Under the pieces are notes generated by a model. It was given only the letters and a program-made list of their open reading frames with translations. It had not been told where the DNA came from and did not search any database. Positions 1 through 64,000 of a stretch of 64,000 nucleotides of DNA are shown one piece after another (within the stretch, counting starts at the first letter, position 1; every line of letters starts with the position of its first letter). The stretch is taken from NCBI GenBank assembly GCA_015066565.1, contig SVOB01000001.1:1302001-1366000 (forward strand), read 5' to 3'. This DNA comes from Oscillospiraceae bacterium. Lineage in GTDB: Bacteria; Bacillota; Clostridia; Oscillospirales; Acutalibacteraceae. Both the position numbers and the translations under genes were made by a program.

Positions 1-885
1 CTCAATGTTATAAAGATGAAAGCGGCTGTTTCCCACGCTCACGTCGGCCTTGCAGGCTACAGAGCGGACGGTTTCTTCAATCTGAGCGTTGAGGATACCT
101 ACCTCTTTAACCGAACGGGCGTACTTGTTGACCATTATGAACTCAGCGAACTTATGAACGAATATAAGATGGCTGAAACCGGCTTCACTGTTGACGAGGT
201 CAAGAGCATTTACGACTGCTCTGACATTAACGACGCTCAGCTTGACAAGGTCAGCGTGCTTTCGCGTTCGATGGAGAACTTTATTAATAAGAATAAGCTT
301 GACGCGCTTGCAATCCGCTGCTGGCCCGAATTCGCAAACACCTTCGGCGTTGCTCCCTGCGCGGCTATGAGTCTTCTTCAGGGCAAGGGCTACACGCTCG
401 GCTGTGAGGGAGATATTGAGGGTACTCTTTCGCTTCTCGCCTGTAACGCAATTGCAAAGGACCCCGCTTTCCTTGCAGACTTATCTCAGGTTAATTTTGA
501 AGAAAATTACGCTCTTCTCTGGCACTGCGGCGTAGCGGCTTATCCGCTTTGGGACGGCAAGTCGCTCCGTTCCCTCGACACCTATTTCGCAGGCGGAAGA
601 GGAGTTACGGCAGGCTTCGTTATGAAGACGGGCACGGTTACGGTTATGAGAATTGACACTGCCCGTGGCAAGACAAGGCTCTTTATCGGCAAGGGCGAAG
701 CTGTTCCCATGGAGCGTGAGCTTTCGGGCACATACGCAAAGGTTATCTTTGACCAGCCGATTTCTCAGCTTATTGATACCGTTACCGAAACGGGCGTTGC
801 TCACCATATTTCAATGATTTACGGCGACTATACAAAGGAAATGAAGCTGTTCGCGCGTCTTATGGGCTTTGAGGTGATTGAATAA
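1..885 (+). CDS. L-fucose/L-arabinose isomerase-like protein, C-terminal part
   Basis: The reading frame is open from the first base of the window, so the start codon lies upstream and only 294 codons are seen. The visible part resembles the C-terminal half of FucI/AraA-fold ketol isomerases: an RCWPEF segment, then APC, a CEGDI segment near residue 135 that supplies an acidic metal ligand in this fold, and an HCG motif near residue 172. Such enzymes interconvert aldoses and ketoses using a divalent metal in the cytoplasm. The stop codon overlaps the next start (TAATG), and the gene leads an operon with a dehydrogenase, a permease, a symporter and an RpiB-like isomerase, so it probably opens a sugar degradation pathway. 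The exact sugar cannot be told from the sequence; sulfosugar isomerases also belong to this superfamily. Confidence 0.75.
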   Translation, partial: LNVIKMKAAVSHAHVGLAGYRADGFFNLSVEDTYLFNRTGVLVDHYELSELMNEYKMAETGFTVDEVKSIYDCSDINDAQLDKVSVLSRSMENFINKNKLDALAIRCWPEFANTFGVAPCAAMSLLQGKGYTLGCEGDIEGTLSLLACNAIAKDPAFLADLSQVNFEENYALLWHCGVAAYPLWDGKSLRSLDTYFAGGRGVTAGFVMKTGTVTVMRIDTARGKTRLFIGKGEAVPMERELSGTYAKVIFDQPISQLIDTVTETGVAHHISMIYGDYTKEMKLFARLMGFEVIE

Positions 886-1556
886 TGCTTAAGGCATTAC
901 AGGAAAAAAATCCTCATCTTAAAATATACGATATTTCTTCGCCCGAGTTTAAAAAGTTCGGCTTTGTTATGTCAGGCGAGCCTTTTAAAGAGCTTTTTGA
1001 AAAAATGAAAGACACGCCGCTTCCCGAGGAAGGCAATATCTATGTCGCTTCGGACGGTGAGCTTGAAAAGCTTGATATTTTTGAGAAGCTTGAAAAAAAT
1101 TACTACGGCGGAATGGCGGTGGAAATCGGCTACTGTAACGGTCAGAATACAAAAATCAACGCCCTCGAATACCATAAGGGCGAGGAAATTAACCTTGCGG
1201 TTACCGACCTTGCGCTGTTTTTAGGTCAGGTTCAGCAGTTGAGGGATAACACCCTTACAACAGACGAGCTTGAATGTTTCTTCGTTCCGAAGGGGACGGC
1301 GTATTCAATGTATCCGACTACGCTTCATTTTTCGCCCTGTAAGGTACATAAAGGCGGATTTTTATGTTCGGTTATCCTGCCGAGAGGAACTAACTCGCCT
1401 CTCGACGAAAAGAGAGAAGAGATTTTTGAAAACGACAAAACTCTCTGGATGACAAACAAATGGCTTATAGGTCACGCTGAAAGCCGACCCGTTTCAAACG
1501 GCGCTTTCTGCGGGCTGACGGGCGAAAACTATGAACTGATTCCTTTGGAGGATTAA
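885..1556 (+). CDS. DUF4867 family protein
   Basis: A 223-residue soluble protein that I recognise as the DUF4867 family, whose biochemical role is not established to my knowledge. It has no signal peptide or membrane segment. The middle (GTAYSMYPTTLHFSPCKV and following residues) looks like a beta-rich, cupin-like fold with histidines that could bind a metal, but this is inference from sequence texture. The start codon overlaps the stop of the FucI-like gene by one base and the stop is two bases before the next start, so the three are translationally coupled. The pairing with a FucI-like isomerase suggests a second isomerisation, epimerisation or lactonase step on the same sugar. The family call is moderately sure; the function is unknown. 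Confidence 0.65.
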   Translation: MLKALQEKNPHLKIYDISSPEFKKFGFVMSGEPFKELFEKMKDTPLPEEGNIYVASDGELEKLDIFEKLEKNYYGGMAVEIGYCNGQNTKINALEYHKGEEINLAVTDLALFLGQVQQLRDNTLTTDELECFFVPKGTAYSMYPTTLHFSPCKVHKGGFLCSVILPRGTNSPLDEKREEIFENDKTLWMTNKWLIGHAESRPVSNGAFCGLTGENYELIPLED

Positions 1557-1558
1557 AA

Positions 1559-2683
1559 ATGAACTGGGATTTTCTTTTGCCCGTTAAGCTTTATTTCGGC
1601 TCGGGCAGAATTAACGAGCTTTCAAAGATTATTGATGAAAAGGGCTTTAAGAGGGGCGTTCTTGTCTGTGACGGAATATTTGCTCAGAACGGACTGGCGG
1701 ACGAAATCGTTAAGAAAAGCGGCGGAAAGCTGACGGCGGTTTTTTCGGATATTACGCCTAACCCCACAACCGAAAACGTCAATAATTGCGTTAAGCTTTT
1801 AAGACAGGAAAACGCCGAATTTGTTGTCGCTCTCGGCGGCGGAAGTTCAATGGACTGCGCCAAGGCGGCTTGCGCAATTAAAAATTCGGATGACCTTATT
1901 GACGATTATCACTCAGGTATAAAGAAGCTCAATGCAGATGATAAAATTCCTATGATTGCAGTTCCGACTACGGCGGGTACGGGAAGCGAGGTCACCTTTG
2001 TTTCGGTTCTGACGAACGAACAGAAGGGACTTAAGGCGCCTCTCGGTAATCCTCTTCTCTACGCCGAGGCGGCAATAATTGACCCCGAGTTGACATTGTC
2101 GGTTCCTCAGAGAGTTACCGCTTCGACGGGACTTGACGTGCTTTCTCACGCTCTTGAGGGCTACTGGAGTATTTATCACCAGCCTGTCTGCGACGCGGTT
2201 GCTCTTTCGGCGGCGAGAACTGTTTTTGAGTATTTGCCTGTTGTTTATGACAACCCGTCGGATTTAAACGCAAGAGAAAAAATGTGCGAGGCTTCGCTTC
2301 TTGCGGGTATCGGTTTTTCATATCCGAAAACAACAGGTTCGCACGCCTGCTCGTTCCCGCTGACGAATATTTATCACGTTCCTCACGGCGAGGCTTGCGC
2401 TTTCACGCTCGATTATTTTCTACGTCTTAATGCGAGTAAGGAAACTGACGGCAGAATTGACCGCTTTGTAAAGGACTGCGGCTTTGAAAACGCAGAAAAG
2501 GCGGCTGACAGAATTCTCGAAATGAAAAAGGCGTTCGGTATGCGTTGCACCCTTTCCGAAATCGGCGTAAAGGATGAGGAAATCAGGGCGCTCAGCGAAA
2601 AGAGTATGCACCCGAATATGCTTAACAACCCCGTTAAGATGACGGTTGAGTCTGTTGAAGAGATGTATAGGTCGCTCAGATGA
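1559..2683 (+). CDS. Iron-containing alcohol dehydrogenase
   Basis: A 374-residue group III (iron-dependent) alcohol dehydrogenase of usual length. Visible landmarks are the glycine-rich nucleotide-binding ALGGGSSMDCAKA near residue 95, PTTAGTGSEVT near residue 138, and metal ligands in DVLSHALEGY near residue 198 and HVPHGEACAF near residue 265. The family reduces aldehydes or oxidises alcohols with NAD(P)H in the cytoplasm. A GGAGG Shine-Dalgarno lies inside the end of the upstream gene and the stop overlaps the next start (ATGA). In this sugar operon it most likely reduces an aldehyde released by fragmentation of the sugar, such as lactaldehyde or a sulfonated analogue, disposing of electrons. 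The substrate is not determined by sequence. Confidence 0.88.
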   Translation: MNWDFLLPVKLYFGSGRINELSKIIDEKGFKRGVLVCDGIFAQNGLADEIVKKSGGKLTAVFSDITPNPTTENVNNCVKLLRQENAEFVVALGGGSSMDCAKAACAIKNSDDLIDDYHSGIKKLNADDKIPMIAVPTTAGTGSEVTFVSVLTNEQKGLKAPLGNPLLYAEAAIIDPELTLSVPQRVTASTGLDVLSHALEGYWSIYHQPVCDAVALSAARTVFEYLPVVYDNPSDLNAREKMCEASLLAGIGFSYPKTTGSHACSFPLTNIYHVPHGEACAFTLDYFLRLNASKETDGRIDRFVKDCGFENAEKAADRILEMKKAFGMRCTLSEIGVKDEEIRALSEKSMHPNMLNNPVKMTVESVEEMYRSLR

Positions 2684-3432
2684 GTAATGCTGTAAAATAC
2701 GTTTTAATAGGAATTATTGTTCTTCTTGCGAATATTCTTGAGTCGATAACGGGCTTCGGCGCTACGGTAGCTGAACTGCCTTTCGTGTCGGCGCTTGTCG
2801 GCATAAAGACTGCGGTGGTTTCGCTTTGTATGGTGAGCCTGACCTTAGCGATTTTTGTCGTTATAAGGTTTCATAAGCAGATTGACACAAAGGCATATCT
2901 TAACATTGTCGGCTTTGCGCTTTTAGGTATGCCCGTCGGTATGCTCGCATTCTCATACTTGCCCGAAAGGGCGCTGAAAATCGGGCTTGGAATATTTATA
3001 ATTCTTGCGGCGGCGAGAGGCTTTTTCGTTCTGTTCTCAAAGAAAAAGGACAGAAAGCCGATAAACGGAATTGTTCTGAAAATTCTTCTCTTTATCGGCG
3101 GAATCGTTCACGGCGCTTTCGCTTCGGGCGGACCGTTTCTCGTTATTTACGCAGGCGAAAAGGTTAAGGAAAAGGGCTCTTTCAGGGCGACTATGTGCTC
3201 GGTATGGGCGACGCTCAATTCGGTTTTACTTATAAAATACATTCTCACAGGCGATTTTGTTGTTAAGAATGTCGTTCCCGTTTATCTTCTCGCGCTTCCG
3301 TTTTTAGCGGTCGGCGTTGCGATTGGAATGTACCTTCATAAAAAGGTCAGCCAGAGGGTATTTTCGGTAATTGTTTACGTAATTTTACTTGCGGCGGGCG
3401 TGACAATGCTTTCGCTCGCAATTGCAGGTTAA
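2680..3432 (+). CDS. TauE/SafE family permease
   Basis: A 250-residue polytopic membrane protein with seven to eight hydrophobic segments, two homologous halves and the early ESITGFGATV segment typical of the TauE/SafE (sulfite exporter) family. Members move small anions such as sulfite, sulfoacetate and other organosulfonates, or are uncharacterised. It overlaps the dehydrogenase stop by four bases (ATGA), so it belongs to the same operon. Next to an iron-dependent dehydrogenase it is a natural candidate to export the reduced or acidic end product of the pathway while the GPH symporter imports the sugar. That direction is inference; the family assignment is firm. Confidence 0.8.
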   Translation: MSNAVKYVLIGIIVLLANILESITGFGATVAELPFVSALVGIKTAVVSLCMVSLTLAIFVVIRFHKQIDTKAYLNIVGFALLGMPVGMLAFSYLPERALKIGLGIFIILAAARGFFVLFSKKKDRKPINGIVLKILLFIGGIVHGAFASGGPFLVIYAGEKVKEKGSFRATMCSVWATLNSVLLIKYILTGDFVVKNVVPVYLLALPFLAVGVAIGMYLHKKVSQRVFSVIVYVILLAAGVTMLSLAIAG

Positions 3433-3482
3433 ATTTATAATCAGGCAGTTTAATACTGCAAAAATAAAAAAGAGGTGTTTTT

Positions 3483-4919
3483 ATGGCAGAAAGTTCTTTA
3501 ACTCACGGAATCAAGTTTAAGGACAAAGTCGGATATGCCCTCGGTGACGCAGGCGGTCTTCTGACCTTCTCGCTTATCGGCGCATTTCAGAATAAGTTTT
3601 ATACGGATTCTCTCGGTATTGACCCCAAAAGCATTATTTTGCTTATTCTTATAGCGAGAATCTGGGACGCAATCAACGACCCGCTCTGGGGCGCGTTTGT
3701 TCAGTCGAGAAAGCCCAGAAAGGGCGGACAGTTCAGACCGTGGATTATCGGCTTTTCAATTCCGCTTGCAATTTCGGCGGCATTGATGTTCCTTAAAATC
3801 CCCGGCTTAACAGGCGGACAGTATCTTGCTTACGCCTATGTTACCTATATTATGTACGGTATGATGTATACGGCTGTCAACATTCCCTACGGCTCTCTCG
3901 CCTCGGTTGTTACGGACGACGAATTAGAGCGTTCCTCGCTTTCAATGTGGCGTTCAATCGGCGCAGGCGTAGGCGGACTTCCCGGAACAATCCTTCTTCC
4001 CATGATTGTTTTCACCGTAACGGGCAAATATGCCAACGGTCAGGACATAAAGGCTCTTGACGATAAAAAGCTTTTCATTTGCGTTCTTATCCTTTCGGTC
4101 ATTTCCGTAGGCGTTTATTTCCTGCATTACAAGATGACAAAAGAACGTATAGCTCCTCTTATTAAACAAAAGGATGAGCATTACAATGCGGTTGCAACGG
4201 TAAAAGAGCTGTTCGGAAACAGAGCGTTCGTCACTCTTTCACTCGCTTCAATGCTTCTTATAGCATTCCAGTTCTATTATCAGTCAACTTATACATATCT
4301 TTTCACTGACTATTACGGCAAGCCGGGTCTTTACGCATTTGTTACCATCTGCACATACCTGCCCATGGCTATATTCATTCCCGTAATGAACAAGCTTATT
4401 ATAAAGTTCGGCAAAAAAGAGCTTTGCGCTGTCGGAATGGCGTTCGCGGCAGTTGCAAATATCGGGCTGTTTGCGCTTCGCTGGACTCCGCTTGCTCACA
4501 ACCCGTTCGTATTCCTCGGTTTCACCTTCCTTTCGGGACTCGGCCAGACCTTCCTTGTTCTTGAGGTTTGGGCTCTTGTTATGGACGTTATTGACTATCA
4601 CGAGGTCAGAACGGGCAAGCGTGAAGAGGGTATGGCATACGCCGTATTCTCGTTCACAAGAAAACTCGGTCAGACTCTTGCGGGAGTCGGACTTAACGCA
4701 TTGCTTGCATACATCAAATACGACGGCGAAGCGTCAAAGCTCGGCAAGCCGTTGGGCGATGATGTGCTTGCAAAATTATATGATATTTCGACCTTTGTTC
4801 CGGCGATAATGCTTGCTTTAATGGCTGTAATCCTCTTCTGCGGCTACAACCTTTCAAAAGAAAAGCTCGTTGAGGTTCATCAGGAATTGGAAGAGGTCAG
4901 AAAACAGGAGGAAGCATAA
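3483..4919 (+). CDS. GPH family sugar:cation symporter (MFS)
   Basis: A 478-residue, roughly 12-helix membrane protein of the glycoside-pentoside-hexuronide:cation symporter family (MelB/XylP/UidB type). The N-terminal GYALGDAGG and the cytoplasmic loop around AINDPLWG and KGGQFRPW are hallmarks of the family. The likely role is uptake of a sugar or glycoside with H+ or Na+. An AGAGG Shine-Dalgarno precedes ATG after a 50-base gap from the permease gene, and the RpiB-like gene follows four bases after the stop, so it belongs to the sugar operon. It is a paralogue of the symporter at 38253-39695, which sits beside an alpha-galactosidase. Confidence 0.88.
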   Translation: MAESSLTHGIKFKDKVGYALGDAGGLLTFSLIGAFQNKFYTDSLGIDPKSIILLILIARIWDAINDPLWGAFVQSRKPRKGGQFRPWIIGFSIPLAISAALMFLKIPGLTGGQYLAYAYVTYIMYGMMYTAVNIPYGSLASVVTDDELERSSLSMWRSIGAGVGGLPGTILLPMIVFTVTGKYANGQDIKALDDKKLFICVLILSVISVGVYFLHYKMTKERIAPLIKQKDEHYNAVATVKELFGNRAFVTLSLASMLLIAFQFYYQSTYTYLFTDYYGKPGLYAFVTICTYLPMAIFIPVMNKLIIKFGKKELCAVGMAFAAVANIGLFALRWTPLAHNPFVFLGFTFLSGLGQTFLVLEVWALVMDVIDYHEVRTGKREEGMAYAVFSFTRKLGQTLAGVGLNALLAYIKYDGEASKLGKPLGDDVLAKLYDISTFVPAIMLALMAVILFCGYNLSKEKLVEVHQELEEVRKQEEA

Positions 4920-4922
4920 TAA

Positions 4923-5396
4923 ATGAAAATTTCAATCGGTTCGGATAAATCAGGTTATCCGTTGAGAAAAGAACTCGAAAAACACCTTGAAGAAAAGGGC
5001 ATTGAGCTTACCGTTTACGGCCCTTCAAACGAAGAAGAGGCGGTTCCGTTTTACAAGGTAGCCCCCTGCGTTGCAAAGGATATTCAGCAGAGCAACGCCG
5101 ATTTGGGTATTCTTATCTGCGGAACAGGTATGGGTATGTCTCAGGTTGCCAATAAATATAAGGGAGTTCGCGCGGCTTGCGTTGAAACAACCTACGGCGC
5201 AAAAATGTGCAGAGTTATAAACGACTCGAACATTCTCTGTATGGGCGGCTGGATGATAGCTCCCACGCTCGGTGTCGCTATGGTTGACGCTTTCCTTGAG
5301 GCTCAGTTTGTAACCGGCGTTGAGGAATGGCGCAAGGAGTGGCTTCAGAACGCAAAAAAGGAATTTGCGGCTCTTGAAGAGGAAATTTATAAATAA
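4923..5396 (+). CDS. RpiB/LacAB family sugar isomerase, divergent
   Basis: A 157-residue cytoplasmic protein of the ribose-5-phosphate isomerase B / LacA / LacB family, with the conserved CGTGMGMSQVANKYKG segment near residues 63-78 that forms the active-site loop. Two positions differ from classical RpiB. The usual R-x-H-N motif is RVIN (His replaced by Ile), and the usual G-A/G-R after it is GGW. In RpiB these residues help ring opening and phosphate binding, so the substrate is probably not ribose 5-phosphate. Related family members act on tetrulose phosphates or on 4-deoxy-4-sulfoerythrose. As the last gene of the operon it likely performs an isomerisation late in the pathway. Confidence 0.8.
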   Translation: MKISIGSDKSGYPLRKELEKHLEEKGIELTVYGPSNEEEAVPFYKVAPCVAKDIQQSNADLGILICGTGMGMSQVANKYKGVRAACVETTYGAKMCRVINDSNILCMGGWMIAPTLGVAMVDAFLEAQFVTGVEEWRKEWLQNAKKEFAALEEEIYK

Positions 5397-5406
5397 TTAG
5401 TTTTTT

Positions 5407-5435
5407 GTCGCAGGGCGGGAAAACCGCCCTGCGAC
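5407..5435. terminator. Hairpin after the sugar operon
   Basis: A perfect 12-bp inverted repeat (GTCGCAGGGCGG and its complement) with a 5-nt loop lies just after the RpiB-like gene. The T-run directly after it on the plus strand is weak (a short T-rich stretch begins about eight bases on), while a run of six T precedes it. It is probably a transcription terminator, possibly acting in both directions. Confidence 0.6.
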
Positions 5436-5510
5436 AGAGGTAATTTTTCTTTTTGAGCAGATTTGAAAAAGCTTGTTGAAAAATAAAAATTACTTTCCCA
5501 CGGAGGCTTT

Positions 5511-6791
5511 ATGTATAATAAAAAAATAAAAACCTTTATATCGTTGCTTCTTGCGGTATTCCTTTTAACTTCGCTTTCGCTTGGCGCCTTCGCCGACGGT
5601 GAGGAAAAGACGAAAGAGGATGAAAAGGCTAAGGTCACCAAGGCGCAGACCGTAATGGAAGAGTATTTTAACCCGAACGGAAGAATTCTTTCTGTTGCTA
5701 AGCAGGGCGACGTTTCGTCCTTCCCCGAAAACAGCTGGCAGGGAATTAACTCCGCTATCAAAAAGGGCGCCGACATAGTTGAAATTGATATTAATATAAC
5801 GTCCGACGGTTTTCTCGTGCTTATGAAGGATGAGGATTTTTCAAGAATGTGCGTTGACCCCGAGGGCAATACGATTACCTCAAAGGTCAGCGAGACAGAG
5901 TCGTGGGAGGTAATCGCCATGTGTCTGCGTCAGGGACGCGGCGGCGAGGCGAACGAGCCTACGGATTATCATCCCCAGACGCTTGAGGCGGTAGTTAAGG
6001 CTGTCGGCGACAAGGCGGTTCTGCTTCTTAACTTTGACTCCGAAATCAGAGATAAGGTCTATGAAGAAATTGCGTCGCTTGACGCTCTTAACAGGGTTAT
6101 TTTCAGAATGGACTCAAAGGCGGGCGCAGTTAAAAAGTTTATCTCCTCTCACGAAAACGAAAACATAGCCGTTCTCGGCGGCTACAGGGGAAACGTTGTT
6201 TTCTCGGCGAGGGGATACGTTAAAAAGCTGAAAAAAGCCTCTGCTTCGGCGGTTATGCTCGGGGTTAAAAATCCCAACGGCGTTATTTTTGATAAATCGG
6301 TTATGGGCCTCTTCTCAGACTCAGTCAGGGCGGCTGTAGATATGACTGACCCGAAGAACTGCGGTGAGCGGGAGGACAATGAAAACGGTTGGAACGACCT
6401 GCTTTCAAGGGGTTACAGTATTATCGAAACCGATTACCCCGATAAGCTTTCCGATTATATTACCCAGTTTGAAAAGGAAAAGGCGGCGCTTAACGATTTA
6501 GTTGAAAAGGCAAAGTCTCTTGATATGACAAAATACGGCTATAAGACGGCAAAGACTCTTGAAAAGGAGCTTGAAAAAAGCGAAAAGCTTCTTTCGGTTC
6601 ATACTTCAAAGCAGGCGCTCAACGCCGAGTATTCGGCTCTTAACACCGCTATATTAAATCTTGACGCGTCCGACGGCTCGACAAACGGAAGAACCGTCAC
6701 GGCGGGCAGAATAATAGCCGTTGTGTTTGTTGTTGCCCTCTTTGTTCTGTCCCAGCTTGTTATAATTAAACACAGCAAAAAAGAAAAATAA
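5511..6791 (+). CDS. GDPD-like membrane-anchored protein, catalytic histidines missing
   Basis: A 426-residue protein with an N-terminal signal peptide (hydrophobic residues about 8-25), a glycerophosphodiester phosphodiesterase-like domain (about 58-320), a charged helical stretch that may form a coiled coil, and a C-terminal membrane helix (about 398-420) followed by lysines. The GDPD pattern is recognisable in FPENSWQGINSAIKKGAD and EIDINITSDG. However, the usual HRG is KQG and the usual V-x-H-D is LMKDED, so both catalytic histidines are absent. A GGAGG Shine-Dalgarno precedes the ATG. I infer an extracytoplasmic, membrane-tethered pseudoenzyme, possibly a binding or structural protein of the cell surface, rather than an active lipase. 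Confidence 0.7.
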   Translation: MYNKKIKTFISLLLAVFLLTSLSLGAFADGEEKTKEDEKAKVTKAQTVMEEYFNPNGRILSVAKQGDVSSFPENSWQGINSAIKKGADIVEIDINITSDGFLVLMKDEDFSRMCVDPEGNTITSKVSETESWEVIAMCLRQGRGGEANEPTDYHPQTLEAVVKAVGDKAVLLLNFDSEIRDKVYEEIASLDALNRVIFRMDSKAGAVKKFISSHENENIAVLGGYRGNVVFSARGYVKKLKKASASAVMLGVKNPNGVIFDKSVMGLFSDSVRAAVDMTDPKNCGEREDNENGWNDLLSRGYSIIETDYPDKLSDYITQFEKEKAALNDLVEKAKSLDMTKYGYKTAKTLEKELEKSEKLLSVHTSKQALNAEYSALNTAILNLDASDGSTNGRTVTAGRIIAVVFVVALFVLSQLVIIKHSKKEK

Positions 6792-6826
6792 AGTTCTGTT
6801 TTTTCTTATTTATAAGGGGTGAAAAT

Positions 6827-7681
6827 ATGGTAGGTATTATTGACGTAGGCGGCGGGCTTCGTGATATTTACGGAGCGGGAGTTTTTGATTACTGCATTGA
6901 TAACGGCATCACCTTTGATTACGGCATAGGCGTTTCGGCGGGAAGCGGAAATATGATGACCTTCCTTGCGTCCCAGAGAGGAAGAACCTTTGGCTTTTAC
7001 CACTTTTTCGCTTTCAGAAAGGAATATATGAGCGCGGGCAATTTCATAAAGAACCGTTCGTATATTGACCTTAACTATGTTTACGGAACGCTTTCAAATT
7101 CCGACGGCGAATTTCCCCTTGATTTTCAGAAGGTTATTGACAACCCGATGAGATATACGGTTGTCGCAACCGATGCCGAAACCTGCGAGCCGAGATATTT
7201 TGACAAAAACGAAATGTCTCAGGACAACTACAACATCTTAAAGGCTTCGAGCGCAATTCCGTTTGTCTGCAAACCCGTTGAAATTGACGGCAGAGAGTAT
7301 TATGACGGCGGCGTTGCCGACCCTGTTCCGCTTAAAAAGGCTTATGAGGACGGCTGTGATTTCGTTGTTGTAATCCTCACTCTTCCGCGCGATTTCCGAA
7401 TGGAGGGCGGCGGAAAGGACGCCTTTGCGGCGAGAATGTTAAACGACAAATATCCTAATATGGCTCACGGCCTTTACGCGAGGTTTGATAAATACAACCA
7501 GCAGGTAAACTATCTTGAAAAGATGGAAAGAGAGGGCAGGGCGCTTATAATCGCTCCCGACGACCTTTGCGGAATGACTACGCTTTCCAAGGACCAAAAA
7601 AAGATGAGACTGCTCTATGAAAAGGGCTACAAGGACGCTGAAATATTAAAGGATTGCGTTTTTCTTAAAAATAACAAATAA
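6827..7681 (+). CDS. Patatin-like phospholipase
   Basis: A 284-residue cytoplasmic patatin-family protein with the complete catalytic signature: the oxyanion loop GGGLRD near residue 8, the nucleophile elbow G-V-S-A-G near residue 37, and the D-G-G of the Ser-Asp dyad in YYDGGVADP near residue 162. The family hydrolyses acyl esters of phospholipids or neutral lipids. A GGGG-type Shine-Dalgarno lies six bases before the ATG. It follows the GDPD-like gene closely (35 bases), so both may be co-transcribed and linked to membrane lipid turnover. The physiological lipid is not evident. The length matches bacterial YjjU/RssA-type patatins. Confidence 0.85.
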   Translation: MVGIIDVGGGLRDIYGAGVFDYCIDNGITFDYGIGVSAGSGNMMTFLASQRGRTFGFYHFFAFRKEYMSAGNFIKNRSYIDLNYVYGTLSNSDGEFPLDFQKVIDNPMRYTVVATDAETCEPRYFDKNEMSQDNYNILKASSAIPFVCKPVEIDGREYYDGGVADPVPLKKAYEDGCDFVVVILTLPRDFRMEGGGKDAFAARMLNDKYPNMAHGLYARFDKYNQQVNYLEKMEREGRALIIAPDDLCGMTTLSKDQKKMRLLYEKGYKDAEILKDCVFLKNNK

Positions 7682-7691
7682 TAAAAGCTTG

Positions 7692-7720
7692 TTGACAACG
7701 CAAAATCCATTTGATATAAT
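7692..7720 (+). promoter_or_regulatory. Sigma-A-type promoter for the cohesin-like gene
   Basis: TTGACA at 7692-7697 and TATAAT at 7715-7720 are separated by 17 bases, which is an exact consensus match, 42 bases before the start of the next gene. Confidence 0.85.
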
Positions 7721-7761
7721 TTATTGTGTATTACTACCTTATTTTGAAGAGAGGTATATTT

Positions 7762-8409
7762 ATGAAAAGGTTTTTTGCGGTTCTTACCGTTGTTTCGATT
7801 CTTCTTATGAGTCTTGTCGTAGTTTCGTCTGCGGCTTCGCCGAAAATCACCATGAAAACGGGCGAAACCTCTAACGGACAGACCGAGGTTATTATCACCG
7901 TTTCAAAGGGAAGCGACCTTGCTACCTTTCAGGCGGCGTTAAATTATGAAACAGATAAGGTTAAGCTTTCAAGCGTAGAATACCTTTCGGGCGATAAGAA
8001 CGTTTCTAACACCGAAACCGAGGGAGTTGCGCTTCTTAACGACGTCTGGGTTGAAAGCATTAACGACAAGACCGATATTATCAGACTTGTTTTCTCGGGT
8101 AATGCAGACACAAAAACAACTTTCTCACTTGAGGATATTATCGCTACCGACAGCAATGACGAATATATCGATTTTGACCAGCCCGTAACCGTTAAGACAA
8201 AGGTTAAGGCCAATACGCCCGAGGCGGCTACCGACCCGGCGGCGAATAATTCATCCTCAAACTCCGGTAACGGCATTTCGGGAAGCACAAACGGAACTTC
8301 ACCGAACACAGGCCGTATGATAGCTTCTGCGGCAGGTATCTGCGGCGCGGCTACGGCGGCAGCGGCTGTTGTAATTATTCTTAAAAAGAAATCAAAGACA
8401 GAGGAATAA
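7762..8409 (+). CDS. Cohesin-like surface protein with C-terminal membrane anchor
   Basis: A 215-residue exported protein. The start at 7762 is chosen because it follows a GAGAGG Shine-Dalgarno and gives a clean signal peptide (MKRFF, then a hydrophobic stretch ending near SSAAS); an in-frame ATG at 7726 lacks this context. Residues about 25-140 read as a beta-sandwich similar to cohesin domains (ITMKTGE, FQAALNYETDKVKLSSVEYL). An Asn/Ser/Gly-rich linker (about 150-185) and a C-terminal helix followed by KKKSK complete the layout of a tethered surface module. In Clostridia cohesins bind dockerin-bearing enzymes, but no dockerin protein is in the window, so the partner is unknown. It is monocistronic, with its own promoter and terminator. 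Confidence 0.65.
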   Translation: MKRFFAVLTVVSILLMSLVVVSSAASPKITMKTGETSNGQTEVIITVSKGSDLATFQAALNYETDKVKLSSVEYLSGDKNVSNTETEGVALLNDVWVESINDKTDIIRLVFSGNADTKTTFSLEDIIATDSNDEYIDFDQPVTVKTKVKANTPEAATDPAANNSSSNSGNGISGSTNGTSPNTGRMIASAAGICGAATAAAAVVIILKKKSKTEE

Positions 8410-8424
8410 AGAATAAAAAATATG

Positions 8425-8456
8425 AACGGGAGAGTTAAACACTCTTCCGTTTTTTA
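8425..8456 (+). terminator. Rho-independent terminator
   Basis: An 11-bp stem (AACGGGAGAGT with ACTCTTCCGTT, one G-T pair) and a 5-nt loop, followed by a run of T, lie right after the cohesin-like gene. Confidence 0.85.
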
Positions 8457-8485
8457 TTGACCTTAAAGCAGATTTGTTGTATAAT
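8457..8485 (+). promoter_or_regulatory. Promoter of purA
   Basis: TTGACC at 8457-8462, a 17-base spacer and TATAAT at 8480-8485. The -35 box overlaps the tail of the preceding terminator. Confidence 0.8.
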
Positions 8486-8538
8486 AAATTCTTGGTTTTG
8501 TTAATAATTATTTTTTATATATTCGGAGGTGCTTTACT

Positions 8539-9813
8539 TTGGTTAAAGCGATTGTCGGCGCCAACTGGGGCGACGAGGGAAAGGGTAAAATCACCGATAT
8601 GTTTTCAGCCGAGGCGGACGTTGTTGTCCGTTTTCAGGGCGGAGCAAATGCGGGACATACCATTATCAACGAGCACGGCAGGTTTGCTTTTCACCTTATG
8701 CCGTCGGGTGTGTGCTATGACCATACTACCTGTATAATCGGCAACGGCGTTGCTCTTGATATTAACAAGTTCATAAACGAGCTTAACGACGTTAAGGCGG
8801 CGGGACTTAACCCGAAGCTTCTTGTTTCGGACAGGGCGCAGATTTTAATGCCCTACCACATTCTTCTTGACACGTATGAAGAAGAGAGGCTCGGTAAGAA
8901 CGCCTTCGGTTCAACAAAGTCGGGCATCGCCCCGTTTTTCAGTGATAAATATGCTAAAATCGGTATTCAGGTCAACGAGCTTTTTGACGACGAAACTTTA
9001 AAGGCGAAGCTTAAGAATATCTGTACTCTTAAGAATCTCACGCTTGAGTATGTCTATCATAAGCCTCTTCTTGACGAAACCGAGCTTTATAACACCTGTG
9101 TTGAATACAGAGAAAAAATCAAGCCCTATGTTTGCGATACTCACGCCTTTATTCAGCAGGCGTTAAAAGATGGAAAGAACATTCTTCTTGAAGGCCAGCT
9201 CGGTACTCTTAAGGACCCCGATTTCGGTATTTACCCGATGGTTACGTCCTCTTCAACCCTTGCGGGTTACGGCGCAGTTGGCGCGGGTATTCCGCCTCAC
9301 GAAATCAAGGACGTTATAGCCGTTACCAAGGCTTATTCCTCGGCGGTAGGCGCAGGCGAATTTGTTTCGGAAATTCTTGACGAGGACGAGGCTCAGGAGC
9401 TTCGTATTCACGGCGGCGACAAGGGTGAGTTCGGCGCAACTACGGGAAGACCGAGAAGAGTTGGCTGGTTCGACTGCGTTGCAACCCGTTACGGAGTTGA
9501 AATGCAGGGCGCAACTCAGGTTGTTTTAACCGCGCTTGACTGTCTTTCGTATCTTGAAGAAATTAAAATCTGCGTCGGCTACGAGGTTGACGGCAAGATT
9601 ATAAAGGATTTCCCGACTACACCCACTCTTAAAAAATGCAAGCCCGTTCTTAAAACAATGAAGGGCTGGCACTGCGACATAAAGGGAATCCGTGAATACG
9701 AAAAACTGCCCGAGGAAACAAGAGCGTATGTCGAGTTCATTGAAAACGAGCTCGGTCACCGTATCACAATGGTTTCAAACGGCCCCGAAAGAGAAGCAAT
9801 TATTCACAGATAA
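8539..9813 (+). CDS. purA: Adenylosuccinate synthetase
   Basis: A 424-residue PurA, full length. It condenses IMP with aspartate using GTP to give adenylosuccinate, the first committed step to AMP. The N-terminal GANWGDEGKGK carries the phosphate-binding loop and catalytic Asp; GGANAGHT, the GGDKGEFGATTGRPRRVGW segment and the C-terminal VSNGPERE follow in order. Translation most likely begins at a TTG codon, since the GGAGG at 8525-8529 is properly spaced from it and the product begins exactly at the family N-terminus. It has its own promoter and a terminator after the stop, so it is monocistronic. No purine operator is apparent. Confidence 0.97.
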   Translation: MVKAIVGANWGDEGKGKITDMFSAEADVVVRFQGGANAGHTIINEHGRFAFHLMPSGVCYDHTTCIIGNGVALDINKFINELNDVKAAGLNPKLLVSDRAQILMPYHILLDTYEEERLGKNAFGSTKSGIAPFFSDKYAKIGIQVNELFDDETLKAKLKNICTLKNLTLEYVYHKPLLDETELYNTCVEYREKIKPYVCDTHAFIQQALKDGKNILLEGQLGTLKDPDFGIYPMVTSSSTLAGYGAVGAGIPPHEIKDVIAVTKAYSSAVGAGEFVSEILDEDEAQELRIHGGDKGEFGATTGRPRRVGWFDCVATRYGVEMQGATQVVLTALDCLSYLEEIKICVGYEVDGKIIKDFPTTPTLKKCKPVLKTMKGWHCDIKGIREYEKLPEETRAYVEFIENELGHRITMVSNGPEREAIIHR

Positions 9814-9822
9814 AAAATTAAC

Positions 9823-9853
9823 CCCCTTGGATTGAATCCAAGGGGATTTTTTT
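9823..9853. terminator. Bidirectional terminator between purA and the SDR gene
   Basis: CCCCTTGGAT pairs with ATCCAAGGGG around a 3-nt loop, flanked by a T-run on the plus strand and an A-run on the other side. It lies between convergent genes. Confidence 0.85.
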
Positions 9854-10643
9854 ATTTCATATTTTTAAGCTTTTCTTTAAACCTTTTGAATTTTCTCTTT
9901 TCAAGGTACCAGTAAAATGTTCTCACGGGAGGACAGACGCCCATAAGCACCTTTGAAAGAGCGAATAACGCGCAGGGCGAAACCGTCTTTTTGCCCTTTT
10001 CAATGCCCTTTACCATCTTTCTTGCGACAATGTCGGGAGTCTGAACGGGGAAGGGCTTTTCAAACTCAACGGGATTAGCCGCCTTAAAGAAATTCGTATC
10101 AGTCGCTACGGGGTAAAGACAGGTCAACTGAAGATTTTTCGGCATTTCAAGCCTTATTCCCTGCTGAAAGCCGTGAAGGGCGAATTTCGTTGCGCTGTAA
10201 ACTGCGAAGCCGGGCATAGCCATCTGACCGATTGCGCTTACGGTATAAGCGAGAATACCGTCGCGTCCGTTGAGGTGCTCAAGATATTTTGAATATGTAT
10301 AAATAGGCGACAGAGTGTTCGTGTCGAACATAACCTTTACTCTGTCCCAATCGGTGTAGTTGAATTCCTCATAATAGGGGAAGCCTGCGTTTGCATAGAA
10401 AATATCAATTTTTTCGTTTTTGAAAACCTCATCAGCCTTTTCAAAAATCCTATCAACAGCTTCCGCAGAGCTGACGTCAATATTAAAGGGAATGACGTTT
10501 TCGCCGAAAGAGCCGAGCTTTTCCTCGGCTGTACGGGAGACGGCGAGAATTCTATTTCCTTCGCCTTTTGAAAGGATTTTCAGCGCCTCAAGACCTATTC
10601 CGCTTGAGGCGCCGGTAAGAACAATGTTTTTGTTCGTTATCAT
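9852..10643 (-). CDS. Short-chain dehydrogenase/reductase
   Basis: A 263-residue classical SDR with the Rossmann glycine motif TGASSGIG near residue 10, the structural NAG near residue 86 (YANAG), and the catalytic Tyr-x-x-x-Lys in YSATKFALHG near residue 151. It is an NAD(P)-dependent oxidoreductase of undefined substrate; the basic, aromatic C-terminal tail (FYWYLEKRKFKRFKEK) suggests membrane association, as in SDRs acting on lipids. It is the last gene of a three-gene minus-strand unit after the sialidase-like and phosphoesterase genes, separated by 12 bases from the latter. Substrate unknown. Confidence 0.85.
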   Translation of the reverse strand: MITNKNIVLTGASSGIGLEALKILSKGEGNRILAVSRTAEEKLGSFGENVIPFNIDVSSAEAVDRIFEKADEVFKNEKIDIFYANAGFPYYEEFNYTDWDRVKVMFDTNTLSPIYTYSKYLEHLNGRDGILAYTVSAIGQMAMPGFAVYSATKFALHGFQQGIRLEMPKNLQLTCLYPVATDTNFFKAANPVEFEKPFPVQTPDIVARKMVKGIEKGKKTVSPCALFALSKVLMGVCPPVRTFYWYLEKRKFKRFKEKLKNMK

Positions 10644-10655
10644 AAATATACCGCC

Positions 10656-11984
10656 TTATTTAAGCTTTATTACCGCGTCGTTATCCGACCAGCCTTTGTC
10701 GTTGCCTATTGTCTTAAGCACCATTTCGGCAAGGTTTGGCGTAACGCCGTCCTTTGTCAGTTTTTTCTCAACCTTCGAGATAACGGGATGAAACCTTTTG
10801 AGAACTCTTGAAACGGTTTCGTATTCGGGAGTTCCCTTTGTATAGGGCTGGTCGCCGAGGAAAATATCCCTTGCGATTTCGCCCGCAAAGGTTGTGAATT
10901 TCTTATCCTTTAACTCGCTGTCAACCTTAATGCAAAGCATTCTTCCTATCTGACCGAGAGTTTTATTGTTGAAATTACCCTTGGCTACGCCCTTGAGGGA
11001 TTTTACAATTCCGTCTCCGCCGTTTAAGGCTCTGTTAATTCGGTTTACGGCGGCTGTCTCGGCGCGAGAATCGAAAAATCTCTGGGTTGAAATGCCGTCG
11101 GTGTTTTCACGGAACTCGGGAACGGGGATTGATTCAACCTTTACGGTTTCTTCGTCTTCAACGGTAACCTTTCTGTATTTTGCGGGGCTTCCGACAAGGC
11201 AGGAGGTGCATATATCGACGAATTTGTTTCCGCTTTCGGAATAGAATTCGTTGATTGACTGAATATGCATATGTCCCGTCATAGCGAGGTGAACGCCGTT
11301 ATCGGCAAGGAACGAAGCGACCTTGCGCCAGTTCTTTATATGGGCGTCGCCGATTAAATCGAAAACGGGAACGGACGGAATAATCGGGTAGTGGTTTATT
11401 GCGAAAATAAAGCAACCGTCCTCTTTCGCCTTGTCAATCTGCTCCTTAGCCCACGAGAGCATACGCTCGTCAATTGTTCCCTTTACGTTGTCGGCGCTGT
11501 CACAGTTGAAGGCAATCATTCTTACGCCCTCGGCAACCTCGGCAACGTAGGAGAGGGTTTGTCTGTCAACGCTTAGCGCTTCGGAATAGCCGAATTCATA
11601 GTAGAGGTCGTATAAATCGTCAAGGGTTGTTCCCTCAACGGGAACAAAGTCCTTTCCCTTATAGCCTCTCGGGTGGTCGTTGTAGTCGTGACCGGCGGTG
11701 ATAACGAAGACCTTTTTGCCCGCTTCCTTAAGTTTTTTAAGCTCTTTTACAAAGGATTTGTGGCTTTCCTTTTCGCCGTCTTTTGAAAGGTCGCCCGGAA
11801 TAATTACAGTGTCAACCTCCGTGTCCTCGGCGATTTTTTTGAATGTCGCTTTTACAATTTCGCTGCTTTCGGCGAGATAATACATCTCGTTTTTCATATA
11901 ATCGTCAAACGCTTCGCCGCTGCAGCCGAGACTCGGCTCAAAATAATGGGTGTCGGTTACAAGAAAAAATTTAAAGGGCTTCAT
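10656..11984 (-). CDS. Calcineurin-like metallophosphoesterase
   Basis: A 442-residue protein with the five metallophosphoesterase blocks: D-T-H (VTDTHYFEPS) at the N-terminus, PGDLSKDG near residue 62, AGHDYND near residue 97 where most relatives have GNH, NHYPIIP near residue 197, and TGHMHIQ near residue 238. There is no signal peptide, so it is probably cytoplasmic. The family uses a dinuclear metal centre to hydrolyse phosphomonoesters or diesters. The stop and start of its neighbours are almost contiguous: the sialidase-like gene ends at 11986, two bases upstream. The His for Asn-His exchange in block III (GHD) is a small oddity. Substrate unknown. Confidence 0.85.
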   Translation of the reverse strand: MKPFKFFLVTDTHYFEPSLGCSGEAFDDYMKNEMYYLAESSEIVKATFKKIAEDTEVDTVIIPGDLSKDGEKESHKSFVKELKKLKEAGKKVFVITAGHDYNDHPRGYKGKDFVPVEGTTLDDLYDLYYEFGYSEALSVDRQTLSYVAEVAEGVRMIAFNCDSADNVKGTIDERMLSWAKEQIDKAKEDGCFIFAINHYPIIPSVPVFDLIGDAHIKNWRKVASFLADNGVHLAMTGHMHIQSINEFYSESGNKFVDICTSCLVGSPAKYRKVTVEDEETVKVESIPVPEFRENTDGISTQRFFDSRAETAAVNRINRALNGGDGIVKSLKGVAKGNFNNKTLGQIGRMLCIKVDSELKDKKFTTFAGEIARDIFLGDQPYTKGTPEYETVSRVLKRFHPVISKVEKKLTKDGVTPNLAEMVLKTIGNDKGWSDNDAVIKLK

Positions 11985-11985
11985 A

Positions 11986-13320
11986 TTATTCTCCTTTCAG
12001 TTCTTCCGCAAGAGAATCAATGTCTTTAAGGTTGATTCTCTTTGAACAGATAAACGTCTTGTATTTTCCGTCTTCAAGTTTTTGCTCGGGACTGAATTTT
12101 CCGTAGGTGCAGGTGACTATTGTGCCGTCGGGAAGAACTACGTTTCCGCAGTAACCCGTGTCGGCGTTTGCTTCGTATTCGGGCGAGGTCTGACCATCCT
12201 TATAAATGTGGGCGAGCTTTATTCTGTAAAGTCCCTCGTTTCCGTTTTTAAGGTCGTCAAAGGTTCCTACCCAGGCTACCCAGCCTTCGCTGACCCAGTT
12301 CTTGTCGCTTTTTTCGATTGCTTTAGGACCTCGGTTGATTGAACGGAAGGTGATGAAAAGTCTTCCGTCAACCCATTCTGCCTTGTGCCTTTCGCCATTG
12401 AGAGACGAGGGAGCCTCCTTTGGCTCGGACCAGGTTTTGCCCTCGTCGGTTGAGAAGGAAATAAGCGAATTCATTTTCTTTGAATTGCTTCTTGCAATCA
12501 GGCAAAGCGTATCACCTACGCCGTTGTCGCTTCTGACAACCTCAACCTCGCACATTTTAGCGGCCTTTTCGACCTTTCTGTATTCGGAGAAGTATTTTTC
12601 GGGCTTACTCCAGTGCATTTTGCCGTTTTCATCAAAGGTGAGAATTGTTTTATAATTATAAAAATCGGAGTCGTGGAACAGTCCCATCCATTTATCGACG
12701 AATTTCCCGTTTTCCTTTAACTGAGTGAGGCTCGACATAGCGACAATCGGGATAACGGGATAATCGGACTTCTTATCGTAGAAAAGCTCAAATTCCGACC
12801 AGGTCTGACCCTCGTCGTCGGAGAGCGAAACGTTAAAACCGCCCGGAGTTGACATATTCGGCCACTTGGGATTTGCGGAAATGAGAATGAGCTTGTCGCT
12901 TGTTTTTCCGTCAGTGAACGCAAGGCGGTAAACGGTCGGAGTTTCGAGCGAATCTTTCCAGCTTTCGGGGGTGTTACTAAGCGATTTGTTCCAGGTAAGA
13001 CCGCCGTCAGAGCTGATTTTGGTTCTTATTGCGCCCTTGCCGTGACCCTCGGGATAGGCGGTGAGAATATCGCCGTTTTGAAGCAGAACGCTGTCGGGAT
13101 GGGCGAGATAATCCGCCGTGTCGTCAACAACGGACAAATCATAGAGATAACTGTATTTTTCGTCAGTGCCGTCGGGCATAACGCTTAAGTCAATTTCGGG
13201 TATTGTGTAGTCGGCAGGTTCCGCTTTTTCAACTCTGTTGCTCAGAACTAAAACCGTTACAAGAACGCCCGCCGTAACAACGACAGCAGTTATAATTATA
13301 AGAATTAATCTCTTGCTCAT
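11986..13320 (-). CDS. Membrane-anchored sialidase/BNR-repeat family protein
   Basis: A 444-residue protein with an N-terminal membrane helix (about residues 5-26) and an extracytoplasmic six-bladed sialidase-type beta-propeller. At least three Asp boxes (S-x-D-x-G-x-T-W) are visible: SSDGGLTW, SDDEGQTW and STDEGKTW. The family includes exo-sialidases and other glycoside-binding propellers. A complete set of the catalytic Arg triad, Tyr and Glu cannot be assigned with confidence by eye, so hydrolysis of sialic acid is not assured. It is the first gene of the three-gene minus-strand unit and has its own promoter with a palindrome in the spacer. Confidence 0.78.
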   Translation of the reverse strand: MSKRLILIIITAVVVTAGVLVTVLVLSNRVEKAEPADYTIPEIDLSVMPDGTDEKYSYLYDLSVVDDTADYLAHPDSVLLQNGDILTAYPEGHGKGAIRTKISSDGGLTWNKSLSNTPESWKDSLETPTVYRLAFTDGKTSDKLILISANPKWPNMSTPGGFNVSLSDDEGQTWSEFELFYDKKSDYPVIPIVAMSSLTQLKENGKFVDKWMGLFHDSDFYNYKTILTFDENGKMHWSKPEKYFSEYRKVEKAAKMCEVEVVRSDNGVGDTLCLIARSNSKKMNSLISFSTDEGKTWSEPKEAPSSLNGERHKAEWVDGRLFITFRSINRGPKAIEKSDKNWVSEGWVAWVGTFDDLKNGNEGLYRIKLAHIYKDGQTSPEYEANADTGYCGNVVLPDGTIVTCTYGKFSPEQKLEDGKYKTFICSKRINLKDIDSLAEELKGE

Positions 13321-13353
13321 TTTTATTCGCCCCTCTCGGAGTTTTATATATTT

Positions 13354-13382
13354 ATAGTATCACAGCGCTGTGAAAAGTTCAA
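13354..13382 (-). promoter_or_regulatory. Promoter with palindromic operator candidate for the sialidase-like operon
   Basis: On the minus strand TTGAAC (13382-13377), a 17-base spacer and TACTAT (13359-13354). The spacer holds the perfect 12-bp palindrome CACAGCGCTGTG (13361-13372). A dimeric regulator bound there would block RNA polymerase. The regulator is not identified. Confidence 0.6.
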
Positions 13383-13406
13383 CAGAAAGAAATTTAAAAA
13401 AACCGC

Positions 13407-13435
13407 TTGACAAATGATTTTTACGGTGTTAATAT
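13407..13435 (+). promoter_or_regulatory. Promoter of the first T-box leader
   Basis: TTGACA at 13407-13412, a 17-base spacer and TAATAT at 13430-13435. Transcription would begin about 13442, just before Stem I of the T-box. Confidence 0.85.
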
Positions 13436-13441
13436 GGTAAA

Positions 13442-13716
13442 AACTTAAAAAAAGGCTGTGACGAAGACGGCTGAGTAGTTTGTTTTTCAGAGATTCGGTG
13501 GTTGGTGCGAACCGGAATCAAATGCTCAAAAGCCCATCCCTTCCGAGCCGGAGGCCCGAAAAGCCCGAAGCTTAGTAGATACCTCCCGTGATTGCTGCGT
13601 AAAGGCATAGGAATTGCTGGATTCCGAGAGTGGCGATATTTTTTATCGCAATTTGAGTGGTACCGCGGATGTGATTTTCACACTCGTCTCAAAGAAATGA
13701 GACGGGTGTTTTTTTA
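13442..13716 (+). ncRNA. T-box leader 1 (Leu or Ile specifier)
   Basis: A tRNA-sensing T-box leader. The AGTAG box (about 13474), the Stem I apical motif GGTTGGTGCGAACC (13500-13513), the CTTAGTAGA of Stem III (about 13571) and the T-box GAGTGGTACCGCGG (13655-13668) are all present. They are followed by a terminator hairpin with a T-run (13679-13716). The specifier is ambiguous. CTC (Leu, 13525-13527) fits a specifier loop above a GGCT/AGCC helix; ATC (Ile, 13536-13538) fits by alignment to leader 2. Both are branched-chain codons. The terminator should be disrupted when the matching tRNA is uncharged, switching on the ligase gene downstream. Confidence 0.9.
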
Positions 13717-13780
13717 TTGCTCAATCTGTTTTAACCCGATAAGCAAAATCCATTAATATATAAGAAAAGGGAGAATCATT

Positions 13781-16051
13781 ATGGAGCATTCAACCGAAAA
13801 AACGAAATTACTTGAAATCGCCATGCGTATTCGTGAAATGCGCGAAATTTCGGGGCTTACTCAGGAGGAAATGGCTATTGAAACCGAGGTTACGGTTGAC
13901 GAATACCTCAAGTATGAGGCGGGTCAGCTTGACTTTCCTTTCACCTTTCTTCATAAGTGCGCCCACGTTTTCAATATCGACATTACCAATATTCTTGAGG
14001 GTAAGAGCGCCCATCTTTCGTCCTACACGGTAACGAGAAAGGGCGCAGGACAGGAAACGGCTAAGGAGGACGGAATTGAAATTGTCAACCTCGCTCCGAA
14101 ATTCAGAAAAAAGATGAGCGAGCCGCACTGGGTAAAGTACGAATATGACGAGGCTCTTCAGAATAAGCCTATTCATACCACTACCCATTCGGGTCAGGAA
14201 TTCGACTACGTTTTACAGGGTCACCTCAAGGTTCAGATTGGCTCGAATACCGAAATTCTTCACGAGGGCGACAGCGTTTACTATAACAGCTCAACGCCTC
14301 ACGGTATGATTGCCGTTGACGGTGAGGACTGTCTTTTCCTTGCGGTTGTAATCCCCGGCGTTGAAGAAAAGGAAGAGGTTGTAAGGGATACCCTTATTCC
14401 GACCCGTTCGTCGAATAAAAAATACGTCAGCGAGAATTTTATCACCTGTACCGAAAGCGAAACGGGACTTCTTGAAAAAATTGAATTCAAGAATGAGGAT
14501 AAATTCAATTTTGCCTTTGATATTGTCGATGAAATTGCAAAGAAAAATCCCGAAAAGCTCGCTATGCTCCATATTTCAAAGGATAAAACAGAACGTCATT
14601 TCACCTTTAACGATATGAAGCGCGCTTCAAACCAGACCGCTAACTATTTTAAATCCTTAGGTATCAAAAAGGGCGACAGGGTAATGCTTGTTCTGAAACG
14701 TCATTACCAGTTCTGGTTCTCAATGCTTGCTCTTCATAAGCTCGGCGCGGTTGCAATTCCCGCTACAAATCAGCTTCAGGAGCACGATTTTGAATATCGC
14801 TTCAAGGTCGGCGAGGTCAGCGCAATCGTCTGTACTGCCGACGGCGACGTAGCTCATCAGGTTGAGCTTGCCGAGGAAAAATGCCCGACTCTTAAAACAA
14901 AGATTATCGTCGGCGGCGAAAGAGAAGGCTGGCACGATTTCAACAGCGAATATTCGCTTTTCAGCACTCATTTCCACCGTTCGGACGAAACTCCCTGCGG
15001 AAACGACCCGATGGTTATGTTCTTTACCTCGGGCACAACGGGTTATCCGAAGCTCGCCATGCACTCATATAAATACGCTTTAGGTCATTATATCACGGCT
15101 AAATACTGGCACGGCGTAAGTGACGACGGACTTCATTTCACAATTTCCGAAACAGGTTGGGGCAAGGCTCTCTGGGGCAAGCTCTACGGTCAGTGGCTCT
15201 GCGAGGGCGCTGTATTTACATACGACTTTGACCGCTTTGACGCGGCGGATATTCTTCCCATGTTCGCAAAGTACAATATCACTACCTTCTGCGCGCCGCC
15301 GACAATGCTCCGTATGATGATTAAGCAGGATATTTCAAAATACGATTTGTCGTCGGTACGCCATATGACAACGGCGGGCGAGGCTCTCAACCCCGAGGTT
15401 TACCGCCAGTTTGAAAAGGCGACGGGACTTCAGATTATGGAGGGCTTCGGTCAGACCGAAACAACCCTTTCGATAGGCAACCTTATCGGAGGTACTCATA
15501 AGGTCGGTTCAATGGGTAAGCCCTCGCCGCTTTATGACCTCGACATTCTTGACGAGGACGGCAATTCCGTTCCCGTAGGCGAAACCGGCGAAATCGTAAT
15601 CAAGGTCGGCGATAAGGCTCCCTGCGGACTTTTCCTCGGCTACTATCATGACGAGGAATCGACCAAAAAGGTTTGGCATGACGGGTATTATCATACGGGC
15701 GACACTGCGTGGCGTGACGAAGACGGCTTCCTGTGGTATGTCGGGCGTGTTGACGACGTTATCAAGTCCTCGGGCTACCGCATCGGACCGTTTGAAATCG
15801 AGAGCGTTATTATGGAGCTTCCCTACGTTCTTGAATGCGGCGTTTCGGCAGTTCCCGACGAGGTAAGAGGTCAGGTAGTCAAGGCGAGCATAGTTCTCGT
15901 CAAGGGCACTGAGGGTACGGAAGAGCTTAAAAAGGAAATCCAGAATTATGTCAAGAGCCACACCGCACCCTATAAATACCCGAGAATAGTTGTATTCCGT
16001 GAGGATTTGCCCAAGACAATAAGCGGTAAAATCCAGAGAAATCAGCTTTAA
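13781..16051 (+). CDS. XRE-HTH + cupin + acyl-CoA ligase fusion protein, copy 1
   Basis: A 756-residue three-part protein. Residues about 12-68 are an XRE/Cro helix-turn-helix (MRIREMREISGLTQEEMA). Residues about 125-195 are a cupin (HSGQEFDYVLQGHLKVQIG, then HEGD and PHGM). Residues about 245-756 are an AMP-forming acyl-CoA ligase with TSGTTGYPK (about 412), GFGQTE, YHTGD, GRVDDVIKSSGYRIGP and the catalytic lysine in SGKIQRNQL. The ligase part resembles ACSM-type medium/branched-chain acid:CoA ligases, which make acyl-CoA, AMP and PPi. A T-box controls it and an AAGGGAG Shine-Dalgarno sets the start. I infer activation of a branched-chain acid (isovalerate, 2-methylbutyrate or isobutyrate). 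The HTH-cupin half may bind DNA or sense the acid. Its paralogue follows at 16426. Confidence 0.88.
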   Translation: MEHSTEKTKLLEIAMRIREMREISGLTQEEMAIETEVTVDEYLKYEAGQLDFPFTFLHKCAHVFNIDITNILEGKSAHLSSYTVTRKGAGQETAKEDGIEIVNLAPKFRKKMSEPHWVKYEYDEALQNKPIHTTTHSGQEFDYVLQGHLKVQIGSNTEILHEGDSVYYNSSTPHGMIAVDGEDCLFLAVVIPGVEEKEEVVRDTLIPTRSSNKKYVSENFITCTESETGLLEKIEFKNEDKFNFAFDIVDEIAKKNPEKLAMLHISKDKTERHFTFNDMKRASNQTANYFKSLGIKKGDRVMLVLKRHYQFWFSMLALHKLGAVAIPATNQLQEHDFEYRFKVGEVSAIVCTADGDVAHQVELAEEKCPTLKTKIIVGGEREGWHDFNSEYSLFSTHFHRSDETPCGNDPMVMFFTSGTTGYPKLAMHSYKYALGHYITAKYWHGVSDDGLHFTISETGWGKALWGKLYGQWLCEGAVFTYDFDRFDAADILPMFAKYNITTFCAPPTMLRMMIKQDISKYDLSSVRHMTTAGEALNPEVYRQFEKATGLQIMEGFGQTETTLSIGNLIGGTHKVGSMGKPSPLYDLDILDEDGNSVPVGETGEIVIKVGDKAPCGLFLGYYHDEESTKKVWHDGYYHTGDTAWRDEDGFLWYVGRVDDVIKSSGYRIGPFEIESVIMELPYVLECGVSAVPDEVRGQVVKASIVLVKGTEGTEELKKEIQNYVKSHTAPYKYPRIVVFREDLPKTISGKIQRNQL

Positions 16052-16080
16052 TACGTTAATAAAATAATTTAATAAACCGA

Positions 16081-16109
16081 TTGACAAATAAAAAAAGTTG
16101 ATTTATAAT
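16081..16109 (+). promoter_or_regulatory. Promoter of the second T-box leader
   Basis: TTGACA at 16081-16086 and TATAAT at 16104-16109 with a 17-base spacer, a full consensus match starting 30 bases after the stop of the first ligase gene. Confidence 0.88.
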
Positions 16110-16115
16110 ACCTTA

Positions 16116-16396
16116 AAATATAAAAAGGCGTTGAAGAAGAGAGTAATTTCAGGCTTTCGCAAAGAGAGGTAACGGTTGGTGTAAGTTATCGGAAAAGCGG
16201 TCTTTACTGTAGCTTCCGAGCCGGGAGGAAGAAAAGCTTCGGCTTAGTAGAACCTCTCCGTGACTGCTGCGTTAATGCATACGGCTTGTCAGAGCCTGAG
16301 CGGCGAAAAAATTTCGCAATTTGAGTGGTACCGCGGGTATTAAATTTTGATTTAACGCTCGTCTCAAAGTAATCAACTTTGGGACGGGCATTTTTT
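16116..16396 (+). ncRNA. T-box leader 2 (probable Val specifier)
   Basis: A second T-box leader with AGAGTAA (about 16139), the AAAGAGAGG and GGTTGGTGTAAG apical motifs of Stem I (16160-16186), CTTAGTAGA (about 16243), the T-box GAGTGGTACCGCGG (16323-16336), and a 14-bp terminator hairpin with T-run (16357-16396). The base of Stem I on the 3' side reads GTA-G-CTTCC. Aligned with leader 3 this puts the specifier at GTA (Val, 16209-16211), followed by the usual purine. It shares the CTTCCGAGCC block with leader 1, so the two leaders probably duplicated together with their genes. Confidence 0.9.
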
Positions 16397-16425
16397 ATCC
16401 CGTCCGAAACCGAGGAGTTGTTATT

Positions 16426-18708
16426 ATGGAGTACACCGGTCTTGATTTCAAAATCAAGGAAATGGCGGCAAGAATTAAAGAGCTTCGCGAAATCACGCAT
16501 TTTTCAGCCGAGGAAATGGCTAAAAAGACCGACGTGAGCGTGGAGGAATACCTTGACTGCGAAAACGGTAAAAAGGACCTGAGCTTTGCGTTCATTTACC
16601 GTTGCGCGCTTGCTTTCGGCGTTGACGTAACCGATATTATCGAAGGCGTCAGCCCGACGCTTTCCTCAATGGTCATCACCCGTAAAAACGAGGGTCAGAA
16701 AATTGAGCAGGCGCACGGTATGGTCTATTATTCTCTCGCGCCGAATTTCAGAAACCGTATTTCCGAGCCTCTTTTTGTCAACTGCGCATATAATCCGGAA
16801 GCGGAAAAGAAAGATATTGAGCTGACTACCCACGAGGGTCAGGAAATGGACATTGTAATTTCAGGTCAGCTTCTTATTCAGGTCGGCTCACATAAAGAGG
16901 TACTCAATCCCGGCGACACCGCCTATTACGACAGCGGAACTCCCCACGGTATGATAGCCTTAGGCGGCAAGGACTGTCAGTTTTACGCAATTGTCCTCAA
17001 TCCCGCGGGCGAGTCAATCAACAAGATAACCCATAAGGACGCCGATATTGTAATTAAGGCTACCGAGGATAAAAAGTCGAGAGTTTATAAGAAATATATC
17101 GACGTTGAGAAAAATGAAAACGGAACTCCGACGAAGATTACTTTTAAAAATATTGACAATTTCAATTTCGCATTTGATATTATGGACGAAATTGCGAAAA
17201 AGGACCCCGACAAGCTGGCCATGCTTCACGTTTCAAAGGATAAAACCGAAAGGCGCTTTACCTTTGAGGATATAAGAAAAATGTCGAACCAGTGCGCGAA
17301 CTACTTTAAATCGCTCGGCATTAAGAAGGGCGACAGGGTTCTTCTCGTTCTTAAAAGGCACTATCAGTTCTGGATTGCCATGCTCGGACTTATCAAGCTC
17401 GGCGCTATCGGTATTCCCGCCGTCGCTCTTTTACAGAGTCACGATTTTGAATACCGTTTTCAGTCCTCGGGCGCTTCGGCTGTTATTTCAACCGCTGACG
17501 GCGACACAGCTCATCAGATTGATATTGCTTCGTCAGCCTGCCCCGAGCTTAAAATAAAGCTTATCGCAAACGGAACCCGTGAGGGCTGGAGAAGCTTTGA
17601 CGAGGAATTTCCGCTTTACAGTCCGGAGTTTGAAAGAACGGCGGATTCAACCGGCGGCGACGACCTTATGCTTATGTATTTCACGTCAGGCACCTCAGGT
17701 TATCCGAAAATCGCTACCCACAACTGCAAATACCCATTAGGTCATTTCCACACTGCTAAATACTGGCACTGCGTTGACCCCGACGGACTTCATTTTACTA
17801 TTTCCGACACAGGCTGGGCAAAGGCGGCTTGGGGTAAATTCTACGGCCAGTGGATGTGCGAGGCGGCGCTGTTTGTCTATGACTTTGACCGCTTTGACGC
17901 CGAGGATATTCTGCCGATGTTTGCGAAATATCATATCACGACCTTCTGCGCGCCGCCTACAATGCTCCGTATGATGATTAAGCAGGATATTTCAAAATAT
18001 GATTTCTCCTCAGTCAAGCATATGACGACGGCGGGCGAAGCGCTTAACCCCGAGGTTTACCGCCAGTTTGAAAAGGCGACGGGACTTCAAATCTTAGAGG
18101 GCTTCGGTCAGACCGAGGGCACAATGCTCATAGGTAATATGAGAGGCGCAACTCACCGTATCGGCTCAATGGGCAAGCCCGCACCGATTTATAAAATCGA
18201 GCTTCTTGACAAGGACGGCAATCAGGTTCCCGTAGGTGAAACCGGCGAGATTTGCGTCAATGTCAAGGACGGCGCTCCGTGCGGACTGTTTGTCGGCTAT
18301 TACGGCGACAAAGAAAAGACCGAAGAGGTATGGCACGACGGCTATTACCATACGGGCGACGCTGCCTGGATGGATGAGGACGGCTTCTTCTGGTATGTCG
18401 GACGTGTTGACGACGTTATCAAGTCCTCGGGCTACCGCATAGGTCCGTTTGAAATCGAGAGCGTTATTATGGAGCTTCCCTATGTTCTTGAATGCGGCGT
18501 TTCCGCCGCGCCCGACGAGGTCAGAGGCCAGGTTGTCAAGGCGAGCATAGTTCTTGTCAAGGGAACCGAGGGTACTGACGAACTCAAAAAGGAAATTCAG
18601 GACTACGTCAAAACCCATACGGCGCCTTACAAGTATCCGAGAATAGTTGTTTTCCGTGACGAGCTTCCAAAGAGCACAAGCGGTAAAATTCAGAGGAATA
18701 AATTATAA
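16426..18708 (+). CDS. XRE-HTH + cupin + acyl-CoA ligase fusion protein, copy 2
   Basis: A 760-residue paralogue of the protein at 13781 with the same order: XRE helix-turn-helix (about residues 13-68), cupin (about 130-200, with HEGQEMDIVISGQ and PHGM), and AMP-forming acyl-CoA ligase (about 250-760) with TSGTSGYPK (about 420), GFGQTE, YHTGD, GRVDDVIKSSG and the catalytic lysine in SGKIQRNKL. Large stretches of the ligase half are identical between copies while the HTH half differs more. It starts a six-gene run ending in ilvE: its stop overlaps the next gene by one base (TAATG). The Val-type T-box suggests it activates isobutyrate or another branched acid for reductive carboxylation by the oxidoreductase encoded downstream. 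The substrate is inferred, not shown. Confidence 0.88.
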   Translation: MEYTGLDFKIKEMAARIKELREITHFSAEEMAKKTDVSVEEYLDCENGKKDLSFAFIYRCALAFGVDVTDIIEGVSPTLSSMVITRKNEGQKIEQAHGMVYYSLAPNFRNRISEPLFVNCAYNPEAEKKDIELTTHEGQEMDIVISGQLLIQVGSHKEVLNPGDTAYYDSGTPHGMIALGGKDCQFYAIVLNPAGESINKITHKDADIVIKATEDKKSRVYKKYIDVEKNENGTPTKITFKNIDNFNFAFDIMDEIAKKDPDKLAMLHVSKDKTERRFTFEDIRKMSNQCANYFKSLGIKKGDRVLLVLKRHYQFWIAMLGLIKLGAIGIPAVALLQSHDFEYRFQSSGASAVISTADGDTAHQIDIASSACPELKIKLIANGTREGWRSFDEEFPLYSPEFERTADSTGGDDLMLMYFTSGTSGYPKIATHNCKYPLGHFHTAKYWHCVDPDGLHFTISDTGWAKAAWGKFYGQWMCEAALFVYDFDRFDAEDILPMFAKYHITTFCAPPTMLRMMIKQDISKYDFSSVKHMTTAGEALNPEVYRQFEKATGLQILEGFGQTEGTMLIGNMRGATHRIGSMGKPAPIYKIELLDKDGNQVPVGETGEICVNVKDGAPCGLFVGYYGDKEKTEEVWHDGYYHTGDAAWMDEDGFFWYVGRVDDVIKSSGYRIGPFEIESVIMELPYVLECGVSAAPDEVRGQVVKASIVLVKGTEGTDELKKEIQDYVKTHTAPYKYPRIVVFRDELPKSTSGKIQRNKL

Positions 18709-19373
18709 TGAACTATAAAAGACTGACTCTTCTTTGCGGCCATTACGGCAGCGGAAAGACGAATATTGCGGTCAATATGGCGCTTGACCTGAGAAAAAGC
18801 TTTGATAACGTTACGGTCGCCGACCTTGACATTGTCAATCCCTATTTCAGAACAAAGGACTCGAGCGACGAATTTGAAAAAGCGGGCATCAGGTTGATTG
18901 TGTCGGAATTTGCAAACACAAACCTCGATTTACCTTCTATGCCGCAGGATATGTACGCCCTTACCGACGACAGAACAATGAAAGCCGTTATCGACGTCGG
19001 CGGCGACGACAGGGGGGCTTTGGCTCTCGGAAGACTCGCTCCGAAAATCATTGAGGAAAACGATTACGAGATGCTGATGGTAATTAATAAATTCCGTCCG
19101 CTCACGCCCGACGCCGAAAGCACAATTGAGGTAATGCGTGAAATTGAAGCGGCAGGCGGTATTCGCTTTACGGGGCTTATCAATAACTCCAATCTCGGCG
19201 ACGAAACTACAGCCGAGAACGTATTGAAAAGCGTTGAATATGCAAATGCGGTTTCCTCACTTTCCCACCTGCCCGTAGTCTTGACTACGGTGCAAAAAGA
19301 GTTGTATAATGTTCTGAACGGGAAAATTGAAAACCTTTTCCCGATGACTTTACAGAAAAAGCCTATAAACTGA
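18708..19373 (+). CDS. ParA/CobQ-like P-loop ATPase
   Basis: A 221-residue SIMIBI-class ATPase with the Walker A GHYGSGKTNIAVN near residue 10, a switch-like DLDIVNPYFR near residue 39, and DVGGDDRG near residue 91. It resembles small nucleotide-binding proteins found next to 2-oxoacid:ferredoxin oxidoreductase genes in Clostridia, whose job is not established to my knowledge. No membrane segment is visible. It is wedged between the ligase (one-base overlap) and the ferredoxin-like subunit (24-base gap), so it is co-expressed with the oxidoreductase. Possible roles are Fe-S cluster handling or assembly of the complex; both are guesses. Confidence 0.75.
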   Translation: MNYKRLTLLCGHYGSGKTNIAVNMALDLRKSFDNVTVADLDIVNPYFRTKDSSDEFEKAGIRLIVSEFANTNLDLPSMPQDMYALTDDRTMKAVIDVGGDDRGALALGRLAPKIIEENDYEMLMVINKFRPLTPDAESTIEVMREIEAAGGIRFTGLINNSNLGDETTAENVLKSVEYANAVSSLSHLPVVLTTVQKELYNVLNGKIENLFPMTLQKKPIN

Positions 19374-19397
19374 TTTTAATTAGAGGGAGATACAGAT

Positions 19398-19604
19398 ATG
19401 GCAAAACTTACGTTTAAAACCGACAACTGTAAGGGTTGCGGACTGTGCGTTGACGCCTGTCCGAAAAAGATTTTGCGCTTAGCCGACGACAAAATCAACA
19501 AAAAGGGCCATCACCCTGCCGAAATAATCGACCAGGAGGCGTGCATCGGTTGCGCCTGCTGCGCTATGATGTGTCCCGACTGTATAATTAAGGTAGAAAG
19601 GTAA
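19398..19604 (+). CDS. 2-oxoacid:ferredoxin oxidoreductase, ferredoxin-like (delta) subunit
   Basis: A 68-residue protein with two C-x-x-C-x-x-C-x-x-x-C-P motifs (CKGCGLCVDACPKK and CIGCACCAMMCPD), binding two [4Fe-4S] clusters. It is the size and composition of the delta subunit of four-subunit pyruvate/2-ketoisovalerate-type oxidoreductases and carries electrons between the TPP site and external ferredoxin. A GAGGGAG Shine-Dalgarno precedes the ATG. The order delta-alpha-beta-gamma that follows is typical of VOR/KOR operons. Confidence 0.9.
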   Translation: MAKLTFKTDNCKGCGLCVDACPKKILRLADDKINKKGHHPAEIIDQEACIGCACCAMMCPDCIIKVER

Positions 19605-19614
19605 GGTGTGAAGA

Positions 19615-20679
19615 ATGGCTGACAAAGTATTGATGAAGGGCAACGAGGCAATTGCCGAAGCCGCTATCATAGCAGGCTGCAGACACTACTTCGGTTACCC
19701 GATTACACCTCAGACCGAGGTTGCCGCTTATATGGCGAAGAAAATGCCCAAAATCGGCGGCGTTTTTCTTCAGGCTGAAAGCGAAATCGCCGCTATCAAT
19801 ATGGTTTACGGCGTTTCCTCGGCAGGTAAAAGAGTTATGACGTCCTCCTCAAGCCCCGGAATTTCGCTTAAGGGCGAAGGACTTTCCTATCTTGCAGGCA
19901 GTGACCTGCCCGCTCTCGTTGTCAATGTTCAGAGAGGCGGCCCCGGACTTGGCGGAATTCAGCCCTCGCAGTCCGATTATTTTCAGGCTACAAGAGGCGG
20001 CGGACACGGTGACTACAGGATGATAGTTCTCGCTCCCGCTTCAGTTCAGGAAATGGCTGAGCTTACCGTAAAGGGCTTTGAGCTTGCGGATACATACAGA
20101 ATGACATCTATGATTCTTGCCGACGGCACAATGGGTCAGATGATGGAACCCGTTTCACTCGACATTGAGGTTAAGCCTGCGCCCGAGAAGCCCTGGGCAA
20201 CAACAGGAACAAAGATGGAAAGAGAGCATAATATAGTCAACTCCCTCTCACTCGTTCCCGAAGAGCTTGAACAGCTCAATTTCGCTCGCTACGAAAGATA
20301 TAAGGTTATTGAAGAAAACGAAACCATGTTTGAAGAATATATGGTTGACGACGCCGATATAGTTATCGCGGCTTTCGGTATTGCGGCGCGTGTTTCAAAG
20401 AACGCCGTTAACGAAGCGAGAGCTATGGGCATAAAGGCGGGACTTATCCGTCCGATTACTCTCTGGCCGTTCCCGAATGCGCCCTTTAAAAAGGCGGCTG
20501 AACACGCAAAGCAGTTTATTTCGGTTGAGCTTTCAATGGGCCAGATGATTGAGGACGTTAAGCTCGCTACCGAATGTAAGGTTCCCGTTACGCTCTGCAA
20601 CAGAGCCGGCGGTATGATTCCGAGTCCCGAGCAGGTACTCGAAGCTATTAAAGAAGCAGCAAAAGGAGGTAACAGATAA
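19615..20679 (+). CDS. vorB: 2-ketoisovalerate-type ferredoxin oxidoreductase, alpha subunit (VorB)
   Basis: A 354-residue alpha subunit containing the pyrimidine-binding and middle domains of the TPP enzyme family. The start MKGNEAIAEAAIIAGC, GYPITPQTE near residue 27 and QAESEIAAINMVYG near residue 60 are characteristic of VorB/KorA proteins. The complex interconverts branched-chain 2-oxoacid + CoA + oxidised ferredoxin with branched acyl-CoA + CO2 + reduced ferredoxin. Substrate choice between 2-ketoisovalerate-type and 2-oxoglutarate acids is not fixed by sequence; the acyl-CoA ligase and ilvE neighbours favour branched-chain acids. The stop overlaps the beta-subunit start by one base. 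Confidence 0.88.
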   Translation: MADKVLMKGNEAIAEAAIIAGCRHYFGYPITPQTEVAAYMAKKMPKIGGVFLQAESEIAAINMVYGVSSAGKRVMTSSSSPGISLKGEGLSYLAGSDLPALVVNVQRGGPGLGGIQPSQSDYFQATRGGGHGDYRMIVLAPASVQEMAELTVKGFELADTYRMTSMILADGTMGQMMEPVSLDIEVKPAPEKPWATTGTKMEREHNIVNSLSLVPEELEQLNFARYERYKVIEENETMFEEYMVDDADIVIAAFGIAARVSKNAVNEARAMGIKAGLIRPITLWPFPNAPFKKAAEHAKQFISVELSMGQMIEDVKLATECKVPVTLCNRAGGMIPSPEQVLEAIKEAAKGGNR

Positions 20680-21437
20680 TGGCAGTTGTATTTGATAAAC
20701 CCCATGCATTAATTGATGTTCCTCTTCATTATTGCCCCGGTTGTACTCACGGTATAGTTCACCGCCTTGTAGCCGAGGTTATTGACGAATTAGGCATTGA
20801 GGGAAGAACAATCGGTATCGCTCCCGTAGGCTGTTCGGTTATGGCTTATAACTATTTCAACTGCGATATGATTGAGGCGGCCCACGGAAGAGCGCCCGCA
20901 GTTGCAACCGGCGTTAAAAGAGCCGACCCCGAAAACCACGTTGTTTTCACCTATCAGGGCGACGGCGACCTCGCTTCAATCGGTATGGCTGAAACAGTTC
21001 ACGCCGCGGCGAGAAACGAAAACATTACAATTATCTTTATCAATAACGCAATTTACGGTATGACGGGCGGTCAGATGGCTCCGACCTCGCTTCCCGGTCA
21101 GGTTACACAGACCTCACCCTACGGAAGAGACCCGAAGCTCTGCGGTTATCCGATTAAGGTCTGCGAAATGCTTTCAGAGCTTGAGGGACCCGAATATCTT
21201 GAAAGAGTTACCGTAAACTCCGTTCCTCATATCAGAGCTGCAAAGAAAGCTATCAAAAAGGCATTCCAGAATCAGCTTGACAATAAGGGATTTTCACTTG
21301 TTGAGGTTGTTTCGTCCTGCCCGACAAACTGGGGTATGACTCCTCAGGCGGCTTTACAGTGGATTGATGATAAAATGCTTCCCTATTACCCGTTAGGCGT
21401 ATATAAGGACAGAAGCGCCGAGAAGGAGGCTGAATAA
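20679..21437 (+). CDS. 2-ketoisovalerate-type ferredoxin oxidoreductase, beta subunit (TPP-binding)
   Basis: A 252-residue thiamine-diphosphate-binding subunit. The Cys pair region CPGCTHG near residue 19 is typical of this subunit, and the TPP/Mg motif is seen as GDGDLASIGMAE near residue 94 with the closing NNAIYGMTGGQ near residue 124. It overlaps the alpha-subunit stop by one base and is followed after one base by the gamma subunit, so stoichiometric expression is likely. With the alpha subunit it forms the catalytic site for oxidative decarboxylation or, with low-potential ferredoxin, reductive carboxylation. The T-box and ilvE context favours the carboxylation direction. Confidence 0.92.
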   Translation: MAVVFDKPHALIDVPLHYCPGCTHGIVHRLVAEVIDELGIEGRTIGIAPVGCSVMAYNYFNCDMIEAAHGRAPAVATGVKRADPENHVVFTYQGDGDLASIGMAETVHAAARNENITIIFINNAIYGMTGGQMAPTSLPGQVTQTSPYGRDPKLCGYPIKVCEMLSELEGPEYLERVTVNSVPHIRAAKKAIKKAFQNQLDNKGFSLVEVVSSCPTNWGMTPQAALQWIDDKMLPYYPLGVYKDRSAEKEAE

Positions 21438-21438
21438 T

Positions 21439-21975
21439 ATGGCTGCAAAGAATTTCTTGTTTTCAGGCTTCGGCGGACAGGGTATCCTTTTCGCAGGTAA
21501 GTTTTTAGCTTATAAGGGACTTATTGACAATAAGCAGGTAAGCTGGCTTCCGTCATACGGCCCCGAAATGCGAGGCGGCACGGCTTCCTGTTCGGTAATT
21601 ATTAGCGACGAGCCCGTAGGCTCGCCTATCGTTTCAAATCCCGATATTCTTATCGCTATGAATCTTCCCTCGTTTGACCGCTATGAAAACGCGGTTAAAA
21701 AAGGCGGAATAATCTTTGCGGACTCAACTCTTATTGAGCGCAAGGCAGTTCGTGACGACGTTACGGTTTACTATATTCCCGCAACAAGACTTGCGAGCGA
21801 AAACGGTATGCCAACGCTTGCGAATATGATAATCATAGGAAAAATTCTTAAGGTTCTTGACGATTTCAACGAAGAAAGCGTCCGCGCGGCTCTCGGAAAG
21901 GTTATTTCCGCAAAGCACGCAGATATGCTTGAGGTTAACCTTAAGGCTATGCAAATCGGCGCTGATTTTGAATAA
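21439..21975 (+). CDS. 2-ketoisovalerate-type ferredoxin oxidoreductase, gamma subunit
   Basis: A 178-residue protein of the pyruvate/ketoisovalerate oxidoreductase gamma family: [15 protein letters not shown] at the N-terminus and the [17 protein letters not shown] block near residue 37 are diagnostic. This domain contributes the CoA-side part of the complex. The start follows an AGGAGG-like site inside the beta-subunit gene, and the aminotransferase gene begins 13 bases after the stop. It completes a full delta-alpha-beta-gamma set. Confidence 0.92.
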
Positions 21976-21988
21976 GGAGTGATTTATT

Positions 21989-23053
21989 ATGGAAATTAAA
22001 TTCGTAAAGGCAGATACTCTTAAAGCAAAGCCCGAGCCTTCAACCCTCGGCTTCGGCAAGATTTTTTCGGACTATATGTTCATGATGGACTGGAACAAGG
22101 AAACCGGCTGGCAGAACGCGAGAATCGTTCCCTTCGGCTATCTTTCAATCCATCCCGCTTCAACCGTTCTTCATTACGGCTCGGCTATTTTTGAGGGACT
22201 TAAGGCTTACAGAAGAGCCGACGGCAAGGTTCAGCTTTTCAGACCTATGGAAAACATCCGCAGAATGAACAATTCTGCCGAGCGTCTTTGCCTGCCCCAG
22301 ATTCCCGAGGATATGGCTCTTGAAATTTATACAAAATTCGTTGACTGCGAAAAGGACTGGACTCCGTCGGCAGAGGGCACTTCGCTCTATCTTCGTCCGT
22401 TTATGTTCGGTAATGACGAGTCCTTAGGCGTTCACGCAGTTCACAACGCAACGTTCATCATTATCGCTTCACCCGTCGGCTCATACTACAAAGAGGGTAT
22501 TAACCCCGTTAAGATTATGATTGAAGACGAGGACGTAAGAGCGGTAAGAGGCGGTACGGGTTACGCTAAATGCGGCGGTAACTATGCGGCTTCAAACAGA
22601 GCGGGCGAGAGAGCCGAGCAGAAGGGTTACTCTCAGGTACTCTGGCTTGACGGCGTTGAGAGAAAGTATATTGAAGAAGTCGGCGCTATGAACGTAATGT
22701 TCAAGATTAACGGCGAAATCGTTACTCCCAAGCTCACAGGCTCAATTCTTCCCGGTATCACAAGAAAGAGCTGTATTGAAGTTCTCAAGAGCGAGGGCTA
22801 CAACGTAAGCGAAAGGCTTTTAAGCCTTGAAGAGTTGACAAAGGCTATGGCTGACGGCACTCTCGAAGAGGCTTGGGGCTGCGGCACAGCGGCTGTTGTT
22901 TCACCTATCGGCGAGCTTTGCTATAAGGACCACAAGTACACAATCAACAACGGCGAAATCGGCCCCGTTACCCAGCACCTCTACGACACCCTCACGGGCA
23001 TCCAGTGGGGCAAGACCGAGGATAAATTCGGCTGGACGTATTTGATTGGTTGA
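21989..23053 (+). CDS. ilvE: Branched-chain amino acid aminotransferase
   Basis: A 354-residue class IV PLP-dependent aminotransferase of the long IlvE type. HYGSAIFEGLKAYR near residue 60, RPFMFGN near residue 134, the lysine-containing GTGYAKCGGNYAAS near residue 186 and the YIEEVGAMNVMF block near residue 224 are the family landmarks. It interconverts Val, Leu or Ile with the branched 2-oxoacids and glutamate. A GGAGTG Shine-Dalgarno precedes the ATG. As the last gene after the acyl-CoA ligase and oxidoreductase in a T-box-controlled run, it probably takes the 2-oxoacids made by reductive carboxylation to the amino acids. A strong terminator follows. Confidence 0.95.
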   Translation: MEIKFVKADTLKAKPEPSTLGFGKIFSDYMFMMDWNKETGWQNARIVPFGYLSIHPASTVLHYGSAIFEGLKAYRRADGKVQLFRPMENIRRMNNSAERLCLPQIPEDMALEIYTKFVDCEKDWTPSAEGTSLYLRPFMFGNDESLGVHAVHNATFIIIASPVGSYYKEGINPVKIMIEDEDVRAVRGGTGYAKCGGNYAASNRAGERAEQKGYSQVLWLDGVERKYIEEVGAMNVMFKINGEIVTPKLTGSILPGITRKSCIEVLKSEGYNVSERLLSLEELTKAMADGTLEEAWGCGTAAVVSPIGELCYKDHKYTINNGEIGPVTQHLYDTLTGIQWGKTEDKFGWTYLIG

Positions 23054-23076
23054 TTGAAAATCATTATTAGACAAAA

Positions 23077-23109
23077 AAACCGAGCAGTTTGAAACTGCTC
23101 GGTTTTTTT
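23077..23109 (+). terminator. Rho-independent terminator after ilvE
   Basis: AACCGAGCAG pairs with CTGCTCGGTT around a 7-nt loop, and a run of seven T follows. It closes the ligase-oxidoreductase-ilvE unit. Confidence 0.92.
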
Positions 23110-23111
23110 AT

Positions 23112-23253
23112 GCCTTCCCCTTGAGGGGAAGGTGGATTGCCGTTAGGCAAGACGGATGAGGTGTAGGTGCGAAGCACCGTTAATAATATTTTAGCCGTGT
23201 TTTTCCACCTCATCAGTCGCATAAATGCGACAGCTTCCCCTCAAGGGGAAGCC
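23112..23253. repeat. 142-bp MITE-like element with long terminal inverted repeats
   Basis: The left end contains CTTCCCCTTGAGGGGAAG and the right end contains the same 18-bp sequence in inverse orientation; each is itself a palindrome. The inverted similarity extends inward to GATGAGGTG (about 23155) and CACCTCATC (about 23207), giving arms of about 50 bases with a GCCGTTAGGC-type or TCGCATTTATGCGA-type inner hairpin. It contains no gene and lies between the ilvE terminator and the convergent amidohydrolase gene. I read it as a non-autonomous mobile or REP-like element. Confidence 0.75.
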
Positions 23254-23258
23254 GTTTG

Positions 23259-24071
23259 CTACTTGATATTAAATACCTTCATTGCATTTTCCGAAAGGAT
23301 TTTGCGTTTGTCGTCATCCGAAAAGCCGAGGGAGAGAAATCTGTCAAGCTCGGTTTTCGGCGACCACATGGGGTAGTCCGTTCCGAAAAGCACTCTGTCC
23401 GTTCCGTAACGGACAAAAATCTCCTTAACAACCTTGTCGTCGGGAAGCCACGCAAAGCTCGAGGAACAGTCAACATATAAATTCGGTATTCCGTGAAGCT
23501 TTTTTGACGCTTCCTCCCAGATTGACCAGCCGCCGAAATGAGCGCCGATTATAATTAAATCGGTGTATATTTCAAGAATGGGAACAAGCCTGTTCGGGTT
23601 TGAGTTGTCATAACGGCTGTCGCCCGTGTGCATAAGGATAGGCAGGCGGTGCTTTTCGCAAAGCTCGTAAATTTTAAGACAGCGGTAATCGTCTATCTTA
23701 AAGCCCTGAATATCGGGGTGAAGCTTAACGCCGTGAAGCCCTAACGTGATAATTTCTTCAACGTCCTTTTCCATATCGGCGCTGTCGGGGTGAAGAGTGC
23801 CGAGCCCTATCAAAACGCCCTCGCTCTTTTCAACCTCGCAGGCGATAAAGTTGTTTATAGACGAAACCTGCTTCGGAGTTGTTGCGACGGACTGGACGAT
23901 AAAGCGGTCAATTCCCGCCTTTTTACCCTCGCGCATAAGCATTCCGACCGTGCCGTCGCCGAAGCCGTGAACGTCATAAAATCTGTCTGTTGCGCCCGCC
24001 GCCTTTGCGGCTATCTTATCGGGATAAACGTGACAGTGAGCGTCGATTACACTGAATTTGTTTTCAACCAT
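23259..24071 (-). CDS. Amidohydrolase family protein
   Basis: A 270-residue TIM-barrel amidohydrolase (amidohydrolase-2 type) of usual length. Metal-binding signatures are H-x-H in DAHCHVYPDK near residue 10, GVKLHPDIQG near residue 134, MHTGDSR near residue 166, GAHFGG near residue 196 and FGTDYPMW near residue 244. Such enzymes hydrolyse C-N or decarboxylate C-C bonds. The ATG overlaps the stop of the ligase fusion gene upstream by one base, so it is the last gene of the Leu-T-box unit. Its role there is not evident. Confidence 0.85.
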   Translation of the reverse strand: MVENKFSVIDAHCHVYPDKIAAKAAGATDRFYDVHGFGDGTVGMLMREGKKAGIDRFIVQSVATTPKQVSSINNFIACEVEKSEGVLIGLGTLHPDSADMEKDVEEIITLGLHGVKLHPDIQGFKIDDYRCLKIYELCEKHRLPILMHTGDSRYDNSNPNRLVPILEIYTDLIIIGAHFGGWSIWEEASKKLHGIPNLYVDCSSSFAWLPDDKVVKEIFVRYGTDRVLFGTDYPMWSPKTELDRFLSLGFSDDDKRKILSENAMKVFNIK

Positions 24072-26596
24072 TATGCCGTCACCACGCTGTCCGCTTTCTG
24101 CAAGCCGAGTTTTTCAACCGCGTCCTTGCGCATCTGATACTTAAGGATTTTACCTGCCGCGTTCATCGGGAATTCCTTAACGAAATCGACATAGCGGGGA
24201 ACCTTGTGGCGTGCCATACTCTTAGCGACAAAGTCCTTCATTTCCTGCTCAGTCATGGTTTCGCCCTCTTTGAGAATTACGCACGCCATAATCTCCTCGC
24301 CGTACTGCTCGTCGGGAACGCCGATAACCTGAACGTCGCTGACCTTGGGATTTGTATAAATAAATTCCTCAATTTCCTTCGGGTAAATGTTCTCGCCGCC
24401 GCGGATAATCATATCCTTAAGGCGACCCGTGATTTTGTAGTTGCCTTCCTTTGTTCTGCAGGCAAGGTCGCCCGTGTGAAGCCAGCCGTCCTTGTCAATA
24501 GCGGCGGCAGTTGCTTCGGGCATTTTGTAGTAGCCCTTCATAATGTTGTAGCCGCGGGCAACAAATTCGCCCGTAACCTCGTCGGGACAGTCCTCGCCCG
24601 TTTCGGGGTCAACTATCTTACATTCGATTTCGGGCATAGCCCTGCCGACTGTTGAAACACGGACCTCAAGCGAATCGTCGGTTGAGCTCATAGTGCAACC
24701 GGGCGAAGCCTCGGTCTGACCGTAAACGATAACGATTTCACGCATATTCATTTTATTGACAACGTCCTGCATAGCCGAAATCGGGCAGGGGCTTCCCGCC
24801 ATAATACCCGTTCTCATATATGAAAAGTCGGTTTTCGGGAAATCGGGATGCTCAAGCATGGCTATAAACATTGTCGGTACGCCGTGGAAAGCCGTGATAT
24901 GCTCATTATGAATACACGCAAGCGACGGCTTCGGCGAAAAGTAGGGCATGGGCAGAAGCGTTCCGCCGTGAGTCATTGTCGAGGTCATAGCCAAAACCAT
25001 ACCGAAGCAGTGGAACATGGGAACCTGAATCATCATTCTGTCAGCCGTGGACAAATCCATTCTGTCGCCGATACACTTACCGTTGTTTACTATATTGTAA
25101 TGGGTGAGCATAACGCCCTTCGGGAAGCCTGTTGTTCCCGAGGTATACTGCATATTGCAGACGTCGTCGGGCTTTACGAGAGAAGCGATTCGGTAAACCT
25201 CTTCCTTATTAATTTCGCTCGCCCTTTCAAGAGCCTCGTTCCATTCGAGACAGCCCTTCTGTTTAAAGCCGACCGTGATAACGTTTCTTAAAAACGGCAG
25301 ACGCTTTGAGTGGAGGGGCGAGCCTGCCTTTGTGTTTTCAAGCTCGGGACAAAGCTCGGCGATAATTTTTCCGTAGTGGGTGTCCTTTGCGCCCTCGGTA
25401 ATGACGAGGGTGTGAGTGTCGGATTGCTTTAAAAGGTATTCGACCTCGTGAATTTTATAAGCGGTGTTGACCGTTACAAGAACCGCGCCGAGTTTGACTG
25501 TTGCCCAGAAGGTAATAAACCACTGGGGCACGTTTGAAGCCCAGATGGCAACGTGACTTCCCTGTTTAACGCCCATGGCGAGAAGAACCCTTGCGAATTC
25601 GTCGACGTCGTCACGAAACTGCGAATAGGTTCTCGTGTAGTCAAGTGTGGTGTATTTGAAAGCATACTGGTCGGGGAATTCCTCAACCATTCTGTCAAGC
25701 ACCTCGGAAAAGGTTTTTTCGATAAGCAAATCCTTTTTCCAGACGAATTTTCCCGTATGAGCCTTGTTGTAATAAAGCGTTTTTTCATTTTTTGCCGTGT
25801 CGCCGAACTGCTTCATATAATTGACAAAATGGGAGAAGATAATTTCCATATCGTCAATCTCGGGGAACCACTGCGGGTCCCAGACAAGCGAAACGAAGCC
25901 GTCAAAGTTAACCGAACGAAGCGCTTTCATAACCTCGTTCATAGGCAGCTCGCCTTCGCCGACAAGACAGTATTCGTAACCCTCGCCGACTTTTCTTACA
26001 TCGCTTATATGAACGTGCTTAACATAAGCGCCGAGGTTTTTAATAATATCCTTCGGCTCTTCGCCTACGGATTTATATGCCTCGCTGACGTTCCAGAGCG
26101 CCGCAAGATAATCGCTCGCAAAGTTTTCGAGAATATCGCGAAGAACGACCGTGTCGGAGAACATACCCTTTGTTTCGATAAGAAGAACAACCTTGTTTTC
26201 CTCGGCTGTTTTTACCGCTTTTTCAAGAACGGAAGAAACAAAGCCGAACGCTTCGTCTGTTCTTTTTTCGGCTTCCGCGCGAAGTCTGACGTAGGGAATA
26301 TGAAGATTTTTCGCAATTTCAATACAGGCGTTAATCTCATCAAGCGTTTCTTTTTTGCTTTCAGTGTCCGACAGGTCGCAGATTGTGTCAATACAGGTCA
26401 GCTGAAGCTTTTTTTCAAAGAGCTTGCGAAGAGTTGCCGCCGCCGTGTAGTCGTGAAACGCCCCGTTTTTATCGGTGAAAAGGCGGTTGTGGATATTGTG
26501 AAGCTCAATTCCCTTAAAGCCGAGGTCCTCTGCTATAAGGCAGAAGTCGTCAAAGGTGCTGTCGTGCCAACCCTTTGTTGAGAACGAAAGATTCAT
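24071..26596 (-). CDS. TIM-barrel (sugar-phosphate isomerase/epimerase-like) + acyl-CoA ligase fusion
   Basis: An 841-residue two-domain protein. Residues 1-265 read as an AP-endonuclease-2/xylose-isomerase-type TIM barrel (GFKGIELHNIHN near residue 28, LLIETKG near 140, HVHISD near 196, VGEGELP near 212). Some expected metal ligands are altered: the usual W-D-x-x-H is WNVSE. Residues about 290-835 are an AMP-forming acyl-CoA ligase with TSGTTGFPKG (about 485), YGQTE, LHTGD, GRLKDMIIRGGENIYP and the lysine in AAGKILKYQM. GAGGAGG precedes the start, and the gene begins three bases after the LeuA-like stop region. It is expressed under a Leu T-box, so activation of a leucine-related carboxylic acid is my inference. 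This domain pairing is unusual. Confidence 0.88.
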   Translation of the reverse strand: MNLSFSTKGWHDSTFDDFCLIAEDLGFKGIELHNIHNRLFTDKNGAFHDYTAAATLRKLFEKKLQLTCIDTICDLSDTESKKETLDEINACIEIAKNLHIPYVRLRAEAEKRTDEAFGFVSSVLEKAVKTAEENKVVLLIETKGMFSDTVVLRDILENFASDYLAALWNVSEAYKSVGEEPKDIIKNLGAYVKHVHISDVRKVGEGYEYCLVGEGELPMNEVMKALRSVNFDGFVSLVWDPQWFPEIDDMEIIFSHFVNYMKQFGDTAKNEKTLYYNKAHTGKFVWKKDLLIEKTFSEVLDRMVEEFPDQYAFKYTTLDYTRTYSQFRDDVDEFARVLLAMGVKQGSHVAIWASNVPQWFITFWATVKLGAVLVTVNTAYKIHEVEYLLKQSDTHTLVITEGAKDTHYGKIIAELCPELENTKAGSPLHSKRLPFLRNVITVGFKQKGCLEWNEALERASEINKEEVYRIASLVKPDDVCNMQYTSGTTGFPKGVMLTHYNIVNNGKCIGDRMDLSTADRMMIQVPMFHCFGMVLAMTSTMTHGGTLLPMPYFSPKPSLACIHNEHITAFHGVPTMFIAMLEHPDFPKTDFSYMRTGIMAGSPCPISAMQDVVNKMNMREIVIVYGQTEASPGCTMSSTDDSLEVRVSTVGRAMPEIECKIVDPETGEDCPDEVTGEFVARGYNIMKGYYKMPEATAAAIDKDGWLHTGDLACRTKEGNYKITGRLKDMIIRGGENIYPKEIEEFIYTNPKVSDVQVIGVPDEQYGEEIMACVILKEGETMTEQEMKDFVAKSMARHKVPRYVDFVKEFPMNAAGKILKYQMRKDAVEKLGLQKADSVVTA

Positions 26597-26599
26597 CTG

Positions 26600-27976
26600 T
26601 TACGCCTCCTCATAGACGATTTTGTTAATAGCGTTAAGATAAGCGCGGATTGAAGCGCCGATAATATCGGTTGAAATACCGTTGCCGGAATAGACCTTTC
26701 CGCCCGAACGAAGCTTGACTACTGCCGAGCCCATAGCTTCGGTTCCCTCGGTAACAGCCTGAATCTGAAAATCGTCAAGCTCGTAATGACAACCGAGAAT
26801 TTTATCGATAGCGAGAAAAGCCGCGTCAATCGGGCCGTCGCCGATTTCAATGCCCTCAAGAGTTTTTCCGTCTTTTTCAAGAGTGATGTTTGCGCTTGCG
26901 GTGATTATGTTTCCGTTATTTATAACGTAGCTTTTAAGCTTGTAGGTTGCGGGAACCTGAAGGGCGGCGGAAGCGACTATTGCGTCAAGCTCCTTAGCGC
27001 CGACGTTCTTTTTAGAAGCGACCCTTAAAAACTCCTCATAGACCTTTGCGCAATCCTCTTCCGAAAGGTCGTAACCGAGCTTTTTAACCTCGGAAATAAC
27101 AGCCTGCTGAGAGTCGTTTTTATCGAGCCTTATTGATTCCGTGCCCGCTTCGACTGTTACGACCGATTTTTCGTTTTTGGCGTTGTCGGTAATGCGGACT
27201 ATCTGCTTGACGGTACGGTTAAGCTCGGTGAAATTAACGCCCGTTGTTAAAGAATAGGTTTCGCCGCAGTTTTTAATAATTGTTGCGAAGGTTTCAAGCG
27301 AAGCGGTTTCGCCGCCGACAGCGGTTTTAACGCCCGAAGCGCCGTTTCTTACGGCGAGGACTGCCTGGGCCTCGGCAAGACCGTTTTTGTTAGTGCATTT
27401 TACGAAAACGGGAACACCCGACCTGTCGCTTATTTCCTTTGAAAAAGCGGCGAAATCGTCAGGGAACATTGAGCCTGCCGTGTCGCAGACTGTTATACAG
27501 TCAGCGCCCGCGCTTATTGCGTTTTCAATAGCCGAAAAGAGAAAATCCTTTTCGGCTCTTGTTGCGTCAAGAGCGCAGAATTCAACGCAAGCAACCTGCT
27601 TTTTCGCTTCGGAAACGACGTGTGAAATCCACTCAAGCATTTTCGGAGCCTTTTTATGACAGGTGTATTCCATTCCGACAGGGGAGACGGGAAGCTCAAT
27701 TCGGATTAAAGCGTTTTTCGTGTTTGAAAGGGCTTCGCAGGCGAGCGAAACGCTTTCGTCGGTTTTTCCCGCCGCAACGGAAAGAACGCTGTTTTTAACG
27801 AAGGAAGAAACCGTCCGCGCCAATAGAACATCGGTTTTGCTGTTTTCAATTTCGGGCAGCTCAATAACGTCAACCTTTAGCTTTTCAAGCTGACGTGCAA
27901 TTTCAATTTTCTCCTTAAAGGAAAAGCTGTTGTTTTCACGGCAGAGCGTCGTGTCAGCAATTCTGATGTTTTTCAT
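26600..27976 (-). CDS. LeuA-like protein with degenerate catalytic site and intact regulatory domain
   Basis: A 458-residue homologue of 2-isopropylmalate synthase. The start at 27976 follows the T-box leader and an AAGGAAG Shine-Dalgarno; longer readings run through the T-box. The barrel (about 1-280) shows DTTL and FSFKEKIEIARQL, but the catalytic L-R-D-G-E-Q is LCRENN, the metal-binding H-x-H-N-D is KCTNKN (about residue 191), and the GIHQDG linker motif is absent. The C-terminal leucine-binding domain (about 340-458) is well kept: GDGPIDAAFLAID, AVTEGTEAMG and GNGISTDIIGASIRAYLNA. It heads a Leu-T-box operon with a ligase fusion. I infer a leucine-binding pseudoenzyme or an enzyme with changed chemistry rather than ordinary LeuA. 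Confidence 0.8.
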   Translation of the reverse strand: MKNIRIADTTLCRENNSFSFKEKIEIARQLEKLKVDVIELPEIENSKTDVLLARTVSSFVKNSVLSVAAGKTDESVSLACEALSNTKNALIRIELPVSPVGMEYTCHKKAPKMLEWISHVVSEAKKQVACVEFCALDATRAEKDFLFSAIENAISAGADCITVCDTAGSMFPDDFAAFSKEISDRSGVPVFVKCTNKNGLAEAQAVLAVRNGASGVKTAVGGETASLETFATIIKNCGETYSLTTGVNFTELNRTVKQIVRITDNAKNEKSVVTVEAGTESIRLDKNDSQQAVISEVKKLGYDLSEEDCAKVYEEFLRVASKKNVGAKELDAIVASAALQVPATYKLKSYVINNGNIITASANITLEKDGKTLEGIEIGDGPIDAAFLAIDKILGCHYELDDFQIQAVTEGTEAMGSAVVKLRSGGKVYSGNGISTDIIGASIRAYLNAINKIVYEEA

Positions 27977-27999
27977 ACCGATACTTCCTTTCAAATTTA

Positions 28000-28275
28000 A
28001 ATATAAAAAGTCCCCGAGGTCTTGCGACCTCAGGGACGGATTAAACCGCGGTACCACCCTGATTGGTTTTAAAATAAAACCCACTTAGCGAAGTTCAGTC
28101 AAACTCCCTGCCATGATAACGGGGCAAGCCGTAACCGCTTACTGCTTTGGGCGGTTCTGCTCCGGAACGAGGCTCAGTATCCGTTCACGCCGTCTTACAC
28201 CAACCGACGGCTCTCTTTGCCGAATTGAGGATAAAGATTAATTCCTTCGTTGCATTTAATTAAAAATGTAATTGC
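28000..28275 (-). ncRNA. T-box leader 3 (Leu, CUC specifier)
   Basis: Reading the minus strand: GGAATTAATC near the base of Stem I, AAAGAGAGCCGTCGGTTGGTG-type apical motifs (about 28218-28198), then GAG-C-CTC-G-TTCC. CTC (28171-28169) is flanked exactly as a specifier should be, with a following purine and a GGAA/TTCC helix. The T-box AGGGTGGTACCGCGG is at 28060-28046, and a terminator hairpin (28037-28010) with a T-run precedes the start codon at 27976. CUC is the common leucine specifier in Firmicutes. Low charged tRNA-Leu should therefore induce the LeuA-like operon. Confidence 0.93.
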
Positions 28276-28280
28276 TTCGT

Positions 28281-28309
28281 ATTTTAGCACAAAGAAAAAT
28301 TATTGTCAA
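28281..28309 (-). promoter_or_regulatory. Promoter of T-box leader 3
   Basis: Minus-strand TTGACA (28309-28304), 17-base spacer, TAAAAT (28286-28281). Transcription would start about 28275. Confidence 0.85.
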
Positions 28310-28316
28310 CAAGTTT

Positions 28317-28847
28317 TTAAGCGTTTATTTTGTATTCCTCGTTTTCAAGGATTTCAACAACCTTACGGCAGGCTTCGGTTTCCTCTTCGCTTAAATCCTG
28401 CTCTGACGTAATTCTTATTTCGTCGCCGTCCTCAAATCGTATTATCAGGGTCGATGACGGGGCGTCGAGCAGGGTGTAATTGGAATCGGGCTTTTTTGAA
28501 GCTGAATAAAGGTCGGTTATGCTGACTTTTTCAACTATATCGGTAAAGATTCTTCTGTCCGCTTCATATTCGGTTTCGGATTTGCTCTCGGGTGGAAGCC
28601 CGTCTTTTTTTCTTTTGAAGCTGACCTTGCCGTTTTCGTCGGCTTTCGCCTGAATTTCGGTGAAATTACCATCCATACCGCCGCCGCTTATATAATATAC
28701 AGAGGTGATATTTGCGTTAAAGACCATACCGTACTTATCTACAACGCTGTTCTGAACGTGCTTCCAAACGGCAAAAAGTATTAGAGCGATAACCGTAAGC
28801 GCAAGCGCAATAAGTAAAATTTTAGCCCAGGGTTTCATATCTCTCAC
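28317..28847 (-). CDS. Membrane-anchored hypothetical protein
   Basis: A 176-residue protein I do not recognise. A short cytoplasmic start (MRDMKPWAK) is followed by one membrane helix (about residues 8-30), then a soluble, charged extracytoplasmic domain with several beta-strand-like stretches (VFNANITSVYYISGG, SSTLIIRFEDGDEIRIT). There is no lipobox. It lies upstream of the Leu T-box promoter in the same orientation but has its own upstream region and is separated by that leader's promoter, so it may be monocistronic. The codon style matches the chromosome rather than the AT-rich island that begins about 300 bases away. Confidence 0.7.
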   Translation of the reverse strand: MRDMKPWAKILLIALALTVIALILFAVWKHVQNSVVDKYGMVFNANITSVYYISGGGMDGNFTEIQAKADENGKVSFKRKKDGLPPESKSETEYEADRRIFTDIVEKVSITDLYSASKKPDSNYTLLDAPSSTLIIRFEDGDEIRITSEQDLSEEETEACRKVVEILENEEYKINA

Positions 28848-28904
28848 AACCGTTCTTTTATGTTATATAATTATGATAGCATAAAGTAAAAACAAATAAA
28901 AGAA

Positions 28905-28941
28905 AAAAACTCCCGAAACAATACAGTGACGGGAGTTTTTT
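28905..28941. terminator. Terminator on the far side of the guaA island
   Basis: AAAAACTCCCG pairs with CGGGAGTTTTT around a 14-nt loop, with long A and T runs on both sides, so it can act in either direction. Its stem (ACTCCCG) is the same as that of the terminator directly after guaA (36630-36668). It may be the original guaA terminator, displaced by the island. Confidence 0.8.
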
Positions 28942-28972
28942 AATTGTTTATATAAATCAAATTGCCTATTAT

Positions 28973-29014
28973 AATCGCCTTCGCTTTTTCTGCCACCGGC
29001 AGCGCTCGGCGATT
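28973..29014. repeat. Structured repeat, copy A
   Basis: A 42-base unit starting AATCGCC and ending GGCGATT, with an inner CTGCC/GGCAG hairpin. It is almost identical to copy B at 29084-29125 (five substitutions by eye). Probably a REP/BIME-like palindromic repeat at the island edge. Confidence 0.75.
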
Positions 29015-29083
29015 TTGCCCACGAAAAACATAGTCGTACTGCTCGCTTGGAGCGCTTCGCATTACTCCTTGTTTTACACTAAT

Positions 29084-29125
29084 AATCGCCTTCGCTTCAT
29101 CTGCCGCAGGCAGCGCTCGGCGATT
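29084..29125. repeat. Structured repeat, copy B
   Basis: The second copy of the AATCGCC...GGCGATT palindromic unit, in the same orientation, 111 bases after copy A. Its right end touches the 13-base att-like repeat. Confidence 0.75.
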
Positions 29126-29136
29126 ATTCCCACTCT
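29124..29136. repeat. att-like direct repeat, distal copy
   Basis: TTATTCCCACTCT, identical over 13 bases to the guaA 3' end at 36766-36778. Note that copy A of the neighbouring palindromic repeat is followed by a partly similar TTTTGCCCAC, so part of the match could belong to that repeat family. Confidence 0.6.
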
Positions 29137-29325
29137 GCAATAAAACTCTGTTTCTAAACTTTTTTGTTTAGAAATTTTATCTCTTTTTTGCACCTGATTA
29201 TTTGATGTATCCATATTATCCATCGTTACCGATGTACTGTTATCATTTTGTTATCAACCTTGATAACAGCCATAATATTTCACAATCTATTTGCGTAATC
29301 ATTATATCATAGATGATTTTATAAA

Positions 29326-30450
29326 TCAATTAAGTTTAGGAATATATAGTTTTATCCCTTCTGGTAAAGAAAACCTTTTTTTCTTAGTTACAATTCCTAC
29401 TGCTTTTTGCGCTCTAGTGATTGCAACATAAAACTTTGATTTCGTTTCGAACTTTAATGGTTGTGAATTATCAAATATCCAGTTTTCCATATCTTTAGTA
29501 GGATAAATCAACACGCTTTCTCTTGTTAATCCCTTTGAGTTACCCATATTAATAACTTCATTGTTGGGATTGGTTTTTGTTCTTATGTTATGCCGTATTT
29601 GCGTTGCATTATACTCTTGTAGAAACGCATCAACATCGTCTTCTTTAACAACAAAAACCCCTTTGTCACTTGTTTCCTCTTGGTCCTTATAAGCACAAGA
29701 TGGCATATCAGGATAAAGCTGATTAGCTAAAATACAGATGTCTTTGAAGTTTCTATGTGAAACATTTAATGTCTCTTCGTCTATTTCAACAACTTCTGCC
29801 TCCAGATTATCAACTAAAAATTCTTTTATTTTTCCTTCGGAATATTTACTCCATTTCGCTTCTTCATGTGTATGATATGTTACTTGTCTAGGATCTCCGA
29901 CCATTATCAGATTAATAGGAGATTCTATTAAATATTTAATAATACTTAAATCGTAACCCGCTAAATCTTGTACCTCGTCAACAAAAATATAATCAAACAC
30001 TTTTGATAATCTATCAATTACAAGTCCTGATGATTTTTCGTTTTCAAACACCACAAATTTTGCCAACTTATCAGAATATATTTGCATCGAATTGTTAAAA
30101 AAGTGTTCCTTTGTTTCGGTTTCTGCGTTAAAGTATACAGGATTTCCTTTATAATAATACTTTATTCCTGATCGCTGATTTACCAGCATTAGCCCTTTCA
30201 CTACGCCTTCATAAACATAGTTTTGATATGGTTTTACGCCATGCTGTAACAAAAATGAAAACCAAGTTTGTACAATCACATTACTTGGAATAAAACCATT
30301 TATTTCTATGAACTTACGTTTAATTTCACGCTCATTTGCTTCAGTAAAGGTTGTAATCAGCACTGTTTTGTTTTGAATTGTCAAAGACTCGTTAACAAGA
30401 AAGGTTGTTTTTCCTGAACCTGCGGCAGCAATAATTAGTTTATTACTCAT
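29326..30450 (-). CDS. Compact UvrD-like (GajB-like) helicase
   Basis: A 374-residue superfamily 1 helicase/ATPase. Motif I is AAAGSGKTTFLV at the very N-terminus, motif II is FVDEVQDLAGYD near residue 153, motif III is VGDPRQVTYH near residue 188, and motif VI is YVAITRAQKAVG near residue 340. It is much shorter than UvrD/PcrA and appears to lack the accessory 2B insertion. It overlaps the OLD-family gene upstream by eight bases. An OLD-family nuclease next to a UvrD-like helicase is the layout of class 2 OLD pairs, including the Gabija anti-phage system (GajA-GajB). I call it Gabija-like; a looser relative of Gabija is equally possible. Confidence 0.8.
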   Translation of the reverse strand: MSNKLIIAAAGSGKTTFLVNESLTIQNKTVLITTFTEANEREIKRKFIEINGFIPSNVIVQTWFSFLLQHGVKPYQNYVYEGVVKGLMLVNQRSGIKYYYKGNPVYFNAETETKEHFFNNSMQIYSDKLAKFVVFENEKSSGLVIDRLSKVFDYIFVDEVQDLAGYDLSIIKYLIESPINLIMVGDPRQVTYHTHEEAKWSKYSEGKIKEFLVDNLEAEVVEIDEETLNVSHRNFKDICILANQLYPDMPSCAYKDQEETSDKGVFVVKEDDVDAFLQEYNATQIRHNIRTKTNPNNEVINMGNSKGLTRESVLIYPTKDMENWIFDNSQPLKFETKSKFYVAITRAQKAVGIVTKKKRFSLPEGIKLYIPKLN

Positions 30451-32086
30451 CCTTAACAGCCTCCAGGATATAATCAGGAAATACTATTTCTTCATCGGTA
30501 TCAAAGATGGCAAGCGCGCAATCAGTTTTGTTTGATTGCATATATCTCCTCAAGTCAGTGATATCGGTATATTGTTTATTTAACACTTTATTAAACAAAC
30601 TCAAATCATTATTATTGGCCTTTAAAATCTTTGGTTCTAATGTGTTATAGTTGTATTTTTTGCCGCTGATTTGTAAATCCCCTTCGTCTACAACACTATC
30701 AAAACAGATTTTAATGTTTTCTTTAGTGTTTTCACCAAGATAGTTACTATATTTGTTTTTTAGGGCATCAATGTTACCATCATTATCGGTTACAACCGCC
30801 ACATTTATATTTAAGTGTTGTGCTATTTCCAGAAAACGCAAAAATGTTAATCCAACAGATATTACATCGACTTCATCCTCTATTGGAAGTCTACCATTAT
30901 GAGTTTTCATATATGCTTTTTGTACTATTAATTCGTCAGAGTCACCCTCAACCAAGATCGCTTTTTTACATAAAATCAAGCGCAAGGTGTCATAACCCGA
31001 AATCTTTCTAAAAAAGGTTTCCGAAGTCAATTCTGTGAGTTTTGTTATTTTATGATTAGCAAGGAGTAACAGATTTGCTAAACCAAGTTTGTTTGCGACA
31101 AAACTACTGTGTGTTGAAAGAATAATTTGTTTATTATCACACTTATGACCAATTGAAGATATTAAGTAATTTAGTTTTGAGAAAGATAAATGACTTTCCG
31201 GCTCTTCCATTAATATTATTTGAGCATTTTGAGACCTTTTATTAGTTAGTGCCAAGTCAGTTTTAATTATACACTGCGAACCTTTTCCTATGTATCCAAA
31301 AGGCACATCGTTCAATTGTGTTACTAAGCTGTTTTCCCAAGCGTTTTTTGTGCCTAAATCAACAGACAATGATACTTTACCATCTGTCATACTTGATTCT
31401 TCGCTAATTCGTTTATTGATAGCTACAATTGATGAGTCATTTATAAAACCATTCTTCATCTTCCTATGAGCTTGAGCTATTGAAACAATTTCTTCCGCTT
31501 CCAATAAATCTTTAACTATTCTCGATATATAAACATCTGAGCCGTTTTGATATCTGTATTGAGCAGAGTCAATCATAGCGGATTTTACCGGAATGCTTCT
31601 TATCGTGGTTTGCTGTCTGGCAAAAGTCATCCATCTAACATCATAGTATTCAATTGGCAAAGTTATAAGATCTTTTGAAGCAACGGCTTTGCTGTATTCG
31701 GCAGCATATTTATCATCATAATATGCCTCGAATCTAATCCCCTCAACAGAATTCAATCCTTCTGTGTTTCCATTCCCTTCAAAATTCGGGTCAATTGAAT
31801 CTGAAAAATATATTTCAATAAACATACTCGGTAAATCAAGTGGTCTACCATCTTTTACAGATGTTAAATATTCTTTTACAACTTCGTTATTAAACAAATA
31901 TTGAGATAGCTCATTTCTTACGTTCCTTCCGCCATAAAGACCTGTTAACGCCAAATGAATTGCTTCTAATATTGTTGATTTTCCGGAGTCATTATTTCCA
32001 ACCAAAATGTTCAACCCAGCGTTTAATTGTAAATCAAAATCTTTAAAACATTTAAAGTTGTGTATTTTTACTCTATCAATAGCCAT
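30443..32086 (-). CDS. OLD-family ATPase with TOPRIM nuclease domain (GajA-like)
   Basis: A 547-residue overcoming-lysogenization-defect type protein. N-terminal ABC-type ATPase: Walker A GNNDSGKSTILEAIHLAL near residue 32, Walker B ILMEEPESHLS near residue 293, H-loop STHSSF near residue 322. C-terminal TOPRIM: glutamate in LVEGDSDELIV near residue 378 and the DxD in VVTDNDGN near residue 430. Class 2 OLD proteins such as GajA nick DNA and are controlled by nucleotides. The start is 20 bases after the HEPN-like gene and the stop overlaps the helicase gene, so the three are one transcription unit. Both ATPase and nuclease motifs look intact. Confidence 0.88.
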   Translation of the reverse strand: MAIDRVKIHNFKCFKDFDLQLNAGLNILVGNNDSGKSTILEAIHLALTGLYGGRNVRNELSQYLFNNEVVKEYLTSVKDGRPLDLPSMFIEIYFSDSIDPNFEGNGNTEGLNSVEGIRFEAYYDDKYAAEYSKAVASKDLITLPIEYYDVRWMTFARQQTTIRSIPVKSAMIDSAQYRYQNGSDVYISRIVKDLLEAEEIVSIAQAHRKMKNGFINDSSIVAINKRISEESSMTDGKVSLSVDLGTKNAWENSLVTQLNDVPFGYIGKGSQCIIKTDLALTNKRSQNAQIILMEEPESHLSFSKLNYLISSIGHKCDNKQIILSTHSSFVANKLGLANLLLLANHKITKLTELTSETFFRKISGYDTLRLILCKKAILVEGDSDELIVQKAYMKTHNGRLPIEDEVDVISVGLTFLRFLEIAQHLNINVAVVTDNDGNIDALKNKYSNYLGENTKENIKICFDSVVDEGDLQISGKKYNYNTLEPKILKANNNDLSLFNKVLNKQYTDITDLRRYMQSNKTDCALAIFDTDEEIVFPDYILEAVKDE

Positions 32087-32106
32087 TTACTATACCCACT
32101 CAATGA

Positions 32107-32889
32107 TTATGTATTGTTAGCTTTTCGTTTCTCGTAGCGTTTTTTTAGTTGTTCTTTTAAGATTTTGTCCTCTTCATCGTCAAGTTTAATAAAATCATAG
32201 ATAGATTTTTCCGAAACTTTAAATTTTTCATTTATCAAAACAGAATGTAGTATGGACCTCATAGCCAAATAATCATAATAATCAATACTCATATAATCTG
32301 TATCATTGTCATAGTTTACGATTTGGAGATGAACTTTATTTCGAATTGTCTTAAGTTCTCTCAAATAAGGATAGGTAGAGTGATATACTTTAATTAATTT
32401 TTTATTTTGTACGGTGTTAATTAATTGATCAAATGTCATTTGTCGATCATTAGGTCTTGATAGTTTTCTGTAAACATTAATTTCATATTTTCTATCTTTA
32501 TCTTCTTCCTTTATGGTGTTTGATTTTATTGTTTTTTCTATTTCCCATTCATCTTGGAGTTGATATTTATTAGATTTAACTAAATGATAAAACAAACCTT
32601 CAATTATGCCCATCGAAGTTATTATATAGTTCTTTATCAAGAGAGTAGCTATAATTTCGTGTAAATGTATTTCTTCAAACTGTAATTGAATATACTGCAA
32701 ATATTGAAGAGAATATGCAATGTTTTTGCGTAACTCTTTATTCATTCCTCTTAATGACCCATTACTCAATGCATTTTCAAAAACACTTACATAAGTCGGA
32801 TGCCATCTTTCATTATATTTAACGTCAATGTTTTTTTCCAATATACTTTCAATGTCCGTCATTTCGATTGGTCTTGTTTTTGTGCCCAT
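32107..32889 (-). CDS. HEPN-like helical protein of the defence operon
   Basis: A 260-residue, mostly helical, lysine-rich protein I cannot name. The segment TIRNKVHLQ near residue 193 resembles the R-N-x-x-(x)-H active-site motif of HEPN-fold ribonucleases, though the spacing here is R-x-x-x-H, one shorter than the commonest form. A C-terminal basic tail (LKKRYEKRKAN) could bind RNA. It lies between the Fpg-like gene and the OLD nuclease gene on the same strand. If it is a HEPN RNase it could act as a toxin or accessory effector of the OLD-helicase pair. Function is inference from one motif and context. Confidence 0.55.
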   Translation of the reverse strand: MGTKTRPIEMTDIESILEKNIDVKYNERWHPTYVSVFENALSNGSLRGMNKELRKNIAYSLQYLQYIQLQFEEIHLHEIIATLLIKNYIITSMGIIEGLFYHLVKSNKYQLQDEWEIEKTIKSNTIKEEDKDRKYEINVYRKLSRPNDRQMTFDQLINTVQNKKLIKVYHSTYPYLRELKTIRNKVHLQIVNYDNDTDYMSIDYYDYLAMRSILHSVLINEKFKVSEKSIYDFIKLDDEEDKILKEQLKKRYEKRKANNT

Positions 32890-32962
32890 TATATTACCTT
32901 GCCTTTATGTTGTTTTATTTAAGATAATTCTATTATCAATATAATAATTACTTGAGAACTTT

Positions 32963-33736
32963 TTAGTATTTTATCTGTTCGTCAGTAAAGTATGTTGTTT
33001 TGCCTCCAATTTTTTGTACAATAATCTTGTGTCCTGTGGGTGAATTTTGCAAATTTTTATTATGAACAACAAGAAAATCTCTTATTTCACCAGAGATAAT
33101 ATTTGGCGATATACTATTAATTGTATCCACAGCTGTCTTTAATACTTTTTTTACACTTTCAAATAAATCATAAATAATATTGTCTGGGAGATTTCCACAT
33201 AATGATTCTGGGGAAATACGAGATTCCCATAATATCTCATCTGCATAAGCATTTCCTATACCGAGTATGTTTTTTTGATCTATCAAAAATGCTTTTACCT
33301 TCGTTTTTCTTTTGTTTTTTAAACGCTCTTTTAAGTATTCATATGTAAAACTGTCATCAAAGGGATCAGGAACTAATGGCAATGTGGGATCTAATGTAAT
33401 CTTTGCTTGTTTCATAAAATCGCTCATAATAAGTACATCGTTATTATGAAAAATCATTTTAAACACTGCGTTTTTTACATTATATTCATTATCATGTAAT
33501 TCTCCTTCTCTCATTAAATGAAGCATAATATAATGACCACTCTCAAAATCTATTTTGATTTCTTTTCCATAACGAGATATGCCAACTATTGTTTTCCCTA
33601 ATAGTAACTCGTTATATTTATCTAGATTCTCATTTGTCTTTGCTTTGTCGTCAAAATACAATGATTTTAGCTTCTGATTTGAATACTTCTTATTCAAATT
33701 ATTACAAATAACTTGTAAATCAGGTAATTCTGGCAT
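32963..33736 (-). CDS. Fpg/Nei-family DNA glycosylase, zinc-less
   Basis: A 257-residue MutM/Nei-type protein. It begins MPELPDL, giving the catalytic Pro2-Glu3; a lysine in RYGKEIKI near residue 58 matches the beta-hairpin Lys, and the helix-two-turns-helix GIGNAYADEILW near residue 165 binds DNA. The C-terminal finger is recognisable (GHKIIVQKIGGKTTYF) but all four zinc cysteines are missing, so it is a zinc-less finger as in some Nei relatives. Fpg enzymes remove oxidised bases and nick the strand. It lies three bases from the TIR-like gene inside an AT-rich defence island, an unusual place for a housekeeping repair gene. It may recognise modified phage bases; that is speculation. Confidence 0.8.
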   Translation of the reverse strand: MPELPDLQVICNNLNKKYSNQKLKSLYFDDKAKTNENLDKYNELLLGKTIVGISRYGKEIKIDFESGHYIMLHLMREGELHDNEYNVKNAVFKMIFHNNDVLIMSDFMKQAKITLDPTLPLVPDPFDDSFTYEYLKERLKNKRKTKVKAFLIDQKNILGIGNAYADEILWESRISPESLCGNLPDNIIYDLFESVKKVLKTAVDTINSISPNIISGEIRDFLVVHNKNLQNSPTGHKIIVQKIGGKTTYFTDEQIKY

Positions 33737-33739
33737 TTT

Positions 33740-34750
33740 TTAATCCTCCTTCAAGTGCTGAATATGAATTTGAGAAACTTCTTTTGATCCTTTTTTTAAA
33801 ACGGAGCAATCATCTTTCACAAATTTATAATAGTCATTGGCTTCATTGTTATCAATTAAAAATGTTGGAACATTTTTCTTTTTATCTGTTGTAGGATACA
33901 TAGCAATGATGGTCTTTTTATCAAACATATAAAATGAATAAGATGGATAAAAAGAATATAAATATATTTCAACTTTTTCTGAATACTTTGATTTTAAATC
34001 TAAAAAATAAGTCAGTGCGTCTTCAATAAGACTAGGGATTGTTGCACCATCTGAGAAGTTTTTTGCAAAGCTTTTTATCAATAGTTTGTTTAAAAAATCC
34101 GGCAAATAAACCGTTAGATTTTCACTGTCCTTTCTTTGCAAAAATTCATCAATTGCATTTTGGTGGTTCTCCCGCCAACTTCTAGAATGAATAAAGTATA
34201 ATGTTACGGTTTTACTGGTTGACAATTGCTTGTCCATTTCATCGCCAAACTCCTGAAACATTCCGCTTCTTTCAATTCTTTCTTTTTCTTTTCTGATATT
34301 GTTTCCGTTCAGAATAATTTTTTTGATTTTACAACAAAAAGTGTTAACTGCAGAGCTATAGTTATTATCTGTACGTTCAAAGTAAACACCTTTGTTTATA
34401 CCTAAAAGATCTGTTGGTAAGTGCAAGTTTCCTGTGTTTTCTGGCGTAATAAAGAACACTCTGTTTCTACCCAGCTTACCCATAAATAAACCAAATTCAA
34501 ATAACACATTATCACGTATAGCATTTGTTTCACTATCTCTGATTTTTGTAATGTCATCAGGAGAGAAGACAAATATTGCATAATCCATAACTAAAGTAGT
34601 CTTTTCTAAAGATTCTATTGTTGCTTCCGATAATGCAAAAATACCATCCTTCCAAATAGTAACTTCGCAATCATGTTCTAACTCTGCCTGAATTGCATTA
34701 GCGATTTCTAAGCCTTCAACAGATGAACCAATAAATACTTTCGGTTTCAT
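33740..34750 (-). CDS. TIR-like domain protein (predicted NAD+-processing effector)
   Basis: A 336-residue protein. The ATG at 34750 is chosen because AAGGAAGGA lies just before it; another ATG 18 bases upstream has no such site. Residues 1-150 match the CAP12/Pycsar-type TIR-like family: KVFIGSSVEGLEIA, VTIWKDGIF, the acidic FSPDD and RDNVLFEFGLFMGKLG, where the Glu is the candidate catalytic residue for NAD+ cleavage. The C-terminal half (about 165-330) may be a degenerate phospholipase-D-like fold (FIHSRSW, YPSYSFYMFDKK, AMYPTT), perhaps a sensor. It is the first gene of the five-gene defence run. Abortive infection by NAD+ depletion is a reasonable inference. Confidence 0.8.
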   Translation of the reverse strand: MKPKVFIGSSVEGLEIANAIQAELEHDCEVTIWKDGIFALSEATIESLEKTTLVMDYAIFVFSPDDITKIRDSETNAIRDNVLFEFGLFMGKLGRNRVFFITPENTGNLHLPTDLLGINKGVYFERTDNNYSSAVNTFCCKIKKIILNGNNIRKEKERIERSGMFQEFGDEMDKQLSTSKTVTLYFIHSRSWRENHQNAIDEFLQRKDSENLTVYLPDFLNKLLIKSFAKNFSDGATIPSLIEDALTYFLDLKSKYSEKVEIYLYSFYPSYSFYMFDKKTIIAMYPTTDKKKNVPTFLIDNNEANDYYKFVKDDCSVLKKGSKEVSQIHIQHLKED

Positions 34751-35144
34751 TTTTATCCTTCCTTGCATAATAAATTATATTAACAATGATGTAACACCTC
34801 ACCTCATCTAAATATCATTTGGAAATTAATTAGTCAATACAGATTGCAAAAATGTACAAAAAAACGACAAAAAAAGACATAATTAATCGGAATTTGGGGG
34901 TTGACAAATGAAAAATAGTTGTTCTCACGGGACCTATGCTCAAATAACAAAACGGTCTTGAGAGTTGAAATTCAAGGTCGTTTTTATGTAAAAAAGCATT
35001 TAAAAATTTGGTATATAATGTCAGCATTTTAAGGCTCTGAAACCCGCATAAACACTACATTTCAAGATGCCAAAATGAGGGTAGCAATGGTATATCATTG
35101 CTACCCTCAAAATTGGCTTCTAAATGCTTATTTCCTAATATCAT
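34751..35144. other. AT-rich intergenic segment in the island
   Basis: No gene is supported here. The part next to the TIR-like gene should hold the promoter of the defence run: minus-strand TTGACT and TATTTA separated by 17 bases lie about 90 bases upstream of 34750, a weak match. The other end carries the hairpin described separately. Confidence 0.5.
35077..35108. terminator. Hairpin after the methyltransferase gene
   Basis: A perfect 13-bp stem (GAGGGTAGCAATG and complement) with a 6-nt loop, followed on the minus strand by CATTTTGG. It sits just past the stop of the methyltransferase gene and probably ends its transcript. Confidence 0.7.
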
Positions 35145-35888
35145 TTACTGTGTTTTCTTTGCTTTTACTATCAAAAAAGTAGGCTTAATAAACTCTTTTT
35201 TCAAGCCTTCCCGTGTTTTTAATGCTTCTTCACTCGGAAGCGGTTCATCAATTGCTTCTATCGTAAATCCGCATTTGATAAGGGTATTGATGATATAGCT
35301 GAATGTTCTATGATACTTCTCAACTCCATCCACAAACCATTTTTCTTTTCTGATACTCATATCAGCATAGTTGTTCAAAAGGAAGCCCTTTACGCTGCCG
35401 TTTAGTTTTTTGACATAGTTTTCGCCGTTGTTTTTAACAGCGGTTACAATAGGATGTTCCTGAGAAAAAAGTAATGCGCCATTGTCATTCATTATATTAT
35501 ATATTTTTGAAATGAGTTTTTCAAAATCTTCTATATAGTGAAAGGCGAGTGAGCTGAAAACGAAATCGAATTTTTCATTCAGTGTATCAATATCCACCAT
35601 GCTCATTACTTGATAGGTGATGTTATCTGCATTGTTTGTCGCTTTGGCTTCCTCAATCATTTTTTCGGATAAATCAATGCCGACGACACGCTTGGCGCCG
35701 GCGAGAGCAAACTCTTGGCAGTTGAAACCAAACCCACAACCTAAATCCAGAACCGATTTGCCTTGTACATCGGGAATCAGTTTTCTCATCGCCGGCTGTT
35801 CCAAAAGTTCATTGAAACTGTTATCGCTCAAACGAGTATTTTTGTAGTTTTCAAAGAACTCGTTATTATCATATATGTTTTGTTGCAT
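35145..35888 (-). CDS. Class I SAM-dependent methyltransferase
   Basis: A 247-residue Rossmann-fold methyltransferase. Motif I is VLDLGCGFGFNCQEFA near residue 45, motif II VVGIDLSEKM near residue 68, and motif IV VFSSLAFHYI near residue 112. The substrate is unknown; the fold is that of small-molecule rather than DNA methyltransferases, since no D/N-PPY motif is present. It follows a GGAGGG site. It lies within the att-bounded island on the minus strand, but a hairpin separates it from the defence run, so it may be unrelated cargo. Confidence 0.88.
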   Translation of the reverse strand: MQQNIYDNNEFFENYKNTRLSDNSFNELLEQPAMRKLIPDVQGKSVLDLGCGFGFNCQEFALAGAKRVVGIDLSEKMIEEAKATNNADNITYQVMSMVDIDTLNEKFDFVFSSLAFHYIEDFEKLISKIYNIMNDNGALLFSQEHPIVTAVKNNGENYVKKLNGSVKGFLLNNYADMSIRKEKWFVDGVEKYHRTFSYIINTLIKCGFTIEAIDEPLPSEEALKTREGLKKEFIKPTFLIVKAKKTQ

Positions 35889-35925
35889 TGATATCCCTCC
35901 TGTAAGAATGGATAATAAAATATAA

Positions 35926-36486
35926 CTACATTACTTTACTTATTGTTTCAAGCGTCTGTATTGTATAATTCGGTACATCTGATTTAGGTTGGTACTTTGC
36001 AAAGCTCTGCTTTACCCAAACGGTTTTTATTCCAAGCTTCTTTGCGGGAAGTATATCGTTATCTATCCTGTCGCCAACCATTACAGAGTTTTCGGGCAGA
36101 CAGTTTGCCCGTTTAAGAGCAATTCTGAATATTTCCGGATTAGGTTTTTCTACACCTTCCTCAGCGGAAGCAATCACAAAATCAAAGTATTTGCCGATAC
36201 CCCAATCTGCCAATCTTTGTGCGCTGCCAACAGACTGATTTGCGATAATGCCCAGCTTGTACCTTTTGGATAGTTCCTCTAAAACCTTTTCTGTAAACGG
36301 ATACGGCTTTTCATGTTCCGTGTACCATTTTGTTTTCTGCAAACTGAAGAATTGTAATGCCTCTTTATACGGATTATCAGATGTTGCTGCGAACTCTATT
36401 ACTTTGTTTTTGAATTCCTGATAGGTAACATCCGTGTTATCCGTTGTTTCTTTGTAACGGATTTCATAGCACTTGCTTTCGTCCAC
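35926..36486 (-). CDS. HAD-superfamily hydrolase with disrupted 5' end
   Basis: A HAD phosphatase of at least 186 residues from a GTG at 36486. Motif II/III and IV are visible: GIIANQS near residue 76, KPNPEIF near residue 113 and VGDRIDNDI near residue 137. Motif I lies upstream of the GTG: codons 36510-36487 read FFDIGSTL, giving D-I-G-S-T. Two codons further up is an in-frame TGA (36519-36517) with no start between. One added base near 36511-36516 would join this frame to a TTG start behind an AAAGGG site. So the gene is either frameshifted in this strain or has a sequence error. If the GTG start is used the product would lack the catalytic Asp. Confidence 0.7.
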   Translation of the reverse strand: MDESKCYEIRYKETTDNTDVTYQEFKNKVIEFAATSDNPYKEALQFFSLQKTKWYTEHEKPYPFTEKVLEELSKRYKLGIIANQSVGSAQRLADWGIGKYFDFVIASAEEGVEKPNPEIFRIALKRANCLPENSVMVGDRIDNDILPAKKLGIKTVWVKQSFAKYQPKSDVPNYTIQTLETISKVM

Positions 36487-36629
36487 AAGAGTAGAGCCAA
36501 TATCAAAGAATATATATCAATTATCAACCCTTTATAAAGTTATAATTGTATTCTATAATTTCTAAAAAATAAGTCAAGTAATAATTATGGCTTTTTATGG
36601 CGTCAAATTGTTATCAAGCACAAAAAGAA

Positions 36630-36668
36630 AACTCCCGAAGCCCGCTTTATTGCAGGGTTTCGGGAGTT
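36630..36668 (-). terminator. Terminator downstream of guaA
   Basis: AACTCCCGAA pairs with TTCGGGAGTT, with an inner CCC/GGG, and on the minus strand is followed by TTTCTTTTTG. Its stem resembles the terminator at 28905-28941 on the other side of the island. Confidence 0.85.
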
Positions 36669-36765
36669 AATTATTTAAGAATTAATTATTACGAGCCTTG
36701 CGAGTAACAAGGTTCTCGGGTACCCGTTCAAAATTGTTTGCAATTTTGCAAACGGGGTGAGGTTC

Positions 36766-36778
36766 TTATTCCCACTCT
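36766..36778. repeat. att-like direct repeat at the guaA 3' end
   Basis: TTATTCCCACTCT spans the guaA stop codon and the last codons (Glu-Trp-Glu-stop region). Identical to 29124-29136. Confidence 0.6.
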
Positions 36779-37743
36779 ATCGTTGCTGAGGGCTTGGGAG
36801 TGAGGTCGAAGAGAACTCGGTTGACGTTTTCTACCTCGCTTGTTATGCGCTTTGTGATATGCTCGAGAAGCTCGAAGGGAACGTTTTCAACCGTAGCGGT
36901 CATAGCGTCGACTGTGTTTACCGCACGGATAATTACGGGATAAGCGAAGGTGCGCGCGTTGTCCTTAATGCCGACTGATTTGAAATCGGGAACAACGGTG
37001 AAATACTGCCATACCTTGCCCTCAAGGCCGTTCTTTGCGAATTCTTCACGGAGAATTGCGTCGCTTTCACGGACTGCTTCAAGTCTGTCACGGGTGATTG
37101 CGCCAAGGCATCTAACGCCGAGACCGGGACCCGGGAACGGCTGACGGTAAACCATATTATCGGGAAGTCCGAGAGCCTTTCCGACAACTCTTACCTCATC
37201 TTTAAAGAGGAATTTAAGCGGCTCAACAAGCTCAAACTGTAAATCCTCGGGAAGTCCGCCGACGTTGTGGTGGGCCTTTACGGGACCGCTTTCAAGAATG
37301 TCGGGATAAATTGTACCCTGAGCTAAGAACTCAATTCCGTCAAGCTTTCTTGCCTCTTCTTCAAAAACCCTTATAAACTCGGCGCCGATAATCTTTCTCT
37401 TGTTTTCGGGCTCTGCAATTCCTGCAAGCTTATCAAGAAAACGGTCAACAGCGTCAACGTAAACAAGGTTAGCGTCCATCTGATTTCTGAAAACCTCGAT
37501 AACCTGTTCGGGCTCGCCCTTTCTTAAAAGGCCGTGGTTAACGTGAACGCAGGTCAACTGCTTTCCGACTGCTTTAATTAAAAGAGCCGCAACAACCGAA
37601 GAGTCAACTCCGCCCGAAAGCGCAAGAAGAACCTTTTTGTCGCCGACCTGTTCTTTTATAGCGGCAATCTGCTCATTGATAAAAGCGTCCGCCAATTCCT
37701 TAGTGTTAATACGAGCCATTGACTCGGGTCTGACATTTGACAT
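36766..37743 (-). CDS. guaA: GMP synthase ATP-pyrophosphatase subunit (no glutaminase domain)
   Basis: A 325-residue GMP synthetase ATP-pyrophosphatase/dimerisation protein. The start at 37743 follows GGAGGG. The PP-loop [16 protein letters not shown] is near residue 38, [11 protein letters not shown] near residue 68, [12 protein letters not shown] near residue 200, and the C-terminus ends [14 protein letters not shown]. It makes GMP from XMP, ATP and ammonia. Bacterial GuaA normally has an N-terminal class I glutamine amidotransferase of about 190 residues; here it is absent and the upstream DNA holds a promoter instead. The glutaminase must be a separate subunit elsewhere, as in archaea, or free ammonia is used. 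Its 3' end is the integration point of the island. Confidence 0.93.
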
Positions 37744-37776
37744 TTCTGTTCCCTCCGAATTATTAATTACAAAATA

Positions 37777-37805
37777 ATTATAGAATATACTCACTGAATT
37801 TACAA
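37777..37805 (-). promoter_or_regulatory. Promoter of guaA
   Basis: Minus-strand TTGTAA (37805-37800), 17-base spacer, TATAAT (37782-37777). This places the transcript start close to the ATP-pyrophosphatase start codon and excludes an upstream glutaminase domain. Confidence 0.8.
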
Positions 37806-37845
37806 GAAAAAATGACGTTAAAAGTCGAAAAAAATTAAACGGTTA

Positions 37846-37874
37846 TGGACAGATTTTTTGTGCAGGTGTATAAT
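37846..37874 (+). promoter_or_regulatory. Promoter of the SemiSWEET-like gene
   Basis: TGGACA (37846-37851), 17-base spacer, TATAAT (37869-37874), 28 bases before the ATG. Confidence 0.75.
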
Positions 37875-37902
37875 AGGCAAAAAATAATTCGGGGGTGTTT
37901 TT

Positions 37903-38178
37903 ATGCCTGAGGCGCTTGAAGCGGTTATGCTTATCTGCTTCGGTTTTTCGTGGCCGATAAATCTTATTAAGAATATTAAGGCTAAAACGGCTAAATCAAT
38001 GAGCCTGTTTTTCATTCTTCTTATTATCTTCGGCTATGTTGCGGGAATAGCCGCTAAAATTGTTTCCCATCAGATTAACTATGTTCTCGCGGTTTATTTT
38101 CTTAATCTTATAGTTGTTTCTTTAAACCTTGTTGTTTACTTTATTAACAGAAAACACGATAAAAATTCGTGTGAATAG
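37903..38178 (+). CDS. Small PQ-loop (SemiSWEET-like) membrane protein
   Basis: A 91-residue protein with three hydrophobic helices. The segment FGFSWPINLIKNIKAKTAKS near residue 13 has the helix-breaking proline and basic loop typical of the PQ-loop/SemiSWEET family, half-transporters that dimerise to move sugars. A GGGGG-type Shine-Dalgarno lies eight bases before the ATG. It has its own promoter and is divergent from guaA; the next gene also has its own promoter. The neighbouring symporter and alpha-galactosidase make a role in sugar movement plausible but not shown. Confidence 0.75.
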   Translation: MPEALEAVMLICFGFSWPINLIKNIKAKTAKSMSLFFILLIIFGYVAGIAAKIVSHQINYVLAVYFLNLIVVSLNLVVYFINRKHDKNSCE

Positions 38179-38182
38179 TAAA

Positions 38183-38211
38183 TTGAATTAATCGCTTTAA
38201 AGTGATATACT
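38183..38211 (+). promoter_or_regulatory. Promoter of the symporter/alpha-galactosidase operon
   Basis: TTGAAT (38183-38188), 17-base spacer, TATACT (38206-38211). Confidence 0.75.
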
Positions 38212-38252
38212 TTTGACATATCCAGGCAAATATGATTAAAAAGGATGGTTTT

Positions 38253-39695
38253 ATGGAAAACGTTGTTGAAACTGCCCGTCTTAACACTCAGGACGAAAAG
38301 TTCGTAGGAAAAAGCGAGTTTATTCTCTATCTTGTCGCAGTATTCTTCTATACAATGATGACAGGTATGATAGGCTCGTACAGAAACGCTTATCTCGTAA
38401 ATGTATTAAAGGTTCCGTCAACAATGACGGCGACTTACAACGCGCTTATAAGCATTATTCCATTTGTACTTAATTTCTTTATTGCCGCTTTTATTGATTC
38501 GCGTAAAATCGGCAAGGGCGGTAAGTTCAGACCTCTCGGTCTTATCGCCGCTATTCCCGCGGGAATTCTTCTTATGCTCTCGTTCTTTACGCCTAAGGGC
38601 TTAAGCGGAACAATGCTTCTTATTTATCTTGTAACTATCGCTGTTCTCTGGGCAATTTCGACCAATTTCGGCGACTCAGTCAATAAGGTTGCGGTTGTTA
38701 TGACGCCCAATCTTTCAGAGCGTGACAGCGTTATGTCGTTCCGCAGTATCGTTTCTGCTGTCGGCAACTCTGCACCTCTTGTAGTAGTTCTCGTTATCGG
38801 ATTAATCTGGAAAGATGAGGGAACACAGTATATTATCGGCGCAGGTCTTTGCTCTGTTGTCGGCGTTATCTCAATGCTTCTCGGTATGAGAATAGTCAAG
38901 GAAAGAGTTACTTATTCTCAGTCAAAGACAAACCCGTTCCTCGGCTATGTAAACGTTCTGAGAAACAAGTATGCGTGGGCGATTATCATTTCCGATTTCC
39001 TTAAAAGCTTCAGAAATATCGCTACATACATGGGCGTGTTCATGGCGGCTGCTCTTCTCGGCTCGACCTCAAAATTCCTTCTTTTCGGACTTCCCACGGG
39101 TATCGGCACGGCTGTCGGCATGCTTGTAATCAAGTTCCTTTTAAAGAAATTCAACTCAAAGGTTCTTTATATAGCAAGCGGAGTATATTCCGTTATTGCC
39201 AATACAATTGCATTTGTAATCGGCTATACATATTTCAAGAACGGAAGCAGCGTTCTTCAGATAGTTTTCATCGTTACGCTTTTCCTTATCGGCCTTCAGT
39301 TCGGCGCTTCAAACCTTCTTCCGACTATGTTCCAGGCTGACGTGCTTGAGGATATTGAGCTTAAAACGGGCAAGCGCCTTGACGCAACGCTTCCGACTGT
39401 TATCGGCATTTTCACTATGATAAGCGGTACTATCGCAAGCGTTCTCGCTCCGCTGGTGCTTTACGATGACCCCGAAAAGGGTTGGTCGTCAATCATTCAC
39501 TATGTTCCGGCGGCTGAAACCCAGACTATTGACGTTAAAATCAAGCTGTTGTTTTTCTATACAATTTTCCACGGAATTATGATGTTCCTTGCGGGCGTTC
39601 CTTTCTTCTTCTATAAGCTCACGGGCGAAAGAAAGGAAGAAATGCACAACGCAGTTCTTAAAATGCGTGAGGGAAACAGTTCTGAAAACGCATAA
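38253..39695 (+). CDS. GPH family sugar symporter next to alpha-galactosidase
   Basis: A 480-residue, about 12-helix MFS protein of the glycoside-pentoside-hexuronide:cation symporter family, with the conserved cytoplasmic segment DSRKIGKGGKFRP near residue 85. The ATG at 38253 is preferred over 38232 because AAGGATGG lies just before it. The alpha-galactosidase gene begins 30 bases after the stop, so the pair probably imports and hydrolyses alpha-galactosides such as melibiose or raffinose-type sugars. The family is known for melibiose transport (MelB). Substrate specificity is inferred from the pairing. Confidence 0.85.
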   Translation: MENVVETARLNTQDEKFVGKSEFILYLVAVFFYTMMTGMIGSYRNAYLVNVLKVPSTMTATYNALISIIPFVLNFFIAAFIDSRKIGKGGKFRPLGLIAAIPAGILLMLSFFTPKGLSGTMLLIYLVTIAVLWAISTNFGDSVNKVAVVMTPNLSERDSVMSFRSIVSAVGNSAPLVVVLVIGLIWKDEGTQYIIGAGLCSVVGVISMLLGMRIVKERVTYSQSKTNPFLGYVNVLRNKYAWAIIISDFLKSFRNIATYMGVFMAAALLGSTSKFLLFGLPTGIGTAVGMLVIKFLLKKFNSKVLYIASGVYSVIANTIAFVIGYTYFKNGSSVLQIVFIVTLFLIGLQFGASNLLPTMFQADVLEDIELKTGKRLDATLPTVIGIFTMISGTIASVLAPLVLYDDPEKGWSSIIHYVPAAETQTIDVKIKLLFFYTIFHGIMMFLAGVPFFFYKLTGERKEEMHNAVLKMREGNSSENA

Positions 39696-39725
39696 AACAG
39701 TTTTTCAGTATTCATGAGGTGAATT

Positions 39726-41822
39726 ATGAATATAACCGAAAACAATGGCATTTTTATAATCGAAACCGAAAACACCCAGTACGTTCTTTCTCCCGACGAA
39801 GCGGGAAGGCTTCGCCATATTCACTGGGGCAAAAAATGCAAAAGGGAAAGCTTTGTTTTACCTGCGAAAAGGGGGGAGCCGAACTCAAATCACACCTCGC
39901 TTGACGAGATGGGAACGGAGTTTATTCCCTACGGCTCAACCTGTTACCGTGTTCCCGCCTTAAAGGTTGAGTATTCGGACGGCTGCAGGGAGGCTTTGCT
40001 TAAATATAAGGATTATAAAATTACCGAAAAAGACGGAAAAGCTCTTCTTGAGGTTTTTCTTGAGGATGAAGCGTATTCGCTTTCGGTTACGCTCGGCTAT
40101 GCCGTAAGGGAGAACTTTGATATAATCGAGCGTTTTGTAAAAGTCAAAAACAATTCCGACAAAAACGTTCTTATTGAAAAAATAGCTTCGGCTGAGTTTA
40201 CCCTGCCGTCAAAAAGACCCTATCTTTCGACCAATTTCAACGGAGCGTGGGGAAGCGAATTCAGAAGAGAGGAAACCGAGGTTAAAAACGGCACTCTCAT
40301 TTATGAAACCCATAAGGGCACAAGCGAGCATACCTACAGCCCGTGCTTTATTTTAAGTCAGGACGCAACTGAAAAAAGCGGCGAGGTTTATTTCGGCGCT
40401 CTTGCCTGGACGGGCAGCTATAAGGTTGAAATCAACAGGGATTATTCGGGCGTAACAAGGGCGGTTATAGGCTTAAGCGACTTCGATTTTTCCTATATTC
40501 TCCACGCTGACGAGGAATTCGTTACTCCGTCGGTCTATTGCGGATACGCCTGCTCTTTAGGTCAGATGAGCAACGAAATGAACGCCTTTGCGGTTGAAAA
40601 CATTTTACCGCGCCGTTATGCAAAGGAACCGCTTCCGGTCCTCTATAACAGCTGGGAAGCGACCTTCTTTGACGTAAGCACCGAGGGTCAGCAGCTTCTT
40701 GCGAAAAAGGCGGCTGATATCGGCTGTGAGCTGTTTGTTATGGACGACGGCTGGTTCGGTCAGCGTAAGGACGACCACGCGGGGCTTGGCGACTGGTATG
40801 TAAACGACGTTAAATTCCCCGAGGGACTCGGTCCGCTTGTCGATACCGTAAAGAAACTCGGAATGAAATTCGGGCTTTGGTTTGAGCCGGAAATGGTCAA
40901 TCCCGATTCGGATTTATACAGAACTCATCCCGAATGGGCTTATCATTTCGATAAGAGAACTCCGTCGGAGCTGAGAAACCAGTTAGTGCTCAACCTCACT
41001 CTTCCCGAGGTCAGAGAGTACGTCTTTAACTGTATGGATTCTCTCGTTACGAAATACGGAATTGACTATATCAAATGGGACGCCAACAGACCGTTTTCGG
41101 AGTCGGGCGCAGAAAATCTTGAAAACCCGAGGGAGTGCCGTTTAAGGCATATCAGGGCGGTTTACGAGATAGCCGATTTGCTTAAGGAAAAGCACCCCGA
41201 TTTACAGATTGAGGCGTGCGCTTCGGGCGGCGGCAGGGCTGAGCTCGGTGCTCTGAGTCACTTCGATATGATTTGGACGTCGGACAACACCGACCCCGTT
41301 GACAGACTTGATATTCAGAACGGCTATTCTCTTCTTTATCCGATAAAGTGTATGAGGGCGTGGGTTACGGATACCAACCGCCATTCAAGACCTTCCGACT
41401 GGGATTACCGTTTCAACGTCAGTATGCAGGGCTCGCTTTCAATAGGCGGAAACCTTCTCAAATACACTGATGAGGAACTGGAAATTCACAGAAAGTATAT
41501 CGCTCTCTATAAAGAAATCAGAAATACCGTTCAGTTCGGGCGTTTCTACAGGCTTGCCGATTTCAGAAACGACGGCATTTACGCTACCGAATATACAGAC
41601 GAAAACAAGACTGTTCTTTTTGTTTGCAAGAGCGTGAACAGCTTCTTTGCAAAAAGAAATTACCGTGTTTTCCTTGACGGACTTGAAAAGGACGCAGAAT
41701 ATAAGGTGACATACGGAATGGACGAAAGGGTTTATTTCGGCGATTACCTTATGAATGTCGGTCTGAATTTCGATATGGGCGGCACGCTCGAATCGGAGCT
41801 TGTTATTTTTGAAAAGGCTTAA
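39726..41822 (+). CDS. Alpha-galactosidase, glycoside hydrolase family 36
   Basis: A 698-residue GH36 enzyme of full length and without a signal peptide, so cytoplasmic. The N-terminal beta-supersandwich is followed by the catalytic barrel: SWEATFFDV near residue 312, MDDGWFGQRKDDHAGLGDW near residue 340, the nucleophile in YIKWDANR (Asp452), CASGGGR near residue 499 and the acid/base in TSDNTDP (Asp520). It hydrolyses terminal alpha-1,6-galactose. It is the second gene of an operon with a GPH symporter and is closed by a strong bidirectional terminator. No glucokinase-like or Leloir gene accompanies it here. Confidence 0.95.
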   Translation: MNITENNGIFIIETENTQYVLSPDEAGRLRHIHWGKKCKRESFVLPAKRGEPNSNHTSLDEMGTEFIPYGSTCYRVPALKVEYSDGCREALLKYKDYKITEKDGKALLEVFLEDEAYSLSVTLGYAVRENFDIIERFVKVKNNSDKNVLIEKIASAEFTLPSKRPYLSTNFNGAWGSEFRREETEVKNGTLIYETHKGTSEHTYSPCFILSQDATEKSGEVYFGALAWTGSYKVEINRDYSGVTRAVIGLSDFDFSYILHADEEFVTPSVYCGYACSLGQMSNEMNAFAVENILPRRYAKEPLPVLYNSWEATFFDVSTEGQQLLAKKAADIGCELFVMDDGWFGQRKDDHAGLGDWYVNDVKFPEGLGPLVDTVKKLGMKFGLWFEPEMVNPDSDLYRTHPEWAYHFDKRTPSELRNQLVLNLTLPEVREYVFNCMDSLVTKYGIDYIKWDANRPFSESGAENLENPRECRLRHIRAVYEIADLLKEKHPDLQIEACASGGGRAELGALSHFDMIWTSDNTDPVDRLDIQNGYSLLYPIKCMRAWVTDTNRHSRPSDWDYRFNVSMQGSLSIGGNLLKYTDEELEIHRKYIALYKEIRNTVQFGRFYRLADFRNDGIYATEYTDENKTVLFVCKSVNSFFAKRNYRVFLDGLEKDAEYKVTYGMDERVYFGDYLMNVGLNFDMGGTLESELVIFEKA

Positions 41823-41848
41823 CTTATAATTTTACTGAATAATGAAAT

Positions 41849-41878
41849 GGGCGCTGTCCGTTATTGCGGACAGCGCCC
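41849..41878. terminator. Bidirectional terminator between the alpha-galactosidase and hydrogenase genes
   Basis: A perfect 12-bp stem (GGGCGCTGTCCG and complement) with a 6-nt loop lies between convergent genes; T-rich sequence follows on the plus strand. Confidence 0.85.
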
Positions 41879-41892
41879 TGCTGTTTTTCTTT

Positions 41893-43617
41893 TTATTTTA
41901 TTGCCCAGCCCTCGTGGTCGGTGTGAAGCAGGTGATGCGACTTTTCGCCCAACGGAGCTATGAGGTATTCTGAATAAAGCTTCTGAACCGACGGGTTCTC
42001 ATGGGAAAACCTGAGCTTGCTGTCGGTGTCGAGTTTGCGCAGAATTTCACCTCTTGAGTCATAGGATTCATACGGGTGAATCGGTTGACCTCCGCCGCCC
42101 GCGCAACCGCCGGGACAAGCCATTATTTCAACAAAATCGTAACTGACCTCGCCGCTTCTTATAGCCTCAATAAGCTGACGGGTGTTTCCCAGTCCGCTGG
42201 CGACGGCGCAACGCACCTTAGCTCCCGCAAGGTCGAACTCAGCCTCATTCCAACCCTTGTGATAGCCGCGAACAGCCTTGAAGGCGTCGGGGTCGGGATT
42301 GCTTCCGGTTACAAGGAAATACGCCGAACGCAGAGCCGCTTCCATAACGCCGCCCGTTGTGCCGAAGATAACCGCCGCGCCCGTACCGTCGCTCAACGGG
42401 TCGTCAAGCGGCTTTTCCTCAAGAGAGCTGACGTTGATATTAGCTGCTTTAATCATTTTGATAAGCTCGCGTGTTGTCAGCACAATATCGACGTCCCGAC
42501 CTCTTTCCTCGGAGCCCATATTGCCGTATGCCGCCTCCGCCTTCTTTGCGACGCAGGGCATAATCGAAACGCTGATAATATCTTTCGGGTCCTTGCCGAT
42601 TTTTTCGGCAAAGTAGCTCTTTACAACCGCGCCGAACATCTGCTGAGGGCTCTTTGCGGTTGAAAGCTGGGACACCATATCGGGATACTGTGTTCTCATA
42701 AACCTGACCCAGCCGGGACAGCAGGAGGTGAACATGGGGAAGGTGTAGTTTTCTTTATCGGAGAAACGCTTTAAGAATTCGCTTCCCTCCTCCATTATCG
42801 TAAGGTCCGCGGAAAAATCGGTGTCGAACACATAGTCAAAGCCAAGCTGACGAAGCGCCTCGCCCATTCTGCCGATAGTTGCCTTATCGGGTGAAAGCCC
42901 GAGCTCTTCGCCCCAGGCCGCTCTTACGGCGGGCGCAACCTGAACTATCTTAACCTTGGTTTTATCGGCAAGGGCCTCGTATAAGGTGTTCTTGTCGTCT
43001 CTTTCGTGAAGAGCGCCGACAGGGCAGTGGGTGATACACTGACCGCAGACCGAACAGTCTGCCTTGTCAATATCAACGCCGCCCTTAACGTCGACCGTCG
43101 TTCTTGCGCCGGTTCCGCAGACATCCCATACGCCGAGAGCCTGAACCTTCTCGCAAATCTGAATACAGCGCATACATTTAATGCACTTTTCGTTATCTCT
43201 GATAAGCGGAAAATCCCTGTTCCATTTTATCTTTCTGATTTTCTTTTTGTAAATATCGGTTGAAAGCCCGAATTCCTCAGCCAGTGACTGAAGCTGACAG
43301 TTACCGCAGCGTGAACAGGTAGCGCAGGAATATTCGTGTTCTGAGAGTATAAGCTCAAGAGTTGATTTCCTCGAAGCCATAACCTTCGGGGAATTGGTAT
43401 AGACGACCATTCCCTCTTCAACCGTATTGTTACAGGCCGCCGCAAGGCGTTCCATACCCTCGATTTCGACTACGCAGATTCGGCAAGCGCCGATTTCGTT
43501 TATATCTTTTAAAAAGCAGAGAGTCGGAATAAGTATGCCGTTCTGCTGAGCGGCTTCAAGGATAGTAGTTCCCTCTTTTACGGAAATGTTTTTTCCGTTG
43601 ACAGTTAAGTTTACCAT
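41893..43617 (-). CDS. [FeFe]-hydrogenase-type protein (NuoG-like N-terminus)
   Basis: A 574-residue protein. Residues 1-80 form a [2Fe-2S] ferredoxin domain (CFLKDINEIGACRICVVE), then a His-ligated cluster region (HEYSCATCSRCGNC), and two [4Fe-4S] motifs (CIKCMRCIQICEK and CSVCGQCITHCP) near residues 143-205. The H-cluster domain follows with L1 TSCCPGW near 297, L2 MPCVAKKAEA near 352 and L3 MACPGGCAGGGGQP near 493. This is the M3-type layout of monomeric or NAD(P)-linked [FeFe]-hydrogenases. The start overlaps the flavoprotein gene stop, so the two form a complex that probably couples NAD(P)H and ferredoxin to H2. Confidence 0.9.
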   Translation of the reverse strand: MVNLTVNGKNISVKEGTTILEAAQQNGILIPTLCFLKDINEIGACRICVVEIEGMERLAAACNNTVEEGMVVYTNSPKVMASRKSTLELILSEHEYSCATCSRCGNCQLQSLAEEFGLSTDIYKKKIRKIKWNRDFPLIRDNEKCIKCMRCIQICEKVQALGVWDVCGTGARTTVDVKGGVDIDKADCSVCGQCITHCPVGALHERDDKNTLYEALADKTKVKIVQVAPAVRAAWGEELGLSPDKATIGRMGEALRQLGFDYVFDTDFSADLTIMEEGSEFLKRFSDKENYTFPMFTSCCPGWVRFMRTQYPDMVSQLSTAKSPQQMFGAVVKSYFAEKIGKDPKDIISVSIMPCVAKKAEAAYGNMGSEERGRDVDIVLTTRELIKMIKAANINVSSLEEKPLDDPLSDGTGAAVIFGTTGGVMEAALRSAYFLVTGSNPDPDAFKAVRGYHKGWNEAEFDLAGAKVRCAVASGLGNTRQLIEAIRSGEVSYDFVEIMACPGGCAGGGGQPIHPYESYDSRGEILRKLDTDSKLRFSHENPSVQKLYSEYLIAPLGEKSHHLLHTDHEGWAIK

Positions 43618-45443
43618 TTATGTGTCCTACCTCCTCTGAAACAGCCGTAGCCGAAGTGGTCGCAGCGCAGACAGCGGTTTGCCTCCTGCATCGCTTCTTT
43701 ATCGCTCATGCCTTTTTCGAAGGGGTCGAAGTTGTTGTTCCTTTCGCCCGCTTCCTTTTCTCTCATATTGACTCTTCCGCAGGGCTTACGGTCATAAACC
43801 CTTGCCTTCGGAACGTCAACGCCGCTTTCGATAATGTGATTAAAGCCGAGATATTCGTCAATATTTGCCGCCGCGGCTTTGCCCGCAGCGATAGCCTTGA
43901 TAACCGTTGCGGGACCTGTTGCGCAGTCGCCGCCGGAGAACACGCCGTCCATACCGACTATCATAGCAAAGCCGTCGGCGTCAATCTGATCCCATTTCAT
44001 AGGAAGTCCGTATTCCGCAAAGCGGTCGCTGTCGATAGCCTGACCGATTGCGACTACAAGAATATCGCACTCAATAAGCGTTTCCTGTTCGCCGAGATTT
44101 TTCGGCGCGGGTCTGCCACGCTTGAAGTCGCCTATCATCTGCTGATTAACCCAAAGGCCTTTGAGCTTTCCGTTTTCATCCTTTTCAATTCTTGACGGAG
44201 CGACTAACTCAAGTATTTCCGCGCCCTCAGCCTGAGCGCCGAAGATTTCCTCTTCAAGCGCGGTCATGTCCGCAATTCTTCGTCTGTAAACAACGCTGAC
44301 CTTGTCGGCGCCTGCTCTGACGGCAGTTCTTGTGCAGTCCATTGCGACGTTGCCGCCGCCGATAACTACAACCTTTTTGCCTGTGTAGTCCGGGTATTCG
44401 CCGTCACCGATGGCCTTAAGCATTTCAACTGCCGAAATAACGCCCTCGGCGTCTTCGTTTTCAAGTCCGATTTTTTTGTCCTTATGGGCTCCGATGGCTA
44501 TGTAGAGAGCGTCGTAATCTTCCGTGATTTTCTTAAGCTCCTCGGGCGAGTCAATTTTTGTGTTGAGCTTCACCTCAACGCCTGTTGAAAGTATGCAGTC
44601 AATATCACTCTGCAGTCTTTCACGGGGCAGTCTGTAATTCGGAATACCGTAGCGAAGCATACCGCCGAGATGCTTTTTCTCCTCAAAGACAGTTGTCTGA
44701 TGACCCATAAGCTGAAGGTAGTAAGCGCAGGTAAGTCCGCTCGGCCCGCCGCCGATAACGGCGATTTTTTTGCCCGTTGAGGGCATACATTCGGGAGCGG
44801 GAACCTCGCCCGCCCTGTCGCAGACATAACGCTTGATACCTCTGATGTTTATCGGGTCGTCTATCATCTGACGTCTGCAGTAATTTTCACACGGATGCTC
44901 GCAGATAAGAGCACAGGCTGTCGGGAAGGGATTGTCCTTACGGATTTGCCTTACGGCGTCCTCCGGTCTGCCTGCAGCCGCAAGGGCGATATAACCCGGA
45001 ATGTCGACATTTGCAGGGCATCTTGTGACGCACGGAACGGGACGGTCGAACTGACACATACATTTTCCGTTTTTAACATGCGCCTCAAAGTCCTCGCGAA
45101 AGCCCCTTACACTTACAAGCACCATGTTCGCCGCCTCATAGCCTATAGCGCAGTCAGCCGTAAGATAAACCGACTCCGCAGTCTTTTCTATAAGGTCGAT
45201 AACGCTCATATCCGCTTCGCCGTCAAGCACGCTCTCTATAAGAGTTGCGAGCTGACCCAAGCCGACGCGACAGGGGGTACACTTGCCGCACGACTGTGAA
45301 TGGCAAAGTCTCACAAAGCCCAGCGCAACGTCAATCGGGCAGGAATTGGTTGAAACCGCGTTAACACGGCTGCCAAGCTCTTCGTAAAGCCTGTCAACCG
45401 TTGCTTCAACCTTTGAAACAGTCTGAATTTTTTGTCTTGCCAT
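43611..45443 (-). CDS. NAD(P)H oxidoreductase: NuoF-type Fe-S domain + GltD-like flavoprotein (SfrB-like)
   Basis: A 610-residue fusion. Residues about 40-110 resemble the C-terminal [4Fe-4S] domain of NuoF (SQSCGKCTPCRVGLGQL). A GltD-type Fe-S region follows (CVTRCPANVDIPGYI near 139; CEHPCENYCRR near 181). Two dinucleotide-binding domains come next: VIGGGPSGLTCAYYLQ near 230 for FAD and VIGGGNVAMDCTRTA near 361 for NAD(P), then GDCATGPATVIKAIAAGK near 503. The layout resembles SfrB and related NADPH:acceptor subunits. It is the first gene of a two-gene operon with the hydrogenase (seven-base overlap) and is the likely NAD(P)H entry point. Electron bifurcation is possible but unproven. Confidence 0.88.
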   Translation of the reverse strand: MARQKIQTVSKVEATVDRLYEELGSRVNAVSTNSCPIDVALGFVRLCHSQSCGKCTPCRVGLGQLATLIESVLDGEADMSVIDLIEKTAESVYLTADCAIGYEAANMVLVSVRGFREDFEAHVKNGKCMCQFDRPVPCVTRCPANVDIPGYIALAAAGRPEDAVRQIRKDNPFPTACALICEHPCENYCRRQMIDDPINIRGIKRYVCDRAGEVPAPECMPSTGKKIAVIGGGPSGLTCAYYLQLMGHQTTVFEEKKHLGGMLRYGIPNYRLPRERLQSDIDCILSTGVEVKLNTKIDSPEELKKITEDYDALYIAIGAHKDKKIGLENEDAEGVISAVEMLKAIGDGEYPDYTGKKVVVIGGGNVAMDCTRTAVRAGADKVSVVYRRRIADMTALEEEIFGAQAEGAEILELVAPSRIEKDENGKLKGLWVNQQMIGDFKRGRPAPKNLGEQETLIECDILVVAIGQAIDSDRFAEYGLPMKWDQIDADGFAMIVGMDGVFSGGDCATGPATVIKAIAAGKAAAANIDEYLGFNHIIESGVDVPKARVYDRKPCGRVNMREKEAGERNNNFDPFEKGMSDKEAMQEANRCLRCDHFGYGCFRGGRTHKW

Positions 45444-45499
45444 AAAAAATCCTTTCTTAAAAACGACCGAAATCTTAATTAATATCTTTATTATTATAC

Positions 45500-45529
45500 A
45501 TTATATCAGTCTTGAAAACAATTCTTCAA
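45500..45529 (-). promoter_or_regulatory. Promoter of the hydrogenase operon
   Basis: Minus-strand TTGAAG (45529-45524), 18-base spacer, TATAAT (45505-45500). Confidence 0.65.
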
Positions 45530-45636
45530 GGTTACTGAATAATAGAAGGTTTTATGGCAAATTTGCACAACAAAAAGGGCGACACCGATAAGGATGTTTA
45601 GGTTTTGGCTTTGTCCTTTTGTCCCTAAAGCAATTA

Positions 45637-45672
45637 AAAATCCCCTGAATACGCAAGTATGCAGGGGATTTT
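45637..45672. terminator. Hairpin inside the 280-bp element, first
   Basis: AAAATCCCCTG pairs with CAGGGGATTTT; A-run before and T-run after, so it is terminator-like in both directions. Confidence 0.7.
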
Positions 45673-45755
45673 GTAATCACTTTATGAACTAAAATTACTT
45701 TGCCAAAACTGCTTCGCACCCTAAAATGAGACAGTTTTTCGTTAGAACAATGAAT

Positions 45756-45792
45756 AAAACGGGGTTAATGCTTTGTGCCTTAACCCCGTTTT
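45756..45792. terminator. Hairpin inside the 280-bp element, second
   Basis: AAAACGGGGTTAA pairs perfectly with TTAACCCCGTTTT around an 11-nt loop; terminator-like in both directions. Confidence 0.7.
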
Positions 45793-45938
45793 TGAAGCCG
45801 TTATAGCGGAAAAATGTCCGTTTTAGGGCTTAAACCTCCTTATTGGTGTCGCCCTAAAGGGCGCTCTGATTTTTTACCGTTTTCGGTTCCGACAGGAAAG
45901 CATTAATTAAAAAAATTTTATTCAATGCGTATATATAG

Positions 45939-45967
45939 TTGAAAAAGTGAATTTTATATGATAAAAT
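45939..45967 (+). promoter_or_regulatory. Promoter of the DUF1846 gene
   Basis: TTGAAA (45939-45944), 17-base spacer, TAAAAT (45962-45967), 56 bases before the ATG. Confidence 0.75.
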
Positions 45968-46023
45968 AAACAAGTTATTGATTTTTCAAATTGTCAAAAA
46001 CAGTCGTAAATTGGGGGATAATA

Positions 46024-47511
46024 ATGTTTAAATTAGGTTTTGACAACGATAAATATCTTAAAATGCAGTCCGAGCATATCAGGGAGAGAATTGAAAAGTT
46101 CGGCGGCAAGCTTTATCTTGAATTCGGCGGCAAGCTCTTTGACGATTATCACGCTTCAAGAGTTCTTCCCGGTTTCAAGCCCGACAGTAAGATAAAAATG
46201 CTTCTTCAGCTTAAGGAACAGGCTGAGATTGTTATAGTAATAAATTCGGCTGATATTGAAAAGAATAAAGTCAGGGGCGATCTCGGTATTACCTATGACC
46301 TTGACGTGCTTCGCCTTATTGACGCTTTTCACGATTTCGGACTTTATGTAGGAAGCGTTGTTTTAACCCGCTTTGAAAACCAGAACGCCGCAAAGGAATT
46401 TCAGAAAAGACTTGAAAACCTCGGCATAAAGGTTTACAGACATTATCCCATTGACGGCTATCCGTCAAATATTCCGAAAATTGTTTCAGACGAGGGCTAC
46501 GGCAAAAACGATTATATCGAAACCCAGCGCTCGCTCGTCGTTATTACGGCTCCCGGCCCCGGAAGCGGAAAAATGGCTACCGCCCTTTCTCAGCTCTATC
46601 ACGAAAACAAGAGGGGAGTTAAGGCGGGCTATGCGAAATTTGAAACCTTTCCTATCTGGAATATTCCGCTTAAGCACCCCGTAAACCTCGCTTATGAAGC
46701 GGCTACGGCTGACCTTAACGACGTTAATATGATTGACCCGTTCCACCTTGAAGCCTACGGAGTTACGACGGTAAATTATAACAGAGACGTTGAAATCTTC
46801 CCCGTTCTCAACGCTATGTTTGAAAAAATTTACGGCTCGTCACCCTATAAATCACCTACGGATATGGGTGTAAATATGGCGGGCAACTGCATTTTTGACG
46901 ACGAGGCGGTAAGAGAAGCCGCAAAGCAGGAAATAATCAGAAGATACTATACCGCCCTTTGCTCAATTAGTCGGGGCGACCCCAACGCCGAGGACGAGGC
47001 TCATAAAATCGAAATGCTTATGCAGCAGGCGGGCATTACAATTGAGGACAGACCCGTTGTCAAAGCCGCCCTTGAAAAAGAGAGGGAAACGGGCGCTCCC
47101 GCAACCGCAATAGAGCTTCCCGACGGAACTATTATTACGGGTAAAACCTCAAATCTTCTCGGCTCGGCTTCGGCTATGCTTATAAACGCGTTAAAGCATC
47201 TTGCGGGCATAAGCGACGACATAATGCTTATTTCTCCCGTGGTTATCGAGCCTATCCAGAGCATGAAGGTTGACCACCTGAGGAATAAAAACCCGCTTCT
47301 TCATACCGACGAGGTTTTAATAGCGCTTTCAATCTGCGCCGCGACAAATCCGACTGTTCAATTGGCTTTAAGCGAACTGAGAAAATTGAAGGGCAGCGAG
47401 GTCCATTCCTCAGTGCTTCTTTCCGAGGTGGATATAAACACCTTCAAGTGTCTCGGCATCAACGTTACCTGCGAGCCGAAGCACGAAAATAAACGTCTTT
47501 ATCACAAGTAA
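46024..47511 (+). CDS. DUF1846 family protein
   Basis: A 495-residue protein of the DUF1846 family, of usual length. The start at 46024 follows GGGGATAATA and gives the family N-terminus FKLGFDNDKYLKMQ; an in-frame ATG 33 bases upstream is less likely. A glycine-rich nucleotide-binding-like stretch, TAPGPGSGKMATALSQLYH, is near residue 178, and DPFHLEAYG near residue 238 is conserved in the family. Structures of relatives suggest nucleotide binding, but the cellular role is not established. It is cytoplasmic and monocistronic, with its own promoter. Confidence 0.9.
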   Translation: MFKLGFDNDKYLKMQSEHIRERIEKFGGKLYLEFGGKLFDDYHASRVLPGFKPDSKIKMLLQLKEQAEIVIVINSADIEKNKVRGDLGITYDLDVLRLIDAFHDFGLYVGSVVLTRFENQNAAKEFQKRLENLGIKVYRHYPIDGYPSNIPKIVSDEGYGKNDYIETQRSLVVITAPGPGSGKMATALSQLYHENKRGVKAGYAKFETFPIWNIPLKHPVNLAYEAATADLNDVNMIDPFHLEAYGVTTVNYNRDVEIFPVLNAMFEKIYGSSPYKSPTDMGVNMAGNCIFDDEAVREAAKQEIIRRYYTALCSISRGDPNAEDEAHKIEMLMQQAGITIEDRPVVKAALEKERETGAPATAIELPDGTIITGKTSNLLGSASAMLINALKHLAGISDDIMLISPVVIEPIQSMKVDHLRNKNPLLHTDEVLIALSICAATNPTVQLALSELRKLKGSEVHSSVLLSEVDINTFKCLGINVTCEPKHENKRLYHK

Positions 47512-47622
47512 TTTAAAGAAATTTAAAAAATGGCTTTTAATTGAGGGCCAATTGTGATATACTAACATAGTTAGAGTTGTTATAACTCTTTTTGGGATTA
47601 AAAAAAGGAAGGGAGCATCGCA

Positions 47623-48921
47623 GTGGAAAAGTTTGTTATCGAAGGCGGGCATAGGCTCTCCGGCGAAGTGACAATCAGCGGCGCGAAGAATGCCGTAGTA
47701 GCAATTCTTCCCGCGGTTCTGTTATCTGATGATGTTTGCCGCATTGAAAATATACCTAACATCAGTGATGTTACAACGATGATAAAGATATTGCACGGTA
47801 TGGGCGCGAAAATCCGTATGGTCAATCCGACTACGGTTGAAATTGACCCGAGACCCGTTAATTCTCATATTGTTGAGCACGATTTAACGAGGAAAATGCG
47901 CGCTTCGTATTATCTTATCGGCGCTCTTTTAGGCCGTTATTCAAAGGCGTGTGTAGCCATGCCCGGCGGCTGTGACTTCGGCGTTCGTCCGATTGACCAG
48001 CACATAAGGGGCTTCGAGGCCCTCGGCGCTCAGGTTACCATGGAAAAGAACGCTATGGTTAATGTCAAGGCGGATATGCTTATAGGCACGTCTATTTATA
48101 TGGACGTTGTTACTGTCGGCGCTACAATTAACGTTATGCTTGCGGCGGTTAAGGCTAAGGGCCTTACGGTAATCGAAAACGCCGCCAAGGAACCTCATAT
48201 AGTTGACCTTGCGAACTTTTTGAATACAATGGGCGCGGACGTAAGAGGCGCAGGTACGGATGTAATTAAAATCCGCGGCGTTGAGCATCTTCACGGCTGC
48301 ACTTATTCAATTATTCCCGACCAGATTGAAGCGGGTACGTTTATGGTAGCTACTGCGGCGGCAGGCGGCAGAGTTCATATTAAAAATATAATCCCGAAGC
48401 ATCTTGAGTCTATTACGGCTAAGCTTGAGGAATGCGGAGTTTCGATTATCGAGGACGAGGACGGCGAGGGACTTGTTGTTTCTTCAAACGCCAACCTTAT
48501 CCGCTGTAACGTAAAGACTATGCCTCATCCCGGCTTCCCGACCGATATGCAGCCTCAGATGACTGTTCTTCTTTCGGTTGCCGAGGGAACCTCGGTGGTT
48601 TCCGAAAGCGTCTGGGACAACAGGTTCAAATATGTTGACCAGTTGACAAGAATGGGCGCTCTTATCCACGTTGACGGCAAGGTTGCCGTTGTTGAGGGTG
48701 TTAAAAAGCTTCAGGGCGCTCCCGTCAGAGCCGACGACCTGAGAGCAGGCGCGGCGATGATTATTGCAGGACTCATTGCTCAGGGCACTACCGAAATCGA
48801 AAACATTGAATATATCGACAGAGGTTACGACAATATTGTCGGTAAGCTCACAACGCTCGGCGCTAAGATTGACAGGGTAACATTCCCTGACGGCGACTCG
48901 CTCGTAAAGAACGTAGGTTAA
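47623..48921 (+). CDS. murA: UDP-N-acetylglucosamine 1-carboxyvinyltransferase
   Basis: A 432-residue MurA, transferring enolpyruvate from PEP to UDP-GlcNAc in the first committed step of peptidoglycan synthesis. SGAKNAVVAILPA near residue 16 holds the catalytic Lys-Asn pair, and PGGCDFGVRPIDQH near residue 112 carries the active-site Cys that fosfomycin alkylates. GFPTDMQPQ near residue 302 and the C-terminal AGLIAQGTTEIENIEYIDRGYD are also typical. The start is GTG with AAGGAAGGG upstream. A terminator follows. Many Firmicutes have two MurA proteins; which paralogue this is cannot be said. Confidence 0.96.
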   Translation: MEKFVIEGGHRLSGEVTISGAKNAVVAILPAVLLSDDVCRIENIPNISDVTTMIKILHGMGAKIRMVNPTTVEIDPRPVNSHIVEHDLTRKMRASYYLIGALLGRYSKACVAMPGGCDFGVRPIDQHIRGFEALGAQVTMEKNAMVNVKADMLIGTSIYMDVVTVGATINVMLAAVKAKGLTVIENAAKEPHIVDLANFLNTMGADVRGAGTDVIKIRGVEHLHGCTYSIIPDQIEAGTFMVATAAAGGRVHIKNIIPKHLESITAKLEECGVSIIEDEDGEGLVVSSNANLIRCNVKTMPHPGFPTDMQPQMTVLLSVAEGTSVVSESVWDNRFKYVDQLTRMGALIHVDGKVAVVEGVKKLQGAPVRADDLRAGAAMIIAGLIAQGTTEIENIEYIDRGYDNIVGKLTTLGAKIDRVTFPDGDSLVKNVG

Positions 48922-48937
48922 AAAATAACGGAAAACA

Positions 48938-48964
48938 AAAAGCTGCTTTTTAGCAGCTTTTTTG
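48938..48964 (+). terminator. Terminator after murA
   Basis: AAAAGCTGCT pairs with AGCAGCTTTT around a 4-nt loop and is followed by more T. Confidence 0.88.
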
Positions 48965-48983
48965 ATAGTAAGAGAGGGTTTTT

Positions 48984-49772
48984 ATGGCGAGAATATGTCC
49001 GCTGTTTTCCTCCTCGGGAGGAAATTCGTTTTACATATCTTCCTCGGGCAATTCAATTCTGGTTGACGCGGGCCTTAACGCTAAACAGCTTGAGCTGGCG
49101 CTTTCTTCAATCGGCGAGGACGTTGAAAAGTTAAGGGCGATTCTTGTTACTCACGAGCATACCGACCACGTTAAAGCCATAAGGGTTTTCGCTTCAAGAC
49201 ATTCGCTTCCCGTCTATGCTTCAAAGGGCACGCTTGAAGCTATGAAAGGACTTTTTGACTGTTCAAAGCTCGACCTTCGTGAAATTGATTTTGACGGCTT
49301 CGAGGTTGCGGAGATGAAGGTTCTGCCGTTCCATACCTCCCACGACAGCAGGGAGAGTAACGGCTACCGCGTTGAAACTCCGGACGGAAGAAGCATAGCT
49401 GTCGCTACCGATATGGGCTATGTGACCGAGGACGTTAAGAAAACGGTAATCGGCTGTGACGCTGTTCTTCTTGAAAGCAACCACGATATAAGGATGCTTC
49501 AGAATTCGTCATACCCTTACCACGTTATCAGGCGTATTATGTCGGGCGTAGGGCATCTTTCTAACGAAAGTTGCGCCGAATTTGCAAAGGAATTAATCGA
49601 AAACGGAACGACAAGGCTTATTCTCGGCCATTTAAGCAGGGAAAATAATCTTCCGTCCCTCGCTTATCAGGCAACGAAAGCGGAGCTTGACCTGATCGGC
49701 GCTGTTGAGGGCAGGGACTATATTCTGAAAGTTGCCAAGCCCATTAACGACGAAGGGGTGATAAATATATGA
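48984..49772 (+). CDS. MBL-fold metallo-hydrolase (WalJ/YycJ-like)
   Basis: A 262-residue cytoplasmic metallo-beta-lactamase-fold protein. The N-terminal SSGGNSFYISS and the metal motif THEHTDHVKAI near residue 53 are typical of the YycJ/WalJ branch, single-domain nucleases linked to cell-wall and DNA transactions in Firmicutes. The stop overlaps the rlmH start by four bases (ATGA), a common pairing in this phylum. A GAGAGGG Shine-Dalgarno precedes the ATG. Confidence 0.88.
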   Translation: MARICPLFSSSGGNSFYISSSGNSILVDAGLNAKQLELALSSIGEDVEKLRAILVTHEHTDHVKAIRVFASRHSLPVYASKGTLEAMKGLFDCSKLDLREIDFDGFEVAEMKVLPFHTSHDSRESNGYRVETPDGRSIAVATDMGYVTEDVKKTVIGCDAVLLESNHDIRMLQNSSYPYHVIRRIMSGVGHLSNESCAEFAKELIENGTTRLILGHLSRENNLPSLAYQATKAELDLIGAVEGRDYILKVAKPINDEGVINI

Positions 49773-50251
49773 TGAACGTCACCGTTATCGCTTTGGGAAA
49801 AATGAAAGAAAGCTATATGCGTGAGTTTGTCGCCGAATATGAAAAGCGACTTAAAACTATGTGCAAGCTGAATATCATTGAGCTTTCGCCCGTTTCTCTT
49901 CCCGATAACCCTTCTGAAAAACAGATTTCGCAGACTCTTGACGAGGAAGCGAAGAAAATAAGCGAAAAAATCCCCTCGGGCTCTTATGTTGTTTCTCTCT
50001 GCATTGAGGGAAAGCAGAAGTCAAGCGAAAGGCTCGCCGAAATGTTCTCGTCTCTTGCTCTTAAAGGCGTCAGCAGCGTAGTATTTATTATCGGAAGCTC
50101 GTTCGGACTGAGCGAAAAAATCAAAATGAGTTCGGATGAACGCTTTTCAATGTCCGAGATGACTTTCCCTCATCAGATGGCGAGGGTAATGCTTCTTGAA
50201 CAGATTTACAGGGCGTTCTCAATTCTCAACGGCTCAAAATACCATAAATGA
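49769..50251 (+). CDS. rlmH: 23S rRNA pseudouridine-1915 N3-methyltransferase
   Basis: A 160-residue SPOUT methyltransferase, full length. It methylates pseudouridine 1915 of 23S rRNA on assembled 70S ribosomes. The knotted SAM site is seen in FIIGSSFGLSEKIK near residue 109 and the C-terminal FPHQMARVMLLEQIYRAFSI, with the terminal YHK-like end. Two adjacent ATG codons (49769, 49772) are possible starts; the first overlaps the MBL gene stop. A terminator follows. Confidence 0.95.
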   Translation: MMNVTVIALGKMKESYMREFVAEYEKRLKTMCKLNIIELSPVSLPDNPSEKQISQTLDEEAKKISEKIPSGSYVVSLCIEGKQKSSERLAEMFSSLALKGVSSVVFIIGSSFGLSEKIKMSSDERFSMSEMTFPHQMARVMLLEQIYRAFSILNGSKYHK

Positions 50252-50254
50252 CTT

Positions 50255-50283
50255 ACGGATGAAGTTTTTTCATCCGTTTTTTC
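50255..50283 (+). terminator. Terminator after rlmH
   Basis: ACGGATGAA pairs with TTCATCCGT around a 5-nt loop, then a T-run. Confidence 0.85.
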
Positions 50284-50305
50284 TTTAAAATGTAAAGTAA
50301 TTTAC

Positions 50306-50334
50306 TTGACAATTTAATGTAATAGTTATAAAAT
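50306..50334 (+). promoter_or_regulatory. Promoter of rny
   Basis: TTGACA (50306-50311), 17-base spacer, TAAAAT (50329-50334), leaving a leader of about 100 bases before the TTG start. Confidence 0.8.
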
Positions 50335-50440
50335 AAATAAGATATTGTGGTTTATTGTATTCAAAACGACAATATCAATGATATTTGATTACAACTTTCA
50401 GATATTGAACCTTAAAAACTTAAAAAAGGAGGAATGCAAT

Positions 50441-52003
50441 TTGCCTATCTTTGCAAAACCGTTTTCATGGATTATTATTGTCGTCGTTGCTGTTGTGTTC
50501 GGCGTAATCGGTTTTATTCTCGGCCAGATTATTCGCAAAAGATTTGCCGAAGCCGCAATAGGCTCCGCAAAGGACGAAGCGGCGCGCATACTTAACCAGG
50601 CTATGACTGAGGCGGAAAGTCGCCGTAAAGAGATAATTCTTGAAGCCAAAGAGAAAATTCAGGCTGAAAGAACCGAAGCGGATAAAGAGCTTCGTGAAAG
50701 AAGAAACGAAGTTAAAAGCCAGGAAAGACGTATAATTCAAAAGGAAGAAAGCCTTGATAAAAAGGTCGAGGCTATGGAAAAGAAAGAGGAAAATCTCAAT
50801 AAAAAGCTCCGTGAGGCTGATGAAAAGCTCGTTGAGGTCGACTCTCTGAAAAAGAGCCAGTTTGAAATGCTCGAAAAAATTTCGGGGTATACGAAAGAAC
50901 AGGCTAAGGCATATTTGCTTGAAAATCTTGAAGAAGAGCTTGTTCACGACAAGGCTGTCAAGATTTATGACTATGAACAGAAAACAAAGGATGAGGCTGA
51001 GTCCCTTGCCCGTGAGATTATCGCTACCGCTATTCAGCGTTGCGCCGCCGACCACGCCGCCGAGGCTACGGTTTCGGTAGTAGCGCTTCCGAGCGACGAT
51101 ATGAAGGGCAGAATTATCGGCCGTGAGGGAAGAAATATCCGTACCCTCGAAACCATTACGGGCGTCGACCTTATTATCGACGACACGCCCGAAACAATTA
51201 CCGTTTCGTGCTTCGACCCCGTAAGACGTGAAATCGCACGCCTTGCTCTTGAAAAGCTTGTTCAGGACGGACGTATTCATCCGACAAGGATTGAAGAAAC
51301 CTACGAAAAGGCTAAGCGCGAGGTTGAAGCGACAATAAAGCAGACGGGTGAAAGAGCTGTTATCGACGCCGGCGTCAACAACATTCATCCCGAGCTTGTT
51401 AAGCTTTTAGGTAAGCTTAAATACCGTACAAGCTACGGTCAGAACGTACTTAACCATTCGCTCGAGGTTTCTTATCTCGCAGGGCTTATGGCTGCCGAAC
51501 TCGGCGCTGACGTTAAGGCTGCGAAAAGGGCGGGACTTCTTCACGACATAGGTAAGGCTCTTGACCACGAGATGGAAGGTTCTCACGTTGAGCTCGGCGT
51601 TGAGTACGCAAAGAAATACAGGGAAAACGAGAACATAGTTCACGCAATTGCGGCGCACCACGGCGATATTGAGGCTAAAACAATCGTTGCCTGCCTTGTT
51701 CAGGCGGCGGACGCAATTTCAGCCGCAAGACCCGGCGCAAGACGTGAAAACGTTCAGAATTATATTAAGCGTCTTGAAAAACTTGAGGAAATCGCAACCT
51801 CGTTCGAGGGCGTTGAAAAGTCCTTCGCCATTCAGGCGGGACGTGAAGTCAGAATTATGGTTAAGCCCGACGTTGTTTCGGATGACCAGATGATTCTCGT
51901 AGCCCGTGATATTGTTAAGAAGATTGAGGATGAGCTTGAATATCCCGGTCAGATTAAGGTCAATATCATAAGGGAAAACCGCGCGGTTGACTACGCAAAA
52001 TAA
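50441..52003 (+). CDS. rny: Ribonuclease Y
   Basis: A 520-residue RNase Y, the main mRNA-initiating endonuclease of many Firmicutes. The start is a TTG at 50441, seven bases after AGGAGG; a longer frame from 50345 lacks a ribosome site. Order: N-terminal membrane helix (about 8-28), long charged coiled coil (about 35-190), KH domain with [13 protein letters not shown] near residue 224, HD domain with the metal pair in [13 protein letters not shown] near residue 364, and a C-terminal domain ending near VDYAK. ymdB follows 58 bases later, the conserved order in this phylum. Confidence 0.97.
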
Positions 52004-52061
52004 TTTTGTTTTTAAGCAGAGGTTAGTTTACGCTTTCCTCTGCTTTAAAAATTAGAGGGTA

Positions 52062-52880
52062 ATGCCTCGTAGAACGGAAAAAAGAAAAATGAATTCAACT
52101 GTCAGAATTCTTTGCGTCGGTGACGTTGTCGGCAGCGTCGGAACCGATTATTTAATGAAAAAGCTGCCGATAATTAAAAGGGAAAAGAATATTGACGTCT
52201 GTATCGTCAACGGGGAAAATTCGGCAAAGGGCAACGGCATTACGCCGTTTTCCGCACGTGAGATTTTTTCGGCGGGAGCCGATTTTATAACTACGGGGAA
52301 CCACGCTTTCAAACGACAGGAGATGTATTCGTTTTATGACGAAACGCTTTCGGTTATCCGCCCCGCAAATTATAAGGACACGGTTTACGGAAGAGGCTAT
52401 GGAATAATCGACAAGGGAAACGTCAGAATAGGCGTTATAAATATTCTCGGCACGGTTTATCTTGAGCCGCTTGAAAACCCGTTTGACTGTGCCGACAGGG
52501 TGATTGACGAACTGAAAAAAGAGGTCGATATTATCCTCGTCGATTTTCACGCCGAAGCCACAAGCGAAAAAAGGGCGTTCGGCTTTTACCTTGACGGAAG
52601 AGTTTCGGCTGTGTTCGGAACTCATACCCACGTTCAGACAGCCGACGGGCAGATTCTTGAAAACGGAACGGGCTATATAACCGACCTGGGTATGTGCGGG
52701 CCAAAGAGATCCGTGCTCGGAATTACGCCCGAAATAATAATTGAAAAATTCAGAACCGGCTTGCCCAGACGTTTTGAAAACCCCGAAACCGACTGTGAAA
52801 TTTCAGGCTGTATTTTCACCGTCGATAAAAAAAGCACAAAAACAGTTGAGGTTGAAAGACTTTATTATGACGAAAAATAA
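52062..52880 (+). CDS. YmdB-family metallophosphoesterase
   Basis: A 272-residue TIGR00282/YmdB-type phosphodiesterase. CVGDVVGSVG near residue 14, VNGENSAKGNG near residue 45, TGNHAF near residue 75, DFHAEATSEK near residue 159 and GTHTHVQTAD near residue 186 are the dinuclear metal-binding blocks. YmdB of Bacillus hydrolyses 2',3'-cyclic nucleotides and influences RNA turnover, which fits its place after rny. Two starts are possible, 52062 and 52089; the family N-terminus fits the second, while a GAGGG site lies rather close to the first. The 3' end overlaps the next gene by 14 bases. Confidence 0.9.
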   Translation: MPRRTEKRKMNSTVRILCVGDVVGSVGTDYLMKKLPIIKREKNIDVCIVNGENSAKGNGITPFSAREIFSAGADFITTGNHAFKRQEMYSFYDETLSVIRPANYKDTVYGRGYGIIDKGNVRIGVINILGTVYLEPLENPFDCADRVIDELKKEVDIILVDFHAEATSEKRAFGFYLDGRVSAVFGTHTHVQTADGQILENGTGYITDLGMCGPKRSVLGITPEIIIEKFRTGLPRRFENPETDCEISGCIFTVDKKSTKTVEVERLYYDEK

Positions 52881-54357
52881 GGTTGTTGCGTTATTGCTCA
52901 TATTATCTTTGTTACTTCTCGCTTCCTGCTCAAAAAAGCCGGAGGCTCCTACCACTGCGCCCTCGGGCGTCGGCGTTCAGGAGGACGATAAGGAGCAGAA
53001 TGTTCTCAAGCTTCCCTATTCCGCAAATGACAGCCTTAACCCGTTCTTCGCCGAAAGCGAGGTAAACAGCCAGCTTGACGCGGTTCTTTTTCAACCTTTA
53101 TACAAAATTGATTCAAATTATAACGAGATTCCCGTTCTCGCTTCAGAGGGCAAGGTTAAGGGAAACACAATTACCGTAACGCTTAACGAGGCTTATTTTT
53201 CCGACAACAGCCGCGTCACAGCCGAGGACGTTGTCTATTCGTTCACAAAGGCGAGCGAGTCAAAGGCCTATGCGTCCTTGCTCTCGCCTATAAAATCGGC
53301 GCTTATTCACGACGAAACGACAGCCGTTTTTGAGCTTGTGAGCAATAACGGGTACGCCCTGTCGTTGCTGACGTTCCCGATTGTGAAAAACGTTACGGCT
53401 GAAGATAGGGATTCCGTTCCCGTAGGAAGCGGAGCCTTCGTGGTTTCCGACGAAAAAACTCTCGTTAAAAGCGAGGTCAACAAGAACGCAAAAATCAATA
53501 AAATCGAGCTTGTTGACGTTTCAAAGGCTATAAACGAAGCCTATGTTTTACAGACGGGCGATATAAGCTTCTGCTTTGACTCTCTTCAGGGCGGCTCGTA
53601 CACGAAAATCAACGCCGTAACAAGAAGCGTTCTTATGAATAATCTTGTCTATCTCGGCTTTAACTGTGAAAATAAGGCGTTCGCCGACCCGAATATCAGG
53701 GCGGCTGTCGCCTCGGCAACCGATATTGAAAAAATCGCCCAGAACGCATACAGGGGAAATGCGGTGGCAACAAGGCTACCGTTTAACCCAAACTGGAGTA
53801 AATCGAAGGATATAAGCGCTTCTCTCAACGCCGCTTCGGCTCTTTCATATCTTGAAAAATCGGGCTATAACAAGCTCGGCTTTGAGGGCATTCGCTCTAA
53901 CGGCGAAACGCTTCTCAATTTTGATATTCTTGTCAATAAGGATAATTCCTTCAGACTTGACGCGGCGAAGCTGATTGCCTCTTCGCTTAACGAGCTCGGA
54001 ATGAGAGTAAACGTCAAGGCGGTTGATTTTGAAGATTACGCCAAGGCGATTTCAGAGGGCGATTTCGATATGTATATCGGTGAAATCAAGCTCGGAGCCG
54101 ATATGAATTTAAACACGTTTTTCTTTGAAGGCGGGCTTTGTTCAAAGGGTATTGACCCGAAAGGCGAAAGCGCTATCGCTTATACGGACGTCTTGAGCGG
54201 TAATATGACCGTTGAAGCGTTCAGCACGGTGTTTATGCGTGATATTCCGTTTGCGCCGCTGTGCTTCAGGACGGGCGTTGCCGCTTCTCTTCGGGGCGTT
54301 AATCTCAATATTCAGACGGATAAATGGTATTCCGACATTGAACAGTGGAGTTATTGA
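52867..54357 (+). CDS. Peptide/nickel-type ABC substrate-binding lipoprotein
   Basis: A 496-residue lipoprotein: MTKNKV, a hydrophobic stretch and the lipobox LLASC, with the Cys near residue 21. The start at 52867 is chosen for this signal; the longer frame would begin inside ymdB. The rest is a solute-binding family 5 fold (PYSANDSLNPFFAESEVNSQL, then VTAEDVVYSFTKA near residue 118), as in DppA/OppA. No permease or ATPase genes accompany it, which is unusual for the family; it may serve a transporter encoded elsewhere or have another role. It overlaps ymdB and is followed by recG after five bases. Confidence 0.85.
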   Translation: MTKNKVVALLLILSLLLLASCSKKPEAPTTAPSGVGVQEDDKEQNVLKLPYSANDSLNPFFAESEVNSQLDAVLFQPLYKIDSNYNEIPVLASEGKVKGNTITVTLNEAYFSDNSRVTAEDVVYSFTKASESKAYASLLSPIKSALIHDETTAVFELVSNNGYALSLLTFPIVKNVTAEDRDSVPVGSGAFVVSDEKTLVKSEVNKNAKINKIELVDVSKAINEAYVLQTGDISFCFDSLQGGSYTKINAVTRSVLMNNLVYLGFNCENKAFADPNIRAAVASATDIEKIAQNAYRGNAVATRLPFNPNWSKSKDISASLNAASALSYLEKSGYNKLGFEGIRSNGETLLNFDILVNKDNSFRLDAAKLIASSLNELGMRVNVKAVDFEDYAKAISEGDFDMYIGEIKLGADMNLNTFFFEGGLCSKGIDPKGESAIAYTDVLSGNMTVEAFSTVFMRDIPFAPLCFRTGVAASLRGVNLNIQTDKWYSDIEQWSY

Positions 54358-54362
54358 CAAAA

Positions 54363-56393
54363 ATGGATATTAACACGGATATTAAATATTTAAAGGGTGT
54401 TGGCAGTGCAAGAGCCGCCGAGTTTAACAAGCTCGGCGTTGATACTGTTGACGCTCTTTTGCATTTTTATCCGAGAAATTATGAGGATTGGAGTAAAATC
54501 GTTTCAATAAAGGACGCTCCGATTGACGAAAACTGCTGCATAAGGGCTATCGTTTCCCACGTCCCGACAAAGCACCTTATAAAAGGCGGAAGAACGCTCT
54601 ATAAGGTTTCGGTAACCGACGGAAAGGGAATGTTAAACCTGACCTTTTTCAATAACAAATATATTCCTCAGATGTTAAAGGAAAACGAGGAATATCTATT
54701 CTACGGAAAAGTTCTTTATTCGCGTATCGGCGTTAAGGAAATGCTTTCGCCTATGTTTATAAAGGCTGAACAGAACGAAAAAATCCGACCGATTTATCAC
54801 GCAACGGCGAAGCTTTCGTCAAGGACGATTGAAAAATGCGTAACCGAGGCGTTAAAGCATACCGACGAAATAGTTAAAGACCCGTTGCCGGAGGAAATGA
54901 GAAAAAAATACAGGCTTTGCACTTTAAAAGAGGCTCTTTTCTCAGTTCATTTTCCCGTTGACAACGCCGACCTTGAAAAAGGCAGGCGCAGGCTGATTTT
55001 TGACGAGCTTTTCTATCTTCAGATGGGGCTTATCAGACTTAAGGATAAAAACAGGGAAACAGAGAACAGGCATATTTTGCAAAGAGATTATTCCGGGGAG
55101 TTTATCAGGACTCTTCCCTTTGAACTGACGAACGCTCAGAAGCGAAGCATTGCCGAGGCTATTGGCGATATGTCGGGCGAAAAAATGATGAACCGCCTTT
55201 TACAGGGCGACGTAGGCTCGGGTAAAACCGCTGTTGCGGCGGCGCTAATTTACGCGGTTGCAAAAAATAAAATGCAATCGGCTCTTATGGCTCCTACAGA
55301 GGTGCTTGCCGAACAGCATTTGAGAACATTTGAAAAAATGTTTAAAAATACCGATATTAAGGTAGAGCTTCTCACGGGAAGCACCAAGGCAAAGGAAAAA
55401 CGCGAGATTAAGCAAAGGCTGAAAAGCGGCGAAACCGACCTCGTTATCGGAACGCACGCCATTATTCAGCAGGATGTTGAATTTAATAATATCGGCTTTG
55501 TCGTTACGGACGAACAGCACCGCTTCGGCGTAAATCAGCGAACCGTTCTTCGCGATAAGGGCGAAAGCCCCCACGTTCTTGTAATGTCGGCGACGCCGAT
55601 ACCCAGAACGCTTGCGCTTATTATTTACGGCGACCTTGACGTTTCGGTGCTTGACGAAATGCCGCTGAACAGAAAAAAGACCGAGACTTATTTCGTCACG
55701 GGCGAATATCACGAAAGAATTTATAATTTTATTAAAAAGCACCTCGACAGCGGCTTGCAAGCGTTCATAGTCTGTCCGCTTGTTAACGAGGGCGAAAGCG
55801 ACCTTATTCCCGCAAAGGAATATTACGAAAAGCTCTCAACAACTGTTTTCAGGGGCTATCGGCTCGGACTTCTTCACGGACAGATGAAGGGGAGCGAAAA
55901 GGAAAAAATTATGCGTTCCTTCGCCGAAAATGAAATTCAGCTTCTTGTTTCGACGGTTGTTATCGAGGTCGGAATTGACGTTCCCAACGCGGCGCTTATC
56001 GTTATTGAAAACGCTGAACGCTTCGGGCTTTCCCAGCTTCATCAGTTAAGGGGACGCGTCGGCAGGGGAAGCGAAAAATCGACCTGTATTCTCGTTTCCG
56101 ATTCGCAGAGCGAAAACGCGAAACAGCGTTTTGATATTATGTGCAAAACCACGGACGGCTTTAAGATTGCCGATGAGGACCTTAAAATGAGAGGACCCGG
56201 CGATTTCTTCGGCTCAAAGCAGCACGGTCTGCCGTCGTTAAAAATCGCCTCGCTTCTGACGGATAACGAGCTTTTAATGCTTTCAAGAACCGCCGCCGCC
56301 GAGCTTCTTGAGGACGATTTTGATATGAAAAAGAAAGAGCATATTCAGATTCGTCATCAGGTTAACAGGCTCTTTTCACAACCGAGTATTTAG
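54363..56393 (+). CDS. recG: ATP-dependent DNA helicase RecG
   Basis: A 676-residue RecG, near the standard length. It reverses stalled replication forks and branch-migrates Holliday junctions. The N-terminal wedge/OB domain (about 1-215; KGVGSARAAEFNKLGVDT, FYPRNYEDW) is followed by Walker A GDVGSGKTAVAAAL near residue 284, the DEQH box TDEQHRFG near residue 383, SATPIPRTLAL near residue 411, and motif VI QLRGRVGRGSEKS near residue 559. The start at 54363 sits five bases after the preceding stop. Confidence 0.96.
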   Translation: MDINTDIKYLKGVGSARAAEFNKLGVDTVDALLHFYPRNYEDWSKIVSIKDAPIDENCCIRAIVSHVPTKHLIKGGRTLYKVSVTDGKGMLNLTFFNNKYIPQMLKENEEYLFYGKVLYSRIGVKEMLSPMFIKAEQNEKIRPIYHATAKLSSRTIEKCVTEALKHTDEIVKDPLPEEMRKKYRLCTLKEALFSVHFPVDNADLEKGRRRLIFDELFYLQMGLIRLKDKNRETENRHILQRDYSGEFIRTLPFELTNAQKRSIAEAIGDMSGEKMMNRLLQGDVGSGKTAVAAALIYAVAKNKMQSALMAPTEVLAEQHLRTFEKMFKNTDIKVELLTGSTKAKEKREIKQRLKSGETDLVIGTHAIIQQDVEFNNIGFVVTDEQHRFGVNQRTVLRDKGESPHVLVMSATPIPRTLALIIYGDLDVSVLDEMPLNRKKTETYFVTGEYHERIYNFIKKHLDSGLQAFIVCPLVNEGESDLIPAKEYYEKLSTTVFRGYRLGLLHGQMKGSEKEKIMRSFAENEIQLLVSTVVIEVGIDVPNAALIVIENAERFGLSQLHQLRGRVGRGSEKSTCILVSDSQSENAKQRFDIMCKTTDGFKIADEDLKMRGPGDFFGSKQHGLPSLKIASLLTDNELLMLSRTAAAELLEDDFDMKKKEHIQIRHQVNRLFSQPSI

Positions 56394-56398
56394 CAAAC

Positions 56399-56427
56399 TT
56401 GAAAAAAGAACGGTTTTGTGATAAAAT
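56399..56427 (+). promoter_or_regulatory. Promoter of the M23 peptidase gene
   Basis: TTGAAA (56399-56404), 17-base spacer, TAAAAT (56422-56427). Confidence 0.75.
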
Positions 56428-56473
56428 AAAAAAGTTCTGTGCGAACACAAAAACGTATAAGTAGGAGGATATT

Positions 56474-58192
56474 ATGTCCGAATCATTATACAACTACATA
56501 TACTTTTTAGGTATCCAGTTCGTAAGGTATTCAAAAAGAATTCTCAAGCGGGCGGGTCGCCTTGCCGTAAAGCCGTTTCTCGCTATAGGCGCGGCGTTTG
56601 TAATTGCGTTCAAGGCTGTTGACAGCTTTCTTTTAAAGACCTTCCATTCGGTTTTCAGCGAAACAAAGGATTTTATGGCTGAAATCGCAAACACGGCGGG
56701 AACTCTTCGCAAGATAAAAAAAGAGGAGAAGGAGAATTATAAGCAACAGCTCAGGTTTTATGTTGCCAAGGCTTTTAAAAAGCATAAGAGCGTGTTTGAG
56801 TATGCCTTAAACACGGTTCTTCCCATCCTCGCTTTTGTTTTACTGCTTGCGACAATCCGTTCCTTTGCAAACAGGACCTTTGCGCTTGAGGTGGATTTTA
56901 ACGGACAGACTGTCGGTCATGTAGCCAATGAAGAGGTTTATCTCTCGGCTCAGAACGAGGCGGCGGAAAGGCTCGATATTGACGAGTTTACCCAGACCGA
57001 AACCCTTTCGCAGGCAAGCTACACCGTTAAGCCCGTTGCGCTTAATTCTCTCAACGACGCTTCAACAATCTGCGACAGGCTTATGGAAAGCTCCGACAGC
57101 AATATTACAAATGCGTGCGGAATTTATATTGATAACGAATTTCTTTGCGCAGTAAAAAACGAAACTGACGCCGTAAGCGTTTTCGATAAGCTTCTTGAGC
57201 CGTATCAGACGGATGAGAAGAACACGACGGTAGGCTTCGTTGAGGACGTTGAGTATGTTCAGGGACTTTATCCCGACACGGAGAGCATTATCTGGAACGC
57301 CGACGTGTTACAAAACAGGCTTAACACCACTAAGGTAGAGGCGGAATATTATACCGTAAAGGCGGGCGACACAACGTCCGGCATTGCGGATATGTTCTCA
57401 ATAAAGACGAGCGAACTTTACGAGCTTAACCCGGGACTCGGCGAAAACGAGGATATTTACGAGGGGCAGAAGCTTCTTGTGTCCAATCAGGTAAACTATC
57501 TTCGGGTAAAGGTCACTAAAACCGAAAAGCGCACAGTCTCTATTCCGTATAATACGGTTGAGGTTAAGAACTCTTCGCTTTACGTCGGCACCTCGAGAAC
57601 AATTACCGAGGGCGTCGAGGGCGAGCAGGTTGTAACCGAGCTTATCACCTATGTTGACGGAGTCAGAACCTCCGTTAAAGAGGTTTCACGCGTTACAACC
57701 AAGGAAAAGGTTGACAAAAAGGTTGAGGTCGGAACAAAGGCGAGATACAGCTACGGCTACGGTTACGGCAGCTACAGCACCTCGTCGGATATAGGCTCAA
57801 CTGCGAGATACGGGCGCTTTATATGGCCGTGCGTAGGCGCAAGTATTATTTCTTCGCCTTACGGCTGGAGGTCAAGAGGCTTCCATACGGGAGTTGACCT
57901 TTGCCGACCCGGCGGAACATACGGAGCGACGATTGTTGCGGCTGACTCGGGTACGGTTACCTCGTCGGGCTGGAACGGAAGCTACGGCTATTGCGTTACA
58001 ATTGACCACGGCGGCGGAGTTTCAACTCTTTACGCTCACTGCTCTCAGCTGAGGGTAGCGTCGGGTCAGTATGTTTCGGCAGGTCAGGTTATTGCGCTTG
58101 CAGGCTCGACCGGCAACTCGACGGGCGCGCACTGTCACTTTGAGGTAAGAATTAACGGCTCGGCTGTCAATCCGATGCCTTATATTTCATAG
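56474..58192 (+). CDS. Membrane-anchored M23 peptidase with LysM and G5 domains
   Basis: A 572-residue cell-wall protein. A long basic cytoplasmic part (1-110) precedes one membrane helix (about 112-132). Outside follow an uncharacterised region, a LysM domain (YTVKAGDTTSGIADMF near residue 295), a G5 domain (KRTVSIPYNTVEVKNSSLYVG near 355, then TEGVEGEQVVTE), a Tyr/Gly/Ser-rich linker (about 418-440) and a LytM/M23 peptidase. Zinc ligands are seen in FHTGVDLCRP (His471, Asp475) and in GAHCHFEVR near residue 553, so it looks active. It should cut peptidoglycan cross-bridges. GGAGG precedes the ATG, and it has its own promoter. Confidence 0.93.
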   Translation: MSESLYNYIYFLGIQFVRYSKRILKRAGRLAVKPFLAIGAAFVIAFKAVDSFLLKTFHSVFSETKDFMAEIANTAGTLRKIKKEEKENYKQQLRFYVAKAFKKHKSVFEYALNTVLPILAFVLLLATIRSFANRTFALEVDFNGQTVGHVANEEVYLSAQNEAAERLDIDEFTQTETLSQASYTVKPVALNSLNDASTICDRLMESSDSNITNACGIYIDNEFLCAVKNETDAVSVFDKLLEPYQTDEKNTTVGFVEDVEYVQGLYPDTESIIWNADVLQNRLNTTKVEAEYYTVKAGDTTSGIADMFSIKTSELYELNPGLGENEDIYEGQKLLVSNQVNYLRVKVTKTEKRTVSIPYNTVEVKNSSLYVGTSRTITEGVEGEQVVTELITYVDGVRTSVKEVSRVTTKEKVDKKVEVGTKARYSYGYGYGSYSTSSDIGSTARYGRFIWPCVGASIISSPYGWRSRGFHTGVDLCRPGGTYGATIVAADSGTVTSSGWNGSYGYCVTIDHGGGVSTLYAHCSQLRVASGQYVSAGQVIALAGSTGNSTGAHCHFEVRINGSAVNPMPYIS

Positions 58193-58217
58193 TTCAGGTT
58201 TTAGGAGAAAGAGAAAA

Positions 58218-59141
58218 ATGTGGTTTTGGTTTGCGGTTATTGCGCTTCTTTGCTGGAGCGGAAGCGACCTGTTTTCAAAAATAGGCTGCGCCGACTCGAG
58301 AGATAAGTACAGCCATTATAAAATGGTTACCGCCGTCGGCGTTATAATGGGTCTTCACGCGGCTTATGAAATATTTATCGGCGGCACCGAGATAAACGGT
58401 CAAATTATTCTTAAGTATTTGCCTGTTTCGGCTCTCTATATTATTTCAATGGCGATAGGCTATATCGGGCTTCGATATATCGAGCTTTCGGTTTCCTCGC
58501 CTATCTGTAATTCCTCGGGCGCGCTGGTCGCTATTATGACAATAGGGCTTGCGCTTATCCATAAAGAAAAAATCGGAATGGTTCCCGCCCAGTATATAGC
58601 GGTTTTACTCGTTGTTGCGGGCGTTATAGGGCTTGGCTTTGTTGAGTCGAACGAGGACGAAGAGTTAAGGGCAAAAAGGCAGGAAAAGGCTAATTACAAG
58701 TATTCAAAGAGCGCTTTGGCGATTATTCTCCCGCTGGTTTACTGTCTTCTTGACGCTCTGGGAACCTTTGCCGACTCAAAGGTGCTTGAAACTCTTGACG
58801 AGGATTCGGCAAACGTCGCTTATGAGCTTACGTTTTTAGCCTGCGGTATTGTTGCATTTATCTATGTCAAGTTTATAAAGAGACAGAAATATCTTCCCAA
58901 AAAGGAAGCTCCGAAATATGCGGGCGCTGTTTTTGAAACTGCGGGTCAGTTCGCCTATATTTACGCGCTTGCCGACAGCGAGCACGTTGCAATGTCGGCT
59001 CCGATTATTTCGGCTTACTGTGTTGTTTCGGTTTTATGGGGAAGAATTTTCTTAAAGGAAAAGCTTTCGTGGAAGCACTATACGGCTATTGCCTTAGCCG
59101 TTGTCGGCATAGTTATTCTCGGCGTGTTTGACGAGGCGTAG
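58218..59141 (+). CDS. EamA/DMT family permease
   Basis: A 307-residue membrane protein with about ten hydrophobic helices in two repeats, of the drug/metabolite transporter superfamily (EamA type). RYIELSVSSPICNSSGALVA near residue 91 and the second-half counterpart AYCVVSVLWGRIFLKEKLSW near residue 264 are the repeat signatures. Substrate unknown. It starts 25 bases after the M23 peptidase stop with AGGAGAAAG upstream, and may be co-transcribed with it. A bidirectional terminator separates it from the convergent DUF3048 gene. Confidence 0.88.
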   Translation: MWFWFAVIALLCWSGSDLFSKIGCADSRDKYSHYKMVTAVGVIMGLHAAYEIFIGGTEINGQIILKYLPVSALYIISMAIGYIGLRYIELSVSSPICNSSGALVAIMTIGLALIHKEKIGMVPAQYIAVLLVVAGVIGLGFVESNEDEELRAKRQEKANYKYSKSALAIILPLVYCLLDALGTFADSKVLETLDEDSANVAYELTFLACGIVAFIYVKFIKRQKYLPKKEAPKYAGAVFETAGQFAYIYALADSEHVAMSAPIISAYCVVSVLWGRIFLKEKLSWKHYTAIALAVVGIVILGVFDEA

Positions 59142-59160
59142 AAAAAATATTTACATAAAG

Positions 59161-59193
59161 AAAAACGCTCAGCTGTTAAAACTGAGCGTTTTT
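59161..59193. terminator. Bidirectional terminator between convergent genes
   Basis: AAAAACGCTCAG pairs with CTGAGCGTTTTT around a 9-nt loop, with T and A runs on both sides. Confidence 0.88.
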
Positions 59194-59206
59194 TATTTTC
59201 ATTGAA

Positions 59207-60244
59207 TTATGAAATTGTTGTGTTTCCGCTGGGAACGAAGCCAATCCAGAACTTGCCTGTGTTGAACTCGATTTCATTGCCGTCCTTGTCGGTGAACTTG
59301 AACATATCGTGGGTGTCGCCCTTTTCCCAGTTAATCTCTTCGTAGGTGCCGTTTGTTATGTAATAACCCGTTCCGCTTGAGAGATGCCACTCGGCGTATT
59401 TTCCGCCGTAGATAGTTACGTTGCACGAAAGAATAAGAACGTTCTTAACCGCCATCTGTTCGCCGTTAGCGTCCATCATACGGTTTGAATTCATATAGTT
59501 ATAGTACAGACCGTCAGAAGAGTCATATTTGAAGGTGTGGTTATAGCTGTATGAGAAGGAGGTCTTAACCTCGTTACATTCGCCGCCCGAAAGTGTTACC
59601 TTGCTTTTAGCGAAGGTGAAGGGTGAAGAATATTCTTCCTTGATATCTGTTCTGTAGCCCTTCTTGCTTATACCCTCGGTAATCCATTCGCCTGTCGTAT
59701 AAGCCGTGTGCTCGGTTGCGACGCCTCTTGAATAGTCACGGTCATATTTCGCCGCGCCGTTCTTGTAGTCGATGTTGTCGATTGAAGAATCGCCGTTGAT
59801 GAGGTTATAGGCGTATGAGCTTCCGCCGAAATGAGCGTAAATCGCGTCAAATGCGCAGGCAACTTCAATATAGTTGTTTCTTGCGCTTCTGCACGGGCCG
59901 ATTTTCTCAACGTCTGAAACGTCGGAATAAAGCCACATCATTCTTGTAATGCCGCCCTCAACAAGTCCCTCGACAACAATGTCGGGAGTGGTAAGTCCCC
60001 ACTGAGGACGTGCGTCCGGGTGGTTTTCAACCATAATTGCAAACGGGCGTTTGCCTATGGCTTCTTCCTTTAAATTGGCCTCGCCCGTAAGAATGTTTAT
60101 GTTCGTGGGCACAGGTTCGGTTGTTGTTACTGTCGGCGCTTCGGTAGTGGTTGTCGGCTCTTCCTCTTTCTTTTTGCATGAAGCAAAGGGAATAAGCATA
60201 CAGAGCACTAAAATAACGCAAAGCGCCGGTTTAATCCTTCTCAT
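59207..60244 (-). CDS. DUF3048 (YerB-like) lipoprotein
   Basis: A 345-residue exported lipoprotein. The ATG at 60244 follows GGAGGAG and gives a signal peptide with lipobox (MLIPFASC, Cys near residue 21); longer frames run into the upstream gene. A Thr/Glu/Pro-rich linker (about 25-50) leads to the DUF3048 domain: RPFAIMVENHPDARPQWGL near residue 66, VEGLVEGGITRMMWLYSD near 92, PCRSARNNYIE near 120 and HFGGSSYA near 142. The function of the family is unknown. It overlaps the end of the sugar transferase gene by 14 bases and may be the last gene of the surface polysaccharide group. Confidence 0.9.
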   Translation of the reverse strand: MRRIKPALCVILVLCMLIPFASCKKKEEEPTTTTEAPTVTTTEPVPTNINILTGEANLKEEAIGKRPFAIMVENHPDARPQWGLTTPDIVVEGLVEGGITRMMWLYSDVSDVEKIGPCRSARNNYIEVACAFDAIYAHFGGSSYAYNLINGDSSIDNIDYKNGAAKYDRDYSRGVATEHTAYTTGEWITEGISKKGYRTDIKEEYSSPFTFAKSKVTLSGGECNEVKTSFSYSYNHTFKYDSSDGLYYNYMNSNRMMDANGEQMAVKNVLILSCNVTIYGGKYAEWHLSSGTGYYITNGTYEEINWEKGDTHDMFKFTDKDGNEIEFNTGKFWIGFVPSGNTTIS

Positions 60245-61673
60245 TTTTTTCTCCTCCGTTTGTGGTATCCTTGTTGTTTTCCTTTTCCTCGGAACCCTTG
60301 GCTTTGACGTAATTGTTATATACCTTTTTGGTATCGTTTTCTTCAAAGCCCTCGGTGCTTTCTTTCTGGAAAAGAATTTTTATTGTCATAAGCAAAAGCT
60401 TAATGTCAAGCCTGAACGAATAGTTCTGAATATAAATAAGGTCGAGCTTTAATTTGTCAAGCGGCGTTGTGTTGTACTTGCCGTAAACCTGAGCGTAGCC
60501 CGTAAGCCCGCCCTTGACCTTGAGTCTGAAGGGAAACTCGGGGATTTCCGAGGTGTAAGCCTTCATATGCTCAACTCTTTCGGGACGGGGACCGACGATA
60601 CTCATATCGCCTTTGAGAACGTTGAACAGCTGTGGCAATTCGTCGATTCTGAACGGGCGGATAATCTTTCCGACCTTGGTGATTCTTTCATCGTCCTTTG
60701 TAGCGCCGTGGAAGCCGTCCTTGTCGGCGTCAACAACCATACTTCGGAATTTAAGTATTTTAAAGGTTGTGTTATCAAGCGTTGAACGCTTCTGTTTGAA
60801 TAAAACGGGTCCTCTGTCCTCAATTTTAATTGCAAGGGCGACAATAAGCATTATAGGCGAGGTGAGGATAATCATAATTGAAGAAATAAGAATATCCATC
60901 GCTCTTTTAACAGCCCTCTGCCCGAAGGTAAGACCGAAATTGCGGCAGAGAACCAGCGGCGTGTCAAAAAGGTCGACTACCGAGCCTCCGCGCATAATTA
61001 CGTCTGAAATCTTAGGCGTAACATAAACCCGAACCGAGTTTTCAAAACAGAATTTAAGAAGAATATTTCTGTTTTTCGCTTCGAGATCGCAGAGAATAAC
61101 CGAGCCGTACTGAAGAGCCTTTTGTTTAATTGTTTCAAGGTCGGTTTCGGCAAAAGCTACGCTTTCGGCAATCTTGAATTTTTCGTATCTCGCTTCAAAT
61201 TTGCTTCGCAGCTTTGAATAGTGCTCGCTGCCGACGATAAGAAGAATTTCTCTCGGCGGGAAGAGCTTGTAGAAAAACATATCTCCGAACATACCCCAGA
61301 GAACAAGCACCGCAATATCCGCAAAGAAAAGGAAGATAAGCGGTATGGGGCTTACGAGCGCACGGGCGATAAGACAAATCTGGGCGTAGGCGAAGGCGGT
61401 ATTTATAAGGTTAGATAAAAGCCCCGCAAAAAGCACGTCGGTTAGCTTCAGGTGACCGATTTTGAAGCCGCCGTAAACATTCTGAAGAATGAAATAAAGC
61501 GCCGTGTAAACCGCAATTACAAGCAGGTTGCCCGGTCCTCTGAATATGTTGTTACCCATAATCCGTCTGTAAAAGGTGTACCAGACATAGGCGTACATAC
61601 CCGTAATTATTAATAAATGAATAAGAGTAGCAATCGAGGTATAAATACCCTTGTACTCATTTTTTCTTTTCAT
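60231..61673 (-). CDS. Polyprenyl-phosphate sugar-1-phosphate transferase
   Basis: A 480-residue enzyme of the WbaP/exopolysaccharide sugar transferase family. Four to five N-terminal membrane helices (about 10-145), a Rossmann-like middle domain (about 150-245), one more hydrophobic helix (about 265-290), and the catalytic domain follow: KQKRSTLDNTTFKILKFRSM near residue 308 with the following Asp, TKVGKIIRPFRIDELPQL near 340 and MSIVGPRPE near 365. It loads undecaprenyl phosphate with the first sugar of a capsule, exopolysaccharide or glycan. The CpsB-type phosphatase nearby supports a polysaccharide role. No glycosyltransferases are in the window. Confidence 0.92.
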   Translation of the reverse strand: MKRKNEYKGIYTSIATLIHLLIITGMYAYVWYTFYRRIMGNNIFRGPGNLLVIAVYTALYFILQNVYGGFKIGHLKLTDVLFAGLLSNLINTAFAYAQICLIARALVSPIPLIFLFFADIAVLVLWGMFGDMFFYKLFPPREILLIVGSEHYSKLRSKFEARYEKFKIAESVAFAETDLETIKQKALQYGSVILCDLEAKNRNILLKFCFENSVRVYVTPKISDVIMRGGSVVDLFDTPLVLCRNFGLTFGQRAVKRAMDILISSIMIILTSPIMLIVALAIKIEDRGPVLFKQKRSTLDNTTFKILKFRSMVVDADKDGFHGATKDDERITKVGKIIRPFRIDELPQLFNVLKGDMSIVGPRPERVEHMKAYTSEIPEFPFRLKVKGGLTGYAQVYGKYNTTPLDKLKLDLIYIQNYSFRLDIKLLLMTIKILFQKESTEGFEENDTKKVYNNYVKAKGSEEKENNKDTTNGGEKNEKD

Positions 61674-61709
61674 GAAAAAACTCCCGTATAAAGTGTATTT
61701 TTCCTGTTT

Positions 61710-62324
61710 TTAACGGCTTCCGCTCCAGAAAATATGGTCCTTGATAAGTACCGCGCGGCACATCGCCGCTTCTGCGTCGCCGATTAAAACGGGCTGAGCG
61801 CAAAGGAAGTATTCACCCTCTTTGACATCCGAAAGATTAAGTCCTTCAAGCAGGGCTACGTTTTCGCCTAAAAGGAAGCGGTGGGCGCCGCCGTCGGAAT
61901 CGGTCTTTTCGATTGAAAGAGCGTCAGTGCCTAAAAGCCGGCACCCTCTGAAAGCGATTTCGCTTGCGGCGCTCGGGTGAATAAAGGTCCTGCCCTTTCC
62001 CTTTAAGAGAACTCTGTCGCAGACCCTCGGGAAAAGCCTGTCCACATCGGCACCCGTAAGAAGCCCCGCGGGAGTTTCGATAACCGTGCAGGGACCTATA
62101 AAAACTTCAAGGTCAAGGCGGTCAATCGAGTCGCCGTCGTCAAAGAAATGAAGCGGAGCGTCTACGTGGGTTCCGTTATGAAGTCCCGCCGTAAGCTTGC
62201 CGAGGTTATAACCGTCGCCGTTACGGATTGACTTAACCCTTTCAACCCTTGCCGAAGGGTCGCCCGGATAGACGTCGCAGGTGAGCATTTCACGGGAAAT
62301 ATCGATTATTTCAATAGATGGCAT
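61710..62324 (-). CDS. Cyclase family protein (kynurenine formamidase-like)
   Basis: A 204-residue metal-dependent hydrolase of the cyclase/KynB family. The diagnostic H-x-G-T-H-x-D-x-P motif is present in LHNGTHVDAPLHF near residue 48, and ISREMLTCDVYPGDP near residue 9 is typical of the N-terminus. Members cleave N-formylkynurenine or other amide and ester bonds. No tryptophan-degradation genes are near, so the substrate is open. It is 36 bases upstream of the sugar transferase gene, on the same strand. Confidence 0.88.
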   Translation of the reverse strand: MPSIEIIDISREMLTCDVYPGDPSARVERVKSIRNGDGYNLGKLTAGLHNGTHVDAPLHFFDDGDSIDRLDLEVFIGPCTVIETPAGLLTGADVDRLFPRVCDRVLLKGKGRTFIHPSAASEIAFRGCRLLGTDALSIEKTDSDGGAHRFLLGENVALLEGLNLSDVKEGEYFLCAQPVLIGDAEAAMCRAVLIKDHIFWSGSR

Positions 62325-62397
62325 ATTCTTTTACACCTCACGTCAATTATACTTTAAAACCAACGCAAAATCAATTTTTTACGTTTAAGAAAAAATG

Positions 62398-63141
62398 TTA
62401 AATAATCCCTCTTTCGGGAATATGGATTAACCTGTCCTCGAGAACGAGCTTCGGATTTTCCTCAAGCAGTCTTTCGAGTGTTTCAATTTCAAGAAAATCG
62501 GGAAAATACTTGGATTTATTAAGTAAATCGTTCGGTCTGAACTTGGCTGAATGAGCGTCGCTTGCGATGAAATCAATTAAGTTGTTTTCAAGCATTTCGC
62601 AGGCGAGATTAAAGCACCCTCTGCCGTTGCCGCCCGTGAGAGAATCGGCGTTGAGTTGGAAAAGCACGTTCTTTTTTGAAAACTCGTTGATAAATTCGGG
62701 CGTGTGTAAAAAGGTGCTGTATCTTTCGGGATGAGCGATTATCGGAACATAGTCCCTTTTTATAAGCTCGTCAATCCAGCTTAAAGCCTCGTCACAGTCA
62801 AAATGCCGAAGCGAAAATTCGCAGAGCATATATCGGCTGTTGTTAAGGGTTACCTTATCAAGACTCGGCGCCGAAAAAATCACCTCGTCAAGATAGAGTT
62901 CGCAGCCCGTGAAAACGGGCAGGTCAATGTAATAATATTCAAGAGCCTCTTTAAGAAGGCTCAGTTTTTCGTCGCGTGTTTCAACGAAAATATCAACCTC
63001 GTCGTAAGAAGCGAAATGCGGCGTGGCAATAACGCTTGTAAGTCCCTGTCCTTCGGCAATACGGCAAAGGTCGATTGCGTCTTCGGTGGTTTTTGCGCCG
63101 TCGTCAATTCCGGGGAGTATGTGCGAATGAATGTCAATCAT
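62398..63141 (-). CDS. CpsB/CapC-type PHP tyrosine phosphatase
   Basis: A 247-residue PHP-domain protein. MIDIHSHILPGIDDGA at the N-terminus, IATPHF near residue 38, a GCELYL segment near residue 79, AHPERY near residue 136 and ASDAHS near residue 193 are the metal-binding blocks of the CpsB/YwqE phosphatases, which dephosphorylate the tyrosine kinase controlling capsule and exopolysaccharide polymerisation. No CpsC/CpsD kinase is in the window. The ATG overlaps the AI-2E gene stop by four bases. Confidence 0.92.
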   Translation of the reverse strand: MIDIHSHILPGIDDGAKTTEDAIDLCRIAEGQGLTSVIATPHFASYDEVDIFVETRDEKLSLLKEALEYYYIDLPVFTGCELYLDEVIFSAPSLDKVTLNNSRYMLCEFSLRHFDCDEALSWIDELIKRDYVPIIAHPERYSTFLHTPEFINEFSKKNVLFQLNADSLTGGNGRGCFNLACEMLENNLIDFIASDAHSAKFRPNDLLNKSKYFPDFLEIETLERLLEENPKLVLEDRLIHIPERGII

Positions 63142-64000
63142 TTTTTCGTGTCACCCTCCTTTATTTTAACGGTGGCATCCTCCTTTTTCTTCATAGGCTT
63201 ATAGAGGTGGATAATGCCCTCGTCGTTAAGCGCCTTAATAGTGATAATCGAAAGCGGGAGCAGGAAAATTCCCAGAACTCCGAAGAGCTGGGAGCCGATA
63301 TACATAGCCATAAGCGTAAGGAACGGGGGAAGACCGAGCTGACCCGCGACGAGCTTCGGCTCAAGAACCTGACGTATAACGGTAATGACAGCGTAAAGCA
63401 CGAGAAGCCCTATGCCCTGAGCATAATTGCCCGTGATGAACGAAATAATTGCCCACGGAATAAGCACCGAGCCTGTTCCGAAAACGGGAATAATATCAAT
63501 AATCGCCGTAAGAAGCGAGATGATTACAATATAACCGCCGGTGTAGATATTCATTACCGAAAGAAGCGAAAGACCTATAACAAGCTCGACAAAGGTGATT
63601 GTAAGAATAAGCGCGTAGGCTTTACCCATTTTGCCGAGGAAAGAGAAAACAAGGTGCTTCGCCTGAGAAATCTTTTTGCTTTTTTCTTCGGGGAACTGGT
63701 GAAGAATGAAATCACGGATATTTGGATAATCCGAGGTCATAAAGCAGCAGGTGATAACGGAAACAAGAATTCCGACAAGAACAAAGGGAATCTGCTTTGC
63801 GGAGCTGATAATAGACATAAGCGGTGAAACGAGCGAGCCGACGCTGAATGACGACGAGGATTTTTCAACCTCCTCAGCCGAAACGAAGGTGTTGTTAAGG
63901 AAATTCGTTATAGCGTCCGAAATAGAGGTTTTAACCGTGTCGGGAAGGAAATTGAGATTGTCCGCAAACCACTTCTTAATCTGGATAATAAGGTCGGGCA
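63138..64000 (-). CDS. AI-2E family transporter, N-terminus cut by the window edge
   Basis: The frame is open from the last base of the window, so about 287 C-terminal residues are seen and the start lies beyond. Several long hydrophobic helices are present, with the family signatures YTGGYIVIISLLTAIIDIIP and GTGSVLIPWAIISF, followed by VLEPKLVAGQLGLPPFLTLM near the end. AI-2E proteins include autoinducer-2 exporters and sodium/proton antiporters; which applies here is unknown. The charged tail (KKKEDATVKIKEGDTKK) is cytoplasmic. It overlaps the CpsB-type gene by four bases. Confidence 0.9.
   Translation of the reverse strand, partial: PDLIIQIKKWFADNLNFLPDTVKTSISDAITNFLNNTFVSAEEVEKSSSSFSVGSLVSPLMSIISSAKQIPFVLVGILVSVITCCFMTSDYPNIRDFILHQFPEEKSKKISQAKHLVFSFLGKMGKAYALILTITFVELVIGLSLLSVMNIYTGGYIVIISLLTAIIDIIPVFGTGSVLIPWAIISFITGNYAQGIGLLVLYAVITVIRQVLEPKLVAGQLGLPPFLTLMAMYIGSQLFGVLGIFLLPLSIITIKALNDEGIIHLYKPMKKKEDATVKIKEGDTKK

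Follow-up and report, generated by a model that had tools for sequence, protein, structure and literature searches.

A T-box-controlled gene set predicted to make branched-chain amino acids from isoacids in an Oscillospiraceae bacterium

The window, which is the whole 64,000-nucleotide stretch of contig SVOB01000001.1 that was analysed, contains T-box units for Ile, Val and Leu. The analysis established by computation the identity of the genes and RNAs, the specifier codons, the conservation and the absence of ilvC and ilvD. As shown in Table 1, the Ile leader precedes ligase 1, and the Val T-box operon contains ligase 2, a P-loop protein, a ferredoxin-dependent 2-ketoisovalerate-type oxidoreductase (VOR) and the branched-chain aminotransferase IlvE. 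The original prediction had described two T-box units with acyl-CoA ligases, and both leaders and both ligases were found. It had also placed the two ligases in one branched-chain amino acid pathway. The pathway reading is supported, with the difference that the Ile and Val ligases belong to separate units and that the Leu unit (28259-23259, minus strand), which it did not list, is a third operon beyond the region it covered. The Leu unit is ordered T-box, LeuA-like gene, TIM-barrel/acyl-CoA ligase fusion gene and amidohydrolase gene.

Table 1. Positions in the window of the three T-box units and the evidence for each feature.
Feature	Position	Strand	Evidence
Promoter-like site, Ile unit	13407..13435	+	TTGACA-17-TAATAT, 10/12 matches; consensus match only
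T-box leader 1, Ile, specifier AUC 13536-13538	13449..13694	+	83.3 bits
Terminator-like hairpin, leader 1	13680..13709	+	12 pairs, T run
Ligase 1, HTH-cupin-acyl-CoA ligase, 2-methylbutyrate predicted	13781..16051	+	Profile matches, nearest PDB structure, pocket residue
Promoter-like site, Val unit	16081..16109	+	TTGACA-17-TATAAT, 12/12 matches
T-box leader 2, Val, specifier GUA 16209-16211	16122..16369	+	95.2 bits, over gathering score
Terminator-like hairpin, leader 2	16357..16389	+	14 pairs, T run
Ligase 2, HTH-cupin-acyl-CoA ligase, isobutyrate predicted	16426..18708	+	Profile matches, pocket residue
P-loop protein, CbiA/MinD-like	18708..19373	+	PF01656 25.2 bits, just below cut-off 25.4
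VOR delta, ferredoxin type	19398..19604	+	PF00037; top NCBIfam models, all under cut-off, describe delta subunits of 2-oxoacid oxidoreductases
VOR alpha, VorB type	19615..20679	+	NF005507, 541 bits, cut-off 399
VOR beta, thiamine diphosphate part	20679..21437	+	PF02775; best NCBIfam NF007207 (2-oxoglutarate type), 130 bits, cut-off 364
VOR gamma	21439..21975	+	PF01558; best NCBIfam NF006323, 123 bits, cut-off 235
IlvE, branched-chain aminotransferase	21989..23053	+	TIGR01123 396 bits, cut-off 250; NF009897 479 bits, cut-off 307
Amidohydrolase	23259..24071	-	PF04909
TIM-barrel (AP_endonuc_2)-acyl-CoA ligase fusion, isovalerate guessed	24071..26596	-	PF01261, PF00501; PRK12583-like, 690 bits, cut-off 832
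LeuA-like protein, catalytic motifs lost, LeuA_dimer domain present	26600..27976	-	PF08502 110 bits, PF00682
T-box leader 3, Leu, specifier CUC 28171-28169	28029..28259	-	116.9 bits, over gathering score

Like known T-box leaders, those of the window have the typical leader structure, a specifier codon and a terminator; the gene downstream here is an acid-activating ligase rather than a synthetase, a transporter or a classical biosynthesis gene. Leader 1 was missing from the scan of the window because its score lies below the Rfam RF00230 gathering score of 93 bits, and it aligned across all 219 model positions in a covariance search of its own genome. The hairpins of leaders 1 and 2 are the longest two among 13 terminator-like sites, 13 being the number expected by chance for the region. 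The specifier reading was controlled with the seven T-boxes of the genome outside the window and was right in 7/7: Tyr, Phe, Val, Thr, Asn, Trp and Cys specifiers precede tyrS, pheT, valS, thrS, asparagine synthase, a TrpB-like gene and cysE/cysS, respectively, as named by eye from the translations.

Ligases 1 and 2 are 65% identical, and the top NCBIfam model for both is MbcS (NF047394), with 441 and 443 bits, about half of the cut-off of 850. According to the part of the source at hand, MbcS of Staphylococcus aureus is selective for 2-methylbutyrate and isobutyrate, a single enzyme acting on both acids, and feeds membrane lipids (PMC10026030); T-boxes are not mentioned in that part of its text. 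The top PDB match of ligase 1 is 3etc (MacsMa of Methanosarcina acetivorans; 622 bits over 530 residues, covering the ligase part only), an enzyme reported in the passages available to prefer 2-methylbutyrate (PMC10455477). Ligases 1 and 2 differ from MacsMa by their additional HTH and cupin parts and by their T-box control. The acyl-pocket residue Trp259 of MacsMa corresponds to Trp465 of ligase 1 and was invariant across 24 aligned ligases. Only one of 527 ligase-domain positions (Gly461/Ala465), four residues ahead of this tryptophan, fully separated the ligases behind Ile T-boxes from those behind Val T-boxes. The Gly/Ala difference represents a single evolutionary event, because all Val ligases fall into the same clade. 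One ligase outside the Val clade (locus L167) has the pocket Ala and a Val T-box in its locus, and was considered as an independent switch to Val; it was rejected, as its T-box is located behind the ligase gene, about 2.5 kb downstream of the ligase start. From a structure model of ligase 1 (pLDDT 75), only the domain layout was taken.

The original prediction had named isobutyrate, 2-methylbutyrate and isovalerate as the acid precursors. The first two agree with the substrates predicted for ligases 2 and 1, respectively; isovalerate is an unlikely substrate of either, because the related MbcS uses it poorly according to the abstract of PMC10026030.

All four VOR subunits are present in the Val operon, as had been predicted together with ilvE. 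VorB-type alpha and IlvE scored over their family cut-offs, while delta, beta and gamma were under every NCBIfam cut-off and were assigned by Pfam. The best model for beta is of the 2-oxoglutarate type. We counted both the low scores and this match against the proposed pathway.

The LeuA-like protein shares its fold and the C-terminal LeuA_dimer domain, a leucine-type regulatory domain, with 2-isopropylmalate synthase (LeuA), and its score against TIGR00973 (257 bits) did not reach the cut-off of 599. All of the 35 aligned sequences lack an RDGEQ-type motif and the HxH pair of metal-binding histidines, a single His being retained in three rows (L042, plus L027 and L123, two entries for one contig). 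The presence of a LeuA-like gene led us to weigh synthesis of Leu from ketoisovalerate by the classical LeuA route; it was dropped because the catalytic motifs are lost in every aligned relative and the genome has no leuB over cut-off.

Profile searches of the genome, which is 99% complete, matched neither ilvC nor ilvD and gave no ilvB (acetolactate synthase) or leuB over cut-off; the same searches recovered each of these families in 14/14 controls. The sole PF00180 protein of the genome reached 156 bits of the 353 required for leuB and adjoins an aconitase. Run for ilvB, ilvC, ilvD and leuB, the check for classical genes that the original prediction had proposed favoured its reading, and the acetolactate route appears to be missing.

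Loss of ilvC accompanies ligase 2 across genomes. Among 247 genomes of the order, ilvC was absent in 28/29 with ligase 2 and in 78/218 without, six genomes with partial ligase hits (G123, G222, G234, G074, G103 and G126) being scored as without; stratified by eight families, the association gave p 1.4e-9. In one genome (G075), ligase 2 and ilvC occur together. The 78 genomes lacking both indicate that loss of ilvC has other outcomes too. In the wider class, ilvC was absent in 17/17 genomes with ligase 2 and in 27/46 without (19/46 have ilvC). One genome of this class (G260) was moved to the ligase-2 set because a Val leader was read before its ligase; the p value of 0.0014 for the wider class used the earlier split of 16 and 47. 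The Ile-type ligase also occurs in genomes with ilvC (13 called leaders).

Relatives of the three leader-proximal genes kept their cognate specifiers. Called leaders read Ile in 109/109 cases before ligase 1 relatives, Val in 70/70 (64 GTA, 6 GTC) before ligase 2 relatives and Leu in 28/28 before LeuA-like relatives. The distinct genes examined were 132, 83 and 37, respectively, of which 23, 13 and 9 had no called T-box and were left out of the specifier counts. Gene order was read in 54 named loci with room: ligase 2 was found in 42, the P-loop protein in 50, a complete VOR in 50, IlvE in 41, and ligase 2, VOR and IlvE together in 36. Named and unnamed loci overlap (L027 and L123, for example, are the same contig), and exact repeats were removed from both the specifier and the gene-order counts; a further 20 loci with repeats kept served the ligase 2 assignment only.

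Judging from the sequences, the locus is very probably a substitute for the absent acetolactate route to Val, Ile and Leu, in which isoacids would be converted to acyl-CoA, 2-oxoacid and amino acid in turn. Ligase 1 would form the CoA thioester of 2-methylbutyrate and ligase 2 that of isobutyrate. The VorB-type oxidoreductase, working in the carboxylating direction, would then make the 2-oxoacid from acyl-CoA, CO2 and reduced ferredoxin, and IlvE would aminate it to Ile or Val; both of these enzymes are encoded in the Val unit. The third unit may yield Leu by the same scheme, probably from isovalerate via the TIM-barrel-fused ligase. Since every activating unit carries a separate T-box RNA, uncharged tRNA-Ile, tRNA-Val or tRNA-Leu would switch on the matching unit. 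We infer the ligase substrates, the direction of VOR, the induction and the greater part of the Leu branch. The anabolic direction that had been proposed is favoured alike by which amino acids the T-boxes read, by the family of the ligases, by their pocket residue and by the association of the Val ligase with loss of ilvC, and by computation this reading of the gene set is well supported.

As MbcS, the nearest NCBIfam model, serves fatty acid synthesis in the portion of PMC10026030 at hand, the ligases might instead provide membrane fatty acid synthesis with branched acyl-CoA primers when the primer-giving amino acids are short, with VOR and IlvE running oxidatively. A T-box on a substitute primer source would be sensible. 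However, VOR and IlvE lie inside the Val T-box unit in 36 of the 54 named loci with room, and breakdown induced at Val shortage would deepen the shortage. This explanation also accounts neither for the ilvC loss accompanying ligase 2 nor for a separate leader per amino acid, and we consider it improbable.

Peptide-fermenting anaerobes ferment branched-chain amino acids to isoacids using these same enzyme types, and the ligases could in that case run in reverse and yield ATP. Such a role is highly improbable here: T-boxes respond to shortage, ATP is not usually made by AMP-forming ligases, and the genome has no ilvC or ilvD. The way T-boxes work, together with the lack of these ilv genes, led us to reject the catabolic reading. 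The ligase substrates are predictions and the cut-offs of specific models were not reached, which would leave room for unrelated acids, the T-boxes merely marking a general amino acid starvation response; yet in all called leaders each gene kept the specifier cognate to it, and MacsMa, the nearest structure, prefers 2-methylbutyrate (PMC10455477, in part), so that this too has very little probability.

Some rumen bacteria that degrade fibre have for decades been known to require branched volatile fatty acids. Isovalerate, 2-methylbutyrate and isobutyrate are precursors of Leu, Ile and Val in rumen microbes (PMC7356843; PMC2812497, both in the passages available), an overall conversion identical to the role proposed for the locus. 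Ligase operons, T-boxes and paralogous ligases are absent from those passages, whereas the present locus shows the arrangement of both genes and switches. Isoacid carboxylation is old rumen biochemistry; no description of a T-box-regulated isoacid gene set was found in the open-access literature searched. If the isoacid route operates, it would give the isoacid need a regulated genetic basis, legible in genomes as to which bacterium needs which isoacid, and a gut anaerobe that seems to lack the usual route to Val, Ile and Leu would be using branched short-chain acids that other microbes leave behind.

More broadly, and about as likely as its opposite, a widespread group of gut Clostridia may have given up making branched-chain amino acids de novo in favour of three isoacid-assimilation modules, each sensed separately. 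Control would be layered: a cognate T-box per acid, ligases that may be trigger enzymes through their fused DNA-binding and cupin sensor part, and, as the leucine sensor of the Leu branch, an isopropylmalate synthase that is catalytically dead. Such bacteria would therefore be isoacid-dependent prototrophs that genome models would label auxotrophs. Auxotrophy for branched-chain amino acids is predicted in about 40% of gut genomes (PMC10689445, in the part available), and some of these cases may be isoacid requirements; cross-feeding models and the rationale of isoacid feed supplements would change with them.

Three of the leaders without a called T-box (L132, L166 and L168), and also L164, have an Ile specifier by eye, with the T-box motif or a stem altered; they were not counted. 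Eight T-boxes reported by the scanner were not ahead of the genes studied here, namely three Val, one Leu, one Trp and three false-looking ones (TGA, AAG and TCC). The three stray Val T-boxes (L016, L024 and L076) probably belong to ligase 2 genes truncated at the contig end.

The search of the host genome (1.96 Mb, 3 contigs, 99% complete) for the classical branched-chain genes, proposed with the original prediction, was run on ilvC, ilvD, acetolactate synthase and leuB. Neither ilvC nor ilvD had a match, and the other two families stayed below their cut-offs; each of the four was detected in 14/14 control genomes. The sole protein similar to acetolactate synthase scored 175 bits against 538 required and, judged by eye from its sequence and its neighbour, resembles an inositol-pathway enzyme. 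The sole PF00180 protein scored 156 bits against 353 required for leuB. It adjoins an aconitase, and its top models are isocitrate dehydrogenases (all below cut-off).

Both predicted T-box leaders were located where expected; a promoter-like site lies in front of each, and each ends in a terminator-like hairpin. According to the covariance-model alignment, the specifier codons are AUC (Ile) in leader 1 and GUA (Val) in leader 2. The original prediction had missed leader 3, the tenth T-box of the genome, which precedes a LeuA-like gene, an acyl-CoA ligase fusion and an amidohydrolase. Read in the same way, seven further T-boxes outside the window have Tyr, Phe, Val, Thr, Asn, Trp and Cys specifiers, each fitting the downstream gene (named by eye as tyrS, pheT, valS, thrS, asparagine synthase, a TrpB-like gene and cysE/cysS).

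Features located in the window (positions within the window)
Feature	Position	Strand	Remarks
T-box leader 1	13449-13694		Full covariance-model alignment; 83 bits, below the Rfam cut-off
P-loop protein	18708-19373	+	Between ligase 2 and the oxidoreductase
Acyl-CoA ligase behind fused AP_endonuc_2 TIM barrel	24071-26596 (fusion)	-	Followed by amidohydrolase
LeuA-like protein	26600-27976	-	Lacks catalytic motifs; LeuA_dimer domain; Leu T-box upstream
T-box leader 3	28259-28029	Opposite to leaders 1 and 2	Specifier CUC (Leu)
Gabija-type defence pair	29326-32086	-	GajB-like helicase and GajA-like ATPase/TOPRIM protein (414, 680 bits)
TIR protein	33740-34768	-	CAP12/Pycsar effector type (PF10137); adjoins Gabija pair
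[FeFe] hydrogenase and pyridine-nucleotide oxidoreductase	41893-45443	-	Oxidoreductase with NuoF-like iron-sulphur part

The amino acid specificity of the leaders was conserved among relatives. We surveyed 160 loci, with repeated genes removed, using a T-box scanner that called 7 of the host's ten leaders, all with the right codon, and missed 3. The 132 ligase-1 genes (Ile unit) gave 109 called leaders, all Ile; the 83 ligase-2 genes (Val unit) gave 70, all Val; and the 37 LeuA-like genes gave 28, all Leu. Six Val leaders had GTC instead of GTA, and single Leu leaders had CTG and CTT, so the conserved unit is the amino acid rather than the triplet. Upstream of the ligase at three loci (L132, L166 and L168) an Ile specifier was accompanied by GAGTGGTTA- or GAGTGGTATAATG-like letters, judged by eye, where leaders normally have the TGGNACC motif.

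At least 577 stretches with ligase relatives were confirmed, and many of the best 80, which make up half of the 160 loci, came from Clostridia MAGs with ruminants or other herbivores in their titles. Among these 80, 54 loci had 9.5 kb of room for gene order to be read. Ligase 2 was present in 42/54, the complete four-subunit 2-ketoisovalerate-type ferredoxin oxidoreductase (VOR) in 50/54, the P-loop gene in 50/54 and IlvE in 41/54; ligase 2, VOR and IlvE occurred together in 36/54. The P-loop protein, which matches no family clearly, might help to assemble the oxidoreductase.

The presence of ligase 2 was associated with the loss of ilvC. Within the order, ilvC was present in 141/247 genomes, and ligase 2 was assigned in 29/247 (the host and the genomes whose loci were read). 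ilvC was absent from 28/29 genomes with ligase 2, compared with 78/218 without it (Fisher p 1e-10; p 1.4e-9 when stratified by 8 families), and a single genome of the order (G075) had both. In the window's own family, all five genomes with ligase 2 lacked ilvC and 23/24 without ligase 2 had it. Within the genus, one genome (G194) had the ligases without ilvC and another (G230) had ilvC without the ligases. In the wider class, ilvC was missing from all 17 further genomes whose ligase 2 carries a Val leader, and was found in 19/46 other tested genomes with a ligase of the same type. The Ile-type ligase was found in ilvC-containing genomes too (13 called leaders), which would be in line with such genomes using an acid for Ile alone. 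Absence of ilvC does not in turn imply ligase 2: 78 genomes of the order are without either.

Ligases 1 and 2 both have HTH and cupin parts N-terminal to the ligase part. The closest solved relative of ligase 1 is MacsMa (3etc, 622 bits), for which the excerpted text of PMC10455477 gives 2-methylbutyrate as the preferred acid and Trp259 as critical for substrate binding. Counted by hand in the alignment, and anchored on Gly459, Tyr460 and Lys461 from the same excerpt, Trp259 corresponds to Trp465 of ligase 1. When 107 Ile-T-box and 53 Val-T-box ligases were compared over 527 ligase-domain positions, one position showed no overlap, with Gly461 (ligase 1) and Ala465 (ligase 2) at 100% in their groups. 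The next-best was Leu464 (ligase 1) versus Met, Ala or Thr at 468 (ligase 2). These positions lie four and one residues ahead of the pocket Trp, and the bigger residue in the isobutyrate candidate, ligase 2, would suit the smaller acid. Because all Val ligases group in a single clade (support 0.999), the Gly/Ala difference represents one evolutionary event. Positions 96, 116 and 215 in the N-terminal part were also fully separating, which indicates that the sensor part diverged as well. A ligase at another locus (L167) has Ala at the pocket position, lies outside the Val clade and has no called T-box.

In alignments, one of them to 3ewb, the RDGEQ motif and histidine pair of isopropylmalate synthases were missing from all 35 LeuA-like rows (34 contigs), and the C-terminal domain was strongly conserved. 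The folds closest to the structure model (pLDDT 87, pTM 0.59) were those of isopropylmalate synthases and related proteins; the model's first domain matched 3ewb with a TM of 0.91 of target, and whole-chain fits were loose (0.5-0.6). The protein is a possible leucine-sensing pseudoenzyme, its domain suggesting leucine binding. The neighbouring ligase belongs to a subfamily other than that of ligases 1 and 2, and the Leu T-box is the one feature pointing to isovalerate as its possible substrate.

The reactions themselves are already known, and the novelty is in the genetic and regulatory form; we found no description of the gene set and its T-boxes in the literature searched. Isovalerate, 2-methylbutyrate and isobutyrate are precursors of Leu, Ile and Val in rumen work (PMC7356843, in excerpt), and 2-methylbutyrate carboxylation was proposed in a methanogen (PMC2812497, in excerpt). 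The excerpted part of a paper on isoleucine routes includes propionyl-CoA carboxylation and does not have 2-methylbutyrate carboxylation among its routes (PMC7476758). Elsewhere in the window, the hydrogenase and pyridine-nucleotide oxidoreductase genes are possibly linked to ferredoxin balance.
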